The translations under genes and the position numbers were made by a program. Shown piece after piece: positions 1 through 64,000 of a stretch of DNA of 64,000 bases (position 1 is its first letter; each line of letters starts with the position of its first letter). The stretch lies in assembly GCF_001011155.1 (NCBI RefSeq), contig NZ_CP011480.1, forward strand, positions 62,001 through 126,000. Direction: 5' to 3'. Source of the stretch: Hoeflea sp. IMCC20628 (lineage in GTDB: Bacteria > Pseudomonadota > Alphaproteobacteria > Rhizobiales > Rhizobiaceae). The notes under the pieces were generated by a model. That model did no database searches. It had not been told where the DNA came from and saw only the letters and a program-made list of their open reading frames with translations.

Positions 1-2
1 TG

Positions 3-1202
3 CTGTGCGAGAAGGGCAAGCTGGCGGGCGAACAGTCCGGGCGCAACTGGGGCTGGCTGCGTCAGCAGGGCAGGGACCTGACCGAGTTACCGATCGCGAT
101 GGATGCAATGTGCATCTGGCGTGAACTGCCACAAAACCTGCGCGCGGCGATCGGGTTCAGACAGACCGGCGTCACATATCTGGCCCGTGACGCGTCCCGC
201 ATGGCCGCCTTCGAGAACTGGCTGGCCCAGGCGCGGCCACACGGGGTTGATACGCGGCTTCTCTCTCGCCGCGAGACCGAGGCAATGTTTCCGAACGCGG
301 CTGGCTGGATCGGTGCGCTGCACACTCCGTCCGATGGTCAGGCGGAACCCTTCGTCACCGTTCCACTGCTGGCGCGTGCGGCAGTTGAAGAAGGGGTTGT
401 CATTCGTGAACGATGCGCCGTGCGCGGATTGGAGCTTTCCGCTGGACAGGTCTCTGGGGTCGTGACCGAGGCTGGCACGGTTCGCTGTGCGCGCGTTGTT
501 CTGGCAGGTGGTGCGTGGTCGTCCTTGTTTCTGGGGGCCCATGGAGTTCGGCTTCGTCAATTGTCTGTGCTCTCCAGTGTTTCGACCACGGAGGCCCTGC
601 CAGAGGGATTTTCGCGTGCTGCGGCGGCTGACGAGCGTTTTGCGATCAGGGGCAGGGCAGATGGCGGCTACAACCTGACGGCATGGTCATCGCACAAGTT
701 CTTCATCGGCCCTGATGCGGTGCGCAATCTGGGCGCCTTCCTGCCGCAATTTCTTGCCGATATTCGCAGTACAAAGCTTCGGCCTTTCGCGCCGCAGGGA
801 TATCCCGACGCGTGGCGGACTCCGCGCCGTTGGAGCAGCGCCGAGAAATCGCCATTCGAGCGCTGCCGCATCCTGAACCCGAACCCCGATATGGCCGACA
901 TTGCGCGACTGCAGCATCAATTTGCCCTTGCCTTCCCAAGTATCGGCAAACCGGCGATCACGGCCAGTTGGGCCGGCATGATCGACGTAACCCCAGACAT
1001 GCTGCCCGTTGTGGATCACGCCCCGATCCCCGGGCTGATCGTTGCCACCGGCATGAGCGGCCACGGTTTTGGAATTGCGCCGGGCATGGCGAAGGTGATC
1101 GCTGACCTGGTTCAGGGGCGCGCGCCGCAGCACGAAATGTCGCCATTCCGGTACAAGCGGTTTTTCGATGGAACGCCGACAAAGGCGTCCTCCGCCATCT
1201 GA
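3..1202 (+). CDS. FAD-dependent oxidoreductase (DadA/DAO family), 5' end outside window
   Basis: The reading frame is open from the first codon of the window, so the true start and the N-terminal Rossmann GxGxxG lie upstream. The visible protein begins with an EKGKLAGEQSGRNWGW stretch, typical of DadA-like amine and amino-acid oxidases just after the FAD-binding region. It ends with a SWAGMIDVTPDMLP and GMSGHGFGIAPGMAK block, the usual C-terminal FAD/substrate segment. Enzymes of this family oxidise amines or D-amino acids, passing electrons to FAD and then to oxygen or the respiratory chain; the substrate cannot be told here. An internal ATG at 99 is not the start because the homologous sequence continues upstream of it. 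The gene ends 31 bp before IS debris. Confidence 0.85.
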   Translation: MCEKGKLAGEQSGRNWGWLRQQGRDLTELPIAMDAMCIWRELPQNLRAAIGFRQTGVTYLARDASRMAAFENWLAQARPHGVDTRLLSRRETEAMFPNAAGWIGALHTPSDGQAEPFVTVPLLARAAVEEGVVIRERCAVRGLELSAGQVSGVVTEAGTVRCARVVLAGGAWSSLFLGAHGVRLRQLSVLSSVSTTEALPEGFSRAAAADERFAIRGRADGGYNLTAWSSHKFFIGPDAVRNLGAFLPQFLADIRSTKLRPFAPQGYPDAWRTPRRWSSAEKSPFERCRILNPNPDMADIARLQHQFALAFPSIGKPAITASWAGMIDVTPDMLPVVDHAPIPGLIVATGMSGHGFGIAPGMAKVIADLVQGRAPQHEMSPFRYKRFFDGTPTKASSAI

Positions 1203-1232
1203 TCGGATAGGGAATGTCCAGGGCCGCGCATC

Positions 1233-1303
1233 GTGGGGAAATCTGCGATCTCTTTTCCGTCACAGAATGTAGAAATTATTTCAAAGCATCTGGACATGAA
1301 TAA
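1233..1303 (+). pseudogene. IS630-family transposase, C-terminal scrap
   Basis: About 23 codons ending in TAA read GEICDLFSVTECRNYFKASGHE. This matches the C-termini of the two larger IS630 transposases in this window (DLFSVTECQNFLKAAGYEAQ at 22.65 kb and [20 protein letters not shown] at 52.72 kb). Nothing upstream continues the frame into the rest of the protein. It marks an old IS630 copy deleted at the end of the oxidoreductase gene. Confidence 0.75.
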
Positions 1304-1338
1304 ATGCACCACACTTTATGCAAAAAAGTAGATTCTCG

Positions 1339-1395
1339 TGGCACTTCGGTCAATCATCGGAGCGTCTTGGGTTGGAGGATGTCCGCGCTTTTTCA
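1339..1395 (+). pseudogene. Tyrosine recombinase scrap (IS91-associated type)
   Basis: Nineteen codons read WHFGQSSERLGLEDVRAFQ. They align with RYFGRSPDRCGLEDVRAFQ of the intact tyrosine recombinase at 28988-29848. The segment is the SAM-like N-terminal core-binding part; everything else is missing. It is a remnant of a second IS91/recombinase unit. Confidence 0.7.
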
Positions 1396-1404
1396 GATGA
1401 ATCT

Positions 1405-1465
1405 GAAGCGGGACTATCCCGCCGCTACCGTGGACTAATTTTGCACCGCCGCTCTCGGCGCGGCG
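1405..1465. repeat. IS21-type terminal sequence, uninterrupted copy of the site filled by IS5 at 25.4 kb
   Basis: GAAGCGGGACTATCCC-GCCGCTA (1405-1427) is identical to 25429-25451. The following CCGTGG and the CACCGCCGCTCTC stretch match 27039-27075. At the second location an IS5 element sits between the two parts with CCGCTA on both sides. The present copy has CCGCTA once, so it represents the empty form. The sequence itself resembles outer ends of IS21-like elements (GGCGGTGCAAAATT on the minus strand). Confidence 0.65.
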
Positions 1466-1554
1466 TTACTATTTCGAAGCGAATTCTCGCCTGCGGACAA
1501 CCGACATCCGTTCGTTGAGAGGTGTCGCGGGAGGAACCAAATAAGCCGTCGATC

Positions 1555-2372
1555 GGCACTGTAAACTTAACGCCTTGAAACCAACATTTGGGCGTGAAGC
1601 ACTGGTTCATGCGGCGTGAAGGCGCGCAATTTGGTGCCACGTTTTCATGGCTGCTTTTCGCAGTTCGCGATGGTGGGCGGATAGAATATCGTGGCGGGGA
1701 ATGTGAAAGAGGTTTGCGATCGGGTCGTGGATGGACACGAAACACTGAAGCTGTCGCGCTGACTTGAAGCGCTTCATGATCCTCTCCCGTCGTCGGACGG
1801 GCTGATGAGAGTTCTCCGCCCGATTGTTCAATCCCTTGTGAGAGCGATGCTCGACGCCGGGCATGATCTCCCGCTTCGCCGCGCCATAGGAGCGCAGCTT
1901 GTCGGTGATCATCACACGCGGCGAACGGCCTTGCCCTTTCAGGATCTTGCGCATCAAACGTTTCGCAGCCTTGGCATTGCGGCGACTTTGCACCAGCACG
2001 TCGAGAACAAAGCCGTCCTGATCGACGGCCCGCCAAAGCCAGTGTTTCTTTCCACCAATGGTGATGACAACCTCATCAAGATACCATTTGTCGCCGAGCC
2101 TGCCGGCAGATCGCCTCCGGATATCATTGGCAAAGTGTCTACCGAATTTCTCAGCCCAAAGTCGAACGGTCTGATGAGAGACGATGACACCACGCGCTGC
2201 CAGCAGATCCTCGACCATCCGCAGGCTGAGCGGAAACCGGAAATAGAGCCAAACGGCATGGGCAATCACCTCCGCTGGAAATCGATGGCGACGATAAAGA
2301 GGATCACGCGTAAATCTGGTCATTCCGCCAAATCCCACATTTTGATCGATGTCCGGTTAACGTTACAGTGCC
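1555..2372 (-). mobile_element. IS6-family element, complete
   Basis: The 818-bp element is bounded by imperfect terminal inverted repeats: GGCACTGTAAACTTAACG on the left and GGCACTGTAACGTTAACC read inward from the right. It contains one transposase gene on the minus strand. The 8 bp on either side (CGTCGATC and ATTCACTG) are not a target duplication, as expected when IS6-family cointegration and later deletion have altered the flanks. The right end interrupts another IS6-type transposase (2373-2813). A near-identical left half recurs at 18957. Confidence 0.85.
1607..2323 (-). CDS. tnpA: IS6-family transposase (238 aa)
   Basis: This is the DDE transposase of the surrounding IS6 element. The N-terminal helix-turn-helix region (FRFPLSLRMVEDLLAARGVIVSHQTVRLW) is followed by the DDE domain with WYLDEVVITIGGKKHWLWRAVD (first Asp), ITDKLRSYGAA (second Asp) and GLNNRAENSH (Glu). 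The start chosen is the ATG giving MTRFTRDPLYRRHRFP. It is preceded by a GGCGGA-type ribosome site; a GTG five codons earlier is the alternative. The length is normal for the family and no disruption is seen. Its C-terminal third differs fully from the chimeric relative at 19006. Confidence 0.9.
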   Translation of the reverse strand: MTRFTRDPLYRRHRFPAEVIAHAVWLYFRFPLSLRMVEDLLAARGVIVSHQTVRLWAEKFGRHFANDIRRRSAGRLGDKWYLDEVVITIGGKKHWLWRAVDQDGFVLDVLVQSRRNAKAAKRLMRKILKGQGRSPRVMITDKLRSYGAAKREIMPGVEHRSHKGLNNRAENSHQPVRRRERIMKRFKSARQLQCFVSIHDPIANLFHIPRHDILSAHHRELRKAAMKTWHQIARLHAA

Positions 2373-2813
2373 ATTCACTGCCATCAGGCCGGCTAGATTG
2401 GCGCCGCTCTTGTCGATGACCACTCGGTCCGGCACGCCGCTCGTGCCAATAGCCTGCTTGAAAAACCTGCGGGCTGCGGCAAGGGCACGGCGTTCAGAAA
2501 GCATGAAATCAAGGGTTTGGCCGTCCCGATCGACCGCGCGGTAAAGGTAAGTCCACTTGCCCCGGACCCGTATGTATGTCTCGTCCATCCGCCAGGAACT
2601 TGCAGTTCCCCGCTTCCGGGTTTGGGCATTTGCAGCAATCAAAGGCGAGAATTTCACCACCCAGCGGTTAAGCGTCGCATGGTCAACGACGATACCATGT
2701 TCCGCCCTAATCTCTTCAAGGTCGCGATACGACACCGCATAGCGAACATAGAAAAATACCGCGTACAGGACCACGGCCTTCGGGTAGTGCACACCTTTGA
2801 AATCTATCACCAT
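2373..2813 (-). pseudogene. IS6-family transposase (second type), 3'-truncated
   Basis: The frame starts at MVIDFKGVHYPKAVVLYAVFFYVRY and carries the HTH plus the first catalytic Asp (WRMDETYIRVRGKWTYLYRAVD) and the second (VIDKSGANLAGLMAVN). It then runs straight into the inverted repeat of the neighbouring IS6 element at 2372, losing the catalytic Glu and C-terminus. It is a different subgroup from the interrupting element. Inactive. Confidence 0.85.
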
Positions 2814-2899
2814 TATGCCCAACCCGCGCAATCGTTTCTTCCGACCGTGCTCTGCAATATCGCCTGTCCAGCTGGAAGCAATGAAGTTTGCGACACAGC

Positions 2900-3168
2900 C
2901 GGCAAAATTGCTGATCATCGATGAACTCAGCTATGTCCCCTTGTCATCGACAGGGCAGAGCTTCCGTTCGAGACTATCTTACAGCGCTACGAGCGCGGCT
3001 CTACCATCGCGACGTCCAAACTACCGTTTGAGGACTGGATGTCGGTGCTGGGATCGGAGCGCCTGACCGGGGCCGTGCTTGACAGGTTGACCCACCACGT
3101 CAGCATCCTGACCATGAACGGCGACAGCTATCGCCTGAAACAGTCCGCCGCCCGCCGTCGTATCTCTT
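2900..3168 (+). pseudogene. IstB-like ATPase remnant, frameshifted (IS21 family)
   Basis: The frame first reads AKLLIIDELSYVPLSSTG (Walker B region). After one or more frameshifts near 2960-3010 it continues as ERGSTIATSKLPFEDWMSVLGSER and LTGAVLDRLTHHVSILTMNGDSYR. That block matches the C-terminal half of the IstB at 23.3-24.1 kb. The N-terminal P-loop half is missing. The scrap ends about 10 bp before the operator of the tetR-type gene, so it marks the left breakpoint of the catabolic block. Confidence 0.8.
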
Positions 3169-3178
3169 GCAAATTACA

Positions 3179-3198
3179 ACATGAACAAGTATTCATGT
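3179..3198. promoter_or_regulatory. TetR-type operator 1 (ACATGAA-N6-TTCATGT)
   Basis: A perfect inverted repeat of 7 bp arms around a 6-bp centre (CAAGTA) ends 4 bp before the start codon of the TetR-family gene. The same arms and spacing recur at 12410 and 12854. Its position over the translation start and probable promoter suggests autorepression. The binding assignment is inferred from position and repetition. Confidence 0.75.
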
Positions 3199-3202
3199 TT
3201 TT

Positions 3203-3793
3203 ATGTCGACCAACACTTACCCGAGAACCAAAAGAGGCGTCGCCCGGCGCGAGCAGATCCTGCGCGCAGCCGAGGCCATGATAGGCGCGCAGGGATTTTC
3301 CGCGGCCTCGATCGCCGACATCACCCGCCATGCGAAAACGGCTTTGGGCACGTTCTATATTTATTTTTCCAGCAAGGAGGATGTCTTCCGGGAGCTGGTA
3401 CTGGAAATGGGACAGCTGACCCGCGCCGTTGTCACCCAAGCGGTGGCGGACGCGCCGAACCGTCTGGACGCCGAGCGTGACGGACTGAAAGCATTTTTGC
3501 GTTTTGTCGCCGAGCGCCCGTCGCTGTACCGGATCGTCGAGGAAGCCCGCTTCATCGATGCTGATGCCTACAAAGCCTATTTCACCAATTTCGCCAAGGC
3601 CTATGCTGTGCAACTTGACGAGGCGGCCGCAGCAGGCGAATTGCGGCCCGGTGACGCCGAGGTACGCGCTTGGGCGCTGATGGGCATCGCCAAGACTCTG
3701 GGCGAGCGTTATGTGCTGTGGGGCGATACATCCGACATTGATCATGTGGTCGACGAAGCCTTCTCGATGATCCGGAATGGCCTCGCGCCATGA
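3203..3793 (+). CDS. TetR/AcrR-family transcriptional regulator
   Basis: The 196-aa protein has an N-terminal TetR HTH (about residues 15-62: ILRAAEAMIGAQGFSAASIADITRHAKTALGTFYIYFSSKEDVF). An all-helical C-terminal ligand and dimer domain follows. The gene heads an operon with acyl-CoA enzymes, overlapping the next start by 4 bp (ATGA). The palindrome ACATGAA-N6-TTCATGT touches its 5' end, and two more copies lie between the two ABC transporter operons, making it the likely repressor of all three units. The ligand is probably an acyl-CoA or acid handled by the neighbouring enzymes; this is inference. Confidence 0.9.
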   Translation: MSTNTYPRTKRGVARREQILRAAEAMIGAQGFSAASIADITRHAKTALGTFYIYFSSKEDVFRELVLEMGQLTRAVVTQAVADAPNRLDAERDGLKAFLRFVAERPSLYRIVEEARFIDADAYKAYFTNFAKAYAVQLDEAAAAGELRPGDAEVRAWALMGIAKTLGERYVLWGDTSDIDHVVDEAFSMIRNGLAP

Positions 3794-4572
3794 CCACACG
3801 GGTCACCACCCAAACGGTTCATTTGCCTGACGGCACGCTGTGCGCGCGGTTAACCCTGGCCGCGGGCCGCGCCAATTCGCTCGAACCCGGACTGCTGTCA
3901 GATCTTGGCTCAGCGCTTGATTGGGCTGAAGCGCAGGACGCCAAGGTCATTCTGCTGTGCGGCGGGCCGAATTTTTCAAGTGGCGGTGATGTGCGCGCCT
4001 TTCATGTTGCATCGCTTAGCGGTGAAGCCGCAACCTATGCCAACGAGGTTGTTCTGCGCCTGCAGACAATCGTCGCCCGCCTGATCGCCATGCCGCGTCT
4101 GGTGGTGGTGGCGGCGCGTGGGGCCATCACCGGCGGGTCTGCCGGGCTCCTGTTTGCCGCCGATCTTGCAGTGCTTGCGCCCGACGCATTTGTGCAGCCT
4201 TATTATGCAAAGGTCGGCTTTGCGCCCGATGGCGGCTGGACAGCCCTACTGCCTGAACGCATCGGCGCCGGGCAAGCGCTGGAATGGCTTCAGTCCGATC
4301 GGCGGCTTATCGCTCCTGCGCTGTGCGAGGCAGGATTGGCCACTGCGATTTCAGATACTCCCGAAGAGATGGCGACCGAGCTTGCCGCAAACGGGGAAAT
4401 GGGCAGCCGGCTGGCGGCCAAGGGCCTGATCTGGGATGACGCACGCCGCGCCCGGATCAATGCGCGGCTGGCGGCCGAGACTGCAGCGTTTCTTGACCGG
4501 ATCGTCCGGCCTGATACGGCTCTGGGCATGTCACGATTTCTAGAGCGCATTGGAGGCAAGGCCGATGTTTGA
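3790..4572 (+). CDS. Enoyl-CoA hydratase/isomerase (crotonase superfamily)
   Basis: The 260-aa protein has the crotonase fold. The oxyanion-hole segment is NFSSGGDVRAFH (about residues 57-68), and the second oxyanion block is ARGAITGGSAGLLFAADLAVLAPDA (about 112-136). Its second acidic catalytic position is not obvious: the usual GGCE-type sequence reads GGSAG, so activity may be isomerase-, hydrolase- or lyase-like rather than classical hydration. ATGA overlap with the regulator upstream and overlap with the acyl-CoA ligase downstream indicate translational coupling. It probably acts on the CoA thioester made by the ligase. Confidence 0.88.
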   Translation: MTTRVTTQTVHLPDGTLCARLTLAAGRANSLEPGLLSDLGSALDWAEAQDAKVILLCGGPNFSSGGDVRAFHVASLSGEAATYANEVVLRLQTIVARLIAMPRLVVVAARGAITGGSAGLLFAADLAVLAPDAFVQPYYAKVGFAPDGGWTALLPERIGAGQALEWLQSDRRLIAPALCEAGLATAISDTPEEMATELAANGEMGSRLAAKGLIWDDARRARINARLAAETAAFLDRIVRPDTALGMSRFLERIGGKADV

Positions 4573-6049
4573 CACTATCCCGGACATGGCCGCTAAGCGC
4601 GCCGAGATCTCTCCGAACTCTATCGCCTTTATCGAAGCGGGCAGCGGGCGGGAGTGGCGGTTTTCCGAGATCAACAGCGCAGCCAATGCGGTCGCCGCCG
4701 GGCTGGGGCAAGCTGGTTTGTGCTCCGGTGACCGGCTGGCGATTCTGTGCCTCAACCGGGTCGAATTCTTCATCACGCTGTTTGCCTGTCAGAAAACCGG
4801 CATCATCCTGTGCCCTCTCAACTGGCGGCAGCCGGCGGCTGAACTGATTGAAACACTCGAGCCTGTGGGTGCCAAGGCGCTCATCCATGACGCGGCTCAG
4901 GCCGAGTTGGCCGGGGATGTGGGGAGTGTCTGCGGAATCCGAAATTTTGCCATCGAAACCGATATCTCCGCATGGATCGAAACGGGAGCAACAGTGCCCG
5001 CGACGAAAATTCTCCCGGACCAGCCATGGTATCTGCTATTCACATCGGGAACGACAGGCCGGCCAAAGGCGGTGATCCAGACCGCGCAGATGGCCTGGGC
5101 CAATGCGGTCAACATTTCCCAGGCCACGCGGATGACCGCGGACGACCGGTCGGTCAATTTCCTGCCACTGTTTCACACTGCCGGTATCAATCTCTACACC
5201 CTGCCGCTGTTTCTGCTGGGCGGCTGCTCGACGGTTTTGCTGAAGTTCGAGCCGGGCCAGATTTTCGATCTGCTTAAGCAGGGCAAGATCACGCAGTTCT
5301 TCGGCGTTCCTGCGATCTATCAGGTCTTCAGCCTGTTGCCCGATGTCGCCGAGATCAACTGGAGCGTGATCCGCTGCGGCTGCGGAGGCGCACCGCTGCC
5401 CGAACCGTTGATCAGGCTTTTTGCCAGTCACGGCGCCAAGGTCCTCAACGGCATGGGCATGACCGAAACCGGGCCGACCGTGTTCCTGATGGATCCGGAG
5501 AATGCCGAGCGGAAGATCGGTTCCGTCGGCCGGGCGCAGATGCTGACCGAGATGCGGCTTGAGGGCGTTGCGGCCGGCGAGCGGGGCGCCGGCGAGATCC
5601 AGCTCAGGGGCCCCAATATCACGCCGGGGTATTACCTGAACGAAAGAGCCACGCGCGACGCCTTTACCGAAGACGGCTGGTTGCGCACGGGCGATGTCGG
5701 GCGGCGCGATGAGGATGGCTACATCTTCATCGTCGACCGGATCAAGGACATGTATATTTCCGGCGGCGAGAACGTCTATCCGGCCGAAGTCGAGCGGGTG
5801 CTCAACGAACATGCCGACGTGCTGGAAGCAGCGGTGATCAGCATGCCGGACGCCAAATGGGGCGAGGTCGGTGCGGCCTTCATCATTGCCCGCCCGGGCG
5901 CCACCCTCGACCCGGCGGAACTCAGGAGCTGGAGCCGGGAGCGGATGGCCGCCTACAAGGTGCCGGTCAAGGTAACGCTGGTGCAGGATTTCCCGCGCAC
6001 GGCGGCGGGAAAGGTCCGCAAACCGGAGCTGAGGACCCTGCTGCCATGA
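4565..6049 (+). CDS. AMP-forming acyl-CoA synthetase (fatty acid or aryl-CoA ligase type)
   Basis: The 494-aa ANL-superfamily enzyme carries the P-loop YLLFTSGTTGRPKAV, the A5 motif NGMGMTETGP, A7/A8 GWLRTGDVGRRDEDGYIFIVDRIKDM, and the A10 lysine in PRTAAGKVRKPEL. It activates a carboxylic acid with ATP to acyl-AMP and then acyl-CoA. The start at 4565 is preferred over the ATG at 4550 because GGAGG (4552-4556) lies 8 bp upstream. The start overlaps the end of the hydratase gene, and the stop overlaps the next start (ATGA). It is the first committed enzyme of the operon; substrate unknown. Confidence 0.9.
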   Translation: MFDTIPDMAAKRAEISPNSIAFIEAGSGREWRFSEINSAANAVAAGLGQAGLCSGDRLAILCLNRVEFFITLFACQKTGIILCPLNWRQPAAELIETLEPVGAKALIHDAAQAELAGDVGSVCGIRNFAIETDISAWIETGATVPATKILPDQPWYLLFTSGTTGRPKAVIQTAQMAWANAVNISQATRMTADDRSVNFLPLFHTAGINLYTLPLFLLGGCSTVLLKFEPGQIFDLLKQGKITQFFGVPAIYQVFSLLPDVAEINWSVIRCGCGGAPLPEPLIRLFASHGAKVLNGMGMTETGPTVFLMDPENAERKIGSVGRAQMLTEMRLEGVAAGERGAGEIQLRGPNITPGYYLNERATRDAFTEDGWLRTGDVGRRDEDGYIFIVDRIKDMYISGGENVYPAEVERVLNEHADVLEAAVISMPDAKWGEVGAAFIIARPGATLDPAELRSWSRERMAAYKVPVKVTLVQDFPRTAAGKVRKPELRTLLP

Positions 6050-6402
6050 AGATCGAACTTGCAACTACGTGGACGCCAAGCCAGGCGGACTTCGACCTGT
6101 TCGCGCAGATTTCCGGCGATGACAATCCGATCCATGTGGACCCGGAATTTTCGGCGCGCACCGCCTTCGGGCGCACGGTCAGCCATGGCATGCTCATTTA
6201 CACCAAGCTGTGGGGATTGTTGACTGCCGCTCATCCGGATGTCTCGCAGACAGGCCAGACGATGATGTTTCCCAATCCCTGCTACACCGGCGAGCCGGTT
6301 GATCTGGTGATCAAAGGTGAGTGTCCGGGCAGCCTGTCAGTGCGGGCGGTGAGATCCGCCGATGGTGCGGAGCTTCTGGTCGGCGAAACGGAGGTCGCGT
6401 GA
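6046..6402 (+). CDS. MaoC-like hotdog dehydratase, first copy
   Basis: The 118-aa single-hotdog protein has the R-hydratase signature FAQISGDDNPIHVDPEFSARTAFGRTVSHGMLIY (about residues 23-56). This includes the Asp and His dyad of (R)-specific enoyl-CoA hydratases. It starts in an ATGA overlap with the CoA ligase. MaoC proteins hydrate trans-2-enoyl-CoA to 3-hydroxyacyl-CoA. It is followed directly by a second protein of the same size, and the two may form a heteromeric hydratase. Confidence 0.88.
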   Translation: MKIELATTWTPSQADFDLFAQISGDDNPIHVDPEFSARTAFGRTVSHGMLIYTKLWGLLTAAHPDVSQTGQTMMFPNPCYTGEPVDLVIKGECPGSLSVRAVRSADGAELLVGETEVA

Positions 6403-6758
6403 TGCAGGTGGGACAATCAGCAAGCATCAGCCGCAGCTACAGCCGCGCCGATCTGGAAGGCTTCGCCGGATTGAGCGGATCGGGTGTTCCCGAAACCATT
6501 CCGGAACCGTTGATCGCAGCGCTGTTTTCCTACCTGCTGGGTGTGGAATTGCCGGGCCCGGGTACGAATTATCTCAAGCAGCAACTCAGCTTTCTGGCGC
6601 CGGCTGCGGCCGAGCCCGAACTGACGGCGAAGGTGGAAATTACACGGCTGCGCCCGGACAAGCATCTGGTCGACCTCTGGGCCACCTGCACGGATGCAAA
6701 TGGCGTGCTGATCTGCGAAGGCCGCTCGCTGGTCAAGGCCAAGGACGTGGCTGCCTAA
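6402..6758 (+). CDS. MaoC-like hotdog protein, second copy (no obvious catalytic dyad)
   Basis: The 118-aa protein begins MQVGQSASISRSYSRADLEGFAGLSG and starts on the last base of the previous stop codon. It has the hotdog pattern (PEPLIAALFSYLLGVELPGPGTNYLKQQLSFLAPA) but not the D-x-NP-x-H dyad of the first copy. It resembles the degenerate partner subunits of two-component MaoC hydratases. Such a pairing would fit the equal lengths and the tight coupling. The role is inferred from context. A short 23-bp gap separates it from the convergent hydrolase gene. Confidence 0.75.
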   Translation: MQVGQSASISRSYSRADLEGFAGLSGSGVPETIPEPLIAALFSYLLGVELPGPGTNYLKQQLSFLAPAAAEPELTAKVEITRLRPDKHLVDLWATCTDANGVLICEGRSLVKAKDVAA

Positions 6759-6781
6759 GCAGGGTTCGCAAACGGGTGGGT

Positions 6782-7543
6782 CTAGAGGCTGACGGCAAAC
6801 TCGACGAGCGTTTTTGCGAAGGCTTCAGGCTCTTCCAGATGTGGGGAATGGCCTGAGTTTTCGAATACGTGCATGCGGCCGCGGGGCGCGGTAGCCGCCA
6901 GCCATTCAGCCGCTGACTTCGGATAGACCCGGCTGCGTGCACCGCAGCTTGCCAGCAGCGGGCAGGGCAGATTTCCGATCAGCTCTCTCATGTCCATGCC
7001 GACCAGCGCTTCCCACATGGCAATCATTTTTGCCGGATCATTGGCGAGGATCTGGTCAAGCGCATCCTGCCGGCTGTAGCCCGGTGCGCCATCGCGCTGG
7101 GCAGACATGGTGATGGCGATCGCTTCGGTCATGCCGCGCCAGTCGGAGATCATGCGCTCGGTGGTGGCGGTGAGATCGCTCTCGCCCTGATCGATCAGCC
7201 CGTGCGGCCAGTCCGCGTTGCAGCCTAGCTTGGGGCTCATATCCACGGTCATCAGCCCTGCGATCCGGTCAGCGCCGAATTGCTCGATATACTGCCAGAC
7301 GACGGCCGCGCCCATCGACCAGCCGACAAGCACAACATCGCGCAGGTCCTGTGCCTCCAGCAGATCGGCCAGCGTTCGCGCTGACGCGTAAAGCGATGGC
7401 TCGACCATCGCCTGCGCGCCGTGTCCGGGAAGGTCAGGCGCATGGCAGTCAAACCCTGACGGCAATCGGGCAACGAGATGATCGAAGATCGAGCCGCGCA
7501 TGGTCCAGCCGTGCAGCAGAACCACCGGCCGCCGCCGGGGCAT
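6782..7543 (-). CDS. Alpha/beta hydrolase
   Basis: The protein of about 253 aa starts MPRRRPVVLLHGWTMRGS. The HGW oxyanion motif, the nucleophile elbow GWSMGA and the C-terminal catalytic His in NSGHSPHLEEPEAF are all visible. The start at 7543 is the first ATG; a TTG at 7561 overlapping the permease stop is an alternative. It is the last gene of the first transporter operon, transcribed from the operator at 12410. It could cleave an ester, lactone or thioester linked to the imported substrate. The specific substrate is unknown. Confidence 0.87.
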   Translation of the reverse strand: MPRRRPVVLLHGWTMRGSIFDHLVARLPSGFDCHAPDLPGHGAQAMVEPSLYASARTLADLLEAQDLRDVVLVGWSMGAAVVWQYIEQFGADRIAGLMTVDMSPKLGCNADWPHGLIDQGESDLTATTERMISDWRGMTEAIAITMSAQRDGAPGYSRQDALDQILANDPAKMIAMWEALVGMDMRELIGNLPCPLLASCGARSRVYPKSAAEWLAATAPRGRMHVFENSGHSPHLEEPEAFAKTLVEFAVSL

Positions 7544-7557
7544 GATCTGCACGGAAG

Positions 7558-8610
7558 TCAATCTTCCGCCCTTAGACGTCCGACAATCCCGGTTGGAAAG
7601 AAATAGACACTGAGAATGAAGAGCACGCCGAGCCACAACAGCCAACGGTCGGGATCAAGCAATTGCGGGATCAGCGGCAGCCCCTCGGTTGCGCCTGCCG
7701 CGACGCCCATCAGGTTTTGCAGGTAATTCTGCGCCAGCACGAAAATGGTGACACCGATCACTGCGCCATACATGGTGCCCATGCCGCCGATCACCACCAT
7801 CAGCAGGATATCGAGCATGATCTCGAAGGACAGGGTGGTGGCCGGGCCGACATAGCGCAGCCAGATGGCAAACAGGCTTCCGGCGAGAGCGGCAACGGCT
7901 GCCGACAGGCAGGTTGCGAGCGTGCGGTAGAGCACGACCCGGTAGCCGATCGCCTCGGCACGGAAATCGTTCTCGCGGATTGCCTTGAGCACCCGCCCGA
8001 ACGGCGAGTTGACGATCCGGAGCAGCAGCAGGAACAGGGCTAGCGAGGCGAAGAACACCAGATAGTAATTCAGGATCTTGCCGGTGATGGAGATGCCGAA
8101 CAGTTTGCCCAGCTTGAATGCGGGCGTGAGTTCGCGCGGGATGGAATAGTTGAGCCCGTCCTCGCCGCCGGTCAGGCCGGAAAGCTGGCTGACAAGCACG
8201 GCCACGGCGGAGGCGACAGCCAGCGTGATCATGGCAAAGAAGATCGCCCGGACCCTCAATGAAAAAAGCCCGATCAGCAGTGCCAGGATCGCTGCGGCGA
8301 CTGCGCCGGCAATGGTGCCGACGATCAGCGCATCGAAGCCGCGGCCCATATGGGTGGAGGCCAGCGCCACGCCATAGGCGCCGAGGCCGAAGAACATGGT
8401 ATGGGCGAAGCTGACAATGCCGGAATAGCCGAGCAGAAGATCATAGCTCGCGACCAGCACGATGAAGATGCAGATCCGCGCCGCTGTTTCGAGTGACCTG
8501 ACGCCCGGAAACAGGAAGGGGGCCAGGGCCAGTGCCGCGAGAATGGCAAGCAACAGGCCGGTCAGGATCAGGGAGCGCGGACGGTCGCCGGAGAGCAGGT
8601 TTGCGAGCAT
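7558..8610 (-). CDS. HAAT ABC transporter permease (LivM type), transporter 1
   Basis: The 350-aa inner-membrane protein has about ten hydrophobic segments. It carries the LivM family stretches SYDLLLGYSGIVSFAHTMFFGLGAYG and LKAIRENDFRAEAIGYRVVLYR, the latter being the cytoplasmic coupling loop. It pairs with the LivH-type permease upstream to form the membrane pore of a branched-chain amino acid-type importer. Many HAAT systems carry aromatic acids, amides or other carboxylates, so the substrate should not be assumed to be leucine. Confidence 0.9.
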   Translation of the reverse strand: MLANLLSGDRPRSLILTGLLLAILAALALAPFLFPGVRSLETAARICIFIVLVASYDLLLGYSGIVSFAHTMFFGLGAYGVALASTHMGRGFDALIVGTIAGAVAAAILALLIGLFSLRVRAIFFAMITLAVASAVAVLVSQLSGLTGGEDGLNYSIPRELTPAFKLGKLFGISITGKILNYYLVFFASLALFLLLLRIVNSPFGRVLKAIRENDFRAEAIGYRVVLYRTLATCLSAAVAALAGSLFAIWLRYVGPATTLSFEIMLDILLMVVIGGMGTMYGAVIGVTIFVLAQNYLQNLMGVAAGATEGLPLIPQLLDPDRWLLWLGVLFILSVYFFPTGIVGRLRAED

Positions 8611-8611
8611 C

Positions 8612-9643
8612 TTACTTCGCCTTCACAACGGGCATCATGCCCTGTGGCCGCCACATCAGTATCGCCGTCATCAGGGCAATGTTGGAAATCAGCGCCAGCT
8701 TGGGTTCCAGAAACGCCACGTAATTCTGCAGCAGCCCGACCAGCAGCGCGCCGATGAAGGCTCCCTCGACGGAGCCGAGGCCGCCGATGATGACGACGAT
8801 GAAGACCAGGATCATCATTTCCTCGCCCATGCCGGCGGTGATGACTTCCTGGTAGAGACCCCACATGACGCCGCCCAGACCGGCGAGCGCGGAACCTGCG
8901 ACAAACACGCCGATGAAGACCAGCCGCAACCGGTAGCCCAGCGCCTCGACCATCTCGCCATTCTGCACGCCGGCGCGGACGATGAGCCCGATCTTGGTGC
9001 GCTTGAGCACCAGCCGCATGCCCACGAACAGCACTAGGCCGAAGACAACCGCCAGCAAGCGGTATTTCTCGATGGCAGCACCGGCAAAGGTGACGGCACC
9101 CTTGAGCATTTCCGGGCGGGTGAGGTAGATCTCGTCAGGCCCCCAGATCACATGGATCATCTGTTCGATGACGATAAGACCGCCGACGGTCACCAAGATC
9201 TGCTTGAGATGCGCGCCATAGACCGGCCGCACGATTACACGTTCGAAGCCCCAGCCCAGCGCGCCGGTGACGCACATGGCAGCAACCACCGCAGCGAGCA
9301 CGGCAGCGACGTTGAGCAGCAGCGACGGTACGCCGGTCCAGCTCTCGAGCGCCACCAGGACAGAGATGCCGACATAGGCGCCCACCGAGATGAAGGCGCC
9401 GTGGCCGAAATTGATCACATCCATAAGTCCGAAGACCAGCGTCAGGCCGGAGGCCATGATGAAGATCATCATGCCCATCGCCAGACCAGAAACCGTCAGC
9501 GTCAGCCAGCTCGATGTCGAGCCGATCGACAGGAAGCCAAGAACCACCAGCACCGGCACGAGCAGCAACGGCATCGCCTTTCCGATCCTGTCGGGCAGGG
9601 AGAGTTGTGCATATTTCGGTGCGTGGTCGGGTGCGGCAGCCAT
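8612..9643 (-). CDS. HAAT ABC transporter permease (LivH type), transporter 1
   Basis: The protein of about 343 aa starts MAAAPDHAPKYAQLSLPDRIG. The LivH signature LVFGLMDVINFGHGAFISVGAYVGISV is clear, and further membrane helices extend to the C-terminus. The start at 9643 sits 2 bp after the stop of the upstream ATPase gene; the frame stays open further upstream only inside that gene. It forms the second permease of transporter 1. Confidence 0.9.
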   Translation of the reverse strand: MAAAPDHAPKYAQLSLPDRIGKAMPLLLVPVLVVLGFLSIGSTSSWLTLTVSGLAMGMMIFIMASGLTLVFGLMDVINFGHGAFISVGAYVGISVLVALESWTGVPSLLLNVAAVLAAVVAAMCVTGALGWGFERVIVRPVYGAHLKQILVTVGGLIVIEQMIHVIWGPDEIYLTRPEMLKGAVTFAGAAIEKYRLLAVVFGLVLFVGMRLVLKRTKIGLIVRAGVQNGEMVEALGYRLRLVFIGVFVAGSALAGLGGVMWGLYQEVITAGMGEEMMILVFIVVIIGGLGSVEGAFIGALLVGLLQNYVAFLEPKLALISNIALMTAILMWRPQGMMPVVKAK

Positions 9644-9645
9644 GA

Positions 9646-10368
9646 TCAATGCGCCTCCATGCTCAGGCCCATCAGGCGTTCCTGCAGACCGGCATCGCTT
9701 GCGAGTTCGGCCATCCGGCCGGCCCAAATGATCCGCCCGTCATCCATCACCGCGGCGGTGTCGCCGAGCGCCTTGGCGACGGCAAAATTCTGTTCGACCA
9801 GCAGGATCGACGCGCCCTTCTTCTTCAGGTCACGAAGCGCGCCGGCCATCGTCGAGATGATCGCCGGCGCCAGACCCTTGGTGGGTTCGTCGATCAGGTA
9901 CAATTGCCGCTCTTCAGCCATGGCGCGTGCGATCGAGAGCATCTGTTTCTGCCCGCCGGACAGATTGCCGGCTTCCGACCGCCAGAATGTTCGCAACGGC
10001 GGGAATGCTTCGAAAATCCATTCCATACGGGCCGGATCAAGCGGGCCGGATGCGGCTGCGAGGATCATGTTTTCCTCGACTGTCAGATCGGAAAAGATGC
10101 CCATGTCTTCCGGCACAAAACCTATTCCGGCGCGGGCCCGGGCAGGGGTCGGCATGGTGGTGATGTCGGCGCCGTTGAAGCGCAGGCTGCCGGATTTCGC
10201 CTGCCAGTGACCTATGATGGTGCGTAGCGTTGTGGTCTTGCCGACGCCGTTGCGCCCCAATAGCATGGTCACGCCGCCGCGCGGCACCGCCAGATCGACG
10301 CCCTGCAGGATGTGATACTGGGCGATGTCGGTGTGGATGCCGGAGAGTTCGAGGATCGGATCAGACAT
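9646..10368 (-). CDS. HAAT ABC transporter ATP-binding protein (LivF type), transporter 1
   Basis: The 240-aa ATPase has Walker A LLGRNGVGKTTTLR, the signature NLSGGQKQMLSIARA, Walker B LYLIDEPTKGLAP and the H-loop replaced by the LivF-typical LLVEQN. The start at MSDPILELSG overlaps the previous gene by 8 bp. It drives substrate import with the LivG-type partner. Confidence 0.9.
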   Translation of the reverse strand: MSDPILELSGIHTDIAQYHILQGVDLAVPRGGVTMLLGRNGVGKTTTLRTIIGHWQAKSGSLRFNGADITTMPTPARARAGIGFVPEDMGIFSDLTVEENMILAAASGPLDPARMEWIFEAFPPLRTFWRSEAGNLSGGQKQMLSIARAMAEERQLYLIDEPTKGLAPAIISTMAGALRDLKKKGASILLVEQNFAVAKALGDTAAVMDDGRIIWAGRMAELASDAGLQERLMGLSMEAH

Positions 10369-11125
10369 CTGCGAGGTCCCGTCCCATGTAAGCTTCCTGC
10401 ACAACGTCTGAGGCCATCACCGTGGCCGGGTCGCCGTCAGCGGCAAGCTCGCCATTGTGCAACACGATGATGCGGTCGGCGAGCGAGCGGATGACATCCA
10501 TCTTGTGCTCGACCAGCAGGATCGTCCGGTCGGTGTCGGCCTTGAGTTCGGCAATCAGATCAAGCACCACCGGCGCCTCGTCGACGCTCATGCCGGCTGT
10601 CGGTTCATCGAACATGTAAACCATGGGATCCAGCGCGATCAGGATCGCGACCTCGAGCTTGCGCTGGTTGCCGTGGCTGAGTCCGCCGACTTTCTGTTCG
10701 CGAAGGTCGTGAAGCCGCACCCGATCAAGCACGGCCATCGCCGCGACAGTCAGTTCGGTGTGGGAACTTGCCATGGAGAACAGGTTGAAGCCCATCCGGC
10801 GCCGGGCCTGGATCACCAGGCGGACATTTTCGAGCACCGTGAGGTTGGGAAACAGATTGGTCAGCTGGAAGGCGCGCCCCAGCCCCTTGCGGCAGCGCTG
10901 GGCCACCGGGTCGCGTGTCACATCCTCGCCCATCAGCCGCACGGTCCCGGCCGAAGCGGTGATCTGTCCGGAGATCAAGTTGAAATAGGTTGTCTTGCCT
11001 GCGCCATTCGGCCCCACGATCGCGGTGAGTTCGCCAGCCTTGAAGCTGCAGGTGACATTGTCCACTGCCACATGACCGCCAAAGCGGACCGTCAGGCTGT
11101 CCGTTTCCAGAAGCGTCTGTGTCAT
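10361..11125 (-). CDS. HAAT ABC transporter ATP-binding protein (LivG type), transporter 1
   Basis: The 254-aa ATPase starts MTQTLLETDSLTVRFGGHVAV. It carries Walker A IVGPNGAGKTTYFN, the signature region GLSHGNQRKLEVA, Walker B MVYMFDEPTAGM and the switch His in LLVEHKMD. The signature LSHGNQ is an altered LSGGQ, common in this subfamily. A stem-loop separates it from the binding-protein gene upstream, so it may be made at a lower level. Confidence 0.9.
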   Translation of the reverse strand: MTQTLLETDSLTVRFGGHVAVDNVTCSFKAGELTAIVGPNGAGKTTYFNLISGQITASAGTVRLMGEDVTRDPVAQRCRKGLGRAFQLTNLFPNLTVLENVRLVIQARRRMGFNLFSMASSHTELTVAAMAVLDRVRLHDLREQKVGGLSHGNQRKLEVAILIALDPMVYMFDEPTAGMSVDEAPVVLDLIAELKADTDRTILLVEHKMDVIRSLADRIIVLHNGELAADGDPATVMASDVVQEAYMGRDLADV

Positions 11126-11147
11126 CGCGCACCTATCGGCAGGGGAT

Positions 11148-11183
11148 AAAAATGCCGCGGACACCATGAGGGGCGTCCGCGGC
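11148..11183 (-). terminator. Stem-loop between binding-protein and ATPase genes, transporter 1
   Basis: On the minus strand GCCGCGGAC (from 11183) pairs with GTCCGCGGC (ending 11154), followed by ATTTTTAT. It looks like an intrinsic terminator but lies inside the operon, 8 bp after the binding-protein stop. Partial termination or mRNA stabilisation at this point would raise the binding protein above the membrane parts, a known arrangement for ABC importers. Confidence 0.75.
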
Positions 11184-11191
11184 GTTAAGGC

Positions 11192-12367
11192 TTAGTTGCG
11201 GACAGGAATATCCATGTCGTCAATGCCGATCTCGCGGACCAGAACCGGGACGCCATAGTCCTTGCCGTCCTGGATCTCGGTGCGGAAATGATACATCGAC
11301 TGCAGTGCCTGATGGTCATCCTTGCGGAAACGCATCAGGCCCTTTGGCGTCTGCCATTCCATGCCTTCCATCGCGGTGATAAGTGCTTCAGTGTCGGTTG
11401 ACCCGGCCTTCTTGATCGCCTCGACCACTGCAATGCCGGCTGCCATGCCGCCCGCTGTGAAGAAGTCAGGCGGCGAGCCGAAGCGGGCCATGTGTTCCTT
11501 GACCAGCCAGTCATTGACCGGGTTTTTCGGAATCTCGTAGTAATAGTAGGTCGCACCTTCCATGCCCGGCAGTTCCTTGTAGGCCGTCAGCGCCGCCAGG
11601 ATGTTGCCGCCGGTTGCGATCTCGATGCCGAAGCGCGAGGGATCCATGGCGTTGATCTTGCCCATCGGATTTCCGCCGCCGGCCCAGATGATGAACAGCT
11701 TCTTCTTGCCTTCAATATCGCCCATGGCGTTGAAGATGCGTTCCGCTGCAGCGGTGAAGTCGGTGGTGTCGGTGGGGACATATTCTTCAAGCGCTATCTT
11801 GGCACCCGAGCCAGCCAGCGCCTCGCGGAAGGCTGCCACTCCGTCGCGTCCGAAGGCATAATCCTGCGCCAGCGTTGCGATTGTCACGCCTTCGCCACCC
11901 AGGGCGACAGCGTTGGAGATCGCATCCTGCGAGGAGTTGCGGCCGGTGCGGAAAATGAACCGGTTCCAGTTCTCGCCGGTGATCGAATCGGCCACGGCAG
12001 GTTCGACGATCAGGATTTTTTCATATTCCTGGGCGACCGGAAGCATTGCCAGCGCCACGCCGGAACTGACCGGTCCGACAGCGATGTCGGCTTCGTCATC
12101 GCCATAGGCCTCGGCCAGCATGGCCTTGCCGATATCCGGCTTGATCTGGGTGTCTTTCTCAATCACGACGATTTTTTCGCCATCGATCTCCATGGTGCCA
12201 CCAGTGGCGTATTCGAGGCCAAGCATCAGTCCGTTATGCGACTGGGCTGCATAGGCCTCAAGCGCTCCGGTCTTTCCGTAAACATGTGCAATCTTGATCT
12301 CGGCGAGCGCCGGTACGGCCAGCATTGCTGCGGCCACACCGGTTGCCAGTATCGTTTTCATCTTCAT
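11192..12367 (-). CDS. Periplasmic substrate-binding protein (HAAT family), transporter 1
   Basis: The 391-aa protein has an N-terminal signal peptide (MKMKTILATGVAAAMLAVPALA, cut after ALA) and the type I periplasmic binding fold: EIKIAHVYGKTGALEAYA at the start and FIFRTGRNSSQDA near residue 135. A strong GGGGAGGAG ribosome site lies 7 bp before the ATG. The operator palindrome at 12410 is 43 bp upstream. It differs clearly in sequence from the binding protein of transporter 2, so the two importers probably see different ligands of one pathway. Confidence 0.92.
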   Translation of the reverse strand: MKMKTILATGVAAAMLAVPALAEIKIAHVYGKTGALEAYAAQSHNGLMLGLEYATGGTMEIDGEKIVVIEKDTQIKPDIGKAMLAEAYGDDEADIAVGPVSSGVALAMLPVAQEYEKILIVEPAVADSITGENWNRFIFRTGRNSSQDAISNAVALGGEGVTIATLAQDYAFGRDGVAAFREALAGSGAKIALEEYVPTDTTDFTAAAERIFNAMGDIEGKKKLFIIWAGGGNPMGKINAMDPSRFGIEIATGGNILAALTAYKELPGMEGATYYYYEIPKNPVNDWLVKEHMARFGSPPDFFTAGGMAAGIAVVEAIKKAGSTDTEALITAMEGMEWQTPKGLMRFRKDDHQALQSMYHFRTEIQDGKDYGVPVLVREIGIDDMDIPVRN

Positions 12368-12409
12368 ATCGGGTCTCCTCCCCTAAGCGAACAACGGTAC
12401 AAATATGAA

Positions 12410-12429
12410 ACATGAATCAATATTCATGT
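12410..12429. promoter_or_regulatory. TetR-type operator 2 (ACATGAA-TCAATA-TTCATGT)
   Basis: This is the same 7-6-7 palindrome as operator 1, placed 43 bp upstream of the binding-protein gene of transporter 1. Its 6-bp centre is the exact reverse complement of the centre of operator 3, so sites 2 and 3 are mirror copies 424 bp apart. Confidence 0.75.
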
Positions 12430-12853
12430 CAATATTCGGACCAGCCCTCCAGCCGCTGTCCGGTCCATCAACTTTTGCTGCTGCGAGGACGGAAGAATGT
12501 GCGGTTCGCGGTGGAGCTATGGCTGAATTTAGGTGATGAGGCATCATTGAGCGGCGCGGCATTGGTTGGGATCGCTGTGAGCGATGCCGTCGTTGAGTTT
12601 GGCACCTTCGATGGGGCGAAACGACATTGCCAAGTCGTTTGTCTCAGCTCGCGGGGGCAACTTCCTCTCGTTATCCGAAACGCGGACGTCCAAGAACCTG
12701 GCAATGCCGCCGGTAGCAACAGCCTACAACTTTTTGTCGGCTCAACCCTTGCAAACCGGACGACAGGAAAGGGCTGTTTGGTCCTTCAACCTCGACGTGA
12801 CAAAAGCACGGAGGCGCAGAGACGACGATGCCGAGACGGTGAGCAGAATATTG
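12430..12853. other. 424-bp spacer between two divergent operators, no recognised gene
   Basis: Frames stay open here (one across 12412-12948), but none has a family pattern, a credible ribosome site or alphaproteobacterial codon usage. The interval must hold the divergent promoters of both transporter operons. A small IS remnant is possible but I could not identify one. Confidence 0.5.
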
Positions 12854-12873
12854 ACATGAATATTGATTCATGT
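12854..12873. promoter_or_regulatory. TetR-type operator 3 (ACATGAA-TATTGA-TTCATGT)
   Basis: The third copy of the palindrome lies 107 bp upstream of the first ATPase gene of transporter 2. Its arms are identical to those of operators 1 and 2. It is the candidate control site of the rightward transporter operon. Confidence 0.75.
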
Positions 12874-12979
12874 TTCATGTGGAAGTTCGGTATTCAAATG
12901 CTGGTACCTATCTATCGACACGGCCTGGCCTTGCACTTGCGCACGTGACACGAGGACGAATGACGACGTTGGGGGAAGA

Positions 12980-13729
12980 ATGGCAATCGCGCTTCAGGCC
13001 AAGGGATTGACAAAGGAGTTCAAGGGTTTCGTTGCCGTGAACGACGTCGATCTGTCGATCGAAAAGGGAACCATCCACGCGCTGATCGGCCCGAACGGTG
13101 CCGGCAAGACGACCTGTTTCAATCTGCTGACCAAGTTCCTGCAGCCCACCCGTGGCACGATCACTTACGAGGGCCGGGACATCACCCGCATGAAGCCCGC
13201 CGAAATCGCGCGGCTGGGCATGGTGCGGTCTTTTCAGATCTCGGCCATTTTCCCGGATCTGTCCGTCTTGCAGAACGTGCGAGTGGCGTTGCAGCGTATG
13301 CGCGGGGAAAGTTATGACTTCTGGCGGTCGGACCGCCTATTGTCGAAATTCGACGATCAGGCCAAGGGCTATATCGACGAAGTCGGGCTCACCAAATTCA
13401 CCAATGAACGCGCCGCCGCCCTGCCCTATGGTCGCAAGCGCGCGCTCGAGATCGCAACCACATTGGCGCTGAGCCCCGACATGCTGCTGCTGGACGAACC
13501 GATGGCGGGCATGGGGCGCGAGGATGTGGAGCTTATCTCCCAGTTGATCCGCCGGATCGCAAAAAACCGCACCGTGCTCATGGTGGAACACAACCTGTCG
13601 GTCGTGGCCGACCTGTCGGACCGCATCACCGTGCTGGCGCGCGGTGAGATTCTAGCCGAAGGCACCTACGCTGAGATTTCGAAGACCCCCGCGGTGATCG
13701 AGGCCTATATCGGAGCGAGCCATGACTGA
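12980..13729 (+). CDS. HAAT ABC transporter ATP-binding protein (LivG type), transporter 2
   Basis: The 249-aa ATPase starts MAIALQAKGLTKEFKGF after a GGGGGA ribosome site. It shows Walker A LIGPNGAGKTTCFN, the signature region ALPYGRKRALEIATTLA, Walker B MLLLDEPMAGMG and the switch His in LMVEHNLS. It is the first gene of the rightward operon, which unusually begins with the two ATPases and puts the binding protein third. It overlaps the next gene by 8 bp. Confidence 0.9.
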   Translation: MAIALQAKGLTKEFKGFVAVNDVDLSIEKGTIHALIGPNGAGKTTCFNLLTKFLQPTRGTITYEGRDITRMKPAEIARLGMVRSFQISAIFPDLSVLQNVRVALQRMRGESYDFWRSDRLLSKFDDQAKGYIDEVGLTKFTNERAAALPYGRKRALEIATTLALSPDMLLLDEPMAGMGREDVELISQLIRRIAKNRTVLMVEHNLSVVADLSDRITVLARGEILAEGTYAEISKTPAVIEAYIGASHD

Positions 13730-14438
13730 TGCGGCGAAGGTGCTATTAAAGGTCAGCGGTCTTCAGGGCTGGTATGGCGAAAGTCATGTTCTGCACGGTA
13801 TCGATTTCGAGGTGCCTCAGGGCGAGGTTGTCACCCTGCTGGGCCGTAACGGGGCGGGCAAGACCTCGACATTGCTCGCGATCATGGGGATTTTGGGCAA
13901 GCGGACCGGCTCCGTCACATTTGCCGGAACCGAACTGATCGGCATGCAGCCGCGCCACATCGCCCGGTTGGGCATCGCACTGTGTCCCGAGGAACGCGGC
14001 ATCTTCTCGTCGCTCAGTGTCGAGGAAAACCTGCTGCTGCCGCCGCGCATCGCCGAGGGTGGCCTGTCCATCGAACGAATCTACGATTTGTTTCCGAACC
14101 TCAAGGAACGGCGCTCCAGCAGCCAGGGCACCAAGCTTTCGGGCGGCGAACAACAGATGCTGGCGATCGCACGCATCCTGCGCACCGGTGCCAAGATGCT
14201 GCTGCTGGACGAACCGACCGAAGGGCTGGCGCCCGTCATCGTCCAGCAAATCGGCCGCACCATCGCTGCACTGAAGGACGAAGGGTTCACCATCGTGCTG
14301 GTGGAACAGAACTTCCGCTTCGCTGCATCGGTCGCCGACCGGCATTACATCGTCGATCAGGGCAAGGTCGTGGATATGATCCCCAACGACCAGCTTGAAC
14401 AGAACACTCAGAAACTCCACGACTATCTGGGTGTCTGA
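13722..14438 (+). CDS. HAAT ABC transporter ATP-binding protein (LivF type), transporter 2
   Basis: The 238-aa ATPase has Walker A LLGRNGAGKTSTLL, the signature KLSGGEQQMLAIARIL, Walker B MLLLDEPTEGLAP and the LivF-type IVLVEQNFRF. It is coupled by overlap to the LivG-type gene and pairs with it on the two permeases encoded downstream. Confidence 0.9.
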   Translation: MTDAAKVLLKVSGLQGWYGESHVLHGIDFEVPQGEVVTLLGRNGAGKTSTLLAIMGILGKRTGSVTFAGTELIGMQPRHIARLGIALCPEERGIFSSLSVEENLLLPPRIAEGGLSIERIYDLFPNLKERRSSSQGTKLSGGEQQMLAIARILRTGAKMLLLDEPTEGLAPVIVQQIGRTIAALKDEGFTIVLVEQNFRFAASVADRHYIVDQGKVVDMIPNDQLEQNTQKLHDYLGV

Positions 14439-14490
14439 CCAACAAACACCAATCAAGCGGCGCATCCGCGCTGCAAACAGGAGGAAAAAC

Positions 14491-15693
14491 ATGATCAGGA
14501 AACTCGCTATCTGCTCCGCAGCACTGGCTGCGATGACCGGCTCCTCGGCGCTGGCCCAGGATATCAATGTCAAGCTCGGCGTGCTCAACGACCGCTCCGG
14601 CATCTATGCCGACCTGTCCGGCGAAGGATCCGTCGTGGCCGCACGCATGGCCGTTGAGGATTTCAAGGCCGCCGACAAGGGAATGAAGGTCGAAATCATC
14701 TCGGCCGATCACCAGAACAAACCAGACATCGGCTCCAACATTGCCCGTCAATGGTATGATGTGGACGGCGTGAACGCGATCCTCGACGTACCGACGTCGT
14801 CGGTGGCCCTGGCCGTAGCTGACATCACCAATGAAAAGAACGGCGTTCTGATCGATTCCGGCGCCGGCTCCACATCGCTGACCCGTGAACAGTGCCGCTC
14901 GACTACAGTCCACTGGACCTATGACACCGCAGCACTTGCCACCGGCACCGGTGCGGCTATGACCAAGGCAGGCGGCAAGAAATGGTTTTTCCTGACGGCT
15001 GACTATGCTTTTGGCCACTCGCTTGAGGAAAACACCGCCCGGGTCGTCAAGGACAATGGCGGCGAAGTTGTCGGCCAGGTCAACGTGCCGTTCCCGGCGC
15101 AGGATTTCTCGTCCTTCCTGCTTCAGGCACAGGGCAGCGGCGCTGACGTGATCGGTCTGGCGAATGCCGGCGGCGATACCGTCAACGCAATCAAGCAGGC
15201 GTCGGAATTCGGCATCACTCAGGCCGGTCAGAAAATGGCCGCTCTGCTGTTTTTTGTCACCGATGTGCATGCACTGGGTGCGCAGACCGCACAGGGATTG
15301 TCGCTGACCGAAGCCTTCTACTGGGATCAGAACGACGACACCCGCACATGGTCCAAGCGGTTCGTGGACATCCACGGCGCGCAGCCGACAATGGTTCAGG
15401 CCGGCGTCTATTCCGGAACCATGGCCTATCTAGCCGCCGTTGAGGCCGTAGGCAGTGCGGATGACGGCAAGGCCGTTGTCGCCAAGATGAAAGAGATGGA
15501 ATTCAACGATCCGCTCTTTGGCAAGGTCACCGTGCGGGGCGACGGTCGTGCAATTCACGACATGTACCTGTTCGAAGTCAAGTCGCCCGACCAGTCGGAA
15601 GGTGAATGGGACCTCTACAACCAGATCTCCTCCATCACCGGCGAAGAAGCGTTCCTGCCGATGCTGGACGAGTGCGACTTCACCAAGCAGTAA
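14491..15693 (+). CDS. Periplasmic substrate-binding protein (HAAT family), transporter 2
   Basis: The 400-aa protein has a signal peptide (MIRKLAICSAALAAMTGSSALAQ) and a type I periplasmic binding fold: VKLGVLNDRSGIYADLSGEG, then VPTSSVALAVADITNEKNG and the LTADYAFGHSLE hinge region. The start at 14491 has an AGGAGG ribosome site just upstream. The sequence resembles HAAT binding proteins that take aromatic or other carboxylic acids more than classical LivJ, but this is an impression rather than proof. A strong hairpin follows its stop codon. Confidence 0.92.
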   Translation: MIRKLAICSAALAAMTGSSALAQDINVKLGVLNDRSGIYADLSGEGSVVAARMAVEDFKAADKGMKVEIISADHQNKPDIGSNIARQWYDVDGVNAILDVPTSSVALAVADITNEKNGVLIDSGAGSTSLTREQCRSTTVHWTYDTAALATGTGAAMTKAGGKKWFFLTADYAFGHSLEENTARVVKDNGGEVVGQVNVPFPAQDFSSFLLQAQGSGADVIGLANAGGDTVNAIKQASEFGITQAGQKMAALLFFVTDVHALGAQTAQGLSLTEAFYWDQNDDTRTWSKRFVDIHGAQPTMVQAGVYSGTMAYLAAVEAVGSADDGKAVVAKMKEMEFNDPLFGKVTVRGDGRAIHDMYLFEVKSPDQSEGEWDLYNQISSITGEEAFLPMLDECDFTKQ

Positions 15694-15704
15694 ACTTGGC
15701 AACC

Positions 15705-15735
15705 TGTCCGCCCCGCTGTTCAGGCGGGGCGGACA
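15705..15735 (+). terminator. 12-bp stem-loop after the binding-protein gene, transporter 2
   Basis: TGTCCGCCCCGC and GCGGGGCGGACA form a perfect 12-bp stem with a 7-nt loop, 11 bp after the stop codon and 33 bp before the next start. No T-run follows, so it is more likely an mRNA 3'-end stabiliser or partial attenuator than a full terminator. It parallels the hairpin in transporter 1. Confidence 0.7.
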
Positions 15736-15768
15736 GTCTTCCACGAAACCGCGCAACAGGGCCAAAAC

Positions 15769-16656
15769 ATGTTCGAGTTATTGGGAGTACCACCGCAGGT
15801 TCTGCTGGGCCAACTCTTGTTGGGGCTGATCAACGGGTCGTTTTATGCGGTTTTGTCGCTCGGTTTGGCCGTGATCTTCGGACTGCTGAACATCATCAAT
15901 TTTGCTCATGGTGCGCTGTACATGGCGGGCGCCTTTGTGGCCTGGATGCTGCTCCACTATCTCGGCATTGGCTACTGGCCGGCGCTGATTCTGGCACCAC
16001 TGATTGTCGGGGCCTTCGGCATCGTGCTGGAACGCACCATGCTGTCGCGTCTCTATCATCTTGACCATCTCTACGGCTTGTTGCTGACCTTTGGTCTGGC
16101 GCTTATCATTCAGGGTCTGTTCCGCAATTATTACGGTATTTCCGGCCTGCCCTATCAAATCCCCGATCTGCTGTCTGGCGGACACAATCTCGGTTTCATG
16201 TTCCTGCCCAATTATCGCGCATGGGTCGTCGCCGCCTCTGTTTTCGTATGTTTCGGCACATGGTTCATGATCGAAAAGACCCGGCTGGGCGCCTATCTGC
16301 GCGCGGCGACGGAAAATCCGGTACTGGTCGGTGCCTTCGGCGTCAACGTGCCGCTGATGATCATGCTGACCTACGGGTTCGGCGTGGCGCTGGCCGGGTT
16401 CGCAGGCGTGCTGGCCGCCCCGATCTATTCGGTCAACCCGACCATGGGTGAGCAGCTGATCATCGTCGTCTTTGCGGTGGTGGTGATTGGTGGCATGGGG
16501 TCGATCATGGGCGCGATTCTGACGGGTTATATGCTCGGCATCATCGAGGGCCTGACCCGCGTATTCTATCCCGAAGGATCGGCCGTCGTGATTTTCGTCA
16601 TCATGGCAATCGTCCTGATGATCAAGCCTGAAGGGCTGTTTGGGAGGCCCGCCTGA
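15769..16656 (+). CDS. HAAT ABC transporter permease (LivH type), transporter 2
   Basis: The 295-aa membrane protein carries the LivH motif VIFGLLNIINFAHGALYMAGAFVAW near the N-terminus and GGMGSIMGAILTGYMLGIIEGL near the C-terminus. It forms one half of the pore of transporter 2. The stop and the next start share a base (TGATG). Confidence 0.92.
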   Translation: MFELLGVPPQVLLGQLLLGLINGSFYAVLSLGLAVIFGLLNIINFAHGALYMAGAFVAWMLLHYLGIGYWPALILAPLIVGAFGIVLERTMLSRLYHLDHLYGLLLTFGLALIIQGLFRNYYGISGLPYQIPDLLSGGHNLGFMFLPNYRAWVVAASVFVCFGTWFMIEKTRLGAYLRAATENPVLVGAFGVNVPLMIMLTYGFGVALAGFAGVLAAPIYSVNPTMGEQLIIVVFAVVVIGGMGSIMGAILTGYMLGIIEGLTRVFYPEGSAVVIFVIMAIVLMIKPEGLFGRPA

Positions 16657-17633
16657 TGGCTATGCAAGACAAGACAACCGATGCTGCGCCCGTGGTGCAA
16701 ACCGCCGGCATGCCGACACTGCACAAAGCCATCTTTGCCGTCATGCTCGCCGCGTTGATCGCGCTGCCGTTTTTTGTCTATCCGATCTTCGCGATGAAGG
16801 TGATGTGCTTTGCACTGTTCGCAGCGGCCTTCAACCTGTTGCTGGGCTTTGGCGGGCTGTTGTCGTTCGGCCATGCGGCCTATTTCGGCGGAGCAAGCTA
16901 TGTTGCTGCCCATGCCGCGAAGGTCTGGGGCCTGACCCCGGAACTGTCTGTGCTGTGCGGCGCTGCGGCGGCGGGTGTGCTGGGCTTTGCCATCGGTTCG
17001 CTGGCTATCCGCAGGCAGGGCATCTATTTCGCCATGGTCACGCTGGCCTTTGCGCAGATGGTGTATTTTGTCGCGCTGCAGGCGGAATTCACCGGCGGCG
17101 AGGACGGAATTCAGAGCGTGCCGCGCGGCGACCTGTTCGGATTGATCCCGCTGGCCGACAATATCGCGCTGTATTTCTTCGTGCTGGTGGTGACATTCGG
17201 CGGCATCCTGATGCTCTACCGGATCGTGCATTCGCCTTTCGGCCAGGTTCTCAAAGCGATCCGCGAAAATGAACCGCGCGCCATTTCGCTGGGCTATGAC
17301 GTGAACCGCTACAAACTGATTGTTTTCACCTTGTCGGCGACAATGGCCGGCCTGGCCGGCGCCACCAAGAGCCAGGTGTTCCAACTGGCCTCGCTCACGG
17401 ATGTGCATTGGTCGATGTCAGGCGAGGTCGTGCTGATGACCCTGCTGGGTGGCATGGGCACGATATTCGGGCCGCTCGTCGGTGCGGCCATCATTGTGAC
17501 GATGCAGAACTACCTGGCAACCTTCGGTGCATGGGTCACGGTTATTCAGGGTGTGATTTTCGTCATTGGGGTGCTGGTATTCCGCGAAGGGATCATCGGC
17601 GTGCTGTCACGATGGCTGAAAAGACCGCTTTAA
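16656..17633 (+). CDS. HAAT ABC transporter permease (LivM type), transporter 2
   Basis: The 325-aa membrane protein has the LivM block FNLLLGFGGLLSFGHAAYFGGASY and the coupling loop GQVLKAIRENEPRAISLGYDVNRYKL. It completes transporter 2. It is the last gene of the rightward operon; IS fragments start about 100 bp downstream. Confidence 0.92.
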   Translation: MAMQDKTTDAAPVVQTAGMPTLHKAIFAVMLAALIALPFFVYPIFAMKVMCFALFAAAFNLLLGFGGLLSFGHAAYFGGASYVAAHAAKVWGLTPELSVLCGAAAAGVLGFAIGSLAIRRQGIYFAMVTLAFAQMVYFVALQAEFTGGEDGIQSVPRGDLFGLIPLADNIALYFFVLVVTFGGILMLYRIVHSPFGQVLKAIRENEPRAISLGYDVNRYKLIVFTLSATMAGLAGATKSQVFQLASLTDVHWSMSGEVVLMTLLGGMGTIFGPLVGAAIIVTMQNYLATFGAWVTVIQGVIFVIGVLVFREGIIGVLSRWLKRPL

Positions 17634-17737
17634 GGCTTGGCGTCACATCTAGTTTGGCGGGGCGTTGGTGCGCGGATGAGATTTCAACCTTTTTGCGTCT
17701 ATGCGGCGGGGATCGAAAATAGCATGATTGGTCCAGC

Positions 17738-17948
17738 ATGCCGCACAAACATAACGCCACCCGCCGCCATCACATGGCAAGATGAAGTTCAAGGTAACGA
17801 ACTGGCCGCAGTATGAGGCGGGCCTTCGCCGCTGCGGTAGTTTGACTCTTTGGGTAACGCCGGAAGCGCTTAGCGGCTGGGCGCTCCACGACGTAAGACG
17901 AGGGGAGGCCAGCCGCGTTACTCTGATCTGGCGATTGAAACTACATTG
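17738..17948 (+). pseudogene. IS5-family transposase, N-terminal fragment
   Basis: MPHKHNATRRHH is followed after a small frameshift by KMKFKVTNWPQYEAGLRRCGSLTLWVTPEALSGW. It matches the N-terminus of the IS5 fragment at 62035-62327 (MPHKFNANRRGKIPKQKYRVSNW). The DDE core is absent. It marks the right side of the transporter block. Confidence 0.75.
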
Positions 17949-18009
17949 AAGTTGTGCAGGGGTCGTCAAGTTGTCGGCGACCTTCGCAACGATAGCCTGT
18001 CGCTGGATC

Positions 18010-18310
18010 TCAAGCAGCCCTCAGCTCACGCGTGATGTCGTCCCAGATCCAATGGGCGTTGTCTCTGGACTGACGGTAGCAGGCGGCTTAAAGGGTGTGG
18101 CGGCGAGGGCGGAAGACGGTTTGGATCTGGTCATGGACGGATAAGAACCGCTGTGCTTGGCGGGGTGATTTGAAACGACCCATGGTCTTTTCTCGTCGTC
18201 GGGTGGGGCGATGCGACCCTTCGGATCGATTGTTGAGACCCTTGTGACTGCGATGTTCTATTCCCGGCGCAAGCTCCTTCAAGGCGGCGCTATAGCTGTC
18301 GCTTTGGTAT
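18010..18310 (-). pseudogene. IS6-family transposase, C-terminal fragment
   Basis: On the minus strand LKELAPGIEHRSHKGLNNRSEGSHRPTRRREK is followed by GRFKSPRQAQRFLSVHDQIQ, the region around the catalytic Glu. The N-terminal two thirds are missing: the sequence breaks off at about 18300, next to the 5' end of another IS6 gene in the opposite orientation. Inactive. Confidence 0.8.
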
Positions 18311-18352
18311 TGCCAAGTTGTTTGACCCCGGCGTTTCCTCTATCTAGGCGAC

Positions 18353-18956
18353 ATGAATTTACCGAGCACTTTTCCTCGTTTGAAGGGGTTTCGTTTTCCG
18401 CGTGAAGTTGTCGCCTACGCCGTCTGGGCCTATCATCGGTTTGCTCTAAGCACGGCCGATGTGGAAGACCTGCTTGCTGAACGCGGTGTTATCGTGAGCA
18501 GGGAATCGGTTCGACTCTGGATCAAGCGCTTTGGCCGACATTTTGCCGACTGCATTCGCAGAGACCGGCCCAAGCCGAGCGATAAGTGGCATATGGATGA
18601 GGCCGTCATCACGATCAGTGGAAAGAAATTCTGGCTCTGGCGGGCCATTGACGCCGATGGTGACGTACTCGACATTCTGGTTCAAGCTCGCCGCAACACC
18701 AAGGCTGCCAAGCGCTTTTTTTCCAAACTGGTCAAGCAATTCGGTGAACCGAGTGTCGTCGTGACGGACAAGCTGCACAGCTACATCAATCCGATACAAA
18801 ATCTGGCCCCGGATGCTGATCATCGAGCCCACAAGGGCCTGAATAACAGAATTGAAAATGCACACCGCCAGACCAGGAAGCGAGAGATGATCATGGGGCG
18901 GTTCAAATCGCCTCGTCAAGCGCAGCGCTTCCTGTCAGCCCACGATCAGATAAACA
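18353..18956 (+). pseudogene. IS6-family transposase, truncated by the next IS6 insertion
   Basis: The frame reads MNLPSTFPRLKGFRFPREVV and then the DDE domain, with WHMDEAVITISGKKFWLWRAID, VVTDKLHSY and GLNNRIENAHRQTRKRE. All three acidic residues are present, but the last roughly 30 residues are cut at ARFLSAHDQI by the inverted repeat at 18957. A few foreign residues follow before a stop. Confidence 0.85.
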
Positions 18957-19749
18957 GGCACTGTAACGTTAACCGGACATCGATCAAAATGTGGGATCTG
19001 GCGGAATGACCAGATTTACGCGTGATCCTCTTTATCGTCGCCATCGATTTCCAGCGGAGGTGATTGCCCATGCCGTTTGGCTCTATTTCCGGTTTCCGCT
19101 CAGCCTGCGGATGGTCGAGGATCTGCTGGCAGCGCGTGGTGTCATCGTCTCTCATCAGACCGTTGGACTTTGGGCTGAGAAATTCGGTAGACACTTTGCC
19201 AATGATATCCGGAGGCGATCTGCCGGCAGACTCGGCGACAAATGGTATCTTGATGAGGTTGTCATCACCATTGGTGGAAAGAAACACTGGCTTTGGCGGG
19301 CCGTCGATCAGGACGGCTTTGTTCTCGACGTGCTGGTGCAAAGTCGCCGCAATGCCAAGGCTGCGAAACGTTTGATGCGCAAGATCCTGAAAGGGCAAGG
19401 CCGTTCGCCGCGTGTGATGATCACCGACAAGCTGCGCGTCATGGTGACCGACAAGCTGAGGTCCTATGGTGCCGCCAAGACTGAGATCGCACCCGGCCTC
19501 GAACACCGCCAACACAAGGGACTGAACAACCGAGGCGAGGCCTCCCACAGGCACACTCGAAGGCGCGAAAAAATTATGGGCCGGTTCAAATCCCCGCGCC
19601 AGGCACAGCGCTTTTTATCCGTGCACGACCAGACTGCCAGCATCTTTCGCCCAAAACGCCACCGCCTGAACGCACAATCCTATCGCCGTGCGAGATCCGA
19701 TGCCTTCAACCTTTGGGCAGACTATGCCACTGAGCTGACCGCCTGAATG
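18957..19749 (+). mobile_element. Chimeric IS6-family element
   Basis: The left end GGCACTGTAACGTTAACCGG is identical to the transposase-proximal end of the element at 1555-2372, and the first 475 bp or so match it almost base for base. After about 19440 the sequence switches to a different IS6 lineage. No matching right inverted repeat was found after the stop codon; IS110-type debris begins within about 50 bp. The right border is set at the gene end only for convenience. Confidence 0.7.
19006..19746 (+). CDS. tnpA: IS6-family transposase, hybrid with duplicated TDKLR segment
   Basis: The 246-aa protein starts MTRFTRDPLYRRHRFP and equals the 1607-2323 transposase up to VMITDKLR, apart from one R-to-G change. 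It then repeats the motif as VMVTDKLRSYGAAKTEIAPG and continues with a C-terminus unlike the first copy (LEHRQHKGLNNRGEASHRHTR...). The junction carries the second catalytic Asp twice, 8 residues apart. All catalytic residues are present, but the extra residues inside the DDE core may disturb folding. The structure is best explained by recombination between two IS6 genes at this conserved motif. Confidence 0.88.
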   Translation: MTRFTRDPLYRRHRFPAEVIAHAVWLYFRFPLSLRMVEDLLAARGVIVSHQTVGLWAEKFGRHFANDIRRRSAGRLGDKWYLDEVVITIGGKKHWLWRAVDQDGFVLDVLVQSRRNAKAAKRLMRKILKGQGRSPRVMITDKLRVMVTDKLRSYGAAKTEIAPGLEHRQHKGLNNRGEASHRHTRRREKIMGRFKSPRQAQRFLSVHDQTASIFRPKRHRLNAQSYRRARSDAFNLWADYATELTA

Positions 19750-19789
19750 TTGGAGATCGCAGGAAAGCTAGGCCGGGCTTCAACAACCT

Positions 19790-19905
19790 GAAAAGCCGCC
19801 AGATCCACACCAATCATCATATCCTTCATCTTGCCGTCCTCTCCGTTTTGTTGCTTTCAGCAGCACGATCTTGGCACATCACGATGCCGTTGGGAGAGGG
19901 CAGCA
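19790..19905 (-). pseudogene. IS110/IS1111-type element, 5' end and transposase N-terminus
   Basis: On the minus strand an ATG at 19829 after GGAGAGGACGGCAAG begins MKDMMIGVDLA, the RuvC-like N-terminus of IS110-family transposases, then diverges. The upstream stretch (19870-19903) shares TTGGCACATYACGATGCCG and the following GGGAG with 34388-34421, where the same kind of element is also broken. Only the leader and about 11 codons remain. Confidence 0.65.
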
Positions 19906-19988
19906 ACCATCCCATCTATTTAGTATCCACGCATTGGAGTAAACCCCCCGTCTTCAGACGGGAGCGCTTCAGCGTGAACGCAAGAAGA

Positions 19989-20060
19989 ATGATCATCCTC
20001 TCCAGAAATATGAACCGCCCGAATGGGCTTCAGGTTCATATTTCTGGAGAGGATGATCAT
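19989..20060 (+). promoter_or_regulatory. 28-bp perfect inverted repeat over the tnpA ribosome site
   Basis: The arm 19989-20016 is the exact reverse complement of 20033-20060, with a 16-nt loop that holds a smaller GCCC-GAAT-GGGC hairpin. The right arm contains GGAGAGG and the first two bases of the start codon. Transcripts entering from outside would fold and hide the translation start. Such a 5' sequestering hairpin is known for IS200; this one is unusually long and perfect. Confidence 0.8.
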
Positions 20061-20475
20061 GCACTATGATACTGGCAAGCATTGCATTTTCTATCACCGT
20101 TATCACGTCGTCTGGTCGACAAAGTATCGCTTCAAGGTTCTTCGAGGCGATATCCAAAGGCGCATACGTGAAATCATCCGCCGCGTTTGTCGTGAAAACG
20201 GTGTCGATATTATCAGCGGTGTTGTGTCTGCCGACCACGTCCATATGTTTGTCTCAATCCCGCCCAAGCTCTCCATCAGCGACTTCATGCGCAAGGTTAA
20301 AGGCCGATCCTCATTTCTGATACAGCGGGAGTTCCCCGCATTGAAGAAACGCTATTGGGGGCAACGGTTTTGGGGTAGGGGGTACTTTTCGACCACAAAC
20401 GGCGCCATCACCGAAGACGTGGTACTTCAGTACCTGGAAAAGCACGTCGTCGATCCTACCGGCGCAAGCCGGTAG
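20059..20475 (+). CDS. tnpA: IS200/IS605-family Y1 transposase TnpA (138 aa)
   Basis: The protein reads MHYDTGKHCIFYHRYHVVWSTKYR and carries the HUH motif HVHMFVSIPP (about residues 66-75). The catalytic Tyr is in the region ITEDVVLQYLEKH near the C-terminus. The start at 20059 lies 7 bp after GGAGAGG; an ATG two codons earlier is possible. The length fits the family. The stop codon is inside the right-end hairpin. Confidence 0.88.
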   Translation: MHYDTGKHCIFYHRYHVVWSTKYRFKVLRGDIQRRIREIIRRVCRENGVDIISGVVSADHVHMFVSIPPKLSISDFMRKVKGRSSFLIQREFPALKKRYWGQRFWGRGYFSTTNGAITEDVVLQYLEKHVVDPTGASR

Positions 20476-20679
20476 TCGTTCAGTAGCGATAAAATGAAAA
20501 CGTTCCAGCAGACTTGTCGAGGTGACCGTAGGTTCATATGTATCGACTTGCCTAGTGCTTAGAATTTGAATATATTGGGCAAATAGCAGGTCTTGGCTGA
20601 ACGTCACAAGGCAATACATGAAAGCAGTGAATAGACCGCCATGTAGGTTTTCACGCTTGAAAAGCAGAAAGTTCGGGAT

Positions 20680-21636
20680 TTGGAAAACGGCAGCTGCTTG
20701 ATCGTTGTTGGCATGCACCGGTCTGGGACGTCTGCACTGACCGGTGCACTCCATGCCTGTGGAGCTGCCGTAGGGGCGGATGGTGATTTGACAGGCTCAA
20801 GCGCTGAGAACCCCCATGGTTTTTTTGAGCGCCGTGATTTGCGGAAAATCTGCGACACCCTGCTGCAAGCGGCTGAAGCAGACTGGTGGAAGGTTTCCGG
20901 CTTCTCGAGAGATGCCGTCGCACGGCAAACGCTCGACCAGCAGCGCGCAGCATTCACGCGGCTGGTTGGCCAGATGTCTCAGGAAAGCACGTGGGTCGTA
21001 AAGGAACCGAGGCTTTGTCTGTTATTGCCATTGCTGATCGATTTGGTGCCCAGCGCCATTTGCGTATTCGTATACCGCAACCCGATTGACGTCGCCAAAT
21101 CCCTCCGAACCAGAAACAGGATATCGTTGCAGCATGGTGTGGCGCTTTGGGAAAAATACAATTTGAGCGCCATCGAAGCGATGAAAGATCGTGTTTGCGC
21201 AACGGTGTCCTACCATGAGCTGATTGCTGATCCACAAACAGCGCTGAAGAAACTGGTCGCTCAATTGTCCGATCTTGGAGCCAAGGAACTGCGTGCACCG
21301 ACTGACCCCTCGGTTTTCATCGACAGGTCATTACAACGTTCACGGCATCAACCGGCCGAAATGGCCATACTCACGCCAGAGCAATGGGCACTTTGGAACT
21401 TCTTGGCAAACGGATCACAGCCTGACAGCAACTTCAACCATGCATCGTCCACCGGCCAGAAATACCTCCTGGAGGACTTGGAACATCAGTTTCAAATCAA
21501 TGACGACTTGCAAAGCGATCAAGGCTCCAATAGCGTCCATCTCTACATAAGGTCGAAGAAGGTTCGCGCGATAGCGCGGGAACTGGACCGGATTGCATGC
21601 GGCATCGCGGATATCACCCAAACCTTGATTAGGTAG
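20680..21636 (+). CDS. Sulfotransferase-family protein
   Basis: The 318-aa protein starts at TTG, the only usable start after the stop at 20644. It shows the PAPS 5'-phosphosulfate loop IVVGMHRSGTSALTGALHACG (about residues 8-28) and the 3'-phosphate motif FVYRNPIDVAKSLRTRNRIS (about 127-146). Enzymes of this fold move sulfate from PAPS to a sugar, lipid or peptide. No signal peptide is seen, so it would act in the cytoplasm on a nascent glycan. The next gene is another sulfotransferase-like protein 15 bp downstream, and cysD/cysNC for PAPS synthesis lie 8 kb away. Confidence 0.85.
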   Translation: MENGSCLIVVGMHRSGTSALTGALHACGAAVGADGDLTGSSAENPHGFFERRDLRKICDTLLQAAEADWWKVSGFSRDAVARQTLDQQRAAFTRLVGQMSQESTWVVKEPRLCLLLPLLIDLVPSAICVFVYRNPIDVAKSLRTRNRISLQHGVALWEKYNLSAIEAMKDRVCATVSYHELIADPQTALKKLVAQLSDLGAKELRAPTDPSVFIDRSLQRSRHQPAEMAILTPEQWALWNFLANGSQPDSNFNHASSTGQKYLLEDLEHQFQINDDLQSDQGSNSVHLYIRSKKVRAIARELDRIACGIADITQTLIR

Positions 21637-21651
21637 AACTCGACAAACACC

Positions 21652-22506
21652 ATGGAGCGTCACCCCTCGGTCACCATTGCATCGGACCTTGACGAGCCGC
21701 CTCCGAAACGAACGGACGGTGAACACGACGATGCTTCGGCCGAAACGTCAGATGCCGGAGACGCTTCGAAGTATTTCCGGTTCGTTGCCGTTGATCGCGA
21801 AGAACGTTTACGTGTAATTTGCGATGAGAAATACACGGACGGGGATCCGAGTGAACTGACGTTTGTGCATATCGGGAAATGCGGTGGCTATACGGTAGCG
21901 GACGCGCTCGCAATCAGCCACGTGGTCAAAGAAAGGTTCTCGCGCATCAAGCGGATCCACATTCGTCCGCCCCACTACCAAAAAAAAGCGCGGTACCTCA
22001 TCGTTCTCAGAAATCCGATTGACCGACTGAGCTCCGCTTTTGCATGGCGTTACGAAAAGGTAGTGAAATCCAAAGATCAGGAATTCAGATTTGCTGGTGA
22101 ATTTGAGGTCCTGGAAAAATATAATGATCTAAACACAATGGCAGAAAGATTGATTCGTGACGGTGAATTCTGCATCGAGGCCATTGGAGACATGTTGAAA
22201 ATTGTCCATTTCAGTCAGGACATTTTCTACTATCTGGACCCCTTGATGCGCTCCGTGCGGCCCGATCAGATTTTCTCGGTGTTTACGCAGGAGACCCTTC
22301 AGCAAGATATGCAGGAGATGCTTGGTGTCGACGATGCAGTCCACATGAACAGGAATGAGTCCGATCTTGCGGAAACCAACATGAGACTGTCCCCGCAGGC
22401 TCGCCGAAATCTTAAACGGTTTTTCGCACGTGACTATGAGTGTATCCGCACTCTTGATGCGCTTTACCCGCTCGGGCAAGACAGACTGAAGAGACTTTTG
22501 CTATAG
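21652..22506 (+). CDS. Sulfotransferase-fold protein (HIPKTGG-type loop)
   Basis: The 284-aa protein has a charged, low-complexity first 40 residues, then the PAPS loop LTFVHIGKCGGYTVADAL (about residues 68-85), a variant of the FxHIPKTGGT loop. The 3'-phosphate motif is YLIVLRNPIDRLSSAFAWRYEK (about 114-135). These are the two landmarks of carbohydrate sulfotransferases. It is probably co-transcribed with the upstream sulfotransferase. The acceptor is unknown; the polysaccharide locus at 37-57 kb is the obvious candidate. Confidence 0.8.
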   Translation: MERHPSVTIASDLDEPPPKRTDGEHDDASAETSDAGDASKYFRFVAVDREERLRVICDEKYTDGDPSELTFVHIGKCGGYTVADALAISHVVKERFSRIKRIHIRPPHYQKKARYLIVLRNPIDRLSSAFAWRYEKVVKSKDQEFRFAGEFEVLEKYNDLNTMAERLIRDGEFCIEAIGDMLKIVHFSQDIFYYLDPLMRSVRPDQIFSVFTQETLQQDMQEMLGVDDAVHMNRNESDLAETNMRLSPQARRNLKRFFARDYECIRTLDALYPLGQDRLKRLLL

Positions 22507-22526
22507 ACAATCCATCTGGCGTCAGC

Positions 22527-22636
22527 AGTGTCAACGGCGGAGTAAAAACTGGCCAGATGGCGGCGTAAAACCGCGGCGATTTTCTGAGAGGGTTTCAGCC
22601 GGCCTTTCGGGCTCGGCTTTGGGCGAGACGATATAG
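22527..22636. repeat. Detached IS21-type left terminus (duplicate of 23279-23385)
   Basis: Beginning TGTCAACGGCGGAGTAAAA, about 108 bp match the left end of the IS21 element at 23279, including a stretch around GAGAGGGTTTCAGCCGGCC and GGGCTCGGCTTTGGGCGAGACGAT. The istB reading frame does not follow. It flanks the IS630 fragment on its left while the full IS21 flanks it on the right. Confidence 0.8.
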
Positions 22637-22646
22637 CGCGTCGCAT

Positions 22647-23255
22647 CTATTGTGCCTCATAGCCTGCAGCCTTTAAGAAGTTTTGACATTCTGTGACAGA
22701 GAAGAGGTCTACGATCTCGCCGAGCGCCGTGCTGATGGCGTCGAAGCTGCGGGCAGCGTGCTTTCGCAGCAGCGCCTTGAGCTTTGAAAAGGCCATCTCG
22801 ATGGGATTGAGGTCGGGGCTGTAGGGCGGCAGGAAGAGGAGCCTGGCGCCTTTTGCCCTGACCATTTGTTCTGCCCGCTCGCTTTTGTGGAAGGCGACAT
22901 TGTCGAGGATGACGATGTCGCCTTTTGACAAGGTTGGAGCCAGCTGGGTTTCGACCCAGGTCTCGAAGATGCGACCGTTCATGGGAGCGTTGACGATCCA
23001 TGGCGCAGTCAGTCCGTGACTGCGCAAGCCGGCGATGAAGGTCTGCGTTTTCCACGCTCCGAACGGTGTATAGGCGTTGAAGCGCTGACCTTTGGCTGAC
23101 CACCCGGTGCGTTTGGTCAGCTTGGTGTTGGTCGATGTTTCATCGATAAAGATCAGCCGCGCCAATGCCTTGTTGAAGAAGCGCCAGCGTCGTTCGATCC
23201 AGAGATCACGGGCGTGGGCGATCTCCGGCCGCAACTGTTCGCTTGCCTTGAGGCT
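22647..23255 (-). pseudogene. IS630-family transposase, C-terminal half only
   Basis: The frame contains the full DDE half: LIFIDETSTNTKLTKRTGW, VILDNVAFHKSE and [24 protein letters not shown], ending AAGYEAQ. It stops at a run of nine A (minus strand), the place where the intact IS630 at 52.7-53.8 kb shifts frame. The HTH half is replaced by the IS21 end at 23279. Inactive alone. Confidence 0.85.
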
Positions 23256-23344
23256 TTTTTTTTATGACTCAGCTCAAGCTGTCAACGCCGAAGTAGAATC
23301 CGGCCACGCGGCGGTGTAAAAGTCGGCTATTTTCTGAGAGGGTT

Positions 23345-24115
23345 TCAGCCGGCCTTTCGGGCTCGGCTTTGGGCGAGACGATAGCTGTCGCCGTTCATTT
23401 CGAGGATGCTGACATGGTGGGTGATACGATCCAGCAGTGCGCCAGTCAGTCGCTCGGACCCGAGAGTCTCCGTCCATTCGTCAAAGGGAAGGTTGCTCGT
23501 AATCAGGGTCGCGCCTCGCTCATATCGTTGCGAGATCAACTCGAACAGCAATTCCGCGCCGGTTTTGGATAGCGGCACAAAGCCCAGCTCATCGATAATG
23601 AGAAGCTGGTAGCCGCCCATCTGTTTCTGGAGCCGTAGCAGACGCCGCTCGTCGCGAGCCTCCATCATCTCGCTGACAAGTGCGGCGGCCGTGGTGAAGC
23701 CGACCGATAGGCCCTTCTGGCAGGCGGCCAGGCCAAGACCGAGCGCTACATGGGTCTTGCCCGTGCCGCTGGGCCCAAGCGCTATGACATTCTCGCGGCG
23801 CTCGATCCATTCGCAACGCGCGAGCTCCAGCACCCGCATCTTGTTGAGCTTCGAAATAGCAGTGAAGTCGAAGCTGTCCAGACTTTTGACGACCGGGAAC
23901 CTTGCCGCTTTGATGCGGCGCTCGACCTTGCGCCGATCACGTTCGATCATCTCCCGCTCGGCAAGCCGGGTGAGGTATCCGACATGATCGACGCCCTCGG
24001 TGGCACATAGCCGAGCCAGCTTCTGGTAATCGCGCTAGAAACTCGGCAGCTTGAGGGTTTTGAGATAATGGGAGAGCAGGATTCCAGAGGGCGCATCTGG
24101 CGCTTCGGTGCTCAT
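23345..24115 (-). pseudogene. istB: istB, IS21 helper ATPase, interrupted by an in-frame TAG
   Basis: From MSTEAPDAPSGILLSHYLKT the frame meets TAG at 24037-24035 (codon 27). It then continues without shift as RDYQKLARLCATEGVDHVGYLTRLAER and the AAA+ domain: Walker A ALGPSGTGKTHVALG, Walker B LLIIDELGFVPLSKTG and sensor TSNLPFDEW. The full length would be 256 aa, normal for IstB. Restart at MIERDRRKVERR could give a 201-aa protein with an intact ATPase core but no N-terminal IstA-binding region. Confidence 0.85.
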
Positions 24116-25359
24116 GCCGCTTCTCCTGCGTTCGTCGAGAGAAGGCGCATATACGCCTTCGCCGAGGTCGTCTCGACCGTCGCCCGTGGCAGATAGGGAT
24201 AGATGGACAGATCCAGCCGCGGTGGCCGGCGTTCCACCCGGCACAGGATCAGATGCTTGACGGCGTCGAAGCCGATCGCTCCAAGCTGGATGGCCTGCTT
24301 CACCGCCGCATGGAGGTCGGCGAGTTCGAAGCTTTCCAGCAGACGAAGCACCTGCACATACTCTCGCCGGCCATAGGCGACCGGGACGGAATAGTCGTTG
24401 GTCTTGTAGCGCACAAGCGACTGGGCCGTTACCTTGGCGCTGGCCTGGTCACAGGCATCAAAGGGCGACGCCGCTAGCGCGCGCATGGCGGCCACATCGC
24501 GCAGTAGCCGTTCTCTTATCGTCTCGCTCTCGCCGCGCAGCCTGTCGCGCTGGCGCTTGCGGCATTGCTCCTCCAGCCAGGCGTTGAACGCTTCCCACGT
24601 CGCAAACTCTGGGATTGGCACCATGAAGTTGCGCCGGGCATAGCCAACAAGCCCTTCGACGCTTCCCTTGTCGTTGCCCTTGCCAGGGCGGGCGTAGCGA
24701 TCCCGGATCAGGTGGTGGGAAAGAAAGCCGCTCAGCGTAGCGCGCTTGCGCGTGCCGTCGGGCAGGATCTTGGCCACCAGGCAGCGATCATTGTCGTAGA
24801 CGATCGATTGCGGCACGGCCCCAAAGAAAGCGAACGCATGGACGTGACCGTCCACCCAGGCCTCCGACACCGCCGCCGGATAGGCCCGCACATAGCAACC
24901 GTCGCTGTGGGGCAGATCAAGCACGAAGAAGTGCGCCTTCCGCTCCACGCCGCCGATCACCACCATTGCCTCGCCGAAATCAGCCTGCCCATGCCCCCGC
25001 GCATGCGACAGCGGCACGAACACCTCCTGGCGGCGTTGCTCGCGCTCGCGCATGTAATCCTTGATGATCGTGTAGCCGCCGGTAAACCCGCGCTCGTCTC
25101 GAAGCCGGTCAAACACGCGCTTGGCCGTATGGCGCTGCTTGCGCGGCAGCTTTATGTCTTTATCGAGCCAGTGATCGATTGTCGACACGAACGCGTCCAG
25201 CTTCGGCCGCCGGACCGGTGACTGACGCTGGTAGCCCGGCGGTGTTGAATACGCCATCATCTTGGCCACGCTGTCGCGCGATAGGTTGAAATGCTTTGCA
25301 GCCTGACGCCGGCTCATTCCTCCAGAACAAGCCAGACGGTCCTTCAGATAAAGTTCCAC
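24112..25359 (-). CDS. istA: istA, IS21-family transposase
   Basis: The 415-aa protein has an N-terminal HTH (GGMSRRQAAKHFNLSRDSVAKMM), then an RNase H-type DDE domain with GHGQADFGEAMVVI, PQSIVYDNDRC and GKGNDKGSVEGLVGYARRNF. A beta-barrel C-terminal region follows. It works with IstB for paired-end transposition. No disruption is seen in this gene. Confidence 0.92.
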   Translation of the reverse strand: MELYLKDRLACSGGMSRRQAAKHFNLSRDSVAKMMAYSTPPGYQRQSPVRRPKLDAFVSTIDHWLDKDIKLPRKQRHTAKRVFDRLRDERGFTGGYTIIKDYMREREQRRQEVFVPLSHARGHGQADFGEAMVVIGGVERKAHFFVLDLPHSDGCYVRAYPAAVSEAWVDGHVHAFAFFGAVPQSIVYDNDRCLVAKILPDGTRKRATLSGFLSHHLIRDRYARPGKGNDKGSVEGLVGYARRNFMVPIPEFATWEAFNAWLEEQCRKRQRDRLRGESETIRERLLRDVAAMRALAASPFDACDQASAKVTAQSLVRYKTNDYSVPVAYGRREYVQVLRLLESFELADLHAAVKQAIQLGAIGFDAVKHLILCRVERRPPRLDLSIYPYLPRATVETTSAKAYMRLLSTNAGEAA

Positions 25360-25451
25360 GGTATAGATCCCTTAGCCCTCCTGCGTTCGTCACAGAAGGA
25401 TAAATAGGTGGCCGAGTTTTACTCCGTCGAAGCGGGACTATCCCGCCGCTA

Positions 25452-27032
25452 GTCACCTGCGATTTTCCGATAAGCCTCTGAAGAGGCTTCCTTATTGCAG
25501 ATTTCGAAGTATTGGAAATCGCAAGGTTTTGTGCCTTGGCTATCCAATACCTTGCGATTTCCTGCGCACCCGCATGTAGGGGATTCCCTTCGATGCCGGA
25601 TCATAGTCCACTCTCATCAGGTCCAAACAACGCGTGAGATGGCAATGCGTCCGAACAAACCTCAAACCCTGTCTGATGAACTGTTCCGGAGTTCGCTGGA
25701 AGCGATCCTTGATCCCGAACACGAGCTTCTCAAGCTTGCACAGATGATTGACTGGGACCGTTTTGATGACGCGTTCGGTCCATTCTATCACGAGCACAAG
25801 GGACGACGTGGGCTTCGGACGCGGTTGATGACGGGCCTTCACTTGCTCAAACACATGAAGGGGCTATCGGACGAGGAGACCTGTGCAGCCTGGCTGGAGA
25901 ACCCATACTTTCAGGCCTTCTGTGGGGAGAGCCATTTCCAGCATCGATTGCCATTTGATCGTTCGTCGATGACCCGCTGGCGCAGACGGATCGGGACAGA
26001 TGATCTGGAACTCCTGCTGGCTGAAACTGTCGCAGTTGCGATCAAGACCAAGGCCGTCAGCCAACGCCATCTTGAACGCATCACCGTTGACACCACCGTG
26101 CAAACCAAGGCCGTCGCACATCCAACGGACAGCCATCTGATCCTACGGGCCATCGAATGGTTGAACCGGCTAGCCAAGCGCCATGGGATCGGCCTGCGCC
26201 AGTCATTCATTAGGCTGGCAACCAGGGCACGGCGCGAGGTTGCGCGTCTGTTACACACCGGTGGCCACAAGCAGGGCCTGCGTTGACTGAAGAAAATGCG
26301 CACCTGGCTGGGGCGATTGATCCGAGATATCCGCCGCAAGATCGGCTCGGACCCAACCCTGGAGACAGTGTTTGCAATCGTGCTGGAACGGGCAGAGCGA
26401 ATCCTGGGCCAGCAGTCCGGCGACAAGAACAAGCTCTACGCATTCCATGCGCCAGAGGTTGAATGTATTGGCAAGGGCAAGGCCCGCACCCGCTATGAGT
26501 TCGGCTGCAAGACCTCCATCGCGACGACAAATGAACGATGCAAGGGTGGTCAGTTCGTTCTCGGGGCCATGGTGTTGCCCGGCAATCCCTACGACGGCCA
26601 CAGCCTGGCAGGACAGATCGACCAGGTAGCCCGCCTGACTGGAACGTCGGTCGCCCGTGTCTATGTTGACCGTGGATATCGTGGCCACAAGATCAAGCGT
26701 GATGACCTCGACATCACAATCTCCCATACACGCGGGATAACATCACCCACCATCCGACGTGAAATGCGACGACGCAGTGCCATTGAGCCGGTTATCGGCC
26801 ATCTCAAAGATGACGGTTTGCTAGAACGAAACCACCTCGCTGGAGCCGAAGGCGATGTGATCAATGCCATCCTGACCGCCGCCGGTCACAACATGCGTCT
26901 CCTGGCCCGATGGATAAGGCTTCTTTTTGCGCTTCTGGTCGCAACCATCCTCAGCCGACTGCCCCAGGCCCCCGTCGATCATCAGCAAGCCATCGCTGCA
27001 TAAAACTGAATTCAGGGAAATTCACGGGCGAC
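25452..27032 (+). mobile_element. IS5-family element with 6-bp flanking duplication
   Basis: The left end GTCACCTGCGATTTTCCG and the right end, read inward, GTCGCCCGTGAATTTCCC form imperfect inverted repeats. CCGCTA flanks both sides (25446-25451 and 27033-27038). The uninterrupted target sequence exists at 1405-1440. The element is 1581 bp and carries one transposase frame split by a stop codon. Confidence 0.8.
25639..27003 (+). pseudogene. IS5-family transposase with in-frame TGA
   Basis: The frame begins MAMRPNKPQTLSDELFRSSLEAILD. It contains DDE_Tnp parts HLERITVDTTVQTKAVAHPTDS (first Asp), VARVYVDRGYRGHK (second Asp) and RRRSAIEPVIGHLKDD (Glu). A TGA at 26284-26286, after GGHKQGLR, splits it, and the same frame resumes at LKKMRTWLGRLIRDI. 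Readthrough or a sequencing error would restore about 454 aa. As read, it is inactive. Confidence 0.85.
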
Positions 27033-27044
27033 CCGCTACCGTGG

Positions 27045-27396
27045 CAGACTTTCTCACCGCCGCTCTCAGCCCAAGCCGGTTGAGAAACCGGCCGACCGTC
27101 GAGCGGTCCACATCAACGCCGCGCCCGGCAAGTTCGATGCAGAGCTCATCGAGCGTCACCTCCCCATTCGCGGCGACACGGGCCTCAATCCATTCGCCAT
27201 GCGCCGTCAGCTTGCCGCCTGGCGGATGGCCCTGCCTTTGTGGCGCAAGCGAGCCGGTGGCGCGATGCAGGATCATCATGTTGTTGACAAATCTCGGCGA
27301 CACCCGGAAATGCCGGGTCGGCTCCCGATGACTGTTGCCTTCTTCTACAAACCCAACGACACGCGCACGCAACTCAACCGGATGCGGCTTACCCAT
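27045..27396 (-). pseudogene. IS630-family transposase, N-terminal half
   Basis: The frame starts MGKPHPVELRARVVGFVEEGNSHREP and carries the HTH repeats (SPRFVNNMM, GEVTLDELCIELAGRGVDVDRSTVGRFLNRLGL). It ends in foreign residues at the site where IS5 was inserted. The DDE half is missing. It has the same architecture as the N-terminal frame of the IS630 at 53.7 kb but is a different subfamily. Confidence 0.82.
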
Positions 27397-27429
27397 GGCG
27401 GTTCTCCTTCCATGGGCAAAGTGAATCAC

Positions 27430-27799
27430 AAATCAATCAGTCAGGGAATCTGGAGGTTTCTGTGAGGTCCGTGTGCCGAGCGTGCCACGTTCACGGGCCG
27501 GACCTCATTGAAGCCGGATTGAACGAAGGCGCGGGTTGTTTGGCACTATGGGGATTTAGCTGAAGCGGTGGATGGCGTTTGGCAGGGTGGCCCCTCGCCG
27601 GAACTCTTGACCAAGTATGGACGGCGATTCTGGCTGATATTTTCGGTATTTTTGATGGCTCTGTCTGCTGGTTTGCATCGATCGAACCTTGGGTGCTGTT
27701 GCGCCGTGCGTCGCGCAGGCACGATTGGCCAAAGCATTAGGCTCGCGGCTGCTCGGCATGCCGACGCTGATCGTTGGAATGAAGCCGCGCCTGATATGT
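27430..27799. other. 370 bp downstream of the IS91 transposase, no gene recognised
   Basis: This stretch holds GTGAGGTCCGTGTGCCG and AACGTTCACGGG-like GC blocks and no convincing frame. It probably contains the end (terIS or oriIS side) of the IS91 element. I could not place the exact border. Confidence 0.4.
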
Positions 27800-28975
27800 T
27801 CATGAGCTGTCGTTCCATGCTGGCCGGCAGGTTGGCTTGGACGGGTTCCGCGCGCCGATGATCGACATTGTTCCACCACAACAGGGGCAGCGGTGCGCCA
27901 ATGGTGGTGGCTTTGCATCCGGTTCTTCGACCGACGGCTCCGGCGGCCGGACGTTGAGCAGCCTGCGACATCGGTCCAGCTTTTGCTGCCGATGACCATT
28001 GGCAAGAAGTCCATAATGACGCATGCGGTGGAGGCCCTCTGGCAGGGTGTGAAGCAGGAAACGGCGGATGAACTCATCGGCATCGAGCGTCATAACATTC
28101 TGTTTGCTGCCGTGGCGATAATCCTTCCATCGGAACGTGACACGATCACCATCGATGTTGACGAGGCGGGAATTGGAGATTGTGATACGGTGTGTGTAGC
28201 GTCCGAGATAGGCCAGTACCTGTTTGGGTCCCGCAAATGGGGGCTTGGCATAGACCACCCTGTCGATGCGCCGCATGTGTTTAATGGTGCGATTGAATGC
28301 AGCGGGATCGGCCAGACCCGCGATATCGCCGAAGAACCGAAGCTGACCCTGATCGTAGACCTGCTTGAGTTCTTCCAGAAACAACCGCCGAAACAGCCGT
28401 GACAGAACCCGCACGGGCAGGAAGAAGCTCTTCCGGCAGGCAACCCAGCGAGACTGGTCGAATGACAATCCGCCGCCTGGAACGATGCAATGGAGATGTG
28501 GATGATAGTGGAGATTCTGGCCCCAGGAGTGCAGCACGGCGATGAAGCCGATCTCGGCACCCAGATGTCTGGGATCGGCAGCAATCCTGCGCAGTGTCTC
28601 GGCGACGGCACGAAACAGGATCGTGTAGACCTTCTCCTTGTTCTGAAAGGCGATCGCGGCGATCTGTTGCGGCAGGGTGAAGACGAGATGGAAATAGCCG
28701 ACGGGCAGAAGGTCTGCCTGTCTGGCGGCAAGCCAATCACGGCTGGCCTGGCCTTGGCATTTTGGGCAATGCCTATTGCGGCAGGAATTATAGGCAATGC
28801 GGACGGTGTCGCAGTCCTGACATTGCTGGACATGCCCGCCCAGGCGAGCGGTCCGGCACATCTCGACCGCACTCATGACGCGACGCTCGACACGTCCGAG
28901 ATGACCGTCGTGTGTTTGACGGTAAAGTTCCCCGTAGCGGCGGAATATATCCGCTACCTCAAGCCCCGACACCAT
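27800..28975 (-). CDS. IS91-family HUH transposase
   Basis: The 391-aa protein has the N-terminal zinc-finger block AVEMCRTARLGGHVQQCQDCDTVRIAYNSCRNRHCPKCQG, then the HUH motif QNLHYHPHLHCIVPGGGL (about residues 155-172) and the catalytic tyrosine region VLAYLGRYTHRITISNSRL (about 257-275). It moves DNA by rolling-circle transposition. It lies 12 bp downstream of a tyrosine recombinase gene in the same direction, and the two appear to form one mobile unit. Confidence 0.92.
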   Translation of the reverse strand: MVSGLEVADIFRRYGELYRQTHDGHLGRVERRVMSAVEMCRTARLGGHVQQCQDCDTVRIAYNSCRNRHCPKCQGQASRDWLAARQADLLPVGYFHLVFTLPQQIAAIAFQNKEKVYTILFRAVAETLRRIAADPRHLGAEIGFIAVLHSWGQNLHYHPHLHCIVPGGGLSFDQSRWVACRKSFFLPVRVLSRLFRRLFLEELKQVYDQGQLRFFGDIAGLADPAAFNRTIKHMRRIDRVVYAKPPFAGPKQVLAYLGRYTHRITISNSRLVNIDGDRVTFRWKDYRHGSKQNVMTLDADEFIRRFLLHTLPEGLHRMRHYGLLANGHRQQKLDRCRRLLNVRPPEPSVEEPDAKPPPLAHRCPCCGGTMSIIGARNPSKPTCRPAWNDSS

Positions 28976-28987
28976 GGCGAGGTATCC

Positions 28988-29848
28988 TCAGCCCGGCGGC
29001 ACAACCTCCAGCGTCAGACGGTCGAGCGGGCTGGTTGTGCTGCGGATCAGGGCGTTGGACACCTTCGTGTAGCGCGCAGTGGTGGACAGATTGTTGTGGC
29101 CCAGTAGCACCTGGATGATGCGGATGTCGGTGCCGCTTTCCAGCAGATGGGTGGCAAAGCTGTGGCGAAGCGTATGCACCGTCACCCGTTTGTCGATGCC
29201 GGCGGCGATACGCGCAGAACGACAGGCCGAATGCAGAACCTGAACGTCGATGGGTTTGGTTCCTTCTCGGCCCGGAAACAGCCAGACTTGCGGCCGCGCC
29301 AGCTTCCAGTGAACCCGCAGGATACTGAGTAGCTGCGCTGACAGCATAACATTCCTGTCCTTGCCGCCTTTGCCATGCTCAACCCGTATGACACCGCGTT
29401 CGCCGTCGATATTGCTGACCTTCAGATGGACCGTCTCGGAGGCCCGCAATCCTGCCGCATAGGCTGTCGTCAGCGCCGTGCGCGTCTTCAGGCTCGGAAC
29501 TGCTTCAAGAAACCGGACGATCTCGCCGTCGTTCAGAATAGTTGGCAGCTTGGCTGGCGTTCGGGCATAGGCAATACGTTCTGGTATCTCGTGATGGTCA
29601 AGCGTGACGCCATAGAAGAAACGGAGGGCGCAGACCGTCTGGTTCAAGGCTGGCCATGAAATGCCCGATGACACCAGATGAACCTGAAAGGCGCGAACAT
29701 CTTCCAGTCCGCAGCGGTCAGGCGATCGGCCGAAATACCGCGAGAACTTCGTCACTGCATGAAGGTAGGAGCGCTGTGTCGCAGGCGACAAGTTGCGGAT
29801 CGTCATATCATCGATCATCCGCCGGCGCAGGGGGCTTATCTCGGTCAT
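28988..29848 (-). CDS. Tyrosine recombinase (XerC/D-like) associated with IS91
   Basis: The 286-aa protein has a SAM-like core-binding domain (ATQRSYLHAVTKFSRYFGRSPDR) and the catalytic domain with AYAAGLRASETVHLKVSNID (Arg), HGKGGKDR (Lys), VHTLRHSFATHLLESG (HxxR), LLGHNNLSTTARYT (His and Tyr). All residues of the R-K-HxxR-H-Y set are seen. The start at 29848 is the third of three consecutive ATGs, 7 bp after AGGAG. A scrap of a second copy lies at 1339. It probably resolves or assists movement of the IS91 unit. Confidence 0.9.
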   Translation of the reverse strand: MTEISPLRRRMIDDMTIRNLSPATQRSYLHAVTKFSRYFGRSPDRCGLEDVRAFQVHLVSSGISWPALNQTVCALRFFYGVTLDHHEIPERIAYARTPAKLPTILNDGEIVRFLEAVPSLKTRTALTTAYAAGLRASETVHLKVSNIDGERGVIRVEHGKGGKDRNVMLSAQLLSILRVHWKLARPQVWLFPGREGTKPIDVQVLHSACRSARIAAGIDKRVTVHTLRHSFATHLLESGTDIRIIQVLLGHNNLSTTARYTKVSNALIRSTTSPLDRLTLEVVPPG

Positions 29849-29980
29849 CATCATCTCCTGTTTGAAGGTTGGGGAAACAACCCAATCCTTCAAAACAGCA
29901 GAGATATTGGCAAATCAGACGCCACATATGCCGCGATAGCGGCTTCGTTCAATCCCGAATCTCAAAAGATGCGACTCGCT

Positions 29981-31879
29981 TTAGCTGAAATCTCGGTTGA
30001 GCCGATCGACAACCAGCTTGGCCAACGCCTCTGCATTGTCGTCCACGGTTTTAAGGTGAATATCGGGTTTCTCGGGCGCCTCGTAGGGAGAGGAGATGCC
30101 TGTGAAATTTACCAGGTTTCCGGACATCGCCTTCTTGTACAGCCCCTTGGGATCGCGCCGGGCGCATTCCTCAAGGGGCGTGTCGACGAAAACCTCGAGA
30201 AATTCACCGGGCGCCATAATCTCGCGTGCCATCCTGCGTTCCGAGCGGAACGGAGAAATGAACGAGACCAGCACGATCATGCCAGCGTCGCTCATCAGCC
30301 GCGCCACTTCGGCGACACGGCGAATATTCTCGACCCGGTCTTCCTGGGTAAAACCCAGGTCGCGGTTGAGCCCGTGTCGCACATTGTCGCCATCAAGCAT
30401 CATGGTGTGGCGCCCGAGCGTGTGGAGCTGCTTTTCGACCAGATTGGCGATGGTTGACTTGCCTGAGCCCGAGAGGCCGGTAAACCAGAGAACCGTCGGC
30501 ATCTGTTGCTTGAGCGCACTGCGCGCCTCGCGGGTGATGTCAATGTTCTGCCGATGCACATTGTCGGCCCGGCGAAGCGCATGATCAATCATGCCGGCGC
30601 CGACCGTGGCGTTGGTCATCCGGTCGATCAGGATGAAATTGCCGGTCGCCCGGTTGTCGCGATAGGCATCAAAGGCGATCGGCGTCTGGGTGGAAATGTT
30701 GCACACGCCGATCTCATTGCGGTTAAGATGCGTGGCGGCCTCGAGCACCAGTGAATTGACGTCAATCTTGTGCTTGAGCGTTGTCACGCTGGCTGGCGTC
30801 GACATGGTTTCGCTACGCAAAATATAGCTTCGCCCTGGCAACAGGGCATGCCGGTCGAACCAGATCACGTGCGCCTGGAACTGATCGCTGACTAGCGGCC
30901 GTGCGTCCGGGGCCGACAGCATGGAGCCGCGGGACACATCGACTTCGCCATCCAGCACCAGCGTCACGGCCTGTCCCTCGCGGGCCGAGGGCAGTTCGCC
31001 GCTGGCCGTCACGATGGATTTGATCCTGCCCGGCTGGCCGGAATTAGCAACCACAAAGGGATCGCCGACAGTGATCTTGCCGGAGCAGATCTGACCGGAA
31101 AACCCGCGGAAGTCGAGATGCGGGCGGACGACGAGCTGAACCGGAAACCGGAATGGAAGCTCGGCTGCGCTGTCCGGCAGAACCACGCTTTCCAGATGCT
31201 CGATCAGCGTCGGCCCATCGTACCAGGTCATCGCCTTCGACGGGATCGACACATTGTCGCCAAATCGCGCGGAGATCGGGATGGCGCGGATGTCATCAAA
31301 GCCAAGGGTTTCGGCGAAAGTGCGGTACTCTGCGACGATGCGGTCGAAAACGGCCTGGTCATGGTCCACCAGATCAATCTTGTTGATCGCCAGCACGATC
31401 TGGCGAATCCCCAGTAGTGACACGATGTGGGAGTGGCGCCGGGTCTGCTCGAGTACGCCCTTGCGGGCATCGATTAGCAAGACGGCCAGGTCGGCTGTCG
31501 AGGCGCCGGTCGCCATGTTGCAGGTGTATTCCTCATGCCCCGGCGTGTCGGCGACGATGAACTTGCGCTTTTCCGTGGCGAAGAAACTGTAGGCGACATC
31601 GATGGTGATGCCCTGTTCGCGTTCGGCTTCCAGCCCATCGACCAGCAGGGCGAAATCGATGTCTTCGCCAACTGTCCCGTGCTTGCGGCTGTCGCTTTCC
31701 AGCGCAGCCAGCTGGTCTTCGAAAATCATCTTGGTGTCGTAGAGCAGCCGGCCGATCAGGGTGGATTTGCCGTCATCCACCGAGCCACAGGTGATGAATC
31801 GCAGCAGCGACTTGTTTTCCTGACGGTTGAGATAGGCCGTAACGCCGCCCGCCAGATCTGGAACCGTTGGATTTTGCAT
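29981..31879 (-). CDS. cysNC: Bifunctional sulfate adenylyltransferase subunit 1 / APS kinase (CysNC, NodQ-like)
   Basis: The 632-aa fusion begins with an EF-Tu-like GTPase: P-loop [15 protein letters not shown] (about residues 31-45), DTPGHEEYT and [10 protein letters not shown]. It ends with an APS kinase having P-loop [17 protein letters not shown] (about 452-468) and [21 protein letters not shown]. The N-part drives ATP sulfurylase with CysD, and the C-part phosphorylates APS to PAPS. The start overlaps the cysD stop by one base. No PAPS reductase gene is near, and two sulfotransferases are, so the PAPS is probably used for sulfation, as with rhizobial NodPQ. Confidence 0.95.
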
Positions 31880-32778
31880 CAGAAGTAACCTTCTCTTTTC
31901 TTCTTTTCCATCGAGCCCGACTCATCCCGGTCGATCAGCCGTCCCTGGCGTTCGGAGGTGCGTACGATCAGCATCTCGCCGACAATGTCCTCAAGCGTCT
32001 CTGCATCCGATTCCAGCGCGCCGGTCAGCGGGTAGCATCCCAGAGTGCGGAACCGGACCTTTCGGGTCTGGGGCTTTTCCGCCGGATTGAGCTTGAGACG
32101 GTCGTCGTCGATCATGATCAGCATCCCGTCGCGCTCGACAACCGGCCGGGGTGCTGCGAAATATAGCGGCACGATCGGAATGTTTTCCTTGAGAATGTAC
32201 TGCCAGATGTCGAGCTCGGTCCAGTTGGACAATGGAAACACGCGGATTGACTCGCCCTTGCCGATGCGGGTGTTGTACGTTTTCCACATCTCCGGCCGCT
32301 GGGTCTTGGGATCCCAGGCATGTTGCGCGTTGCGGAACGAAAAGATCCGCTCCTTGGCGCGGGATTTTTCCTCGTCGCGCCGGGCACCGCCGAATGCCGC
32401 GTCAAAGCCATGGGCGTCCAGCGCCTGGCGCAACCCCAGCGTCTTCATCACGTGGGTATGCGGATTTGAGCCATGGTCGATGGGGTTGATCCCGTCGCGC
32501 ACGCCATCTTGGTTGATGTGGACAATCAGATCCAGCCCGAGGTCGGCCGCCATCTGGTCGCGAAAGGAGATCATCTCGCGGAATTTCCAGGTGGTGTCGA
32601 TATGCAGGAAAGGGAACGGAGGCTTGGCGGGATAAAAAGCCTTGATCGCCAGCCGCAGCATGACCGAAGAGTCCTTGCCCACGGAATACAACATCACCGG
32701 CTTCGAAAAACTGGCGGCAACCTCCCGGAAGATGTGGATTGCTTCCGCTTCAAGCCTGTCGAGGTGAGTGAGGGTCAA
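31879..32778 (-). CDS. cysD: Sulfate adenylyltransferase subunit 2 (CysD, NodP-like)
   Basis: The 299-aa catalytic subunit belongs to the PP-loop family: [20 protein letters not shown] (SGGKDS-like loop), then [28 protein letters not shown]. The start is set at TTG 32778, giving (M)[18 protein letters not shown], which matches the usual N-terminus. GGAG lies 7 bp upstream. An ATG at 32802 would add 8 residues, and the frame stays open further into the IS110 remnant, which cannot be native coding sequence. It makes APS from sulfate and ATP with CysNC. Confidence 0.92.
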
Positions 32779-32815
32779 TTTTCGTCTCCGTCCGGTGTGC
32801 ATGCCGAGTTGCCAG

Positions 32816-33037
32816 GCGCGGCTGCCATGGCAGCTTGGCTGTCCTGAGCCGTTGTTCTGCGTCGCAAACCCATAGTCGATTCGATGGCCTGCGTCAGATG
32901 CCAAGACTTTGGGCACGTGACAGAGTCCGGCGGAATACGACACCGCCATCCGCACTGGCTCCGTGAGCCTGAAACACCCGCTTTGCAAGGTCCAGGCCGA
33001 CAATGCTAACTTCCTTCATGGATGCTTTCTCCTTTAA
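32816..33037 (-). pseudogene. IS110/IS1111-type transposase, N-terminal remnant; leader continues at 34361-34425
   Basis: From an ATG at 33019, preceded by AAAGGAGAAAGCATCC, the frame reads [26 protein letters not shown] and [15 protein letters not shown], then stops after a frameshift. The leader is cut at TTAA by an IS5 element and resumes at 34361 with GTGACGTTTTTGCAAGCATC and the TTGGCACATTACGATGCCG block also seen at 19.87 kb. The remnant abuts cysD and replaces its original upstream region. Confidence 0.8.
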
Positions 33038-34360
33038 CAGGCTGCTGAACAATGCGTTGCGTTGCCGCACTATTGGGTCTGCGGTTTGATTTTTCGCTGA
33101 TTTCGCCGGCTTTTTAGTTGCATCGGTGCGATACCGAGCGGTTTTCTTGTCCTTTTCGACCTATCTTGCTGCATCTGGACATACGTCTCCCATCCCTGCT
33201 AACAATTTGGGCAAGCGAACGATGTTGTAGGCGGCGAGCGCGAGGGTGAAGATGGTCCTGACCTTTGCCAGACCGCGAACCTTCAACTGATGGAGCCCGC
33301 CGGTGGTCTTGCCCCAGCCGAAGATTTCCTCGATCCGCTTGCGGCAACGCAGGCTGATCGCATAGCCATCGCTTTGCGCGACCTCGTCAGGCACAGCCGT
33401 CTTGCGGACCTTGCCGGTCTTCGACACCGTGCCGTTGATCGCCACATGCGGCACGATCCTGCGCGTCTTCAGGTCCTCGACGAAGGCCTCGGCATCGTAG
33501 CCCTTGTCGGCCCCGAGCGTTGAACCCTCCGGCAGTGCTTCAATCATTTCAAGCGCGGCTTCCCGCTCCGCCGTGCCTGTCGCATGGGTCACCTGGGCTG
33601 CGACCGCAAGCCCGTTGCGGTTCTCCATCAGCGCATGGCCGAGATAGGCAAGCCGGCTTTCCTGACCCGATGCCTTGCGGTAGAGCCGCGCATCCGGATC
33701 GGTGGTCGACGCATGCGCCTGGTTCGAGCGCTTTTCGTCGCGATAGTTGCGCTCGCCATTTCTGCCGCCATCTGGAGGATTGCCAGAGCCGTCCTTTGGC
33801 CGGAAGCTCTTCATCGAGGCAAACGCCTTCAGCATCGTTCCGTCCACCGAGAAATGCTCGGCGCTCAAAAGCCGTTTCACCCGGCGGTCCGCGAGAAGCG
33901 CTGACAAGAACCCTTGCGCGATGTCTTCCGTCAGCACGCGCGTCCGGTTCTTCGAGAATGTCGAGGCGTCCCAGACCGGATCGTCCACGCCAAGTCCGAC
34001 GAACCAGCGAAACAGAAGATCGAAATCCAGCCGTTCCATCAGTTGCCGCTCGGATCGGATCGAATAGAGAAGCTGCAACAGGATCGCCCGCAAAAGCCGC
34101 TCCGGCGCAATCGATGGGCGGCCGCCTTCCTTGTAGAGCGCCGCAAACCGGTCATCGAGCACGGCCAGCGCCGGGTTCACCAGATCCCGCATCGCCCGAA
34201 GCGGGTGACCCTTCGGAACCCGTGCCTCAAGGTCGACGTAGGAGAAAAGTTGGGTAGACCGGTCATCCGCGTCACGCATCGCATACATCCATAGCAAATC
34301 TCGACAACAGGAGTGAATCAGGATCAGAGCAAAAATGCCAGTGGGTTTTTCAGCAACCTG
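33038..34360 (-). mobile_element. IS5-family element with TTAA target duplication
   Basis: The inverted repeats CAGGCTGCTGAACAA (left) and CAGGTTGCTGAAAAA (right, read inward) bound 1323 bp. TTAA occurs on both sides (33034-33037 and 34361-34364). The element sits in the leader of an older IS110-type element. It appears complete. Confidence 0.85.
33161..34297 (-). CDS. IS5-family transposase (378 aa)
   Basis: The N-terminal DUF772-type region (FSYVDLEARVPKGHPLRAMRDLVNPALAVLDD, then GRPSIAPERLLRAILLQLLYSIRSERQLMERL) is followed by a DDE domain: AEHFSVDGTMLKAFASMKSF (first Asp), STLGADKGYDAEAFVE (second Asp) and RCRKRIEEIFGWGKTTGG (Glu). No disruption. The start could also be the ATG at 34279 (MRDADDRSTQ). 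Confidence 0.9.
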   Translation of the reverse strand: MLWMYAMRDADDRSTQLFSYVDLEARVPKGHPLRAMRDLVNPALAVLDDRFAALYKEGGRPSIAPERLLRAILLQLLYSIRSERQLMERLDFDLLFRWFVGLGVDDPVWDASTFSKNRTRVLTEDIAQGFLSALLADRRVKRLLSAEHFSVDGTMLKAFASMKSFRPKDGSGNPPDGGRNGERNYRDEKRSNQAHASTTDPDARLYRKASGQESRLAYLGHALMENRNGLAVAAQVTHATGTAEREAALEMIEALPEGSTLGADKGYDAEAFVEDLKTRRIVPHVAINGTVSKTGKVRKTAVPDEVAQSDGYAISLRCRKRIEEIFGWGKTTGGLHQLKVRGLAKVRTIFTLALAAYNIVRLPKLLAGMGDVCPDAAR

Positions 34361-34479
34361 TTAAGTGACGTTTTTGCAAGCATCACCTTGGCACATTACG
34401 ATGCCGTCGGGAGGGGGCATCCACATGGGGTAATCGTGGGAGCGGTGCCCCTCTAGATCCGATCATGGTCTTGGCTGGC

Positions 34480-34550
34480 GGCTGTTCCCCGATAAGATGA
34501 AATACAGGCTCTCGACTGGTCGCCGGGCCCAACATTAACGGAGAACAGCC
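34480..34550 (+). ncRNA. Candidate bridge RNA segment of IS110 copy A
   Basis: GGCTGTTC (34480-34487) pairs with GAACAGCC (34543-34550), which ends directly at the transposase start codon. The enclosed 55 nt contain CCCCGATAAGATG and a GGCTC/GGGCCC inner stem. IS110-group elements are known to encode a structured bridge RNA in the non-coding left end before the transposase gene. The second copy at 35514 has the same structure with compensatory changes. The RNA identity is inferred. Confidence 0.5.
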
Positions 34551-35390
34551 ATGACAGAGTATATCGGTCTCGACGTATCAATGAAAGAGACGGCCGTCTC
34601 GATCCGCCGTGATGGCGCACGGATATGGCGCGGGAAGTGCGCTTCTGATCCCAACGTCATTGCCGAGCTTATTCGCAAGCGGGCCCCAACCGCAAAACGC
34701 GTGGTATTCGAAACAGGGCCTCTATCAGTATGGTTTTTTCATGCACTGCGCGCCGAGGGAGTGCCGGCTATTTGCATTGATGCCCGCCACGCCAAAGCCG
34801 CACTCGATATGGCAGCGAACAAGACAGATGCGAATGATGCCGATGGTTTGGCCCACCTGGCAGAAGTTGGGTTCTTTCGCGAGGTGCGTGTGAAAGGTTT
34901 CGACAGCATGTTAGCCCGCACGCTTGTTGCTGCGCGTGCTCGGTTGGTCAAGATGACCACTGAGCTTTCCAACCAAATCTGGGGTATTATGAAGACTTTC
35001 GGTCTGGTCGTTCCCGCAGGCAAGGGAAGCACGTTTGAGAATAACGTTCGAAGCCTTCTTACTAATCATAATGATCTCGCTGGTATCGTGCTGCCGATGC
35101 TGGATGCCTGGACGGGCCTTCGCACCCGAGCTGCAGAACTCGGTCGTCAATTGCTCGCAGACGCCCGTCAGAGCCGGGCCTGCCGTCTACTCATGTCCAT
35201 TCCGGGTGTGGGCGCGACCACGGCAATCTCCTTTGCTACGGCCATCGAAGATCCCGGTAACTTCAGGAAGTCCCGCGATGTAGGTGCGTGGATAGGCCTC
35301 ACAACGCGCCGCTACCAATCCGGCGAAGTCGATTATGATGGGCGTATATCCCGACGCGGAGACCGCCATTTGCGTAGGCTTGAGCTCTAT
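34551..35390 (+). pseudogene. IS110-family transposase copy A, C-terminally truncated
   Basis: The frame begins MTEYIGLDVSMKETAVSIRRDG with the DEDD RuvC-like domain (GLDVS, FETGPLSVWFFHAL, KTDANDADGLAHLAEVGFF). It continues through the C-terminal domain start (MSIPGVGATTAISFATAIEDPGNF). It breaks after SRRGDRHLRRLELYNQP and lacks the segment with the catalytic serine region seen in copy B (GLLYHAATVILTRSLADSKLRSWG). Probably inactive. Confidence 0.88.
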
Positions 35391-35513
35391 AATCAGCCCG
35401 GCATCGCCAAGCAAATCCTCAGGCCGCTCGTAATTACATGGGGTAATCGCGGGAGCGAGTTACGCATATAGTGGCTCAGGGACTCGGCAATGCTGCGTTC
35501 TGGTTATTAAGGC

Positions 35514-35587
35514 GGTTGTTCCCCGATAAGATGGAGATACGGGCTCACGGCATGACGCCGGGCCCAAGCATCGAATGGGGAACAACC
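35514..35587 (+). ncRNA. Candidate bridge RNA segment of IS110 copy B
   Basis: GGTTGTTCCCC (35514-35524) and GGGGAACAACC (35577-35587) form a perfect 11-bp stem ending at the transposase ATG. The inner region has GATAAGATG and a GGGC...GCCC stem like copy A. Compared with copy A the outer stem shows a paired C-to-T and G-to-A change, so the pairing is conserved. It either is part of the IS110 bridge RNA or controls translation by hiding the GGGG ribosome site. Confidence 0.5.
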
Positions 35588-36613
35588 ATGGAAGAGCATA
35601 TTGGATTGGATGTGTCGTTGAAAGAGACCATGATCTCGGTGCGGCAGAATGGCAAACGGATCTGGCGCGGCCAATGTCCCTCGGATCCGCAAGTGCTGGC
35701 CGAAGTAATCCGCAAGCGTGCGCCGAACGCTAAGCGCATCGTGTTCGAGACCGGACCCTTGTCAGTTTGGTTCTACCACGCGCTAACGGCGGAAGGCCTA
35801 CCGGCAATCTGCATTGATGCCCGCCATGCCAGCGCGGCGCTCAACATGGCGCCGAACAAGACCGATGCGAACGATGCAGACGGTCTGGCACACCTTGCGG
35901 AAGTTGGCTTTTATCGAGAGGTGCGGGTCAAGCAATATGATAGCATGCTGACCCGAACCCTGGTGTCTGCGCGCAGCCAGTTGATCAAGATCAAGACCGA
36001 ACTTTGCAACCAGATCCGTGGGCTGATGAAGACATTCGGGTTGATTGTTCCCAAAGGCGCTGGCCGCGTTTTTGACACCAATGTCCGAAGCCTGATTGCC
36101 GGCAACAGTGGGCTGGAGCGGATTATCTTGCCGCTACTTGAGACCTGGCGCAGCGTTCGTGCCCGCGCGGCTGAACTCGATCGACAGCTTGTCGCCGCTG
36201 CGCGGGAGAGCGCGCCATGTCAGTTACTCATGTCGATACCGGGAGTGGGCTCGGTTGTCGCAGCCTCGTTTGCCGCGGCGATCGAGGCTCCGGAGAACTT
36301 CAGGACATCTCGAGCTGTGGGCGCGTGGTTGGGCCTTACAACCCGGCGCTACCAGTCGGGCGAAGTTGATTTTGATGGGCACATTTCACGGCGCGGCGAC
36401 CACCATCTGCAGGGTCTGCTTTATCACGCTGCCACGGTGATCCTGACGCGATCCCTTGCCGATAGTAAGCTTCGATCCTGGGGCTTGAAGTTGCGGGAAA
36501 AGGTCGGCTTCAAGCGAGCCGCAGTCGCCGTTGCACGCAAACTCGCAGTTATCATGCATGCGATGCTGAAAACCGGCGAGCTTTTTGATCGCGGCGCCGG
36601 CGCGACCGCCTGA
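35588..36613 (+). CDS. IS110-family transposase copy B (341 aa)
   Basis: The protein starts MEEHIGLDVSLKETMISVRQNG. The DEDD catalytic residues fall in GLDVS, FETGPLSVW and KTDANDADGLAHLAEVGF. The C-terminal domain includes LMSIPGVGSVVAASFAAAIEAPENF, then GLTTRRYQSGEVDFDGHISRRGDHHLQGLLYHAA with the expected serine-containing stretch TRSLADSKLRSWG. It is full length and lies head-to-tail with copy A. A frame upstream of 35588 is open but includes the structured leader. Confidence 0.92.
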   Translation: MEEHIGLDVSLKETMISVRQNGKRIWRGQCPSDPQVLAEVIRKRAPNAKRIVFETGPLSVWFYHALTAEGLPAICIDARHASAALNMAPNKTDANDADGLAHLAEVGFYREVRVKQYDSMLTRTLVSARSQLIKIKTELCNQIRGLMKTFGLIVPKGAGRVFDTNVRSLIAGNSGLERIILPLLETWRSVRARAAELDRQLVAAARESAPCQLLMSIPGVGSVVAASFAAAIEAPENFRTSRAVGAWLGLTTRRYQSGEVDFDGHISRRGDHHLQGLLYHAATVILTRSLADSKLRSWGLKLREKVGFKRAAVAVARKLAVIMHAMLKTGELFDRGAGATA

Positions 36614-37010
36614 GAATGCATCGGATCGGAGATCCATCCATGACTTGAAGCTGAGCGCCATTACCGGATCGCGTCCTTTCTTCAGACGCCGAGACGTCCC
36701 TGCCGGGACGTAGGTCGAGCCATTACGCTATTGTGGGCTGCAGATGCGTATTCTCGATGCAACTGCGCTAATTACATTGGAAGGCTCCACCCTGCGAAGA
36801 CCTATCATGCGGCGGCCTCGTGTCGACCGCGAAAACAACCGTGCTCCCGGCATACGATCACCAACGACGCCAAAAGAACAAGGCGGCGCGGTCGTAAAAC
36901 CATCTTTCGCTGTTCGCTATTGCTCGAAAAGTCCACGAGCAACAGCGCTCAGGAAATATTTCAAAAAGAGCTTGATTATTGGGTTGCGATTAGACAACTC
37001 CATGTAATTA
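36614..37010. other. 397 bp without recognised gene, right flank of IS110 copy B
   Basis: Only short frames exist and none resembles a known family. The first 120 bp probably include the right end of the IS110 element. A GACGTCCCTGCCGGGACGT palindrome lies near 36690-36712. Confidence 0.4.
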
Positions 37011-37064
37011 CGGTCGCTCGCAGCCCTTCAGAAGTTCGTCCAGCAGTTCCTTGGAAATCGTCAT
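37011..37064 (-). pseudogene. IS256-family transposase N-terminal scrap
   Basis: On the minus strand, after GAGGAGCAAGGACG, an ATG begins MTISKELLDELLKGCERP and then stops. This is a typical start of an IS256-family transposase. Only 18 codons survive. It is not the same subfamily as the IS256 at 58 kb. Confidence 0.6.
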
Positions 37065-37136
37065 CGTCCTTGCTCCTCTCAGGAAGCATGGACCAGATCA
37101 CGGATACACAGAAGACCGGACACTCTCCCCGAGACA

Positions 37137-37188
37137 GCTCTTTTGCACCGCCGCGTGGCCGGTTTTTACTCCGCCGTTGACACTGCAC
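37137..37188. repeat. Detached IS21-type terminus
   Basis: Read on the minus strand it is TGTCAACGGCGGAGTAAAAA followed by CCGGCCACGCGGCGGTGCAAAA. This is the IS21 end also seen at 22527, 23279 and 55309. It precedes the polysaccharide locus. Confidence 0.75.
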
Positions 37189-37257
37189 TGTCAATACCGG
37201 GGATCAAACAGCTGAGGCCGTGTCAGTTTCCGGGTGAACCATGTAAACAATGCTACG

Positions 37258-39276
37258 TCAGATATAGAGCTTGTGTGCTCTCGAACGCATTTCAGCGAGT
37301 GTCGGATTGTGTTGCATCGATTGGACTAGTCGATCGACCCGCGCTTGGCCATGCAACTCCCGTAATTTTTCGTTGCCGGCGTTCATCAAACGTGTGCGCC
37401 TTTCGTTATCTGTGTAGCTTTTTGATTTGGCGTGAAAAACAAACGCTTCAATTGCCACATTCAGCCGGAAGCCATTATTAGAGGCGCGGATGCAGAAATC
37501 GTTTTCCTCGCCATATCCATTGGGAAAAGCAGCTTCGTCAAACGATCCGATCCGATCAAACACCGCTCGCTTCACACACATGCAGAACCCGTGAACAAAC
37601 GGAACACCGGGCGATGTAAGGCCAAACGCGTTGCGTGCGCACCATGCATCCATGTCATCCGGGGAGAAACCGTCTGGTAGAGAATTGATAGCGGTTTGGC
37701 CTGCGCTGCTGAGATGACGGGGAATGGATTGGTAGCTGGCGGCATTGGACAACGGCCCGACGATGCCGCAGCCTTCAAGATTATACAGGCAGGCCAGCAT
37801 TTTGCGGATAGCGTCCGCACCCACAATAGCGTCACTATTCAACAGAACGATATTGTCGGCATTGGATAGAGAAACTGCCTTGTTAGCAGCTTTTGTATAT
37901 CCGTTTGCCTGTTCGTTGTGATGCAGGACGACACCAGCATGGTTCGCAACAAATGTTTCCAGCCACTGTCGGGTCTCTTCACCTGAGCCATCATCGACAA
38001 TGACAAGTTTATCGACGCAAGCGGGCCGGTTCTCTACCACACTGCGCAAACAGGCTTTTACATCGTCTAGAGCGTTGTGAACGCAAACCAATACATCTGC
38101 TTTTGGTTTGCTGGTTTGCGTTGCAACATCAACGGATTGACCAAATGCAGGCACTGCTGCGCTTGATGCCGGTTTGGTTGCGAAAATACGGTCGCTTCCC
38201 CCGTGATTGGGAAAGAAAGTAAATGCCGGATGATCACGAACACAGGTTGGTCGTTCGGCCAGAGGCAAGAAAGCTGCTTGTGCGGCTTCAACTGCGTAAT
38301 TGAAGGATAACTGGTCGCGAAGGGACCCCCGGTCGAGTTCGAACCACCATTTTGTCAATATGCGGTCCAAGTCTGGATGTCGGAGATTGTAGACGATGAA
38401 GTTGCTCTCAGCCAGTTGGTCCGGCAGAAACCCTTCTTCACTGTAGCGCTCGACCTGGCGCAAGATAGTGTCAGCATCATCCTTGTTCCAAATGACGCAT
38501 GCCTCCGCCTCGTCATAAACACTGTCCCGTTTCGGATGCAGAAAGGTGCCGATCGCTAAACCGGACGAAATGACAGAGTCAATGAGTGGCCTGATGTCGC
38601 CATTGATCATGACATTGCCATCATGCCAGACCGCAATGTCATGTTCAGGAAAAAGCAAATGTGGGTGCAATTTCACGTAACGTGCACGCCGGATCGCCGA
38701 TATATCGAAATACGGCACAGGGCGGTTGACGCCAAAGACGCGTGCAGGCTCGTCCGTAAAGGTGGTGTAATCAGCCTCGTTCAGAAAATGGCCATATGGC
38801 AATAAACGATCGTAACCGCCCGTCACGGCCCTGAACACAGCAATGTTTCGGTGTTTGGCCCGGGTTTCCAAATGGTTTTGGTAAAGGGCATGGTAGTCTT
38901 TCAAGGACTTGAATTGAAATATGTCGCTGTTCTCAGTTGAAGGAAGCGGTGAAGACCTCACAAACGCGGTGTCAAGCGCACCGGGTTCTTTTAGCCGCCG
39001 GAATATTGTTGCGGCCATTTCAACTGGACCAACCTGACGCAGCTGGCCGAGCGCTTGGAGAAATGTGTTGCGCAATCCACCCTGATAGCGAATTGCCTCT
39101 CTCAGATTGGCTTTCGATCTGTGCAAGACCGTTCTCAACGCTGTACCAAAGCGCCGCTGACGTAGCAAATCCCGCAAAGCACTGCCGCGCTTTTTGAGCT
39201 CTGCGACGCTCTGCTCCAGCTCGGCATATTTTTGCCTACTGAGTTTCAGTTTTTGATCGTCTTGACTATTCGGCAT
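37258..39276 (-). CDS. Two-domain glycosyltransferase (DUF616/TOD1-like plus GT2)
   Basis: The 672-aa protein has an N-terminal coiled coil (about residues 10-40). A DUF616/TOD1-MUCI70-like domain follows (about 140-345), with NIAVFRAVTGGYDRLLPYG and the HDG acidic motif in IAVWHDGNVMING. The C-terminal GT-A domain of family 2 (about 392-620) has ADVLVCVHNALDDVKACLRSV, VIVDDGSGEET and IVLLNSDAIV. It would add two sugars, or extend and modify a glycan, on the cytoplasmic face. It is the last gene of a leftward three-gene group with the 2,3-dehydratase and the GT61-like gene. The fusion of these two domains is uncommon. Confidence 0.85.
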   Translation of the reverse strand: MPNSQDDQKLKLSRQKYAELEQSVAELKKRGSALRDLLRQRRFGTALRTVLHRSKANLREAIRYQGGLRNTFLQALGQLRQVGPVEMAATIFRRLKEPGALDTAFVRSSPLPSTENSDIFQFKSLKDYHALYQNHLETRAKHRNIAVFRAVTGGYDRLLPYGHFLNEADYTTFTDEPARVFGVNRPVPYFDISAIRRARYVKLHPHLLFPEHDIAVWHDGNVMINGDIRPLIDSVISSGLAIGTFLHPKRDSVYDEAEACVIWNKDDADTILRQVERYSEEGFLPDQLAESNFIVYNLRHPDLDRILTKWWFELDRGSLRDQLSFNYAVEAAQAAFLPLAERPTCVRDHPAFTFFPNHGGSDRIFATKPASSAAVPAFGQSVDVATQTSKPKADVLVCVHNALDDVKACLRSVVENRPACVDKLVIVDDGSGEETRQWLETFVANHAGVVLHHNEQANGYTKAANKAVSLSNADNIVLLNSDAIVGADAIRKMLACLYNLEGCGIVGPLSNAASYQSIPRHLSSAGQTAINSLPDGFSPDDMDAWCARNAFGLTSPGVPFVHGFCMCVKRAVFDRIGSFDEAAFPNGYGEENDFCIRASNNGFRLNVAIEAFVFHAKSKSYTDNERRTRLMNAGNEKLRELHGQARVDRLVQSMQHNPTLAEMRSRAHKLYI

Positions 39277-39391
39277 AGTGCATTGCCTCGCCCAGCAAAC
39301 GAAAGCGAGAGATCCGTCCGGAACCCTCGCTTCGCGGTATGACCCGGGAGCCCATTAGACGAGGAACGGCAATCTCCACCATTTCCACTCG

Positions 39392-40672
39392 CTATTGCGC
39401 TGGTCGGTTGGACCCCAGTGTTTTTGGATTCAACTCATCGAGAAGCCCGCAAGCCATGACGCGCAGTTGGATTGATATGATATTTGAGCACAAAAACAGC
39501 TGCTTGAGCTGACCAGGCGTCACCCAAAACTCATTGGCCAAACGCTCATAGCTGCCGTCGACATTGCGGATTTCGAAAGTGCTTTCATGGTTGATAAAGC
39601 GCCCCCCTTCTTCCGAGTGTTCGAACGTGCGGTAGACGGTTCCAACCCGGTCAACTGCGGAGATATCGCCGCCGGGGTGCACAACACGGCTCGGCGCGAT
39701 GATCGATTGGTTGTCGATGCCGTATTCTTCGCGAACGCTCAACAGATACTCGGGTCCGCTTGCAGTCACCCTGCGATAAAGCACAACGAGGCCCGGCGAT
39801 TCGACACCGATCAATGGCTGTACCCAAGTCGCAACTTCGCGCGTCAAAGCCTGACACTCAAAAAGGCACATATAGCGCGTATGTTCACCGACAGCTTCCA
39901 CACCCGACGAACCCAAGCGCCAATTTTTCAATTCATGCAGCGACGTGAGAAGGTATTGTTGCTTGGTTCGCCCTTTGCTCCTGAAATAGAAGTCTAGCAG
40001 CTCCGTCGGAGGTTCGTCCGATGAACGCTCGCCGGTCACATGATAATCCCAATCATACATCGCGGCGAGCGATCTGAGGTCCGTGTTGAGGAAGAAGGGC
40101 TCGAGCGACATGTCAGACAAGACTGAAATGGGCACCCACGTGGTGTTCAACGTCGTGGGCAGCAGTTTATCCGTTTCAATGTAATTGTGGGTTTTGCTCT
40201 TCTGATAATAGAGCTCACCCAGGTCCACCTGCATGGAAAAACTGATGAGCCGTGAGCCGGACGGATAGGATTGGAAGTGATCGATGAAGTCGGTATCGCG
40301 TCCTCCATGCAGCTTCATGTAGTTGGCAGCGGTCGACTGGACGGTGGGACCATACTGCACGACCCCCGTATTGCCCGGCTCCGCACGCGCTTGCACACAG
40401 GTGTACATTTCCCCGTCGTGCTCGGCGATCAAGAGGCCAGTCAAGGCACTTTGTGGCTGATAAAGAACAATCGATTCAAAGTCTGTATTGGGCAGTGTCA
40501 GGCCAAGAATGTGAAAGAACCCACGGCTTTCGTGTGAAACCGTACCATGTTTCAAAAACCAGCTTTTTGTCGAATCGAAAGGAATAATGTTCAGCGCAAA
40601 TTTGCTCTTATCGAGATTTTCATCGCGGTGTTTCCGAAGCGCTTCTGCGGTCTTGCATATTTCAATCGTCAT
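39392..40672 (-). CDS. NDP-hexose 2,3-dehydratase family protein (EvaA/TylX type)
   Basis: The 426-aa protein starts MTIEICKTAEALRKHRDEN. It has the duplicated domain typical of the family, with the motif CVQARAEPGNTGVVQYGPTVQSTAANYMKLHGG in the first repeat and a weaker SVREEYGIDNQSIIAPSRVVHPGGD in the second. EvaA-type enzymes remove the C2 hydroxyl of dTDP-4-keto-6-deoxyglucose on the way to 2,6-dideoxysugars. RmlA and RmlB, which make that substrate, are encoded at 48-51 kb. The usual partner 3-ketoreductase is not visible, so the product is uncertain. Confidence 0.82.
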   Translation of the reverse strand: MTIEICKTAEALRKHRDENLDKSKFALNIIPFDSTKSWFLKHGTVSHESRGFFHILGLTLPNTDFESIVLYQPQSALTGLLIAEHDGEMYTCVQARAEPGNTGVVQYGPTVQSTAANYMKLHGGRDTDFIDHFQSYPSGSRLISFSMQVDLGELYYQKSKTHNYIETDKLLPTTLNTTWVPISVLSDMSLEPFFLNTDLRSLAAMYDWDYHVTGERSSDEPPTELLDFYFRSKGRTKQQYLLTSLHELKNWRLGSSGVEAVGEHTRYMCLFECQALTREVATWVQPLIGVESPGLVVLYRRVTASGPEYLLSVREEYGIDNQSIIAPSRVVHPGGDISAVDRVGTVYRTFEHSEEGGRFINHESTFEIRNVDGSYERLANEFWVTPGQLKQLFLCSNIISIQLRVMACGLLDELNPKTLGSNRPAQ

Positions 40673-40756
40673 TGTATCCCCATCCGCTCTAATCGCCTGA
40701 CTGCCTAGATGCACGGCTTACTCTGGCGATGGTGGTTTCTAGTCTAATGGCCAGTT

Positions 40757-41983
40757 TCACAAGTAATCTATTTGATCGAGTATCTCTCGGCGTAAGCGGT
40801 AGACACTGGGGTTTGGTCCGTCTGCGGCGAAAACCGTAACCACTTTTAATCCGAGAAAACGCCCGAAACGTTGGTACACCGGCGTGGACCGCATTGTGTT
40901 TGGCGTGACGACAAACACCTTGGTATCCGGCGTCATCCAGAATATATTCGATAGCTCGGCACCTTTGATGCCGATGACGACTTTGCTGTTGTAGAACTTC
41001 TTGATCTGGTTGAAAACATTGTCCGAACCCGGCTCATACATTTCGATATTTTTGCTTTTGCTTTTGAAAAGCTCAAATAGCTCGTTAATTTCAACAAGAG
41101 AACGCCTGGAAGCCCCATACTTTTTCGCTTCAGCCTGACCCTTCTCGCTGTAATATTCTGGCTCCGGCGATCGGCGCAGCAATAGGCATTTTTGGTTGGT
41201 TTGTTTCCTGGGCCTTATTCGCTTCTTGCCGATGGCGACGGGCGCTTTTCCCGACGCAAACCTGAAGGCATTCAGGCTTTGACGCAGCATTTTCTGTCGA
41301 ACCCGCACGTGCCACGGGCCGCTGCGTTCCAGGAATCTGACGATGGATTTCTTCAAAGCCTGAACGCGAGGAGAGCCACTTAAATTCGGTTCGGGATCGC
41401 GCCGCTGCATGATTCCGGATTTCGCCGCTTCGGGTCCTATTACCTGACCGAGTACCCAACTGCGAACTTCACGCATATCATCCTGAAATTGCATCAAAAA
41501 ATTTGGCTGGTTCAATACGCTCTTCAGGAACTCATTCTCGCGATAGTCTTTTGTCGAACCGCGGAAGCTGTACTCGTCTTCAAACAACACGCTATCGAAA
41601 TTGATCATGATATCCCAGCGCGGCACCTGCTGGCATGCGTCCGTAAATTTTTTGCGATCTATGAATTTGATATCCTGCGAAATGAGCCCGAACATTTCGC
41701 GGCTAACAACATTCATCACCGGCCCGCAGTCTTCGAGGACGAAGCTGAATGCAGCGTCCTCGTCTTTCTTTTTGGCCTTAATCGCAAGACTCATGCCCGG
41801 CAGCACATATCCCCAGAAATAGTGAAAGAAATGCTCTTTGGAACCAAAATGTCCGTATTGGGCACTGAATTGTAGCTCTATAACTTTCGGATAACTCATG
41901 ACATTCCATTTAACTCGTATTTCTTTCACCGGAAAACCGGCGAAATCCATGAAGTTCGTTCGAACCTGACCAATCTGCCCCAT
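40757..41983 (-). CDS. GT61-like glycosyltransferase (DUF563)
   Basis: The 408-aa protein has the family's C-terminal signature FNQIKKFYNSKVVIGIKGAELSNIFWMTPDTKVFVVTPN, comparable to VIGxHGAGLTNxxFMPPGT of GT61. It also has CLLLRRSPEPEYYSE, the RxxxRRxxN-type segment. The start at 41983 follows AGGAG by 9 bp; MSYPKVIELQF at 41899 is an alternative. The middle is basic and less conserved. It probably transfers a pentose or GlcNAc-like sugar in the polysaccharide repeat; donor unknown. Confidence 0.72.
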   Translation of the reverse strand: MGQIGQVRTNFMDFAGFPVKEIRVKWNVMSYPKVIELQFSAQYGHFGSKEHFFHYFWGYVLPGMSLAIKAKKKDEDAAFSFVLEDCGPVMNVVSREMFGLISQDIKFIDRKKFTDACQQVPRWDIMINFDSVLFEDEYSFRGSTKDYRENEFLKSVLNQPNFLMQFQDDMREVRSWVLGQVIGPEAAKSGIMQRRDPEPNLSGSPRVQALKKSIVRFLERSGPWHVRVRQKMLRQSLNAFRFASGKAPVAIGKKRIRPRKQTNQKCLLLRRSPEPEYYSEKGQAEAKKYGASRRSLVEINELFELFKSKSKNIEMYEPGSDNVFNQIKKFYNSKVVIGIKGAELSNIFWMTPDTKVFVVTPNTMRSTPVYQRFGRFLGLKVVTVFAADGPNPSVYRLRREILDQIDYL

Positions 41984-42212
41984 AGGCTTCTGCTCCTGTC
42001 AGGTGCCATCTAGTCGATATTTCTTCAATACTTAACGCGCTCAACCTGCGGCTTGGCTTAGTCGCGGGCGATGAAGTGAGACCTTTTTGCCACAGGTCTA
42101 ACTGATTTAGATACGAGCCAAACGCGACACGTAGATAGCAACCTGCGCCGGATTGCAATGGAACGCGCAGCGTTTAAAAGGCTTCCATCGCTAACTTTGG
42201 AGGACTAAAATC
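41984..42212. promoter_or_regulatory. Divergent promoter region of the polysaccharide locus
   Basis: These 229 bp separate the leftward glycosyltransferase group from the rightward acyltransferase group. They are AT-richer than the flanking genes and must hold both promoters. No clear -35/-10 pair or operator stood out. The right side ends with TTGGAGG (42197-42203) serving the small ORF at 42213. Confidence 0.5.
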
Positions 42213-42338
42213 ATGATCGACCCCCCGAAAAAAACGTTCAGATCATTGATCGCGCAGCAATCGCGGGACAGTGCATTTTTCGCACATGGTGCAGAGCGTG
42301 CAAACAATGCTCATTGCGCACTCAGCTCCAGCCAATGA
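42213..42338 (+). CDS. 41-aa small ORF translationally coupled to the acyltransferase
   Basis: ATG 42213 lies 9 bp after TTGGAGG, the best ribosome site in the area. The 41-codon frame (MIDPPKKTFRSLIAQQSRDS then AFFAHGAERANNAHCALSSSQ) ends in TGA overlapping the acyltransferase ATG as ATGA. The acyltransferase has no good ribosome site of its own, so it is probably translated by reinitiation. The peptide has no recognised family; it may be only a leader or a small functional protein. Confidence 0.6.
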   Translation: MIDPPKKTFRSLIAQQSRDSAFFAHGAERANNAHCALSSSQ

Positions 42339-44341
42339 ACTACAGACCGGAAATAGACGGACTGCGTGCGATCGCGATTGTATCTGTTCTCGGGTATCAC
42401 TTTTTCCCGGTAGGCGCGCCGAATGGCGGACTGGGTGTTGACGTCTTTTTTGTAATCTCGGGATTCGTCATCACGGCTTCACTCTACTATCGACGCGACC
42501 GAAGCCTATCAAACTTTTTGATCGAGTTTTTCAAACGGCGTGTCAAACGTCTGATGCCCGCACTTCTGGTCATGATCGCGGTGACCGGGGTTGCAATATC
42601 GCTCATGGACCCGGTTCCTGAGCAGAGTATCAACACTGGTATTGCGGCGGCGTTGGGCCTTTCCAACAACTACCTCTACATTATCGCGCAGGACTATTTC
42701 GGGCCGACATCCGCTCTGAATCCCTTTACGCACACATGGTCTCTCGGCGCGGAGGAGCAGTTTTATCTCCTTTTTCCGTTTTTGTTCTGGATCGGGTGGA
42801 AGTTAGGCGGTTGGCTTGGCGCCAGCTTACTGTTGATCAGTTTGGCGCTTTCGTCCTTTGCCGGCTGGCTTCTGATCCAGGGCGACAACCCGCTCGCGGC
42901 TTTCTACATCGTCGTATTCCGGTTCTGGCAGATCGCTTTCGGTGCATTGGTGTTTCTGGCCCAACTCCGGTTTGCGCCGGGGAGACTCAATGCGGCAACT
43001 TTCGCACTCAAGACTGTTTCAGTCCTCGCGCTTGTCGCGTTGTTGTTCATGCCACTTGAAATCGACCGGCAGATTGCGGCGATGGTCTGCATCATCGCGA
43101 CGGGCGCCGCGCTGTACGGTATCGGAGAAAGCACGCGTGCATTTCGGGTGTTGCAAACCGGTGTGACTCCATACTTAGGCAAAATATCCTACTCACTCTA
43201 CCTTTGGCATTGGCCTGTCATGGTCTTTCTGGCTTGGATAATCGGGAAGGGTCCGGCCACGGCAGTAGCCGGCATTGTTGTTTCGATCCTGTTGGCACAT
43301 GTCAGTTGGGCCTATCTGGAACGGCCTCTGCGTGATGCGAGCTGGTCGGCTGTATCACGCCGCGAGTTGGGCGCAGGCCTGCTCGCGATGGTGACAACAG
43401 CAGGTCTTCTGCACATGTACAACACCACCGGAAGGCAGCTGCTCTTGGGTGAGCAGGTGACCTCTGACGCGGAGTTGGGGCGGTCATCTTTATTTCTGCC
43501 CCATGTTTCGGAAAATGGTACTGTCTGGGCTGGGCGGGACTGCACACTTGTCAACAATCAGGACATCGGCAAGATCATTGAGGTTGAACGTTGCACGGTC
43601 AGCGAACCACTCGAAACGGCGCAGTCGCGCGTCCTAATTATTGGCAACAGCTTTGCTCCGGCGTTTGCTGCCGCCTATGACATCAGCTCCATCCATGACG
43701 GTGCAAAGACAAGCTTCATCCTCACTGCAAAGTTCGGCGGCTCGCCGGTACCAGACATCGACTGGCGCTCCCACAGCCGTGAGGCGACCGCCGACTACTG
43801 GGCGCGCGTGGTACCCGTCTTGCTCGCGCAACTTCAGCCTGGAGATCAGGTGCTGCTTATCAGCGATCTGGCGAAACTGTCGCCCGAACAGGACAATGAA
43901 TGGGCCACCAAAGCGCGCGAAGATCTCCGCAAGGGGTTGATTGAATTCAGCGATCAATTGGCTTTGCAGGATATCGGGCTTTCTGTGTTGGGTCCTCTAC
44001 CGTTTATTCGCGAGGCCGACTGTACACCTCAGATGGCCCTTCGCCAGTGGCGCTCTGCCGGGCTTTCTTTGTGCCGCTACTACAGTCGGGACGAAACGGT
44101 GGAACGGTTCGCACCAGTGACAAACCTTCTCGGCTCTCTCGTCACTGCGGGCAAAATCGACGTTCTGGACCTATTTGAGGTCTTCTGTCCCGACGAAGTG
44201 TGCGAATACACAGACAACGATGGCATCTTACTGTATCGCGACGTCTATTCGCATGCCAGTCTGAAAGCGGCATACCGCTCGCGTGCATTGGTGGCCAAGT
44301 GGCTTAAACAAGTCCAAGCCACCTCCAGGGGAATCGAGTGA
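42335..44341 (+). CDS. Membrane O-acyltransferase (OafA/YrhL type) with C-terminal SGNH domain
   Basis: The 668-aa protein starts MNYRPEIDGLRAIAIVSVLGYHFFP and carries the acyltransferase-3 motif GGLGVDVFFVISGFVIT and about ten membrane helices to residue 360 (THTWSLGAEEQFYLLFPF, LGKISYSLYLWHWPVMV). A periplasmic SGNH domain follows, with VLIIGNSFAPAFAAAY and the C-terminal DVYSHASL Asp-His pair. It moves acetyl or other acyl groups across the membrane onto glycans. The last residues are changed by the ISAs1 insertion: ...ATSR-stop became ATSRGIE-stop. Confidence 0.9.
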   Translation: MNYRPEIDGLRAIAIVSVLGYHFFPVGAPNGGLGVDVFFVISGFVITASLYYRRDRSLSNFLIEFFKRRVKRLMPALLVMIAVTGVAISLMDPVPEQSINTGIAAALGLSNNYLYIIAQDYFGPTSALNPFTHTWSLGAEEQFYLLFPFLFWIGWKLGGWLGASLLLISLALSSFAGWLLIQGDNPLAAFYIVVFRFWQIAFGALVFLAQLRFAPGRLNAATFALKTVSVLALVALLFMPLEIDRQIAAMVCIIATGAALYGIGESTRAFRVLQTGVTPYLGKISYSLYLWHWPVMVFLAWIIGKGPATAVAGIVVSILLAHVSWAYLERPLRDASWSAVSRRELGAGLLAMVTTAGLLHMYNTTGRQLLLGEQVTSDAELGRSSLFLPHVSENGTVWAGRDCTLVNNQDIGKIIEVERCTVSEPLETAQSRVLIIGNSFAPAFAAAYDISSIHDGAKTSFILTAKFGGSPVPDIDWRSHSREATADYWARVVPVLLAQLQPGDQVLLISDLAKLSPEQDNEWATKAREDLRKGLIEFSDQLALQDIGLSVLGPLPFIREADCTPQMALRQWRSAGLSLCRYYSRDETVERFAPVTNLLGSLVTAGKIDVLDLFEVFCPDEVCEYTDNDGILLYRDVYSHASLKAAYRSRALVAKWLKQVQATSRGIE

Positions 44342-45576
44342 AACAATCATCTGGCGATGATGCTTGCAAGGTAATCGTCGTCCCAAGCGGCGACTTTTCG
44401 TCTGAGGCGCAGCGAGTCTTTTCCGGCGGCCATTCGGATGAGGTTATGGGCCATGTGCTTGAGCGCGGTGAAATTGGCTGGGGCATGATCTGTTCGAACC
44501 CGGCATTCGTCGTCGCGAAAGACCATGTCCATAACCCAGTGCAGGCTGTTCTCGATTGCCCAATGGCTTCTGACGATTGGTCCCAATTGCCTGGCCGGCA
44601 GCGCCAGGGGGGTAATGTAGAAGCGGGTCTCCCGTTCGATTTTCTCGCCGATTTCGCGCGTGCTCTCGACCATGACGACCGCTTTCAGGCCGGGCCAGTC
44701 ATGGCGTTCCTGGAGCCAGTCTATGTCATGGATGACGGTGGTGGTTCTGGTCTCGATGCGGCCGTGGTCGCCATCGACCGTCTCGTCCCGACTGATGGTC
44801 GTGTCTTTGAAATCGTTGTCTTTCTGCTCGGCGGCGAAGATCGCGACATCGTCGCGCAGCGAACCTTGATTGCCTTTGAGGGCAAGCACGTAATCGGCCT
44901 TCCTGTCGAGGATCTTGTCCGCGATGGCACGCTGGCAACCCATCGCGTCGATCGTCACGATCGCCCCCTCGATGGCAAGCATGTCCAGGAGATTGGGAAT
45001 GGCGGTGATCTCGTTGGCCTTCTCGGCCACCTTGACCTGAGCGAGCACGAGGCGCTGGCGTGCGGCAACGGCCGAGACCATGTGGATCGCCGCCTTGCCG
45101 GCCTTCTTCTCGAACGAGCGGCGCACCGTCTTGCCATCGATGGCGATGATGTCCGCAGGCGCGCCAGTCAGCGCGGCGACCCAGCCGGCAAAGCATTGCT
45201 GGAACTTCTCGGCGTCGAGCGTGGCGAAGATGTCGCCGAGGTGATCGTGCGATGGCGTCCCCGCTCGAAACGGCCGAAAGCGGCGCAGAAAATCAAGCTT
45301 CTTATCCCCAAAGCGGGCGATATCGACGAACGTCTCCGCCCCAGCCAAAACCGCGAGCAAGCTCAGAAGCAGCACTTCGTCGAGGGGATATGCCACCTTG
45401 CCCGGTTGCCGACTGTCCGGCAGATCCGTGAAATACCGAAGAAAGACAACCGCTTCGCCAACCGCACCACAATCCGCCACCACATCATCCATCGCCGTCC
45501 TCCTTCCAAATCAGAGGATCACGACAGATTCAGCTTAATACCCGTTTGTCACGCACTTCTTCACCCGATTGCACTG
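44327..45576 (-). mobile_element. ISAs1-family element with 11-bp direct repeat
   Basis: AAGCCACCTCC occurs at 44316-44326 and 45577-45587, and between them lie inverted ends GGGGAATCGAGTGAA (left) and GTGCAATCGGGTGAA (right, read inward). The element is 1250 bp. The clean duplication points to a recent insertion. It lies across the last codon of the acyltransferase and separates it from ugd. Confidence 0.82.
44347..45492 (-). CDS. ISAs1-family transposase (381 aa)
   Basis: The protein has the family N-terminal region (FLRYFTDLPDSRQPGKVAYPLDEVLLLSLLAVLAGAE). The catalytic parts follow: DIIAIDGKTVRRSFEKKAGK (first Asp), AIVTIDAMGCQRAIADKI (second Asp) and VRSHWAIENSLHWVMDMVF (Glu). It is uninterrupted and probably active. 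Confidence 0.92.
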   Translation of the reverse strand: MDDVVADCGAVGEAVVFLRYFTDLPDSRQPGKVAYPLDEVLLLSLLAVLAGAETFVDIARFGDKKLDFLRRFRPFRAGTPSHDHLGDIFATLDAEKFQQCFAGWVAALTGAPADIIAIDGKTVRRSFEKKAGKAAIHMVSAVAARQRLVLAQVKVAEKANEITAIPNLLDMLAIEGAIVTIDAMGCQRAIADKILDRKADYVLALKGNQGSLRDDVAIFAAEQKDNDFKDTTISRDETVDGDHGRIETRTTTVIHDIDWLQERHDWPGLKAVVMVESTREIGEKIERETRFYITPLALPARQLGPIVRSHWAIENSLHWVMDMVFRDDECRVRTDHAPANFTALKHMAHNLIRMAAGKDSLRLRRKVAAWDDDYLASIIAR

Positions 45577-45659
45577 AAGCCACCTCCCGCTGAACTTGTT
45601 TCTGCTGTTTGAATCATATAATAAACGCGAGATTACGCGCAAAAGGGATTACAGGGACC

Positions 45660-47012
45660 ATGAAAGTCACCGTTTTCGGTACCGGTTATGTTGGTCTCGT
45701 TCAGGCAGCCGTTTTTGCGGATGTTGGGTTTGATGTCGTCTGCTTCGATATCGATAGCCGCAAGATAGAAGCGCTCAATGAAGGAAAAATTCCGATCTAT
45801 GAGCCGGGGCTGGAAAACCTTGTCCAGCGCAACGCTGGCGAAAACCGGTTGCGGTTTAGAACCGATGTAAAGATGGCAGTCGATCACGGCGACATCCAAA
45901 TAATTGCAGTAGGCACACCGACGAATGCTTCCGGAGGGGCCGATCTGAGAAACGTAGAAATGGCCATATCGGCGGTCGCCGAGCACATGACCGATGACAA
46001 GCTCGTCGTCATAAAATCCACGGTTCCCGTCGGCACCGGAGACGCAATCGAGGAAAATATGAGCGTGCGGCTTAACGCGCGTGGATCCGACAAATGTAAG
46101 GTAATTGTCGTTTCAAACCCCGAATTTCTCAAACAGGGTTCGGCCGTCAACGACTGCATGCGCCCGGACCGCATCATCATTGGAACAAATGATCCCGAAG
46201 CCAATTTGATGATGCGCAAGCTCTATGCTCCCTTCAACCGCAACCATGAAAAGTTCATCGTCATGGATCGTCGCTCAGCGGAGCTCACCAAATACGCAGC
46301 AAATTGCATGCTCGCGACTAAGATATCCTTTATCAATGAGATAGCAGCCTTGGCCGATGCTTTGGGTGCCGATATCGAACACATCAGGAAAGGGATCGGC
46401 AGCGATCCGAGGATCGGCTACGATTTTATCTATCCGGGGGTTGGCTACGGTGGGTCCTGCTTTCCCAAAGACGTCAAGGCGTTGGCTCATACGGCTATGG
46501 GCGTCGGTGTCGAACCTTGGCTGCTCAATGCCGTCGAAAAGCGCAATCTTCGCCAAAGATACGCGCTGTTTGACAAGATTGACGCATTTTTCGGGGGTGA
46601 GCTCCAAGGTAAGGTTTTTGCGTTCTGGGGCCTAGCGTTCAAACCCAACACCAATGACATGCGTGAAGCGCCGGCACGTGCATTGATGGAACGACTATGG
46701 GAAGTGGGTGCGACAGTGCATGCCTATGACCCCGAGGCGATGGATGAATGTCGACGCATCTACGGCAATCACGCTCAGCTCGTCATGGCAACAACCAAGG
46801 AAGATGCGCTTGCCGGTGCGGACGCTTTGGTGGTGAACACAGAGTGGAAAGCGTTTCAAGCGCCTGATTTTGATCTCATCAGCCGCTCGCTCAAGGCCCA
46901 AGTCGTGTTTGACGGGCGAAACATTTACGATCTCAACACAGTGCGTGGCCATGGCTTGACGTATTTCGGCATCGGGCGGTCATCCAATACTGTGGTGCAC
47001 GGAACCGAATGA
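45660..47012 (+). CDS. ugd: UDP-glucose 6-dehydrogenase
   Basis: The protein of about 450 aa starts MKVTVFGTGYVGLVQAAVF (NAD Rossmann loop). It contains STVPVGTGDAIEENM, the catalytic Cys in GVGYGGSCFPKDVKALA (about residues 260-276) and FKPNTNDMREAPA. It oxidises UDP-glucose to UDP-glucuronate with two NAD+. The start at 45660 begins the conserved fold; the frame upstream is not conserved. It supplies an acidic sugar for the polysaccharide, directly or after conversion. Confidence 0.95.
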   Translation: MKVTVFGTGYVGLVQAAVFADVGFDVVCFDIDSRKIEALNEGKIPIYEPGLENLVQRNAGENRLRFRTDVKMAVDHGDIQIIAVGTPTNASGGADLRNVEMAISAVAEHMTDDKLVVIKSTVPVGTGDAIEENMSVRLNARGSDKCKVIVVSNPEFLKQGSAVNDCMRPDRIIIGTNDPEANLMMRKLYAPFNRNHEKFIVMDRRSAELTKYAANCMLATKISFINEIAALADALGADIEHIRKGIGSDPRIGYDFIYPGVGYGGSCFPKDVKALAHTAMGVGVEPWLLNAVEKRNLRQRYALFDKIDAFFGGELQGKVFAFWGLAFKPNTNDMREAPARALMERLWEVGATVHAYDPEAMDECRRIYGNHAQLVMATTKEDALAGADALVVNTEWKAFQAPDFDLISRSLKAQVVFDGRNIYDLNTVRGHGLTYFGIGRSSNTVVHGTE

Positions 47013-47310
47013 GCGCCATAAAGACCTGACATAGCAGCTGGGATAGTGTCTAAGTCCATAGTCGGGGCGGACACCGCAACAGATCACGAGGAAAAATTCG
47101 ATGCCCATGGGAAATATCAGAATTGGGTGACTTTTCGCGCGCCGATACATGCCGCAACAAGCCTTGAACGCATGAATTGAAAGCGATCTCTTTCGACGAT
47201 AAGTTTATGGCCACTGAATACGTCATCGCGATAACATGACGTTGAGGCGACATATTTACCCGCTATCGGAATCACCTGTACTGGAATCACAAATGGAAGT
47301 TGGTGGGGAC

Positions 47311-48246
47311 ATGAAAGACAAGCCGAACGATCTTACCATCCTCATGGCGACGTATGAGGGCGAAAAATTCCTTCAATCTCAACTGGCATCCTTTGCGGAG
47401 CAGGATACGCAGCATATCCAAATCAACGTCTCCGACGACAGCCGATCTGACCGGACACGCGATGCACTTTCTGAACAGATAAAAGACTTTCGGAACTATG
47501 ATCTGCACTACTCCGAAGGGCCACGAAAAGGTTTCGTGGAAAATTTTCGGGCGCTCATACTCAACTGCACTCCGCAAACCCGTTATTTTGCCTTCAGCGA
47601 TCAAGATGATATTTGGCTGCCGGACAAGACCAGCCGTTCGTTAACGTGGTTGCAGGAACAACCATCCGATGTGCCCGCACTTTATTGCGGACGCACGCAA
47701 ATGATTGATCAGGATGGTCGTGACATGCGGCGGCTGTCTCCACTTTTTTCACGAGCCCCAGCGTTTAAAAACGCTTTGGTCCAGTCGATCGCCGGCGGCA
47801 ACACCATGACGATGAACCGAGCCGCGTTCGTCTTATTGAAGCGGTCGCTCGTGAAAGGAACGCCTATCAGCCATGATTGGTGGGCCTATATCATGGTCAC
47901 CGGGGCCGGTGGCGCGATAAAATACGATCCGCAACCGCTTACACTTTATCGCCAACATGGCGACAACATCGTAGGAGAAAACAGCTCCTACGCCGCCCGT
48001 GCGGCGCGTCTTCAAATGGTTATGGATGGGACTTGGCGACGCTGGCAGGACGTACACCTGAAATTGCTTGCCGACAATTGGGAAGAGCTGACGCCTGATG
48101 CCCAGTCAGTGACCAACTCTTTCATGGAAGCGAGACGAATATCACCCATAGGGCGCTTGAATTGGCTCCGACAATCTGGTGTATGGAGACAAACCAAATT
48201 CGGCACCGCTTCGTTGTACATAGCGACACTGGCAGGGCGGCTGTGA
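47311..48246 (+). CDS. Glycosyltransferase family 2 (rhamnosyl/GalNAc transferase-like)
   Basis: The protein of about 311 aa starts MKDKPNDLTILMATYEGEKFLQSQL. GT-A features are NVSDDSRSDRT, YFAFSDQDDIWLPDKT (DxD region), AGGNTMTMNRAAF and SHDWWAYIMVTGAGG. The pattern SDQDDxW...HDWW...YRQHGxN is that of GT2 enzymes that often transfer rhamnose. The start could also be at 47293. It lies directly before the rhamnose pathway genes, consistent with a dTDP-rhamnosyl donor. Confidence 0.88.
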   Translation: MKDKPNDLTILMATYEGEKFLQSQLASFAEQDTQHIQINVSDDSRSDRTRDALSEQIKDFRNYDLHYSEGPRKGFVENFRALILNCTPQTRYFAFSDQDDIWLPDKTSRSLTWLQEQPSDVPALYCGRTQMIDQDGRDMRRLSPLFSRAPAFKNALVQSIAGGNTMTMNRAAFVLLKRSLVKGTPISHDWWAYIMVTGAGGAIKYDPQPLTLYRQHGDNIVGENSSYAARAARLQMVMDGTWRRWQDVHLKLLADNWEELTPDAQSVTNSFMEARRISPIGRLNWLRQSGVWRQTKFGTASLYIATLAGRL

Positions 48247-48285
48247 CAAGAATGACCGTTTATCGGCAATGAAAGGTAGATTATC

Positions 48286-49146
48286 ATGAAGGGCATCATT
48301 CTTGCGGGCGGATCGGGATCGCGCCTTTTTCCATGTACAATTGCTGTTTCCAAACAACTGCTTCCCGTCTACGACAAGCCAATGATTTACTATCCTCTTT
48401 CGGTGCTCATGCTTGCCGGAATCCGGGATATATTGGTGATCACCACTCCGCAGGATGCGGCGCAATTCACCGCACTTCTTGGCGACGGCTCCCACTTTGG
48501 CGTCAACATCTCTTATGCGACCCAAGCCGCACCCAACGGGCTTGCGGAAGCGTTCATCATCGGGCGGGAATTCGTCGGCAACGACAATGTTGCACTCATT
48601 CTCGGTGACAACATATTCTACGGTGACAGGCTTTCGCAAATATGCCGGGACGCCATAAGCAACGAAGACGGCGCGACAGTCTTTGCATACAAGGTTACCG
48701 ATCCCGAGCGCTATGGTGTGGTGGATTTTGACGAAAACCGCCGAGCAATCTCGATCGAAGAAAAGCCTGCGAAACCGAAATCTAATTGGGCGGTGACTGG
48801 TCTGTATTTTTATGACAATGACGTTTTGGATATCGCAGCCGGCATCAAACCTTCTATGCGTGGCGAATTGGAGATCACGGACGTCAACCGCGCTTATCTC
48901 GAAAGAGGAAAGCTTCAGGTGGCGAAGTTCGGTCGCGGTTTTGCATGGCTCGATACAGGGACGCACGATAGCCTGCACGAGGCAAGTGCCTTTGTACGCA
49001 CCATTGAGCACCGCCAGGGCATCAAAATTGCCTGCCCGGAAGAGATCGCATTCAACAGTCAGTGGATTGATGCCGAGAAAGTTGAAAGCCGTGCACAGTT
49101 TCTAGGAAAGACAAGCTATGCAAAATATCTGCGAAGCTTGGTGTAA
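48286..49146 (+). CDS. rmlA: Glucose-1-phosphate thymidylyltransferase
   Basis: The 286-aa protein begins [39 protein letters not shown], the nucleotidyltransferase loop of RmlA. It contains [30 protein letters not shown] and [11 protein letters not shown]. It makes dTDP-glucose from glucose-1-phosphate and dTTP, the first step to dTDP-rhamnose. The order rmlA-rmlC-rmlB-rmlD is tight, with short gaps. Confidence 0.96.
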
Positions 49147-49156
49147 ACGGTTGATA

Positions 49157-49729
49157 ATGACAACAAATAAAGAGACCGCCATCTCCGGAGTATTGGAGAT
49201 ATATCCGGACCGGTTTGATGATGATCGCGGTTTTTTCTCGGAGATCTATAACCTCCGCAGACTTGCGGCGCTTGGTATCAACGAGACTTTTGTTCAGGAT
49301 AATCTTTCATTATCGACGTATCCACCGGTTTTGCGCGGATTGCACTTCCAGCGCAGACCCCATGCACAAGCCAAACTCATAGGCGTGATGACCGGTTCCA
49401 TTTTTGACGTGATCGTTGATATCCGGGAGGGATCTCCGACCTACAAGCAGTGGTTCGGGCTGAAAATTTCGGCGAAGAAGGGGAACCAGCTTTTTGTTCC
49501 GAAGGGCTTCGCGCACGGTTTCTTGACACTGGAAGCCAACACCAGCGTTTTCTACAAAGTTACTGATTACTACTCGAAAGAAGATGAGCGGAGCATACGC
49601 TACGACGATCCGGACATAGGGATCACGTGGCCTGCCACCTCGGATGACCCCATCATTTCCGACAAGGACAAAGCTGCGCCCATGTTGGTCGATGTTGACA
49701 ATAACTACAAGTATTTAGGAGGAACATGA
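49157..49729 (+). CDS. rmlC: dTDP-4-dehydrorhamnose 3,5-epimerase
   Basis: The 190-aa cupin starts [29 protein letters not shown]. It carries [24 protein letters not shown] (active-site His in RGLHFQ), [17 protein letters not shown] and [12 protein letters not shown]. It epimerises C3 and C5 of dTDP-4-keto-6-deoxyglucose. The start chosen is the conserved one, after the end of rmlA. Confidence 0.95.
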
Positions 49730-49730
49730 C

Positions 49731-50783
49731 ATGCGTATTCTCGTGACAGGTGGCGCAGGCTTTATCGGATCGGCTGTTTGCCGACACTTCGTGAGGGCAA
49801 ATCACGAGGTGATCAATGTCGATAAGTTGACCTACGCTGGAAATCTGGCCTCTTTGAAGGAGGTGGAAAACCGGGAAAACTACACGTTTGTGAACGCTGA
49901 TATTCGCGACTACGACAAGATACTCGAGCTGATGCAGACATCTGAAGTGGATGGCGTGATGCATTTGGCCGCCGAGAGCCACGTTGACCGATCCATCGAT
50001 GGACCCGATATCTTCGTGGACACCAATGTGGTCGGCACGGTTGCCCTTCTCAGGGCTGCGACCAAATTTCGTGACGGTCTGGATGCGAAACGGCGCGACA
50101 GTTTCCGTTTCCTCCACGTTTCCACCGATGAAGTCTATGGTGATTTGCCTTTCGATAGCGGCTTTTTCACTGAAACGACCCCATATTCTCCGTCGTCGCC
50201 CTACTCTGCGTCAAAGGCAGCATCCGACCACTTCGTGCGTGCATGGTATCACACCTACGGTCTGCCGATTGTGGTTACAAACTGCTCCAACAATTATGGG
50301 CCTTATCATTTTCCTGAGAAGCTAATCCCGCTTGTCCTGCTCAACGCAATGGATGGCGCAGAACTACCCATCTACGGTCGCGGGGAGAATGTCCGCGATT
50401 GGCTCTATGTAGAGGATCATGTGCGCGCCCTTGAACGAGTCATTACCAGGGGGACGGTGGGAGAAACCTACAACATCGGCGGCAACAACGAGCGCACCAA
50501 TCTCAGTGTCGTCGAAGCCATCTGTGACATACTCGATCGACAAAAACCACGGTCAGACGGCAAGTCTTACCGCGAGCAGATCGTGTTTGTGACAGACCGT
50601 CCCGGACACGACCGGCGCTATGCAATTGACGCTACGAAAATCCGCACGGAAATTAACTGGGAACCCAGTGAAACGTTTGAGAGCGGCTTGGCAAAGACGA
50701 TCAGCTGGTACATTGATAACCCTTGGTGGTGGTCGCCTCTGCGCGACACCGACGCCCGCAAACGCCGGGGGCAAAAACAATAG
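49731..50783 (+). CDS. rmlB: dTDP-glucose 4,6-dehydratase
   Basis: The 350-aa extended SDR enzyme has [20 protein letters not shown] (NAD loop), [29 protein letters not shown] and the YxxxK in [12 protein letters not shown]. It converts dTDP-glucose to dTDP-4-keto-6-deoxyglucose, the branch point shared by rhamnose synthesis and the 2,3-dehydratase encoded at 39.4 kb. An AGGAGG-like site lies just upstream. Confidence 0.96.
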
Positions 50784-50799
50784 CGGTCAGGTGTCAAGC

Positions 50800-51699
50800 G
50801 TGAGAATTCTCGTCACTGGAACTTCTGGACAGATTGTCACCGCTCTTAAGCAACGCTGCGAAGAAATAAGAGATATCGAGCTCATAGCTGTAGGCCGTCC
50901 GGAATTGGAACTTTGCCAGCCGCAGGACATAGCGAGAACCGTTGCGCGCCATGTGCCCGATATCGTCGTGTCTGCCGCGGCGTTCACCGCCGTCGATTTG
51001 GCGGAGGACGAGCCCGAAACTGTTATGCGCATGAATGGCGACAGCGCAGGTGAAGTGGCTCTTGGAGCCGCCATGGTCGGGGCACCCGTCATTCAGCTGT
51101 CTACCGATTATGTCTATGACGGCACCAAACCATTCGCATGGACGGAGGACGACCCTGTCAATCCGATGTCGGTATATGGCAAGAGCAAGCTCGCCGGAGA
51201 ACGGAATGTCATGGCCGCGAATCCAAGGCATGTCATACTGCGAACGGCTTGGGTTTATTCGCCTTTCGGAAAGAACTTCGTCACAACCATGCTGGCGCTC
51301 GCGCGGGAACGCGCTGAGCTGAACGTTGTCGATGATCAATATGGCTGCCCAACGTCCGCCTTTAATGTAGCTGACGGTATACTTTGTGCAATCGAGCGTT
51401 TGTATTCCCCCGACGCGAGCGGTGATGAGTTGTGGGGCATCTACAATCTCGCAGGAACCGGAACAGCAACTTGGTGCGATCTTGCGCGAGAGATATTTTG
51501 GCAAAGCAAGAAACTGGGTCTTCCAGCATCCAACGTGATATCAATCGCAACCGAGGACTTTCCAACCAAGGCTATTCGCCCGAAAAACTCAAGGCTGGAT
51601 TGCTCAAAATTCGAAAAGACCTTCGGCTTTCGTTGCCCTCGTTGGACTACCTCTTTGGAACACAGTTTGGAGTACATCGCCCGGTACAATTACAGATAG
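50800..51699 (+). CDS. rmlD: dTDP-4-dehydrorhamnose reductase
   Basis: The 299-aa SDR starts at GTG giving (M)RILVTGTSGQIVTALKQR. It shows AAAFTAVDLAEDEPE, LSTDYVYDGTKPFAWTEDD, the YxxxK in VYGKSKLAGE and LRTAWVYSPFGKNFV. It reduces C4 with NADPH, giving dTDP-L-rhamnose. It lies 16 bp after rmlB. IS debris follows within 60 bp. Confidence 0.95.
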   Translation: MRILVTGTSGQIVTALKQRCEEIRDIELIAVGRPELELCQPQDIARTVARHVPDIVVSAAAFTAVDLAEDEPETVMRMNGDSAGEVALGAAMVGAPVIQLSTDYVYDGTKPFAWTEDDPVNPMSVYGKSKLAGERNVMAANPRHVILRTAWVYSPFGKNFVTTMLALARERAELNVVDDQYGCPTSAFNVADGILCAIERLYSPDASGDELWGIYNLAGTGTATWCDLAREIFWQSKKLGLPASNVISIATEDFPTKAIRPKNSRLDCSKFEKTFGFRCPRWTTSLEHSLEYIARYNYR

Positions 51700-51756
51700 T
51701 CGCTGTGGTGATGTCAGGTTAACGAGACGAGTGCGAGTTCGACTTGCTCGAAGTGA

Positions 51757-51983
51757 TCATGGGGCGGTTCCGGCCATGCCTTTCCAATGTGCGAACGCCC
51801 TGAGACGATGCAGATGGACGTCGATGGCTGTCTTTCTCAGGTGGGTTGGAACGAAGAGATTTCGGATTGCGGAGAAGACGCTGATGAAACGTTGCAACGC
51901 GCCTGGCGAACGGAACCGCTGCATTACCCGTTCCCGTTTTCGCAGCGGCAGGTGCGAGTTTTCGGCTCGATTGTTTAACCCCT
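51757..51983 (-). pseudogene. IS6-family transposase, C-terminal remnant
   Basis: On the minus strand GLNNRAENSHLPLRKRERVMQRFRSPGALQRFISVFSAIR and the natural end LRAFAHWKGMAGTAP are visible. The upstream part is cut by the IS3 left end at 51984. It is inactive and belongs to a third IS6 subgroup in the window. Confidence 0.8.
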
Positions 51984-52017
51984 TGGCCTGCCCCCAAGGG
52001 GTGATCCGGATTCAATG

Positions 52018-52701
52018 TTAGTGCATGCTCGGCCTGACCGCTACCGCCGGAGTTGAAGTCGGCCCGTTTTCGCGAGACCAAACTGTGGCTTCAGGTGCCG
52101 GTGGCTTGTAGTTCAGTGATGAGTGAGGACGCACGGTGTTGTAGTGCTGTCGCCAGCCCTCGATGCTGATCTTTGCCTCCTTGAGCGTGTAGAAGATTTC
52201 TCCGTTGAGCAGTTCGTCCCTGAGCTTCGAGTTGAAGCTTTCGCAATAACCATTCTCCCAAGGGCTGCCCGGCATGATGTAGGCCGTTTTGACACCAACC
52301 AGCGCAATCCACTCCCTCAAAGCCTTGGCGATGCATTCTCGCGTGAACTCGTCGATCACATTGAGCATGCGGATTTTCCTTCCATTGTGCGTGCGGTCCT
52401 CGACAAAATCATAAGACCAGACATGGTTGGGGTATTCCGGCTGAAGCCGGATGCACGAACTGTCGTTCAGCCAGAGCCGACCGCGCTTGGGTTGCTTGGA
52501 TGGAACCTTCAGCCCCTCACGCCGCCATATTCGCTCAACCCGTTTGACGTTCACAAGCCAGCCTGCCTGATGCAGCATCGCCGTGATGCGACGATAGCCA
52601 TATCGGCCATACTGGAGAGCGAGTGCCGTGATGTCGGCGGTCAATGCCGCTTCATCATCCGGGGTCTTTGCGACTTTGCGCTGCGTGGAACGATGCTGAC
52701 T
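52018..52701 (-). pseudogene. IS3 orfB, C-terminal part (N-terminal part at 53757-53841)
   Basis: The integrase domain is intact: KRVERIWRREGLKVPSKQPKR, WSYDFVEDRTHNGRKIRMLNVIDEFTRECIA (first Asp), GSPWENGYCESFNSKLRDELLNGE (Glu) and RPHSSLNYKPPAPE. Upstream, SQHRSTQRKVAKTPDDEAALTADI runs to the IS630 boundary. The missing N-terminus (LLANDERGACVDHVTEELGVSERRACRVL) lies on the other side of the IS630 at 53757-53841. Confidence 0.85.
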
Positions 52702-52703
52702 TA

Positions 52704-53754
52704 GAGCATCGTACGTTTAATCCGGCGCATAGCCTGCTGCCTTGAAATAGTTCCAGCATTCGGTTCTTTCGAAGAGATGGCAGATAGAGCCAAGTGCGTC
52801 TGAAAGCGCGTCGAATGTTCTGGCGGCCGCGGCTCTCAGATGTGCCTTGATCTTCGAGAAAGCCATTTCGATGGGATTGAGATCTGGGCTGTAGGACGGA
52901 AGGAACAGGAACCAGGCTTTGCTTTCCTTCAAGATCTCGGCGGCTTTTTCGCTTTTGTGAACGGCGAGGTTATCCAGGATGACGACGTCGCCGGGCGATA
53001 GGGTCGGGGCGAGTTGTGTCTCGACGTAGGTGTCGAAGGATATGCGGTTCATGGCGTGGTGAATGATCCACGGAGCGGTCAGGCCATGGCAGCGCAGGGC
53101 GGCGATGAAGGTCTGCGTGCCCCAATGACCGAATGGTGCATCCATATGCAGCCGCTCACCGCGCGGGCAGCGCCCGCGAAGACGCACCATTTTCGTATTC
53201 ACCGATGTTTCATCAATGAAGACAAGACGATGCGGTTCGAGCCGCATCCTCGGCTGTCGCTTGGCGATCCAGACATCACGAGAAAGCCGCACTGGCGCGC
53301 GGGCGCGTTCGGATGCCATCAGCGCTTTTTTTATATGTGAACCCTTCCGCCACCAGAATGCGCGACAGGGACGATGGCGGAACGCGAACGCAATGCGTCT
53401 CGTCAAGCTTGTCGACCAATTCCGGCATCGTGATATCGGGCTTTTTCTCGACTTCGGCAATCAGGAAGGAGCGGTAAGCCGCAAGCTTGCCGCCGCCCGG
53501 CGGGCGGCCTTGGCGCGGTGGCGACACAGACCCGGTCTTGCGGCGATGCTGCATGACACGGATCGCCGTGCTGTCGCCGATGGCGAAACGACGTGCTGCT
53601 GCCCGGCAGGAATGCCCGGCCTCAACCATAGCAATGACCCGTGCTCGGATATCTACGGAATGCGGTTTGCCCATGAGACACCTCCATTCCCGAAACAACC
53701 ATGAAACCGAACGAAATGGAATCCCACCTGATTCACGTTTCGTGACCGATGCTG
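52704..53754 (-). mobile_element. IS630-family element inserted at TA inside IS3
   Basis: TA flanks both ends (52702-52703 and 53755-53756), the family's usual target duplication. The ends GAGCATCGTACGTTTAATCC and, read inward from the right, CAGCATCGGTCACGAAACG with GTGAATCAGG share the GCATCG and ACGT-AATC blocks. Removing 52704-53754 and one TA restores the IS3 orfB frame. The element is 1051 bp and looks complete. Confidence 0.87.
52717..53674 (-). CDS. IS630-family transposase in two frames with probable programmed frameshift
   Basis: The first frame starts [23 protein letters not shown] with an HTH region and runs past [15 protein letters not shown]. The second frame begins near ...[13 protein letters not shown] and carries the DDE domain: [35 protein letters not shown] and [24 protein letters not shown]. 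They overlap at a run of seven A followed by G (53332-53326 on the minus strand). This is a classic slippery site, and IS630 members are known to make their transposase by frameshifting here. Confidence 0.87.
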
Positions 53755-53874
53755 TAGAACCCGGCATGCCCGCCGTTCGGACACACCCAGCTCTTCGGTG
53801 ACATGATCCACACAAGCGCCCCTCTCGTCGTTTGCAAGCAAACGACTGCCGGGCAGCGGGACGGCGGGCGGGGC

Positions 53875-54153
53875 TTAGAAGTTTCCCCTGGCGGCCTCCG
53901 CAAGGATCATCTTGTCCAAGGTCAGATCGGAGACTGCCCGACGGAGGCGAGCGTTCTCGGTCTCCAATTCCTTCAGACGCTTCACCTGATCGCCCTTCAG
54001 GCCACCGTACTCTGATCGCCAGCGGTAATATGTAACTTCCGTCACGCCTATCGACCGGATTGCCTCCGCCATCGATTTGCCTTGTGCATTCAGCACGTCA
54101 ACTTAACGAAGCTTCGTGACGATCTCTTCTGCCTTGTGTCTTTTACCTGCCAT
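53875..54153 (-). pseudogene. IS3 orfA with in-frame TAA
   Basis: From ATG 54153 the frame reads MAGKRHKAEEIVTKLR, meets TAA at 54105-54103 (codon 17), and goes on in the same frame as VDVLNAQGKSMAEAIRSIGVTEVTYYRWRSEYGG and the leucine-zipper part RLKELETENARLRRAVSDLTLDK. The stop replaces what is usually a Gln codon. It would prevent normal OrfA and OrfAB production. Confidence 0.82.
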
Positions 54154-54219
54154 TTCAATGTCCCTCTTACGGCTCGTAAGCCATACTTCAAAAAGGATCA
54201 CTTTTCAGGGGGCAGACCA

Positions 54220-54976
54220 TTTCGGCCAGGTGCTGGTTCATGGCATAGGTGTCACACCACGGCATGACGAGGGCCGCGGCTTTCCCGTGCCTGGGGCAGA
54301 TCGCGCCGAAAATGTATGCGGAACGGGTGCGCTGGTCGTGTGGAGCAGACGGCCTCGATCCACGCTTGGCCCAACGGCGTGTGATCTTGTTCGTCTGCCC
54401 GATCCTGGCTTCGTCTGGAACCAGATTTCGATCACTCTGCCTTTGGCGGGACCCTTGGCGATTTCCGCCACAACGGCGGGGAAGTTTTTTTAAACGTCTC
54501 GGCGGCATCGGCATCCTGCGCATAATGCCTCGGCGGGCGGAGAGTTTGCGATAGCCCAACGCGCGCACTTCGCGGCCCAAGGTCTGCACGCTTACCGAGA
54601 TGCGGAATTCCTCCCATAGCCACTGGGCCAGATCACACAGACGCCAGCGGACAACGCCGTCAAGATAAGGTTTGGGGCCGCGTTCGATGGCTTGCGCCAA
54701 GGCCGAACGCTGATCATCATTCAACAGCGACGACTTGCCGGGAGCTTTGCCATTGACCAGCCCATCGGGACCGCGATCATTGAAGCGTATCACCCAGTCC
54801 CGAACGATCTGAAGGGACACACTGCCCAGACGGGCCGCATCTGAGCGCGAGCCGCCGTCATAGATGGAAGCAAGCGCAAGCAGCCGACGGGCCTGGTTGG
54901 CATCATTTGTTTGGCGGGCAAAAAGACGCAGTCTTTCCCCATCAAAGTCCGTTCGCAAAGAAATCGCTGAACCCAT
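54220..54976 (-). pseudogene. IS630-family transposase, frameshifted and 3'-truncated
   Basis: The N-terminal HTH part (SISLRTDFDGERLRLFARQTNDANQARRLLALASIYDG in outline) is followed by winged HTH WRLCDLAQWLWEEFRISVSVQTLGREVRALGY. The reading frame then shifts twice around 54430-54500 before DEARIGQTNKITRRWAKRGSRPSAPHDQRTRSAYIFG and PRHGKAAALVMPWCDTYAMNQHLAE. The IS3 end at 54219 cuts the rest. It is a separate subfamily from the other IS630 copies. Confidence 0.85.
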
Positions 54977-55056
54977 GGCAAACCTCCCGTTTGCAGCATC
55001 GATTCAGATTCGCCGCCTTTTGGGAATCCCGTGAGTCAACTTCTAGGAGGCTTGGT

Positions 55057-55165
55057 ATAACCGGTCTCCTCATCAGTGTGGTTTGTGCAAAACCACTGTT
55101 GAGACCTGAGAACCGGTTATGGCCACCCGCTGCGCTATTTGAGCGCTGCGCGTGTGGCCATAACC
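55057..55165. repeat. Two overlapping inverted repeats
   Basis: ATAACCGGT (55057-55065) mirrors ACCGGTTAT (55112-55120). GGTTATGGCCAC (55115-55126) mirrors GTGGCCATAACC (55154-55165). The shared GGTTAT lets the two hairpins exclude each other. It lies between IS630 debris and an IS21-type end; it may be a terminus of an unidentified element or an old transcription-control site. Confidence 0.6.
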
Positions 55166-55189
55166 TCAACAGCGCTCTTTCCCGACGTG

Positions 55190-55363
55190 CTACTGGAATC
55201 AGTGGCCGGATGCTATCGGAATCGGTGGCCGGATCGTCCCGGAATACGTACGCATGAGACCCCCGCTCGGGCTACGCCCTCCCGGAAGTCTCCTGCGTAC
55301 GCAAAGGTGGCCGAATTTTGCGCCGCCGCGTGGCCGTTTTTTGTTCCGCCGTTGACAGACAAA
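55190..55363. repeat. IS21-type terminal region with direct repeats
   Basis: GGAATCAGTGGCCGGAT and GGAATCGGTGGCCGGAT occur in tandem near 55196-55235. The stretch 55309-55363 read on the minus strand is TGTCAACGGCGGAACAAAAA followed by CGGCCACGCGGCGGCGCAAAAT, the IS21 end seen elsewhere. Repeated subterminal boxes are normal IstA-binding sites. No istAB genes are attached. Confidence 0.7.
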
Positions 55364-55392
55364 CCCTTGCTATCGGCTAACCCACCGTGATA

Positions 55393-56229
55393 ATGCTCAT
55401 CGCAACCCAAATCCCGATACCAGATTCGAACGGTCCAGACATTACTGCGATGAACACGCTCACAGCCGACCTAAAGGACGGCTTTAGTCGATACACTCTG
55501 GCCGTCGCTTTGGCACGCGAAGACTTGCTTGACAGGTATCGACGCAGCTTTGTTGGGATTGCTTGGATCGTCATTTCATTTCTGTTGTTCATCGGTGTCA
55601 AATCGATGGTTTTTTCAGGGTTTTTCCTGCCCGAAGACTACGATTTTTTCTCCCATTTGGTCATCGGATTCGCCATATTCTCCTTCATCAACCTTATCGT
55701 GACGCAAGGTGCGAACCTGTTCTTCGCCAATCGGACTTGGATTTTGAGTTCGAGTACGCCTTACACTGTTTACATCCACAGCCTGGTTATCCGAGCCTTC
55801 ATCGAGCTTGCTCTAGTCTCTGTGACTTCGGCACTTCTCATAGTGGCGTTTGGAGACGTTGACTGGAGACAAGCATGGATAATTTTGCCCGGTGCAGCCG
55901 TCTATTATGTAACCGCTTTTGGTTTGTGTCTTCTCACCGCGCCCCTTTCAGTCAGTATCAAAGATATCGTTCATGCGTTGCAGGCCGTGATGCGTGTCAC
56001 TTTCTTTGCAACACCCATCATCTGGGTCGCGGAGCCGGATACACTGAGGGGAACCGTAGCTTTCTGGAACCCCCTCACATATTATATCGATATTGTGCGT
56101 GTTCCGTTGCTCGAAAGCCGGTTTCCATCTGAATCGTGGATTGTTGTTGGCGTCCTGACAACACTTATATGCTTTCTTGGCGCAGTGACCTTTAATCGGC
56201 TCAAGCCGCGAGTAGCGATATCGTTGTGA
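55393..56229 (+). CDS. ABC-2 type polysaccharide export permease (Wzm/KpsM-like)
   Basis: The protein of about 278 aa has the start uncertain among GTG 55387, ATG 55393 and ATG 55450. It shows the family entry helix segment LAREDLLDRYRRSFVGIAWIVISFLLFIGVKS and six hydrophobic helices, ending GAVTFNRLKPRVAISL. It pairs with the following ATPase (GTGA overlap) to export a finished polysaccharide across the inner membrane. This identifies the locus as ABC-transporter-dependent rather than Wzy-dependent. Confidence 0.88.
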   Translation: MLIATQIPIPDSNGPDITAMNTLTADLKDGFSRYTLAVALAREDLLDRYRRSFVGIAWIVISFLLFIGVKSMVFSGFFLPEDYDFFSHLVIGFAIFSFINLIVTQGANLFFANRTWILSSSTPYTVYIHSLVIRAFIELALVSVTSALLIVAFGDVDWRQAWIILPGAAVYYVTAFGLCLLTAPLSVSIKDIVHALQAVMRVTFFATPIIWVAEPDTLRGTVAFWNPLTYYIDIVRVPLLESRFPSESWIVVGVLTTLICFLGAVTFNRLKPRVAISL

Positions 56230-56987
56230 CCCTCGATCAGAAATCCTTCTTCGATGTCCGAGAGTTGTCGATCCGGTTCCCGGTCCGCCAGTCTGTCTTG
56301 GGAGCGGATGCCAACAGGCTTGGCGGTGAAATCCAGTCGGCAGCCGGACATCAGTTTGTCTCAGCGCTGGACAATGTTTCCTTCCGTCTGGAGGCGGGCG
56401 ATACGCTTGGGTTGTTGGGCCATAATGGCTCCGGCAAGACGACGTTGTTGCGCGCGATGGCAGGCATTTTTCCCCCGACATCCGGCGAGGTCAAGTATCA
56501 GGGGAAGCTGGGAAACGCGATCAACATAAATATCGGTTTCAGGCCAGAAGTCAGCGGTCGAAATAATATCAAGCTGAAAGCGATCATTGCTGGAAAGATG
56601 CGCTCCGAATTTGAACAACTTGTCGAAGACGTGGAAACCTTTGCCAGATTGGGACCTTATCTTGACATGCCCATGCGCACCTATTCACATGGCATGCGCG
56701 CGCGCTTGGCGTTTGGTGTGGCAACAGCCTTTCATTATGACATTCTGTTGCTGGATGAGTGGCTGGGTGCAGGCGATAAAGAGATGCAAAAAAGCGCTTC
56801 GGAGCGAATGAAACAGTTTGTCGAACAGGCAAACATTATAATTCTGGCTACGCACCACACGAGTTTGATGCGCAGATGGTGCAATATGGGCTTGGTCCTT
56901 CAGAAAGGGCGTATGGTCTTTATCGGCCCCATTGGGGAGGCAATCGAAGCCTATAATGAGGCCTATTCACTGGAAGATAGCCCCTAA
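56226..56987 (+). CDS. ABC polysaccharide export ATPase (Wzt/KpsT-like)
   Basis: The 253-aa ATPase starts at GTG overlapping the permease stop. It has Walker A LLGHNGSGKTTLLRAMAG, the Q-loop region NINIGFRPEVSGRNNIKLKAI, the signature TYSHGMRARLAFGVA, Walker B DILLLDEWLGAGDKEM and the switch His in IILATHH. There is no C-terminal carbohydrate-binding extension, so export probably does not depend on a terminal modification as in some Wzt systems. Confidence 0.9.
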   Translation: MTLDQKSFFDVRELSIRFPVRQSVLGADANRLGGEIQSAAGHQFVSALDNVSFRLEAGDTLGLLGHNGSGKTTLLRAMAGIFPPTSGEVKYQGKLGNAININIGFRPEVSGRNNIKLKAIIAGKMRSEFEQLVEDVETFARLGPYLDMPMRTYSHGMRARLAFGVATAFHYDILLLDEWLGAGDKEMQKSASERMKQFVEQANIIILATHHTSLMRRWCNMGLVLQKGRMVFIGPIGEAIEAYNEAYSLEDSP

Positions 56988-57214
56988 TTGATACGAAAAA
57001 CGGAAAGCCGCGCACAAAGATTGAAAGGTCCCTGAGATTGGAAGTCGCCAGCACTAAACACCCAGCGGAATAACTGCGGCCTATACGGGGGCGGAACAAG
57101 AGTAGTTCCCAGCGACACGCTAAGGTCGAACGAAACGTGAAAGTCATGCAGCCAGAGGTGGCTCGGTTTGTCTGAACAGTTTTGGGCGTATGCTTAAGTG
57201 GATTTCCGCCTTGA

Positions 57215-57540
57215 TTATGCTGCCGCCAGGATTGGCGTCAGCGCATTGAAGTAAGCCTGATCCGGTGTTTGCCGGTCAAGGGATGAATGTGGGCGTCGGG
57301 TGTTATAGAAGGCCAGATATCGACTGATGCCTGCTCGGGCCTCCGGCACGGTTTTATAGGCATGGAGATAGACCTCCTCGTATTTGATCGACCGCCAAAG
57401 CCGCTCTACAAAGACGTTGTCCCGCCATGCGCCCTTGCCGTCCATCGAGATGGCTATTTCAGCCTTCTTTAGCATCGCCGTGAAGTCGATGGATGTGAAC
57501 TGCGATCCCTGATCCGTGTTGAAGTGTCTGACGTCAGCGC
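57215..57540 (-). pseudogene. IS3-family orfB, C-terminal fragment
   Basis: The minus strand reads FNTDQGSQFTSIDFTAMLKKAEIAISMDGKGAWRDN (second Asp region) and VFVERLWRSIKYEEVYLHAYKT (Glu) and ends ALTPILAAA. The upstream part is missing beyond 57540, where an IS3 orfA of opposite orientation begins. It is from a different IS3 group than the 52-54 kb element. Confidence 0.85.
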
Positions 57541-57609
57541 CCGTGGGACAGATTTGAGGATTTGAACAACGGAGGATTTCTGGTTCATCTTACCGATTGG
57601 GAGATCGAG

Positions 57610-57769
57610 ATGAGACAGAAGCCTGAAACATCGAAGAACGCAGCTGACAAGCTGGTCAAGAACATCCGCCGCAAGACCCGCCAGACCTATTCAGCGGAGG
57701 AAAAAATCCGTATCGTTTTGGCGGGTTTGCGTGGAGAGGAAAGCATCTCGGTGCTGTGCCGCCGCGAAG
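57610..57769 (+). pseudogene. IS3-family orfA, N-terminal fragment
   Basis: MRQKPETSKNAADKLVKNIRRKTRQTYSAEEKIRIVLAGL and RGEESISVLCRREG form the HTH start of a common rhizobial IS3 orfA. The frame is cut at 57769 where the TIR gene fragment begins. The preceding bases (57549-57600) carry GGACAGATTTGAGGATTTGAAC, probably the element's left end. Confidence 0.8.
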
Positions 57770-58046
57770 GTAGCAGCGGCGGCGGATCCAGCACTGTTAG
57801 CGAAGTGGTCGAAAGCCGGTTCAACAATTTTGTATACGCCCGTGGAAGCTAAGGCACTCGAACCGATCCGCGAAACCGTCGAGAGGCGCGCGGAACTACC
57901 TGATCTTCGTGATGTCTTCTTGTGCCATGCATGGGCTGGCCGGCTGGAAGATGCCACGGAACTCTACAATCAGCTCAAAACGCGCGGTGTATCCGTCTGG
58001 TTCAGCGAAAAAGACATTCCTCTTGGATCGTCGTTCCTTCGCGAAA
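57770..58046 (+). pseudogene. TIR-domain protein gene, 5' part (3' part at 59433-59640)
   Basis: The frame reads ADPALLAKWSKAGSTILYTPVEAKALEPIRETVERRAELP and then the TIR start DLRDVFLCHAWAGRLEDATELYNQLKTRGVSVWFSEKDIPLG, breaking at SSFLRE where IS256 was inserted. The first exon-like part lacks its natural start because of the IS3 fragment. TIR proteins in bacteria hydrolyse NAD+ or make signal nucleotides in phage defence. With both ends and the middle damaged, this copy is inactive. Confidence 0.75.
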
Positions 58047-58056
58047 GAGTTATTGT

Positions 58057-59423
58057 CAAATCTGGTGTTTGAGGCTTGTCGGTCATGCGGCGATCTGGTG
58101 GGGGTTTGTAGCTTCAATTCCGTCTTTGAACGTGACGCCTGTGATGACTTTGGCCAGGTAATCAAAGCCGCGTAGTTTTCGCCAGTTTTGCTCGGCGCAT
58201 TGCCCCAGCTTGAACATCATGTGCAGCATGCCTTCGCGGGTCAGGCAGCCCTTTGAACGCTTGGTGCGATGCCGGATCGTGGCAAACGCAGATTCAATTG
58301 GGTTGCTGGTGCGGATGCTCTGCCAATGCTGGGCGGGGAAGTCGAAGAATGCCATGAGCTCTTCGCGATCTTTTTGCAGGCACAGCGCTGCCTTGGGATA
58401 CTTTGGCTCATAGGTTTTGATGAACAAATCGAATGCCTTGTTCGCATCGTCTTTGGTCTCAGCCTGCCAGATATCGTGGATCGCGGCCTTGGCCTTTGGC
58501 TGAGACAGCTTGGGCAGGCAGTTGAGCACGTTCATCGTTTTGTGCTGCCAACATCGCTGCTGGCGGGTCTCGGGGTATACTTCCTCCAGCGCCGCCCAGA
58601 ACCCCATGGCTCCGTCTCCAATCGCCAGCTTGGGGGCATTCATTCCTCGGCTGTTCAGGCTCAACAGAACCTCGCGCCAACTCTGCGTGGACTCGCGCAC
58701 CCCGTCCTCAATGGCCAGGAACCGCTTTTTGCCACGGGCCGTAACGCCAACAATCACAAGGGCGCACAGCTTGTCGTTCTCGCCCCGAAGCCCGCTATGG
58801 ACGCCGTCAGCCCAGATATAGACGATTGGCTCGTCATCGAACGCAGCGTCTCTCCAACCGTCGTACTCCTTTGCCCAATCACGCTTGAGCCGCGACACAG
58901 TATTCGCCGATAAGCCAGCGGCATCAGGGCCCAGAAGAACCTTGAGGGCAGCGCCCATTTCGCCGCTGGAAACACCTTTGAGATAAAGCCATGGCAAGGC
59001 CGCTTCCAACGTTCTGGTTCTGCGCACATAGGGTGGCACCAGGGCAGATCGAAATGTCACCGGTGTGCCGTCCTTGGATCGAACCTTTGGAATGCGCACG
59101 TTCACGGGGCCAATGCCGGTCTGTACTGGCCGAGCCGGATGATGCCCATTACGAACAACAGCTGCGTGACCTGCCTCAGTGCGCAAGTCGGCAAATTGCG
59201 CCAGATAACTGACAAGCTCTGCCTCGACTGCTGTCGCGATCAATTGCTGGGCTCCCGTTCTCAACAAATCCGTCAGCGTGTCCGTCATCCCGTCTCGACG
59301 CGCAAAATCAACAATGTTAGTCGTCTCCATGGTGGCGTATCTCCTTTGGTTGGGCTGCTGTCTCGCAACAACAAATCAACCAGATACGCCGCCAACCTTC
59401 AAACCGCCCAAACACCAGATTCA
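58057..59423 (-). mobile_element. IS256-family element inside the TIR gene
   Basis: AATCTGGTGTTTG (58059-58071) and its inverse CAAACACCAGATT (59409-59421) mark the ends. No direct 8-bp duplication was found, but CTTCGCGAAA occurs on both sides (58037-58046 and 59433-59442) with short extra bases next to the element. One transposase gene fills the element. Confidence 0.8.
58083..59330 (-). CDS. IS256-family (mutator-type) transposase
   Basis: The 415-aa protein carries the mutator-like domain: YIWADGVHSGLRGENDKLCALVIVGV (first Asp), KLAIGDGAMGFWAALEEVYPETRQQRCWQHKTMNVLN (second Asp and the CxxH-type helix) and TSNPIESAFATIRHRTKRSKG (Glu). It is full length and uninterrupted. Confidence 0.92.
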   Translation of the reverse strand: METTNIVDFARRDGMTDTLTDLLRTGAQQLIATAVEAELVSYLAQFADLRTEAGHAAVVRNGHHPARPVQTGIGPVNVRIPKVRSKDGTPVTFRSALVPPYVRRTRTLEAALPWLYLKGVSSGEMGAALKVLLGPDAAGLSANTVSRLKRDWAKEYDGWRDAAFDDEPIVYIWADGVHSGLRGENDKLCALVIVGVTARGKKRFLAIEDGVRESTQSWREVLLSLNSRGMNAPKLAIGDGAMGFWAALEEVYPETRQQRCWQHKTMNVLNCLPKLSQPKAKAAIHDIWQAETKDDANKAFDLFIKTYEPKYPKAALCLQKDREELMAFFDFPAQHWQSIRTSNPIESAFATIRHRTKRSKGCLTREGMLHMMFKLGQCAEQNWRKLRGFDYLAKVITGVTFKDGIEATNPHQIAA

Positions 59424-59432
59424 GTCATAGCT

Positions 59433-59640
59433 CTTCGCGAAATTGATAGAGGATTGGCAAAGTCGCGCATCGGGATCGTGCTCGTGACACCCGCGCTTCT
59501 GCTTCGCCTTCCAACGGGAGGTGTTGCAGACAGAGAGCTTTCGGCGCTTCTCGCGACTGACCAACTCGTGCCAATTATTCATAACACGGCTTACGATGCT
59601 CTGCGCAACGTCAGCCCGCTGCTGAGTTGCGGTTTTGATC
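59433..59640 (+). pseudogene. TIR-domain protein gene, 3' part
   Basis: The frame resumes LREIDRGLAKSRIGIVLVTPALLLRLPTGGVADRELSALLATD and QLVPIIHNTAYDALRNVSPLL, the second half of the TIR fold with the Glu of DRELSAL in the position of the catalytic glutamate. After 59640 the sequence changes to unrelated bases, so the natural C-terminus is lost. It joins in frame to the part ending at 58046. Confidence 0.75.
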
Positions 59641-59754
59641 GAATGAGAGGAATCGGTCACCCCGGCAGAACTGCCGGGGTAGCCCACGCAATGACTGTGG
59701 GGCATTCGAGCTTGGGATATGCCTGACCCACGGAACTGAGTCGCAGGAAAATCG

Positions 59755-59830
59755 GCTTGGTTGTTGATTTCCACCCAGAATTGACCCGGGTAGCGGCCTA
59801 ATTTCCATTGAGAATTGACCCATGTGACCC
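59755..59830. repeat. IS21-type terminal repeats (AGAATTGACCC boxes)
   Basis: CCAGAATTGACCC and GAGAATTGACCC lie about 40 bp apart around GGGTAGCGGCCTAATTTCCA. This is the end structure of a widespread IS21 subgroup. No gene of that element is present. A CCCCGGCAG-AA-CTGCCGGGG palindrome (59660-59679) lies to its left. Confidence 0.6.
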
Positions 59831-59960
59831 TTCCCCCAGCGCCATGCGCAACGGGGTACATTGGAGTGATACACATGGGACTTTTGAACATCATCCGACG
59901 TATGGCTTTGCGAGAGAAGTTGCCTCTGCGCGAGTGAGCATCGCATCCGACCAGGCAAGC

Positions 59961-60398
59961 ATGCGGCGCGCTCAACTGGCACTCGATCTTCCGGCAATCC
60001 GTCAGTTTTCCACACAAACCGACATTTATCTTCGCGTTGAAGATTGGGTGAACAAGACGCTCAATTTCCGCGGTGCGGAGGCTGTCTTCAGCGAAGAGCC
60101 TGATGCCGAAGCCGATCTCAATTTCGACATGGCGATGCCTGCCTATACCATCGACTATTTCATGGCGGTGTTTTTTCCCTGGCTCGATTGGACGCTTCAC
60201 GAATATCAGGACGCCGACAACGGCGCTGGCGAGGTGGCCGTCCATATCCTAAGAGTTAAACTCTCGGACGTGGGCAACGCGGCACTTACTCTTGATGAAT
60301 TCTATCGATCCGAGCTCCCGCCGTTTCGACCCGAACCTGAGATTTTGCATATGCATGACGATCGGGAGGATGAATGCGATTTCGGTAATCCCAACTAA
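59961..60398 (+). CDS. Hypothetical protein, unrecognised
   Basis: The frame gives about 145 aa from [21 protein letters not shown]. It is acidic, with an aromatic middle ([30 protein letters not shown]) and a C-terminal [28 protein letters not shown]. Codon use is normal for the region, which supports a real gene, but no ribosome site is clear and the frame is open upstream into IS21-end sequence, so the start is uncertain. I do not recognise a family. Confidence 0.5.
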
Positions 60399-60645
60399 TG
60401 GTGCCTGTGCACGCAAAAGCCGCGGTACGAGGGGATCACGCCACCGACTTGATGCGAACCTCTCCAACTCACAGAGGCAAATTTTGAAGACTGATCAAAC
60501 AGATTACTCGTGCGCGCGCTTCAAGGGTCTGGAGAGACCGATGATCAATTTGTGGGGTCTGAATGACTGTACGCCCGCTAGGGATCGTGAGACGCTCTGT
60601 CGGGATGTCCCGCGCGAAGTCACTTCTTTTTCTGTGCAGCGACAG

Positions 60646-61074
60646 AGCCAGCATGGCGGCATAATCATCCATGGACGCTCCGACGCGACGCTCAACCCGG
60701 GCGGGGTTCGGATCGGCACCGCAGAGATTTACAATCAAGTAGAACGGCTCACGGAGGTGCTCGAAGCGCTGTGCATCGGTCAGCAATGGGATGGCGACGT
60801 GCGGGTTGTGCTGTTCGTGCGGCTGGCGCCGGGCGTTACCCTCGACGCGACGCTTGAAAACAAGATCCGGACGACGATCCGGACGGGTGCCTCTCCGCGC
60901 CACGTGCCGACCAAGATCGTCGCCGTCGCCGATATTCCGCGAACCAAATCGGGCAAGATCACCGAACTCGCCGTGCGCGAGATCGTCCACGGCAGGCCGG
61001 TGAAGAATATGGAGGCGCTCGCCAATTCCGATTCATTGGAGTTCTATCGCGACCTGCCGCAACTGCAGCATTAA
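60646..61074 (+). pseudogene. Acetoacetyl-CoA synthetase, C-terminal fragment
   Basis: The frame reads [40 protein letters not shown] then [40 protein letters not shown] and the A10 lysine in [19 protein letters not shown], ending DLPQLQH. That is the last roughly 140 residues of an acetoacetyl-CoA synthetase. The first 500 residues are absent and the upstream sequence is unrelated. It cannot be active. Confidence 0.85.
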
Positions 61075-61291
61075 CAGCATGAAGATTTGGCATCGTAACG
61101 TTGGGTCCATCCCCGCAAAGGTACCGAATGCGACATAGGATTTACGGTCAGGCGCTGGCCGCAGGCAGAATGTCGGATCCGACTTTGAGGACACGCTTTG
61201 CATGCTCCCGGAGTTGGCCGGCGGGTCCGACGTAGCGATAGGGCATCGTCAACTTATCGGTCTTTGCCGAAAAGGAGCTCCACACCCCTGG
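61075..61291. other. 217 bp between fragments, one short unidentified frame
   Basis: On the minus strand a frame ends MPYRYVGPAGQLREHAKRVLKVGSDILPAASA-stop near 61149. It looks like the C-terminal tail of a larger protein, but I cannot name the family. No other feature seen. Confidence 0.35.
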
Positions 61292-62005
61292 TCAAGCGGC
61301 CTTCAACTCACCGGTGATGCCGTGCCAAATGCTGTGAGCATCCGAGCGAGATTGCCGATAGGCTGGGGCGGATAGTTTGTGGCGGCGAGGGCGAAATACA
61401 GTTTGGACTTGATCGTGGACAGACAAAAAGAGGTGTGCTTGGCCGGGCGATTTGAAGCGGGCCATGATCTTTTCTCGGCGCCGCGTCGGTCGATGCGAGC
61501 TTTCGGACCTGTTGTTTAAGCCCTTATGCCTGCGGTGGTCGATGCTGGGTGCGAGGCCTTTCAGAGCCGCACTATAGCTGCCGAGTTTGTCCGTGATCAC
61601 AACCCGCAGCCGCCCGTATTGCTTGAATAGCTTGCGGAAAAAGCGTTTCGCTGCGCACGTGTTGCGCCGAGATTGAACCAGAATATCAAGAACGTCACCA
61701 TTGCTGTCGATCGCGCGCCAAAGCCAGAATTTGCACCCGCGGATAGGAATGACCACTTCATCAAGGTGCCATTTATCAGACGGCGCAGGCCGATCCCGCC
61801 GGATGGAAGCGGCATACATTGTACCAAATTTGCCAACCCACTTCCTTATCGTCTCGTAGCTCACGACGATGCCGCGCGCCGCAAGTAGATCCTCGACATC
61901 GCGCAGGCTCAAGGGAAACCGAAAATAAGACCAGACCGCATAGGCAATGATCTCAGGCGGGAAACGGTGACCTTTGAAGGCGCCGGAATGTTTGGCTTTT
62001 GTCAT
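61292..62005 (-). CDS. tnpA: IS6-family transposase (237 aa)
   Basis: Full-length frame MTKAKHSGAFKGHRFPPEIIAYAVWSYFRFPLSLRDVE with catalytic WHLDEVVIPIRGCKFWLWRAID, VVITDKLGSYSAAL and GLNNRSESSHRPTRRRE, ending ITGELKAA. No disruption. It is a different subgroup from the 1.6 kb copy. Terminal repeats were not resolved by eye. Confidence 0.9.
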   Translation of the reverse strand: MTKAKHSGAFKGHRFPPEIIAYAVWSYFRFPLSLRDVEDLLAARGIVVSYETIRKWVGKFGTMYAASIRRDRPAPSDKWHLDEVVIPIRGCKFWLWRAIDSNGDVLDILVQSRRNTCAAKRFFRKLFKQYGRLRVVITDKLGSYSAALKGLAPSIDHRRHKGLNNRSESSHRPTRRREKIMARFKSPGQAHLFLSVHDQVQTVFRPRRHKLSAPAYRQSRSDAHSIWHGITGELKAA

Positions 62006-62034
62006 GTCCGTCGGTACGATTTCAGATCAGGCCC

Positions 62035-62327
62035 CGCAAGTTGACGATGCCCGCGATACTACCCATGAAGCCTTGTGTCTGGCGCAACGGTTGCTTGAAG
62101 ACAGCGCTCAGGGTCAGGCAGATCTTGATCGCCAGGTCTGAATATGTCCGCTGACCACCCCGCGTCGCCCGGCGCGGTGCCCGCCACCAACCAAGCGCCT
62201 CTTCGCTGACCCAGACCGTCAAATCCCCGCGACGCCGAAGGCTTTCGTTGTAACTCGCCCAGTTGGACACACGATACTTTTGCTTCGGAATTTTACCTCG
62301 GCGGTTAGCATTGAATTTGTGCGGCAT
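62035..62327 (-). pseudogene. IS5-family transposase, N-terminal fragment
   Basis: MPHKFNANRRGKIPKQKYRVSNWASYNESLRRRGDLTVWV and RATRGGQRTYSDLAIKICLTLSAVFKQPLRQTQGFMGSI form the IS5 N-terminal domain. The DDE core is missing after 62035, next to the IS6 gene. The same subgroup is represented at 17738. Confidence 0.82.
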
Positions 62328-62484
62328 GCTCAGCATCCTGAATGGGAAGGAGTAACCTCAGTATCAGGCTGAGAACGATCCCTGCAACAAAGCCCCCCAG
62401 CAGAAGCATCGGGTAACCAACACCCCAAAACTTGACTTTTCTGCGCGAAATGCGTAAATTGCGTGAAATTGAAAGGAGACATTC

Positions 62485-62739
62485 ATGCCCCAGGCTCGAA
62501 CCGTTCCCGCGAGTGATTTCTCGCGAAACTTTGGAAAGTATCAGGACGAGGCGATCAAGGCCGGCGTTATCAGTGTGAGTAGTCACGGCCGTGTTGTAGG
62601 GGCCTATCTTTCGGCTGCGGAGCTGGAGCATTTCGAGCACCTTAAGCTGCGGGAACGTCAGGTGCTGAAGATCGGTGAGCTTGATGACGACACGCTTGCG
62701 ACGATTGAAAGTGCTGAATACGGCGCCGAGCCTGAGTGA
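62485..62739 (+). CDS. Phd/YefM-type antitoxin
   Basis: The 84-aa protein MPQARTVPASDFSRNFGKYQDEAIKAGVISVSSHGRVVGAYLS has the N-terminal DNA-binding fold of Phd antitoxins and an acidic C-terminal tail (IGELDDDTLATIESAEYGAEPE) for toxin binding. It has an AAAGGAG site 8 bp upstream and overlaps the toxin start by 4 bp. Such antitoxins also repress the operon with their toxin. Confidence 0.85.
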   Translation: MPQARTVPASDFSRNFGKYQDEAIKAGVISVSSHGRVVGAYLSAAELEHFEHLKLRERQVLKIGELDDDTLATIESAEYGAEPE

Positions 62740-63167
62740 GCATTCCAACACCAAAACCTGGCCTTGTCATTCGATACAGCTTTCTCTGGAGCTCTGAGCG
62801 CGATCAGGGGTCGGTCGAGGGATCGAAGGACCGACCTTGCGCAATTGTGGTTGCGGTGCCTCAGGGTGAGGATGGCCATATCCGAACGATCGTTACGCCC
62901 ATCACACATAGCCCGCCAGCCGATCCGAGCACGTCTCTTGAGATTCCAGCAAATGTTTGCCGCAGTCTTGGGCTGGACGGCACGCGACATTGGTTGCGGT
63001 TTGATGAACTGAACCGCTTCACGTGGCCCGGATACGATCTACGCCCTCGACCTGATGGATCCTATCACTATGGGATGCTACCTGCTGGGCTCTTCGAGGA
63101 ACTCCGGAACGGAATTATCGCTGCGCAGAGAACACGACGTGGGCGGATCATGTCGCGGGATGATTGA
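62736..63167 (+). CDS. PemK/MazF-like growth inhibitor toxin
   Basis: The 143-aa protein starts at GTG overlapping the antitoxin stop. PKPGLVIRYSFLWSSERDQGSVEGSKDRPCAIVVAV is the PemK-like start, followed by IVTPITHSPP and WPGYDLRPRPDGSYHYGMLPAGLFEEL. Members are ribosome-independent mRNA endonucleases; here the family call is by pattern. The pair probably stabilises the mobile region. Confidence 0.8.
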   Translation: MSIPTPKPGLVIRYSFLWSSERDQGSVEGSKDRPCAIVVAVPQGEDGHIRTIVTPITHSPPADPSTSLEIPANVCRSLGLDGTRHWLRFDELNRFTWPGYDLRPRPDGSYHYGMLPAGLFEELRNGIIAAQRTRRGRIMSRDD

Positions 63168-63513
63168 CCCGGTGTTTTGCCAGCAAAAATCATCATAAAA
63201 CATGCTTTGTTCCATAATATGTCTTACGCGATTTTTTCTAAGACATTGAAATAATATGTAGAATGTGCCTGTTCGCGGTTCGCTGCATTTGAACCGATCG
63301 AGAACGGTGACCTCTCCGACTGATTGCACCAGTCCAGAGATTTGTACTCAAAGCTTCAATCTGGAGAGACCGGTGTTCTTTCACTTTCGGCGTCGTCTTT
63401 AGCTGCGGGTCGGCACGGGCCGCCCAATAAGCGCAATGCCTGTTGCGAAACAATACGCCATATAAGGCATATTTGATTATTTAGCCTGCCACTTGTGTCC
63501 ATCGAGCTTCAAG
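63168..63513. other. 346-bp AT-rich gap, no gene recognised
   Basis: The sequence is clearly AT-richer around 63180-63270, with CTTAC and TAAGACAT motifs. The frames present have no family pattern. It may be the junction of two imported pieces. Confidence 0.4.
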
Positions 63514-63795
63514 CTACAGACTCAGGGCCCGTTCCATTTCCTGATGTTCGAATGCGGGTTCCAGGCTGCGAAGGTCCGCGCCGGTCACACCATGATTCCG
63601 CATGATGTCCCTCCAAGTGCCGTTGATCTGCCGTGCCATTACGCGTGCAAGCTCGCTGGCTTCTTCTGCGGCGAGGTTGAAGAATACGGCGGCCTCAAGC
63701 GCCAGCTCCAGCGAGGCGGCGAAGGGTTCACCTTCGATGATGGCTGTCTTCAGAATGCGATGGCGTTGCGGCTGCGGGTCGACATCAAAAAGCTG
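63514..63795 (-). pseudogene. HipA-like kinase, C-terminal fragment
   Basis: The minus strand has no ATG but reads SLSQLFDVDPQPQRHRILKTAIIEGEPFAASLELALEAAV and EASELARVMARQINGTWRDIMRNHGVTGADLRSLEPAFEHQE and ends MERALSL-stop. This is the C-terminal helical end of HipA-type toxins. The kinase core is missing on the right. Confidence 0.72.
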
Positions 63796-63848
63796 CGAAA
63801 GGCTTCACCTGACTGAGCTATGTTGACAGCAGGCAAATATGCATTCTA

Positions 63849-63862
63849 TATTCTATAGAATA
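63849..63862. promoter_or_regulatory. Palindrome TATTCTATAGAATA upstream of the last gene
   Basis: The 14-bp perfect palindrome sits inside a nearly symmetric 24-bp stretch (63844-63867), 35 bp before the start codon. The position suits a repressor operator, for example a GntR-type site. The regulator is not in the window. Confidence 0.5.
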
Positions 63863-63896
63863 CAGAACATGCAGCACGACCAAGGAGGATGACATC

Positions 63897-64000
63897 GTGA
63901 AAAGCATTGATATGAGACCCCTAGCAAGGCGCAGGAGCGTACTCGCCGGGGTGGCCGGATCTCTTATTCTGGCGGCTATGCCGCTGGCGTCTGCGCAAGC
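63897..64000 (+). CDS. Exported protein, 5' end only (probable binding protein)
   Basis: The GTG start lies 9 bp after AAGGAGG. The 34 codons visible read (M)KSIDMRPLARRRSVLAGVAGSLILAAMPLASAQA, a signal peptide with RRRS resembling a weak twin-arginine motif and an ASA cleavage site. The strong ribosome site and the operator-like palindrome suggest a regulated periplasmic solute-binding protein, but the rest is outside the window. Confidence 0.7.
   Translation, partial: MKSIDMRPLARRRSVLAGVAGSLILAAMPLASAQ

Follow-up and report, generated by a model that had tools for sequence, protein, structure and literature searches.

The window that we analysed is a stretch of 64,000 nucleotides of Hoeflea sp. 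IMCC20628. A block of genes in it begins with tetR (3203..3793, + strand), which codes for a FadRSa-like, predicted repressor of the TetR family (196 aa; PF00440). It is followed on the same strand by a crotonase-fold protein of 260 aa (3790..4572; PF00378) and an AMP-binding acyl-CoA ligase (4550..6049; PF00501 and PF13193), whose ORF begins with a TTG at 4550, although translation may start at an ATG a few codons further on. Next come the hydratase subunit MaoC1 (6046..6402; PF01575) and MaoC2 (6402..6758), whose ORF overlaps the MaoC1 stop. MaoC2 has no Pfam match and was recognised as a partner hotdog protein by NF006045 (E=1e-19) and by alignment.

On the - strand lie an alpha/beta hydrolase (6782..7645; PF12697), whose homologue lengths suggest a start near 7543, and the genes of importer 1: a LivM-like permease (7558..8610; PF02653), a LivH-like permease (ORF 8612..9727, likely start near 9643; PF02653), a LivF-like ATPase (ORF 9646..10404; PF00005), a LivG-like ATPase (ORF 10361..11167; PF00005, PF12399) and a solute-binding protein (11192..12367; PF13458; solved relatives 3n0x and 3nnd). 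Importer 2 is on the + strand and comprises a LivG-like ATPase (ORF 12863..13729, likely start near 12981; PF00005, PF12399), a LivF-like ATPase (13722..14438; PF00005), a solute-binding protein (ORF 14395..15693, likely start near 14491; PF13458; solved relative 3i09) and LivH-like (15769..16656) and LivM-like (16656..17633) permeases, both with PF02653. Each importer has the full set of the HAAT (branched-chain-amino-acid) type: two ATPases, two permeases and a Peripla_BP_6 binding protein. The gene content is as given in a preliminary description of this DNA, namely a TetR, a crotonase, an AMP-binding ligase, a MaoC pair, an alpha/beta hydrolase and two five-gene HAAT importers. That description also called the regulon complete, which cannot be supported because the block has no dehydrogenase or thiolase for the later steps. 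No structured RNA was found in the window at gathering thresholds.

Regarding the enzymes, the crotonase lacks the pair of glutamates at the positions that we take to be the catalytic ones of enoyl-CoA hydratase, the matching places being occupied by GG-S/A-x-G and QPYY/QPFY. It has a PDGG block instead, constant in 25 of 25 aligned relatives, and D147 within PDGGW is likewise invariant. The alignment shows a PDG block in the crotonase domain of human CDYL too, therefore the block marks a subgroup; it is indeed altered, as had been remarked, but it is not a private oddity of this protein. MaoC1 carries D25 and H30, two of the columns conserved in 93% or more of 30 aligned rows and spaced as D-x4-H, presumably the catalytic motif of (R)-specific MaoC hydratases; its best solved relative, 1iq6, is an (R)-specific enoyl-CoA hydratase. 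This D/H pair was not found in the aligned MaoC2 proteins of Alphaproteobacteria.

Three exact palindromes and their probable regulator

A pattern scan of the window found ACATGAA-N6-TTCATGT as an exact match at 3179-3198, 12410-12429 and 12854-12873, the three positions reported before. The first site, ACATGAACAAGTATTCATGT (3179..3198), is a predicted operator that ends 4 bp upstream of the tetR ATG and has the same place in relatives. The second (12410..12429, predicted operator of importer 1) and the third (12854..12873, predicted operator of importer 2) lie within the arms of a perfect 33-bp inverted repeat, 12405-12437 and 12846-12878, with 408 nt between the arms. Arms and spacing of the palindrome are the same in all sites, as had been noted; that the centres differ holds only when they are read on the + strand, site 3 being site 2 reverse-complemented.

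The search across the genome that had been proposed (5,119,813 bases, 3 contigs) returned 3 exact copies, all of them within the block described here, which lies on a contig of 154 kb and repABC type; 0.007 were expected from the base composition of the 5.12-Mb genome. There were no copies with one mismatch and 8 with two, and the reversed control pattern was found 2 times. The palindrome was not found at many unrelated promoters, the outcome that was to count against a regulon. On a weight matrix sites 1, 2 and 3 scored 28.6, 33.7 and 33.7, and the 7 of the 8 two-mismatch sites that were scored gave 7.9 to 19.0. Within the window, matches with up to three mismatches were at chance level (4 found, 2.1 expected), and what stands out is the exact matches, not the mismatch-tolerant ones.

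The TetR protein belongs to the TetR/AcrR family, with a TetR_N helix-turn-helix (PF00440, E 2.3e-13) and an all-helical C-terminal domain, and its predicted model (pLDDT 93.1) has 9 helices. Its best solved relative by sequence is FadRSa (6el2/6en8; E 5.6e-30, the next being 4.1e-9), which is also the best fold match of the model (TM 0.93, about 34-35% identity) and fills the first 7 rows of matches. Mutation of R73 or R86 of FadRSa is described as weakening the response to acyl-CoA (PMC6449355). The matching R74 and R87 are both present in every one of the 36 relatives that reach 45% identity; over all 45 aligned rows R74 is found in 44 and R87 in 41, and among the 9 rows below 45% R87 is lost in 4 and R74 in 1. 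The other FadRSa contacts that we compared (K77, M101, R132, F68, F111) are not kept in the TetR relatives; in the rows of at least 45% identity, K77 is replaced by T/S/A/G/N, R132 by A/G/T/S and M101 by V/A/L/I. In a tree with near-duplicates thinned and L190, which gave no match, left out, FadRSa groups with G696, apart from the importer-linked archaeal rows. The inducer is likely to be an acyl-CoA, because the protein is FadRSa-like and keeps the two CoA-contact arginines that were tested experimentally.

Predicted operators in related genomes

The set TetR-crotonase-CoA ligase-MaoC1-MaoC2, together with importer 1, is found again in many Alphaproteobacteria, and the palindrome lies at its promoters. 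A site with at most two mismatches was found in 35 of the 36 loci, many of them from close relatives, whose TetR is at least 45% identical: within 350 bp upstream of tetR in 26, and in 9 more ahead of the gene for the importer-1 binding protein; in 7 of these 9 (L013, L027-L032) tetR follows importer 1 and has the same orientation. The remaining locus, L140, has a site with three mismatches, and L024 has one before importer 1 only and none before tetR. Counted by importer 1, 32 of the 33 loci with such a TetR carry the site ahead of the gene for the binding protein; L120 is the exception, its importer 1 lying after the TetR operon, and it is that operon which has the site. By comparison, none of the 11 importer-1 loci without a TetR in the fetched stretch has a site at up to three mismatches. 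This analysis took in 16 of the 20 genomes with an importer-1 binding protein, our own excluded, and set aside L042-L067 (at most 36% identity, or short matches).

Within the genus, sites were found in 8 of 8 TetR-positive versus 1 of 10 TetR-negative genomes (Fisher p 4e-4), although neither these nor the locus counts are independent events, because of close relatives (L011 and L134 share the same TetR) and shared contigs (genomes G583, G584, G590, G591 and G592 hold those of L016, L015, L018, L017 and L019). The genus exception, with a site and no TetR, is a 75%-complete assembly (G594). A further genome of the host's family (G064) has an exact site near an unrelated-looking gene and no such TetR.

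In two Thermoplasmatota genomes a like-built operon is headed by a near-identical palindrome, and one of these cases was found as an out-of-sample test (L198). In the operator scans of single loci, the score was clear in L038 (20.2), L198 (25.0), L142 (18.4) and L140 (16.4 before tetR, but 18.3 elsewhere). The scores of L037 (14.6) and L041 (11.9) were weak against the highest shuffles of two scans (15.2 and 12.0; 13.2 and 21.9), and those of L141 (5.4), L200 (7.6) and L199 (11.0) fell below the highest shuffle (9.5, 17.4 and 15.2). Weak or negative values were obtained for L040 (4.9), L035 (-2.3), L036/L201 (-3.6) and L039/L202 (0.5), as well as 3.0 for L197, whose operon is cut by the contig end.

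The palindrome might instead be read by another factor, or be structural, such as a recombination end, a terminator or an inversion end. Sites 2 and 3 do flank 408 bp as an inverted repeat, in the manner of invertible segments. However, in most relatives the palindrome is at promoters without a partner arm and it tracks the presence and absence of TetR; moreover, the three sites score above 28 on the matrix, against a maximum of 10.8 in the rest of the window. We regard such a role as very unlikely. TetR very probably acts at sites 1 and 2. The proposal that one TetR would use an operator common to its own operon and the importers is backed by the uniqueness of the site, comparative footprinting, presence and absence in the genus and the archaeal case.

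The copied operator before importer 2

Sites 2 and 3 belong to two copies, inverted relative to each other, of a single 33-bp promoter/operator stretch. Positions 12851-12880 are identical (30/30) to the operator that precedes importer 1 in a second genome of the genus. Apart from this block, importer 2 adjoins the cluster in a single sister species, and in both it stands behind the copied operator. In G595, a genome without TetR, the importer-2 operon is 91% identical from window position 12915 onward, and the region upstream is different and has no palindrome. Loci L074-L092, where the scan mostly stops short of the importer-2 promoter, do not enter this comparison. Importer 2 is outside the conserved set; it appears to have been placed behind the operator copy within the plasmid lineage of this DNA, which we saw in two species. 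It would be a later addition, with a copy of the importer-1 promoter/operator in place of the promoter region that it had before. Thus the single regulon of the preliminary description is supported, except that importer 2 is not a fixed member of it, being cluster-adjacent in two species only.

Site 3 could also be a passive leftover of the rearrangement that does not control importer 2, sites 1 and 2 alone being TetR operators. Importer 2 is not beside the cluster in L015, L016, L018 and L019, the genus members with sequence past the importer-1 operator. Furthermore, no consensus sigma-70 promoter was found at 12350-13000, so the TTGACA -35 box that we see fused to the operator is a reading made by eye; by eye too, the -10 region is poor, and poorer after site 3 than after site 2. 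Nevertheless, the 33-bp copy is perfect and recurs with unchanged spacing in G597, although the block there has 91.8% identity over 14.5 kb; therefore these 20 bp stayed exact amid changed surroundings. A passive leftover is possible but rather doubtful, and we lean towards a functional site 3.

The predicted regulon and known systems

With a probability of roughly 0.7, the FadRSa-type TetR is a local, autoregulated repressor of its own operon, of importer 1 with the hydrolase and of importer 2, acting via the three sites. One repressor would then probably control two importers and the acid-activating enzymes by means of one DNA switch that is present three times. In the course of events that we infer, a TetR dimer without inducer would sit on ACATGAA-N6-TTCATGT in the three promoters and repress its own operon (with the crotonase, the CoA ligase and the MaoC1/MaoC2 hydratase), importer 1 with the hydrolase, and importer 2. 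The importers would take in a carboxylic acid or its ester, the hydrolase may release the acid from the ester, the ligase would convert the acid to its CoA thioester, and the MaoC pair and the crotonase would hydrate, dehydrate or isomerise enoyl- or 3-hydroxyacyl-CoA. The resulting acyl-CoA would bind TetR, which would leave the DNA, and therefore uptake and activation would rise together.

The substrate may tentatively be sought among 3-hydroxy acids, enoic acids, or oligomers or esters of these. Aromatic acids are another possible, if doubtful, class. Many HAAT importers of Alphaproteobacteria handle aromatic acids, the best solved relative of the ligase is named feruloyl-CoA synthetase / fatty-acyl-CoA synthase, and the best NCBIfam match of the crotonase is the alternative-type oxepin-CoA hydrolase, at 83.8 of 300 bits, far below the cut-off. 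In addition, L117 and L118, with importer 1 and no TetR, adjoin a PLP decarboxylase and, in one case, an HpaI-type aldolase. However, importer 1 of L014 is behind a true 3-hydroxybutyrate dehydrogenase (369.8 bits, cut-off 307), a 49% relative in L143 adjoins an annotated full beta-oxidation cluster, and in Bacilli and an archaeon a KAS-III-like enzyme and a hydrolase are found in addition. We give the 3-hydroxybutyrate idea little weight because L014 is the one such locus among the 11 importer-1 loci without TetR; the dehydrogenase was not found beside the importer-1 operon at the other loci searched. Among the papers listed in our literature searches there was none naming RPA4397 or the solved relatives of importer 1, 3N0X and 3NND, which therefore gave us no link to a ligand, and none on this gene set, on bacterial kin of FadRSa or on TetR regulons of Hoeflea.

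A wider reading, to which we give somewhat less than even odds, is that of an old module common to Alphaproteobacteria and Thermoplasmatota together with its operator. It would consist of an acyl-CoA-sensing TetR of the FadRSa type, an operator with an ATGAA-N6-TTCAT core, a HAAT importer, an alpha/beta hydrolase, a CoA ligase and a MaoC hydratase, with a weaker form in Bacilli, Actinomycetes and Sphingomonads. It would be spread by plasmids, enlist an importer via a 33-bp copy and serve undescribed imported acids or esters, perhaps oligomers of 3-hydroxy acids.

Very similar switches precede related sets of genes in further bacteria and in archaea, which makes this unstudied uptake system testable. 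If our reading is true, the operator and the sensor, together with so few genes, offer a direct way to learn what many HAAT importers of marine Alphaproteobacteria carry, a long-standing gap, since the substrate could be read out from the binding protein, from the ligase or from TetR. A bacterial uptake regulon would also be linked with an archaeal acyl-CoA regulator that has been described as having no relation to bacterial FadR proteins, the DNA site being kept across two domains, and the regulon would be a clear example of growth through duplication of its own promoter.

Among known systems, the TetR-type FadR of Bacillus (3whb, 5gp9), with its TGAATGA-type operator, is acyl-CoA-responsive and has a similar fold (TM 0.80-0.81 to our model), although it is only about 18-20% identical to the TetR described here. 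FadRSa of Sulfolobus acidocaldarius (6el2, 6en8) is likewise a local repressor of a block with a ligase and hydrolase-type enzymes, its operator is described as a 16-bp dyad, and its ligand enters by another route than in Bacillus FadR (PMC6449355). However, that paper's account of its occurrence covers archaea only, and lipid genes, and names no importer, whereas the block described here is bacterial, lies on a plasmid and includes HAAT importers, and the other ligand contacts are changed. PA3973 of Pseudomonas aeruginosa is also a TetR regulator beside acyl-CoA genes, and its own promoter contains TGAATCC-GGATTCA, which has the TGAAT-N4-ATTCA core of most sites here; but it is reported to have more than 300 ChIP peaks and a 13-bp motif, against 3 sites here, and an acyl-CoA dehydrogenase/thioesterase operon, no importer being mentioned in the available text (PMC9736018). 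Finally, the HAAT importers of Rhodopseudomonas for aromatic, fatty and dicarboxylic acids are of the same transporter family as ours; as far as the available text goes, many of their binding proteins bound hydrophobic acids and none, weak cases apart, had primarily leucine-type ligands (PMC3223731).

The palindrome and the genes behind it

As the preliminary description had claimed, ACATGAA-N6-TTCATGT occurs exactly at 3179, 12410 and 12854 of the window (sites 1, 2 and 3), and these are the only exact copies in the three contigs of the genome (5,119,813 bases), where base composition predicts 0.007. The same genome has no match with one mismatch and eight with two, and a reversed control pattern was found twice. 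The centres of the copies had been described as different, which holds as they are read on the + strand; nevertheless, site 3 is the reverse complement of site 2, since a perfect 33-bp inverted repeat (arms 12405-12437 and 12846-12878) encloses both.

Site 1 precedes five genes on the + strand with overlapping ends, which encode the TetR regulator (3203-3793), a crotonase (3790-4572), an AMP-binding ligase (4550-6049), MaoC1 (6046-6402) and MaoC2 (6402-6758). Behind site 2, on the minus strand, lie the five genes of importer 1, a HAAT-type ABC importer whose binding protein is the first gene, together with an alpha/beta hydrolase; behind site 3 are the five genes of a second such importer, importer 2, on the + strand. 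The block is bounded by IS240/IS6-type transposase ORFs, two per side (1607-2918, minus strand, and 18353-19746, + strand), and may have moved as one unit. By eye, the stretch at about 2900-3150, from the transposase ORFs to operator 1, resembles a broken piece of an IstB-type ATPase. An intact IstB-like ORF lies at 23345-23950, and a sulfotransferase-family ORF at 20680-21636, downstream of the transposases on the importer-2 side.

The window covers bases 62001-126000 of contig C2 (154,071 bases), which is very likely a repABC plasmid because its RepB partition gene scores 320 bits against a cut-off of 201.5. Contig C3 of this genome (123 kb) has a second RepB partition gene above the cut-off (81745-82719) and therefore is probably a second repABC-type plasmid.

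Conservation of the site with and without the regulator

Loci were collected from a TetR search, DNA similarity among plasmids and the TetR among plasmids (9 records); from a search of 385 class genomes for importer 1 (21 positive including our own, 16 of the other 20 fetched); and from a search of 199 family genomes for the TetR (4 positive). In the 36 loci, window included, whose TetR had at least 45% identity, we looked up to 350 bp upstream and scored the best site. A site with at most two mismatches precedes tetR in 26 of them, and the importer-1 binding protein instead in nine more. In seven of these nine (L013, L027-L032) tetR follows importer 1 on the same strand, an arrangement that a single promoter could serve; L024 has the site before importer 1 only, and in L132 it precedes an importer-1 fragment. 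The last of the 36, L140, has a three-mismatch site 34 bp before tetR.

Regarding importer 1, the site precedes the binding-protein gene in 32 of the 33 loci with a TetR of at least 45% identity; the other one, L120, has importer 1 after the TetR operon, which itself has the site. Among the 11 importer-1 loci whose fetched stretch lacks such a TetR (L014, L117-L119, L121-L124, L128, L130, L143), none has a site with up to three mismatches at that place. Over the 1,099,813 bases of these loci there were 18 further sites with up to three mismatches. Six of them have at most two: those of L037, L127 and L129 lie in promoters of the same kind, those of L013, L139 and L140 in other places.

The divergent tetR/importer-1 promoters of L127 (10955 and 11066) and L129 (9447 and 9560) each have a pair of operator-like sites separated by about 110 bp. 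The Qingshengfaniella locus L139 has a 71% TetR (12001-12588), annotated without a ligase operon, and a second one-mismatch site at 14455, 1.9 kb on from tetR, in a gap without annotation ahead of choline genes. Leaderless transcripts look likely, because the palindrome ends 3-6 bp before the tetR ATG in many loci (3198-3203 in the window) and a candidate ATG of an archaeal binding protein stands at the palindrome end (L038, 1641-1661).

In the genus (18 genomes), the pattern AYATGAA-N6-TTCATGT, broadened once these sites were known, was present in all eight TetR-positive genomes versus one of ten TetR-negative ones (Fisher p 4e-4), the latter a 75%-complete assembly. The strict form ACATGAAT-N4-ATTCATGT occurs in 2 of the 199 family genomes, our own and G064, which lacks such a TetR and has a single copy. 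The remaining three family genomes with the TetR have sites that differ from the pattern by 1, 1 and 2 mismatches. The exact palindrome of G064 (L135, 9432) lies, by eye, directly before an ORF that starts like an MFS transporter.

The archaeal locus L038 (a Thermoplasmata MAG) encodes in one direction a binding protein, two permeases, two ATPases, a hydrolase, a KAS-III-like enzyme (316.4 bits, cut-off 315), a ligase, a MaoC protein and the TetR, and ATATGAATAGTGATTCACAT heads this run behind a TATA-like stretch. Because that site had been seen in the first scan, we made a fresh test in 389 genomes of the phylum, where the TetR was found in four (E 1e-30 or better), including the genome of L038 itself. 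The new locus L198 has the same gene run, with MaoC placed in front of the site, and is headed by ACATGAAAGGTGGTTCATAT, one mismatch from the window pattern; this site has an operator weight-matrix score of 25.0, the next best in 15.4 kb scoring -1.2 and the highest of 15 shuffles 9.4. A contig end cuts L197, and L199, a 35% relative, has no site; within 20 kb it has ligase, hydrolase and KAS and lacks the importer. In the TetR tree the L199 protein groups with FadRSa of Sulfolobus acidocaldarius (100/99), apart from L038, L197 and L198, which form a group of their own (94/90). Among the other distant loci, L142 and L140 gave a clear site before tetR and L037 and L041 a marginal one; L035, L036, L039, L040 and L200 gave none.

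Importer 2 and the copied operator

Importer 2, which had been counted as a fixed member, falls outside the conserved set and was seen next to the cluster only here and in G597. The block of that genome matches the present one at 91.8% identity over 14.5 kb, and its three sites are spaced as in the window (9,230/9,231 and 444 bp). Binding proteins of the importer-2 type occur in 91 of the 199 family genomes at E 1e-100. G595, with neither TetR nor site, has an importer-2 operon 91.4% identical from window position 12915 to the operon end. Because the upstream sequence of this operon differs from that of the window, and window 12851-12880 equals the importer-1 operator of G594 in 30/30 positions, the comparison indicates that importer 2 acquired a copy of the predicted importer-1 promoter/operator upstream of its first gene. 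By eye, the palindrome was not found in the importer-2 upstream stretches of G046, G590 and G591. Importer 2 is a late recruit to the predicted regulon.

Enzymes, probable inducer and known relatives

In alignments, the aspartate and histidine that mark (R)-specific hydratases are present in MaoC1 and absent from MaoC2; in the Bacilli locus L040 a single protein has both. The two glutamates usual in crotonases are missing from their expected positions in the present crotonase, and D147 in PDGGW is kept in 25/25 sequences. Near importer 1, TetR-less loci have a sigma-54 activator and a hydrolase (several), a true 3-hydroxybutyrate dehydrogenase (L014) or a PLP decarboxylase (L117, L118), and a 49% relative in L143 adjoins an annotated beta-oxidation cluster. 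We read these residues and gene contexts as signs of a system that would import a hydrophobic carboxylic acid, or an ester of one, and activate it with CoA, the route passing through an enoyl-/3-hydroxyacyl-CoA.

The best solved relative of the TetR by sequence is FadRSa (E 5.6e-30, the next 4.1e-9). FadRSa chains also fill the top seven rows of a structure search with an AlphaFold2 model of the window TetR (pLDDT 93.1), which matches DNA-bound FadRSa with TM 0.93. PMC6449355 describes FadRSa as a repressor that acts locally and is released from DNA by acyl-CoAs, the response being reduced by R73A and R86A. The corresponding R74 and R87 are both kept in all 36 rows of at least 45% identity (in 44 and 41, respectively, of all 45 rows), whereas K77, M101 and R132 of FadRSa are not kept. 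Because of this pattern, the inducer is likely an acyl-CoA and the ligand pocket is likely shaped otherwise than that of FadRSa.

Actually, the main idea of the preliminary description, one regulon defined by a TetR palindrome, stands as a real and specific predicted regulon, of the acyl-CoA-TetR kind already known. In P. aeruginosa, PA3973 is a TetR beside acyl-CoA genes and, according to PMC9736018, its promoter has a TGAAT-N4-ATTCA core, which also occurs in most of the sites described here. The new features are the link to an importer, the operator common to archaeal relatives and the copied operator.
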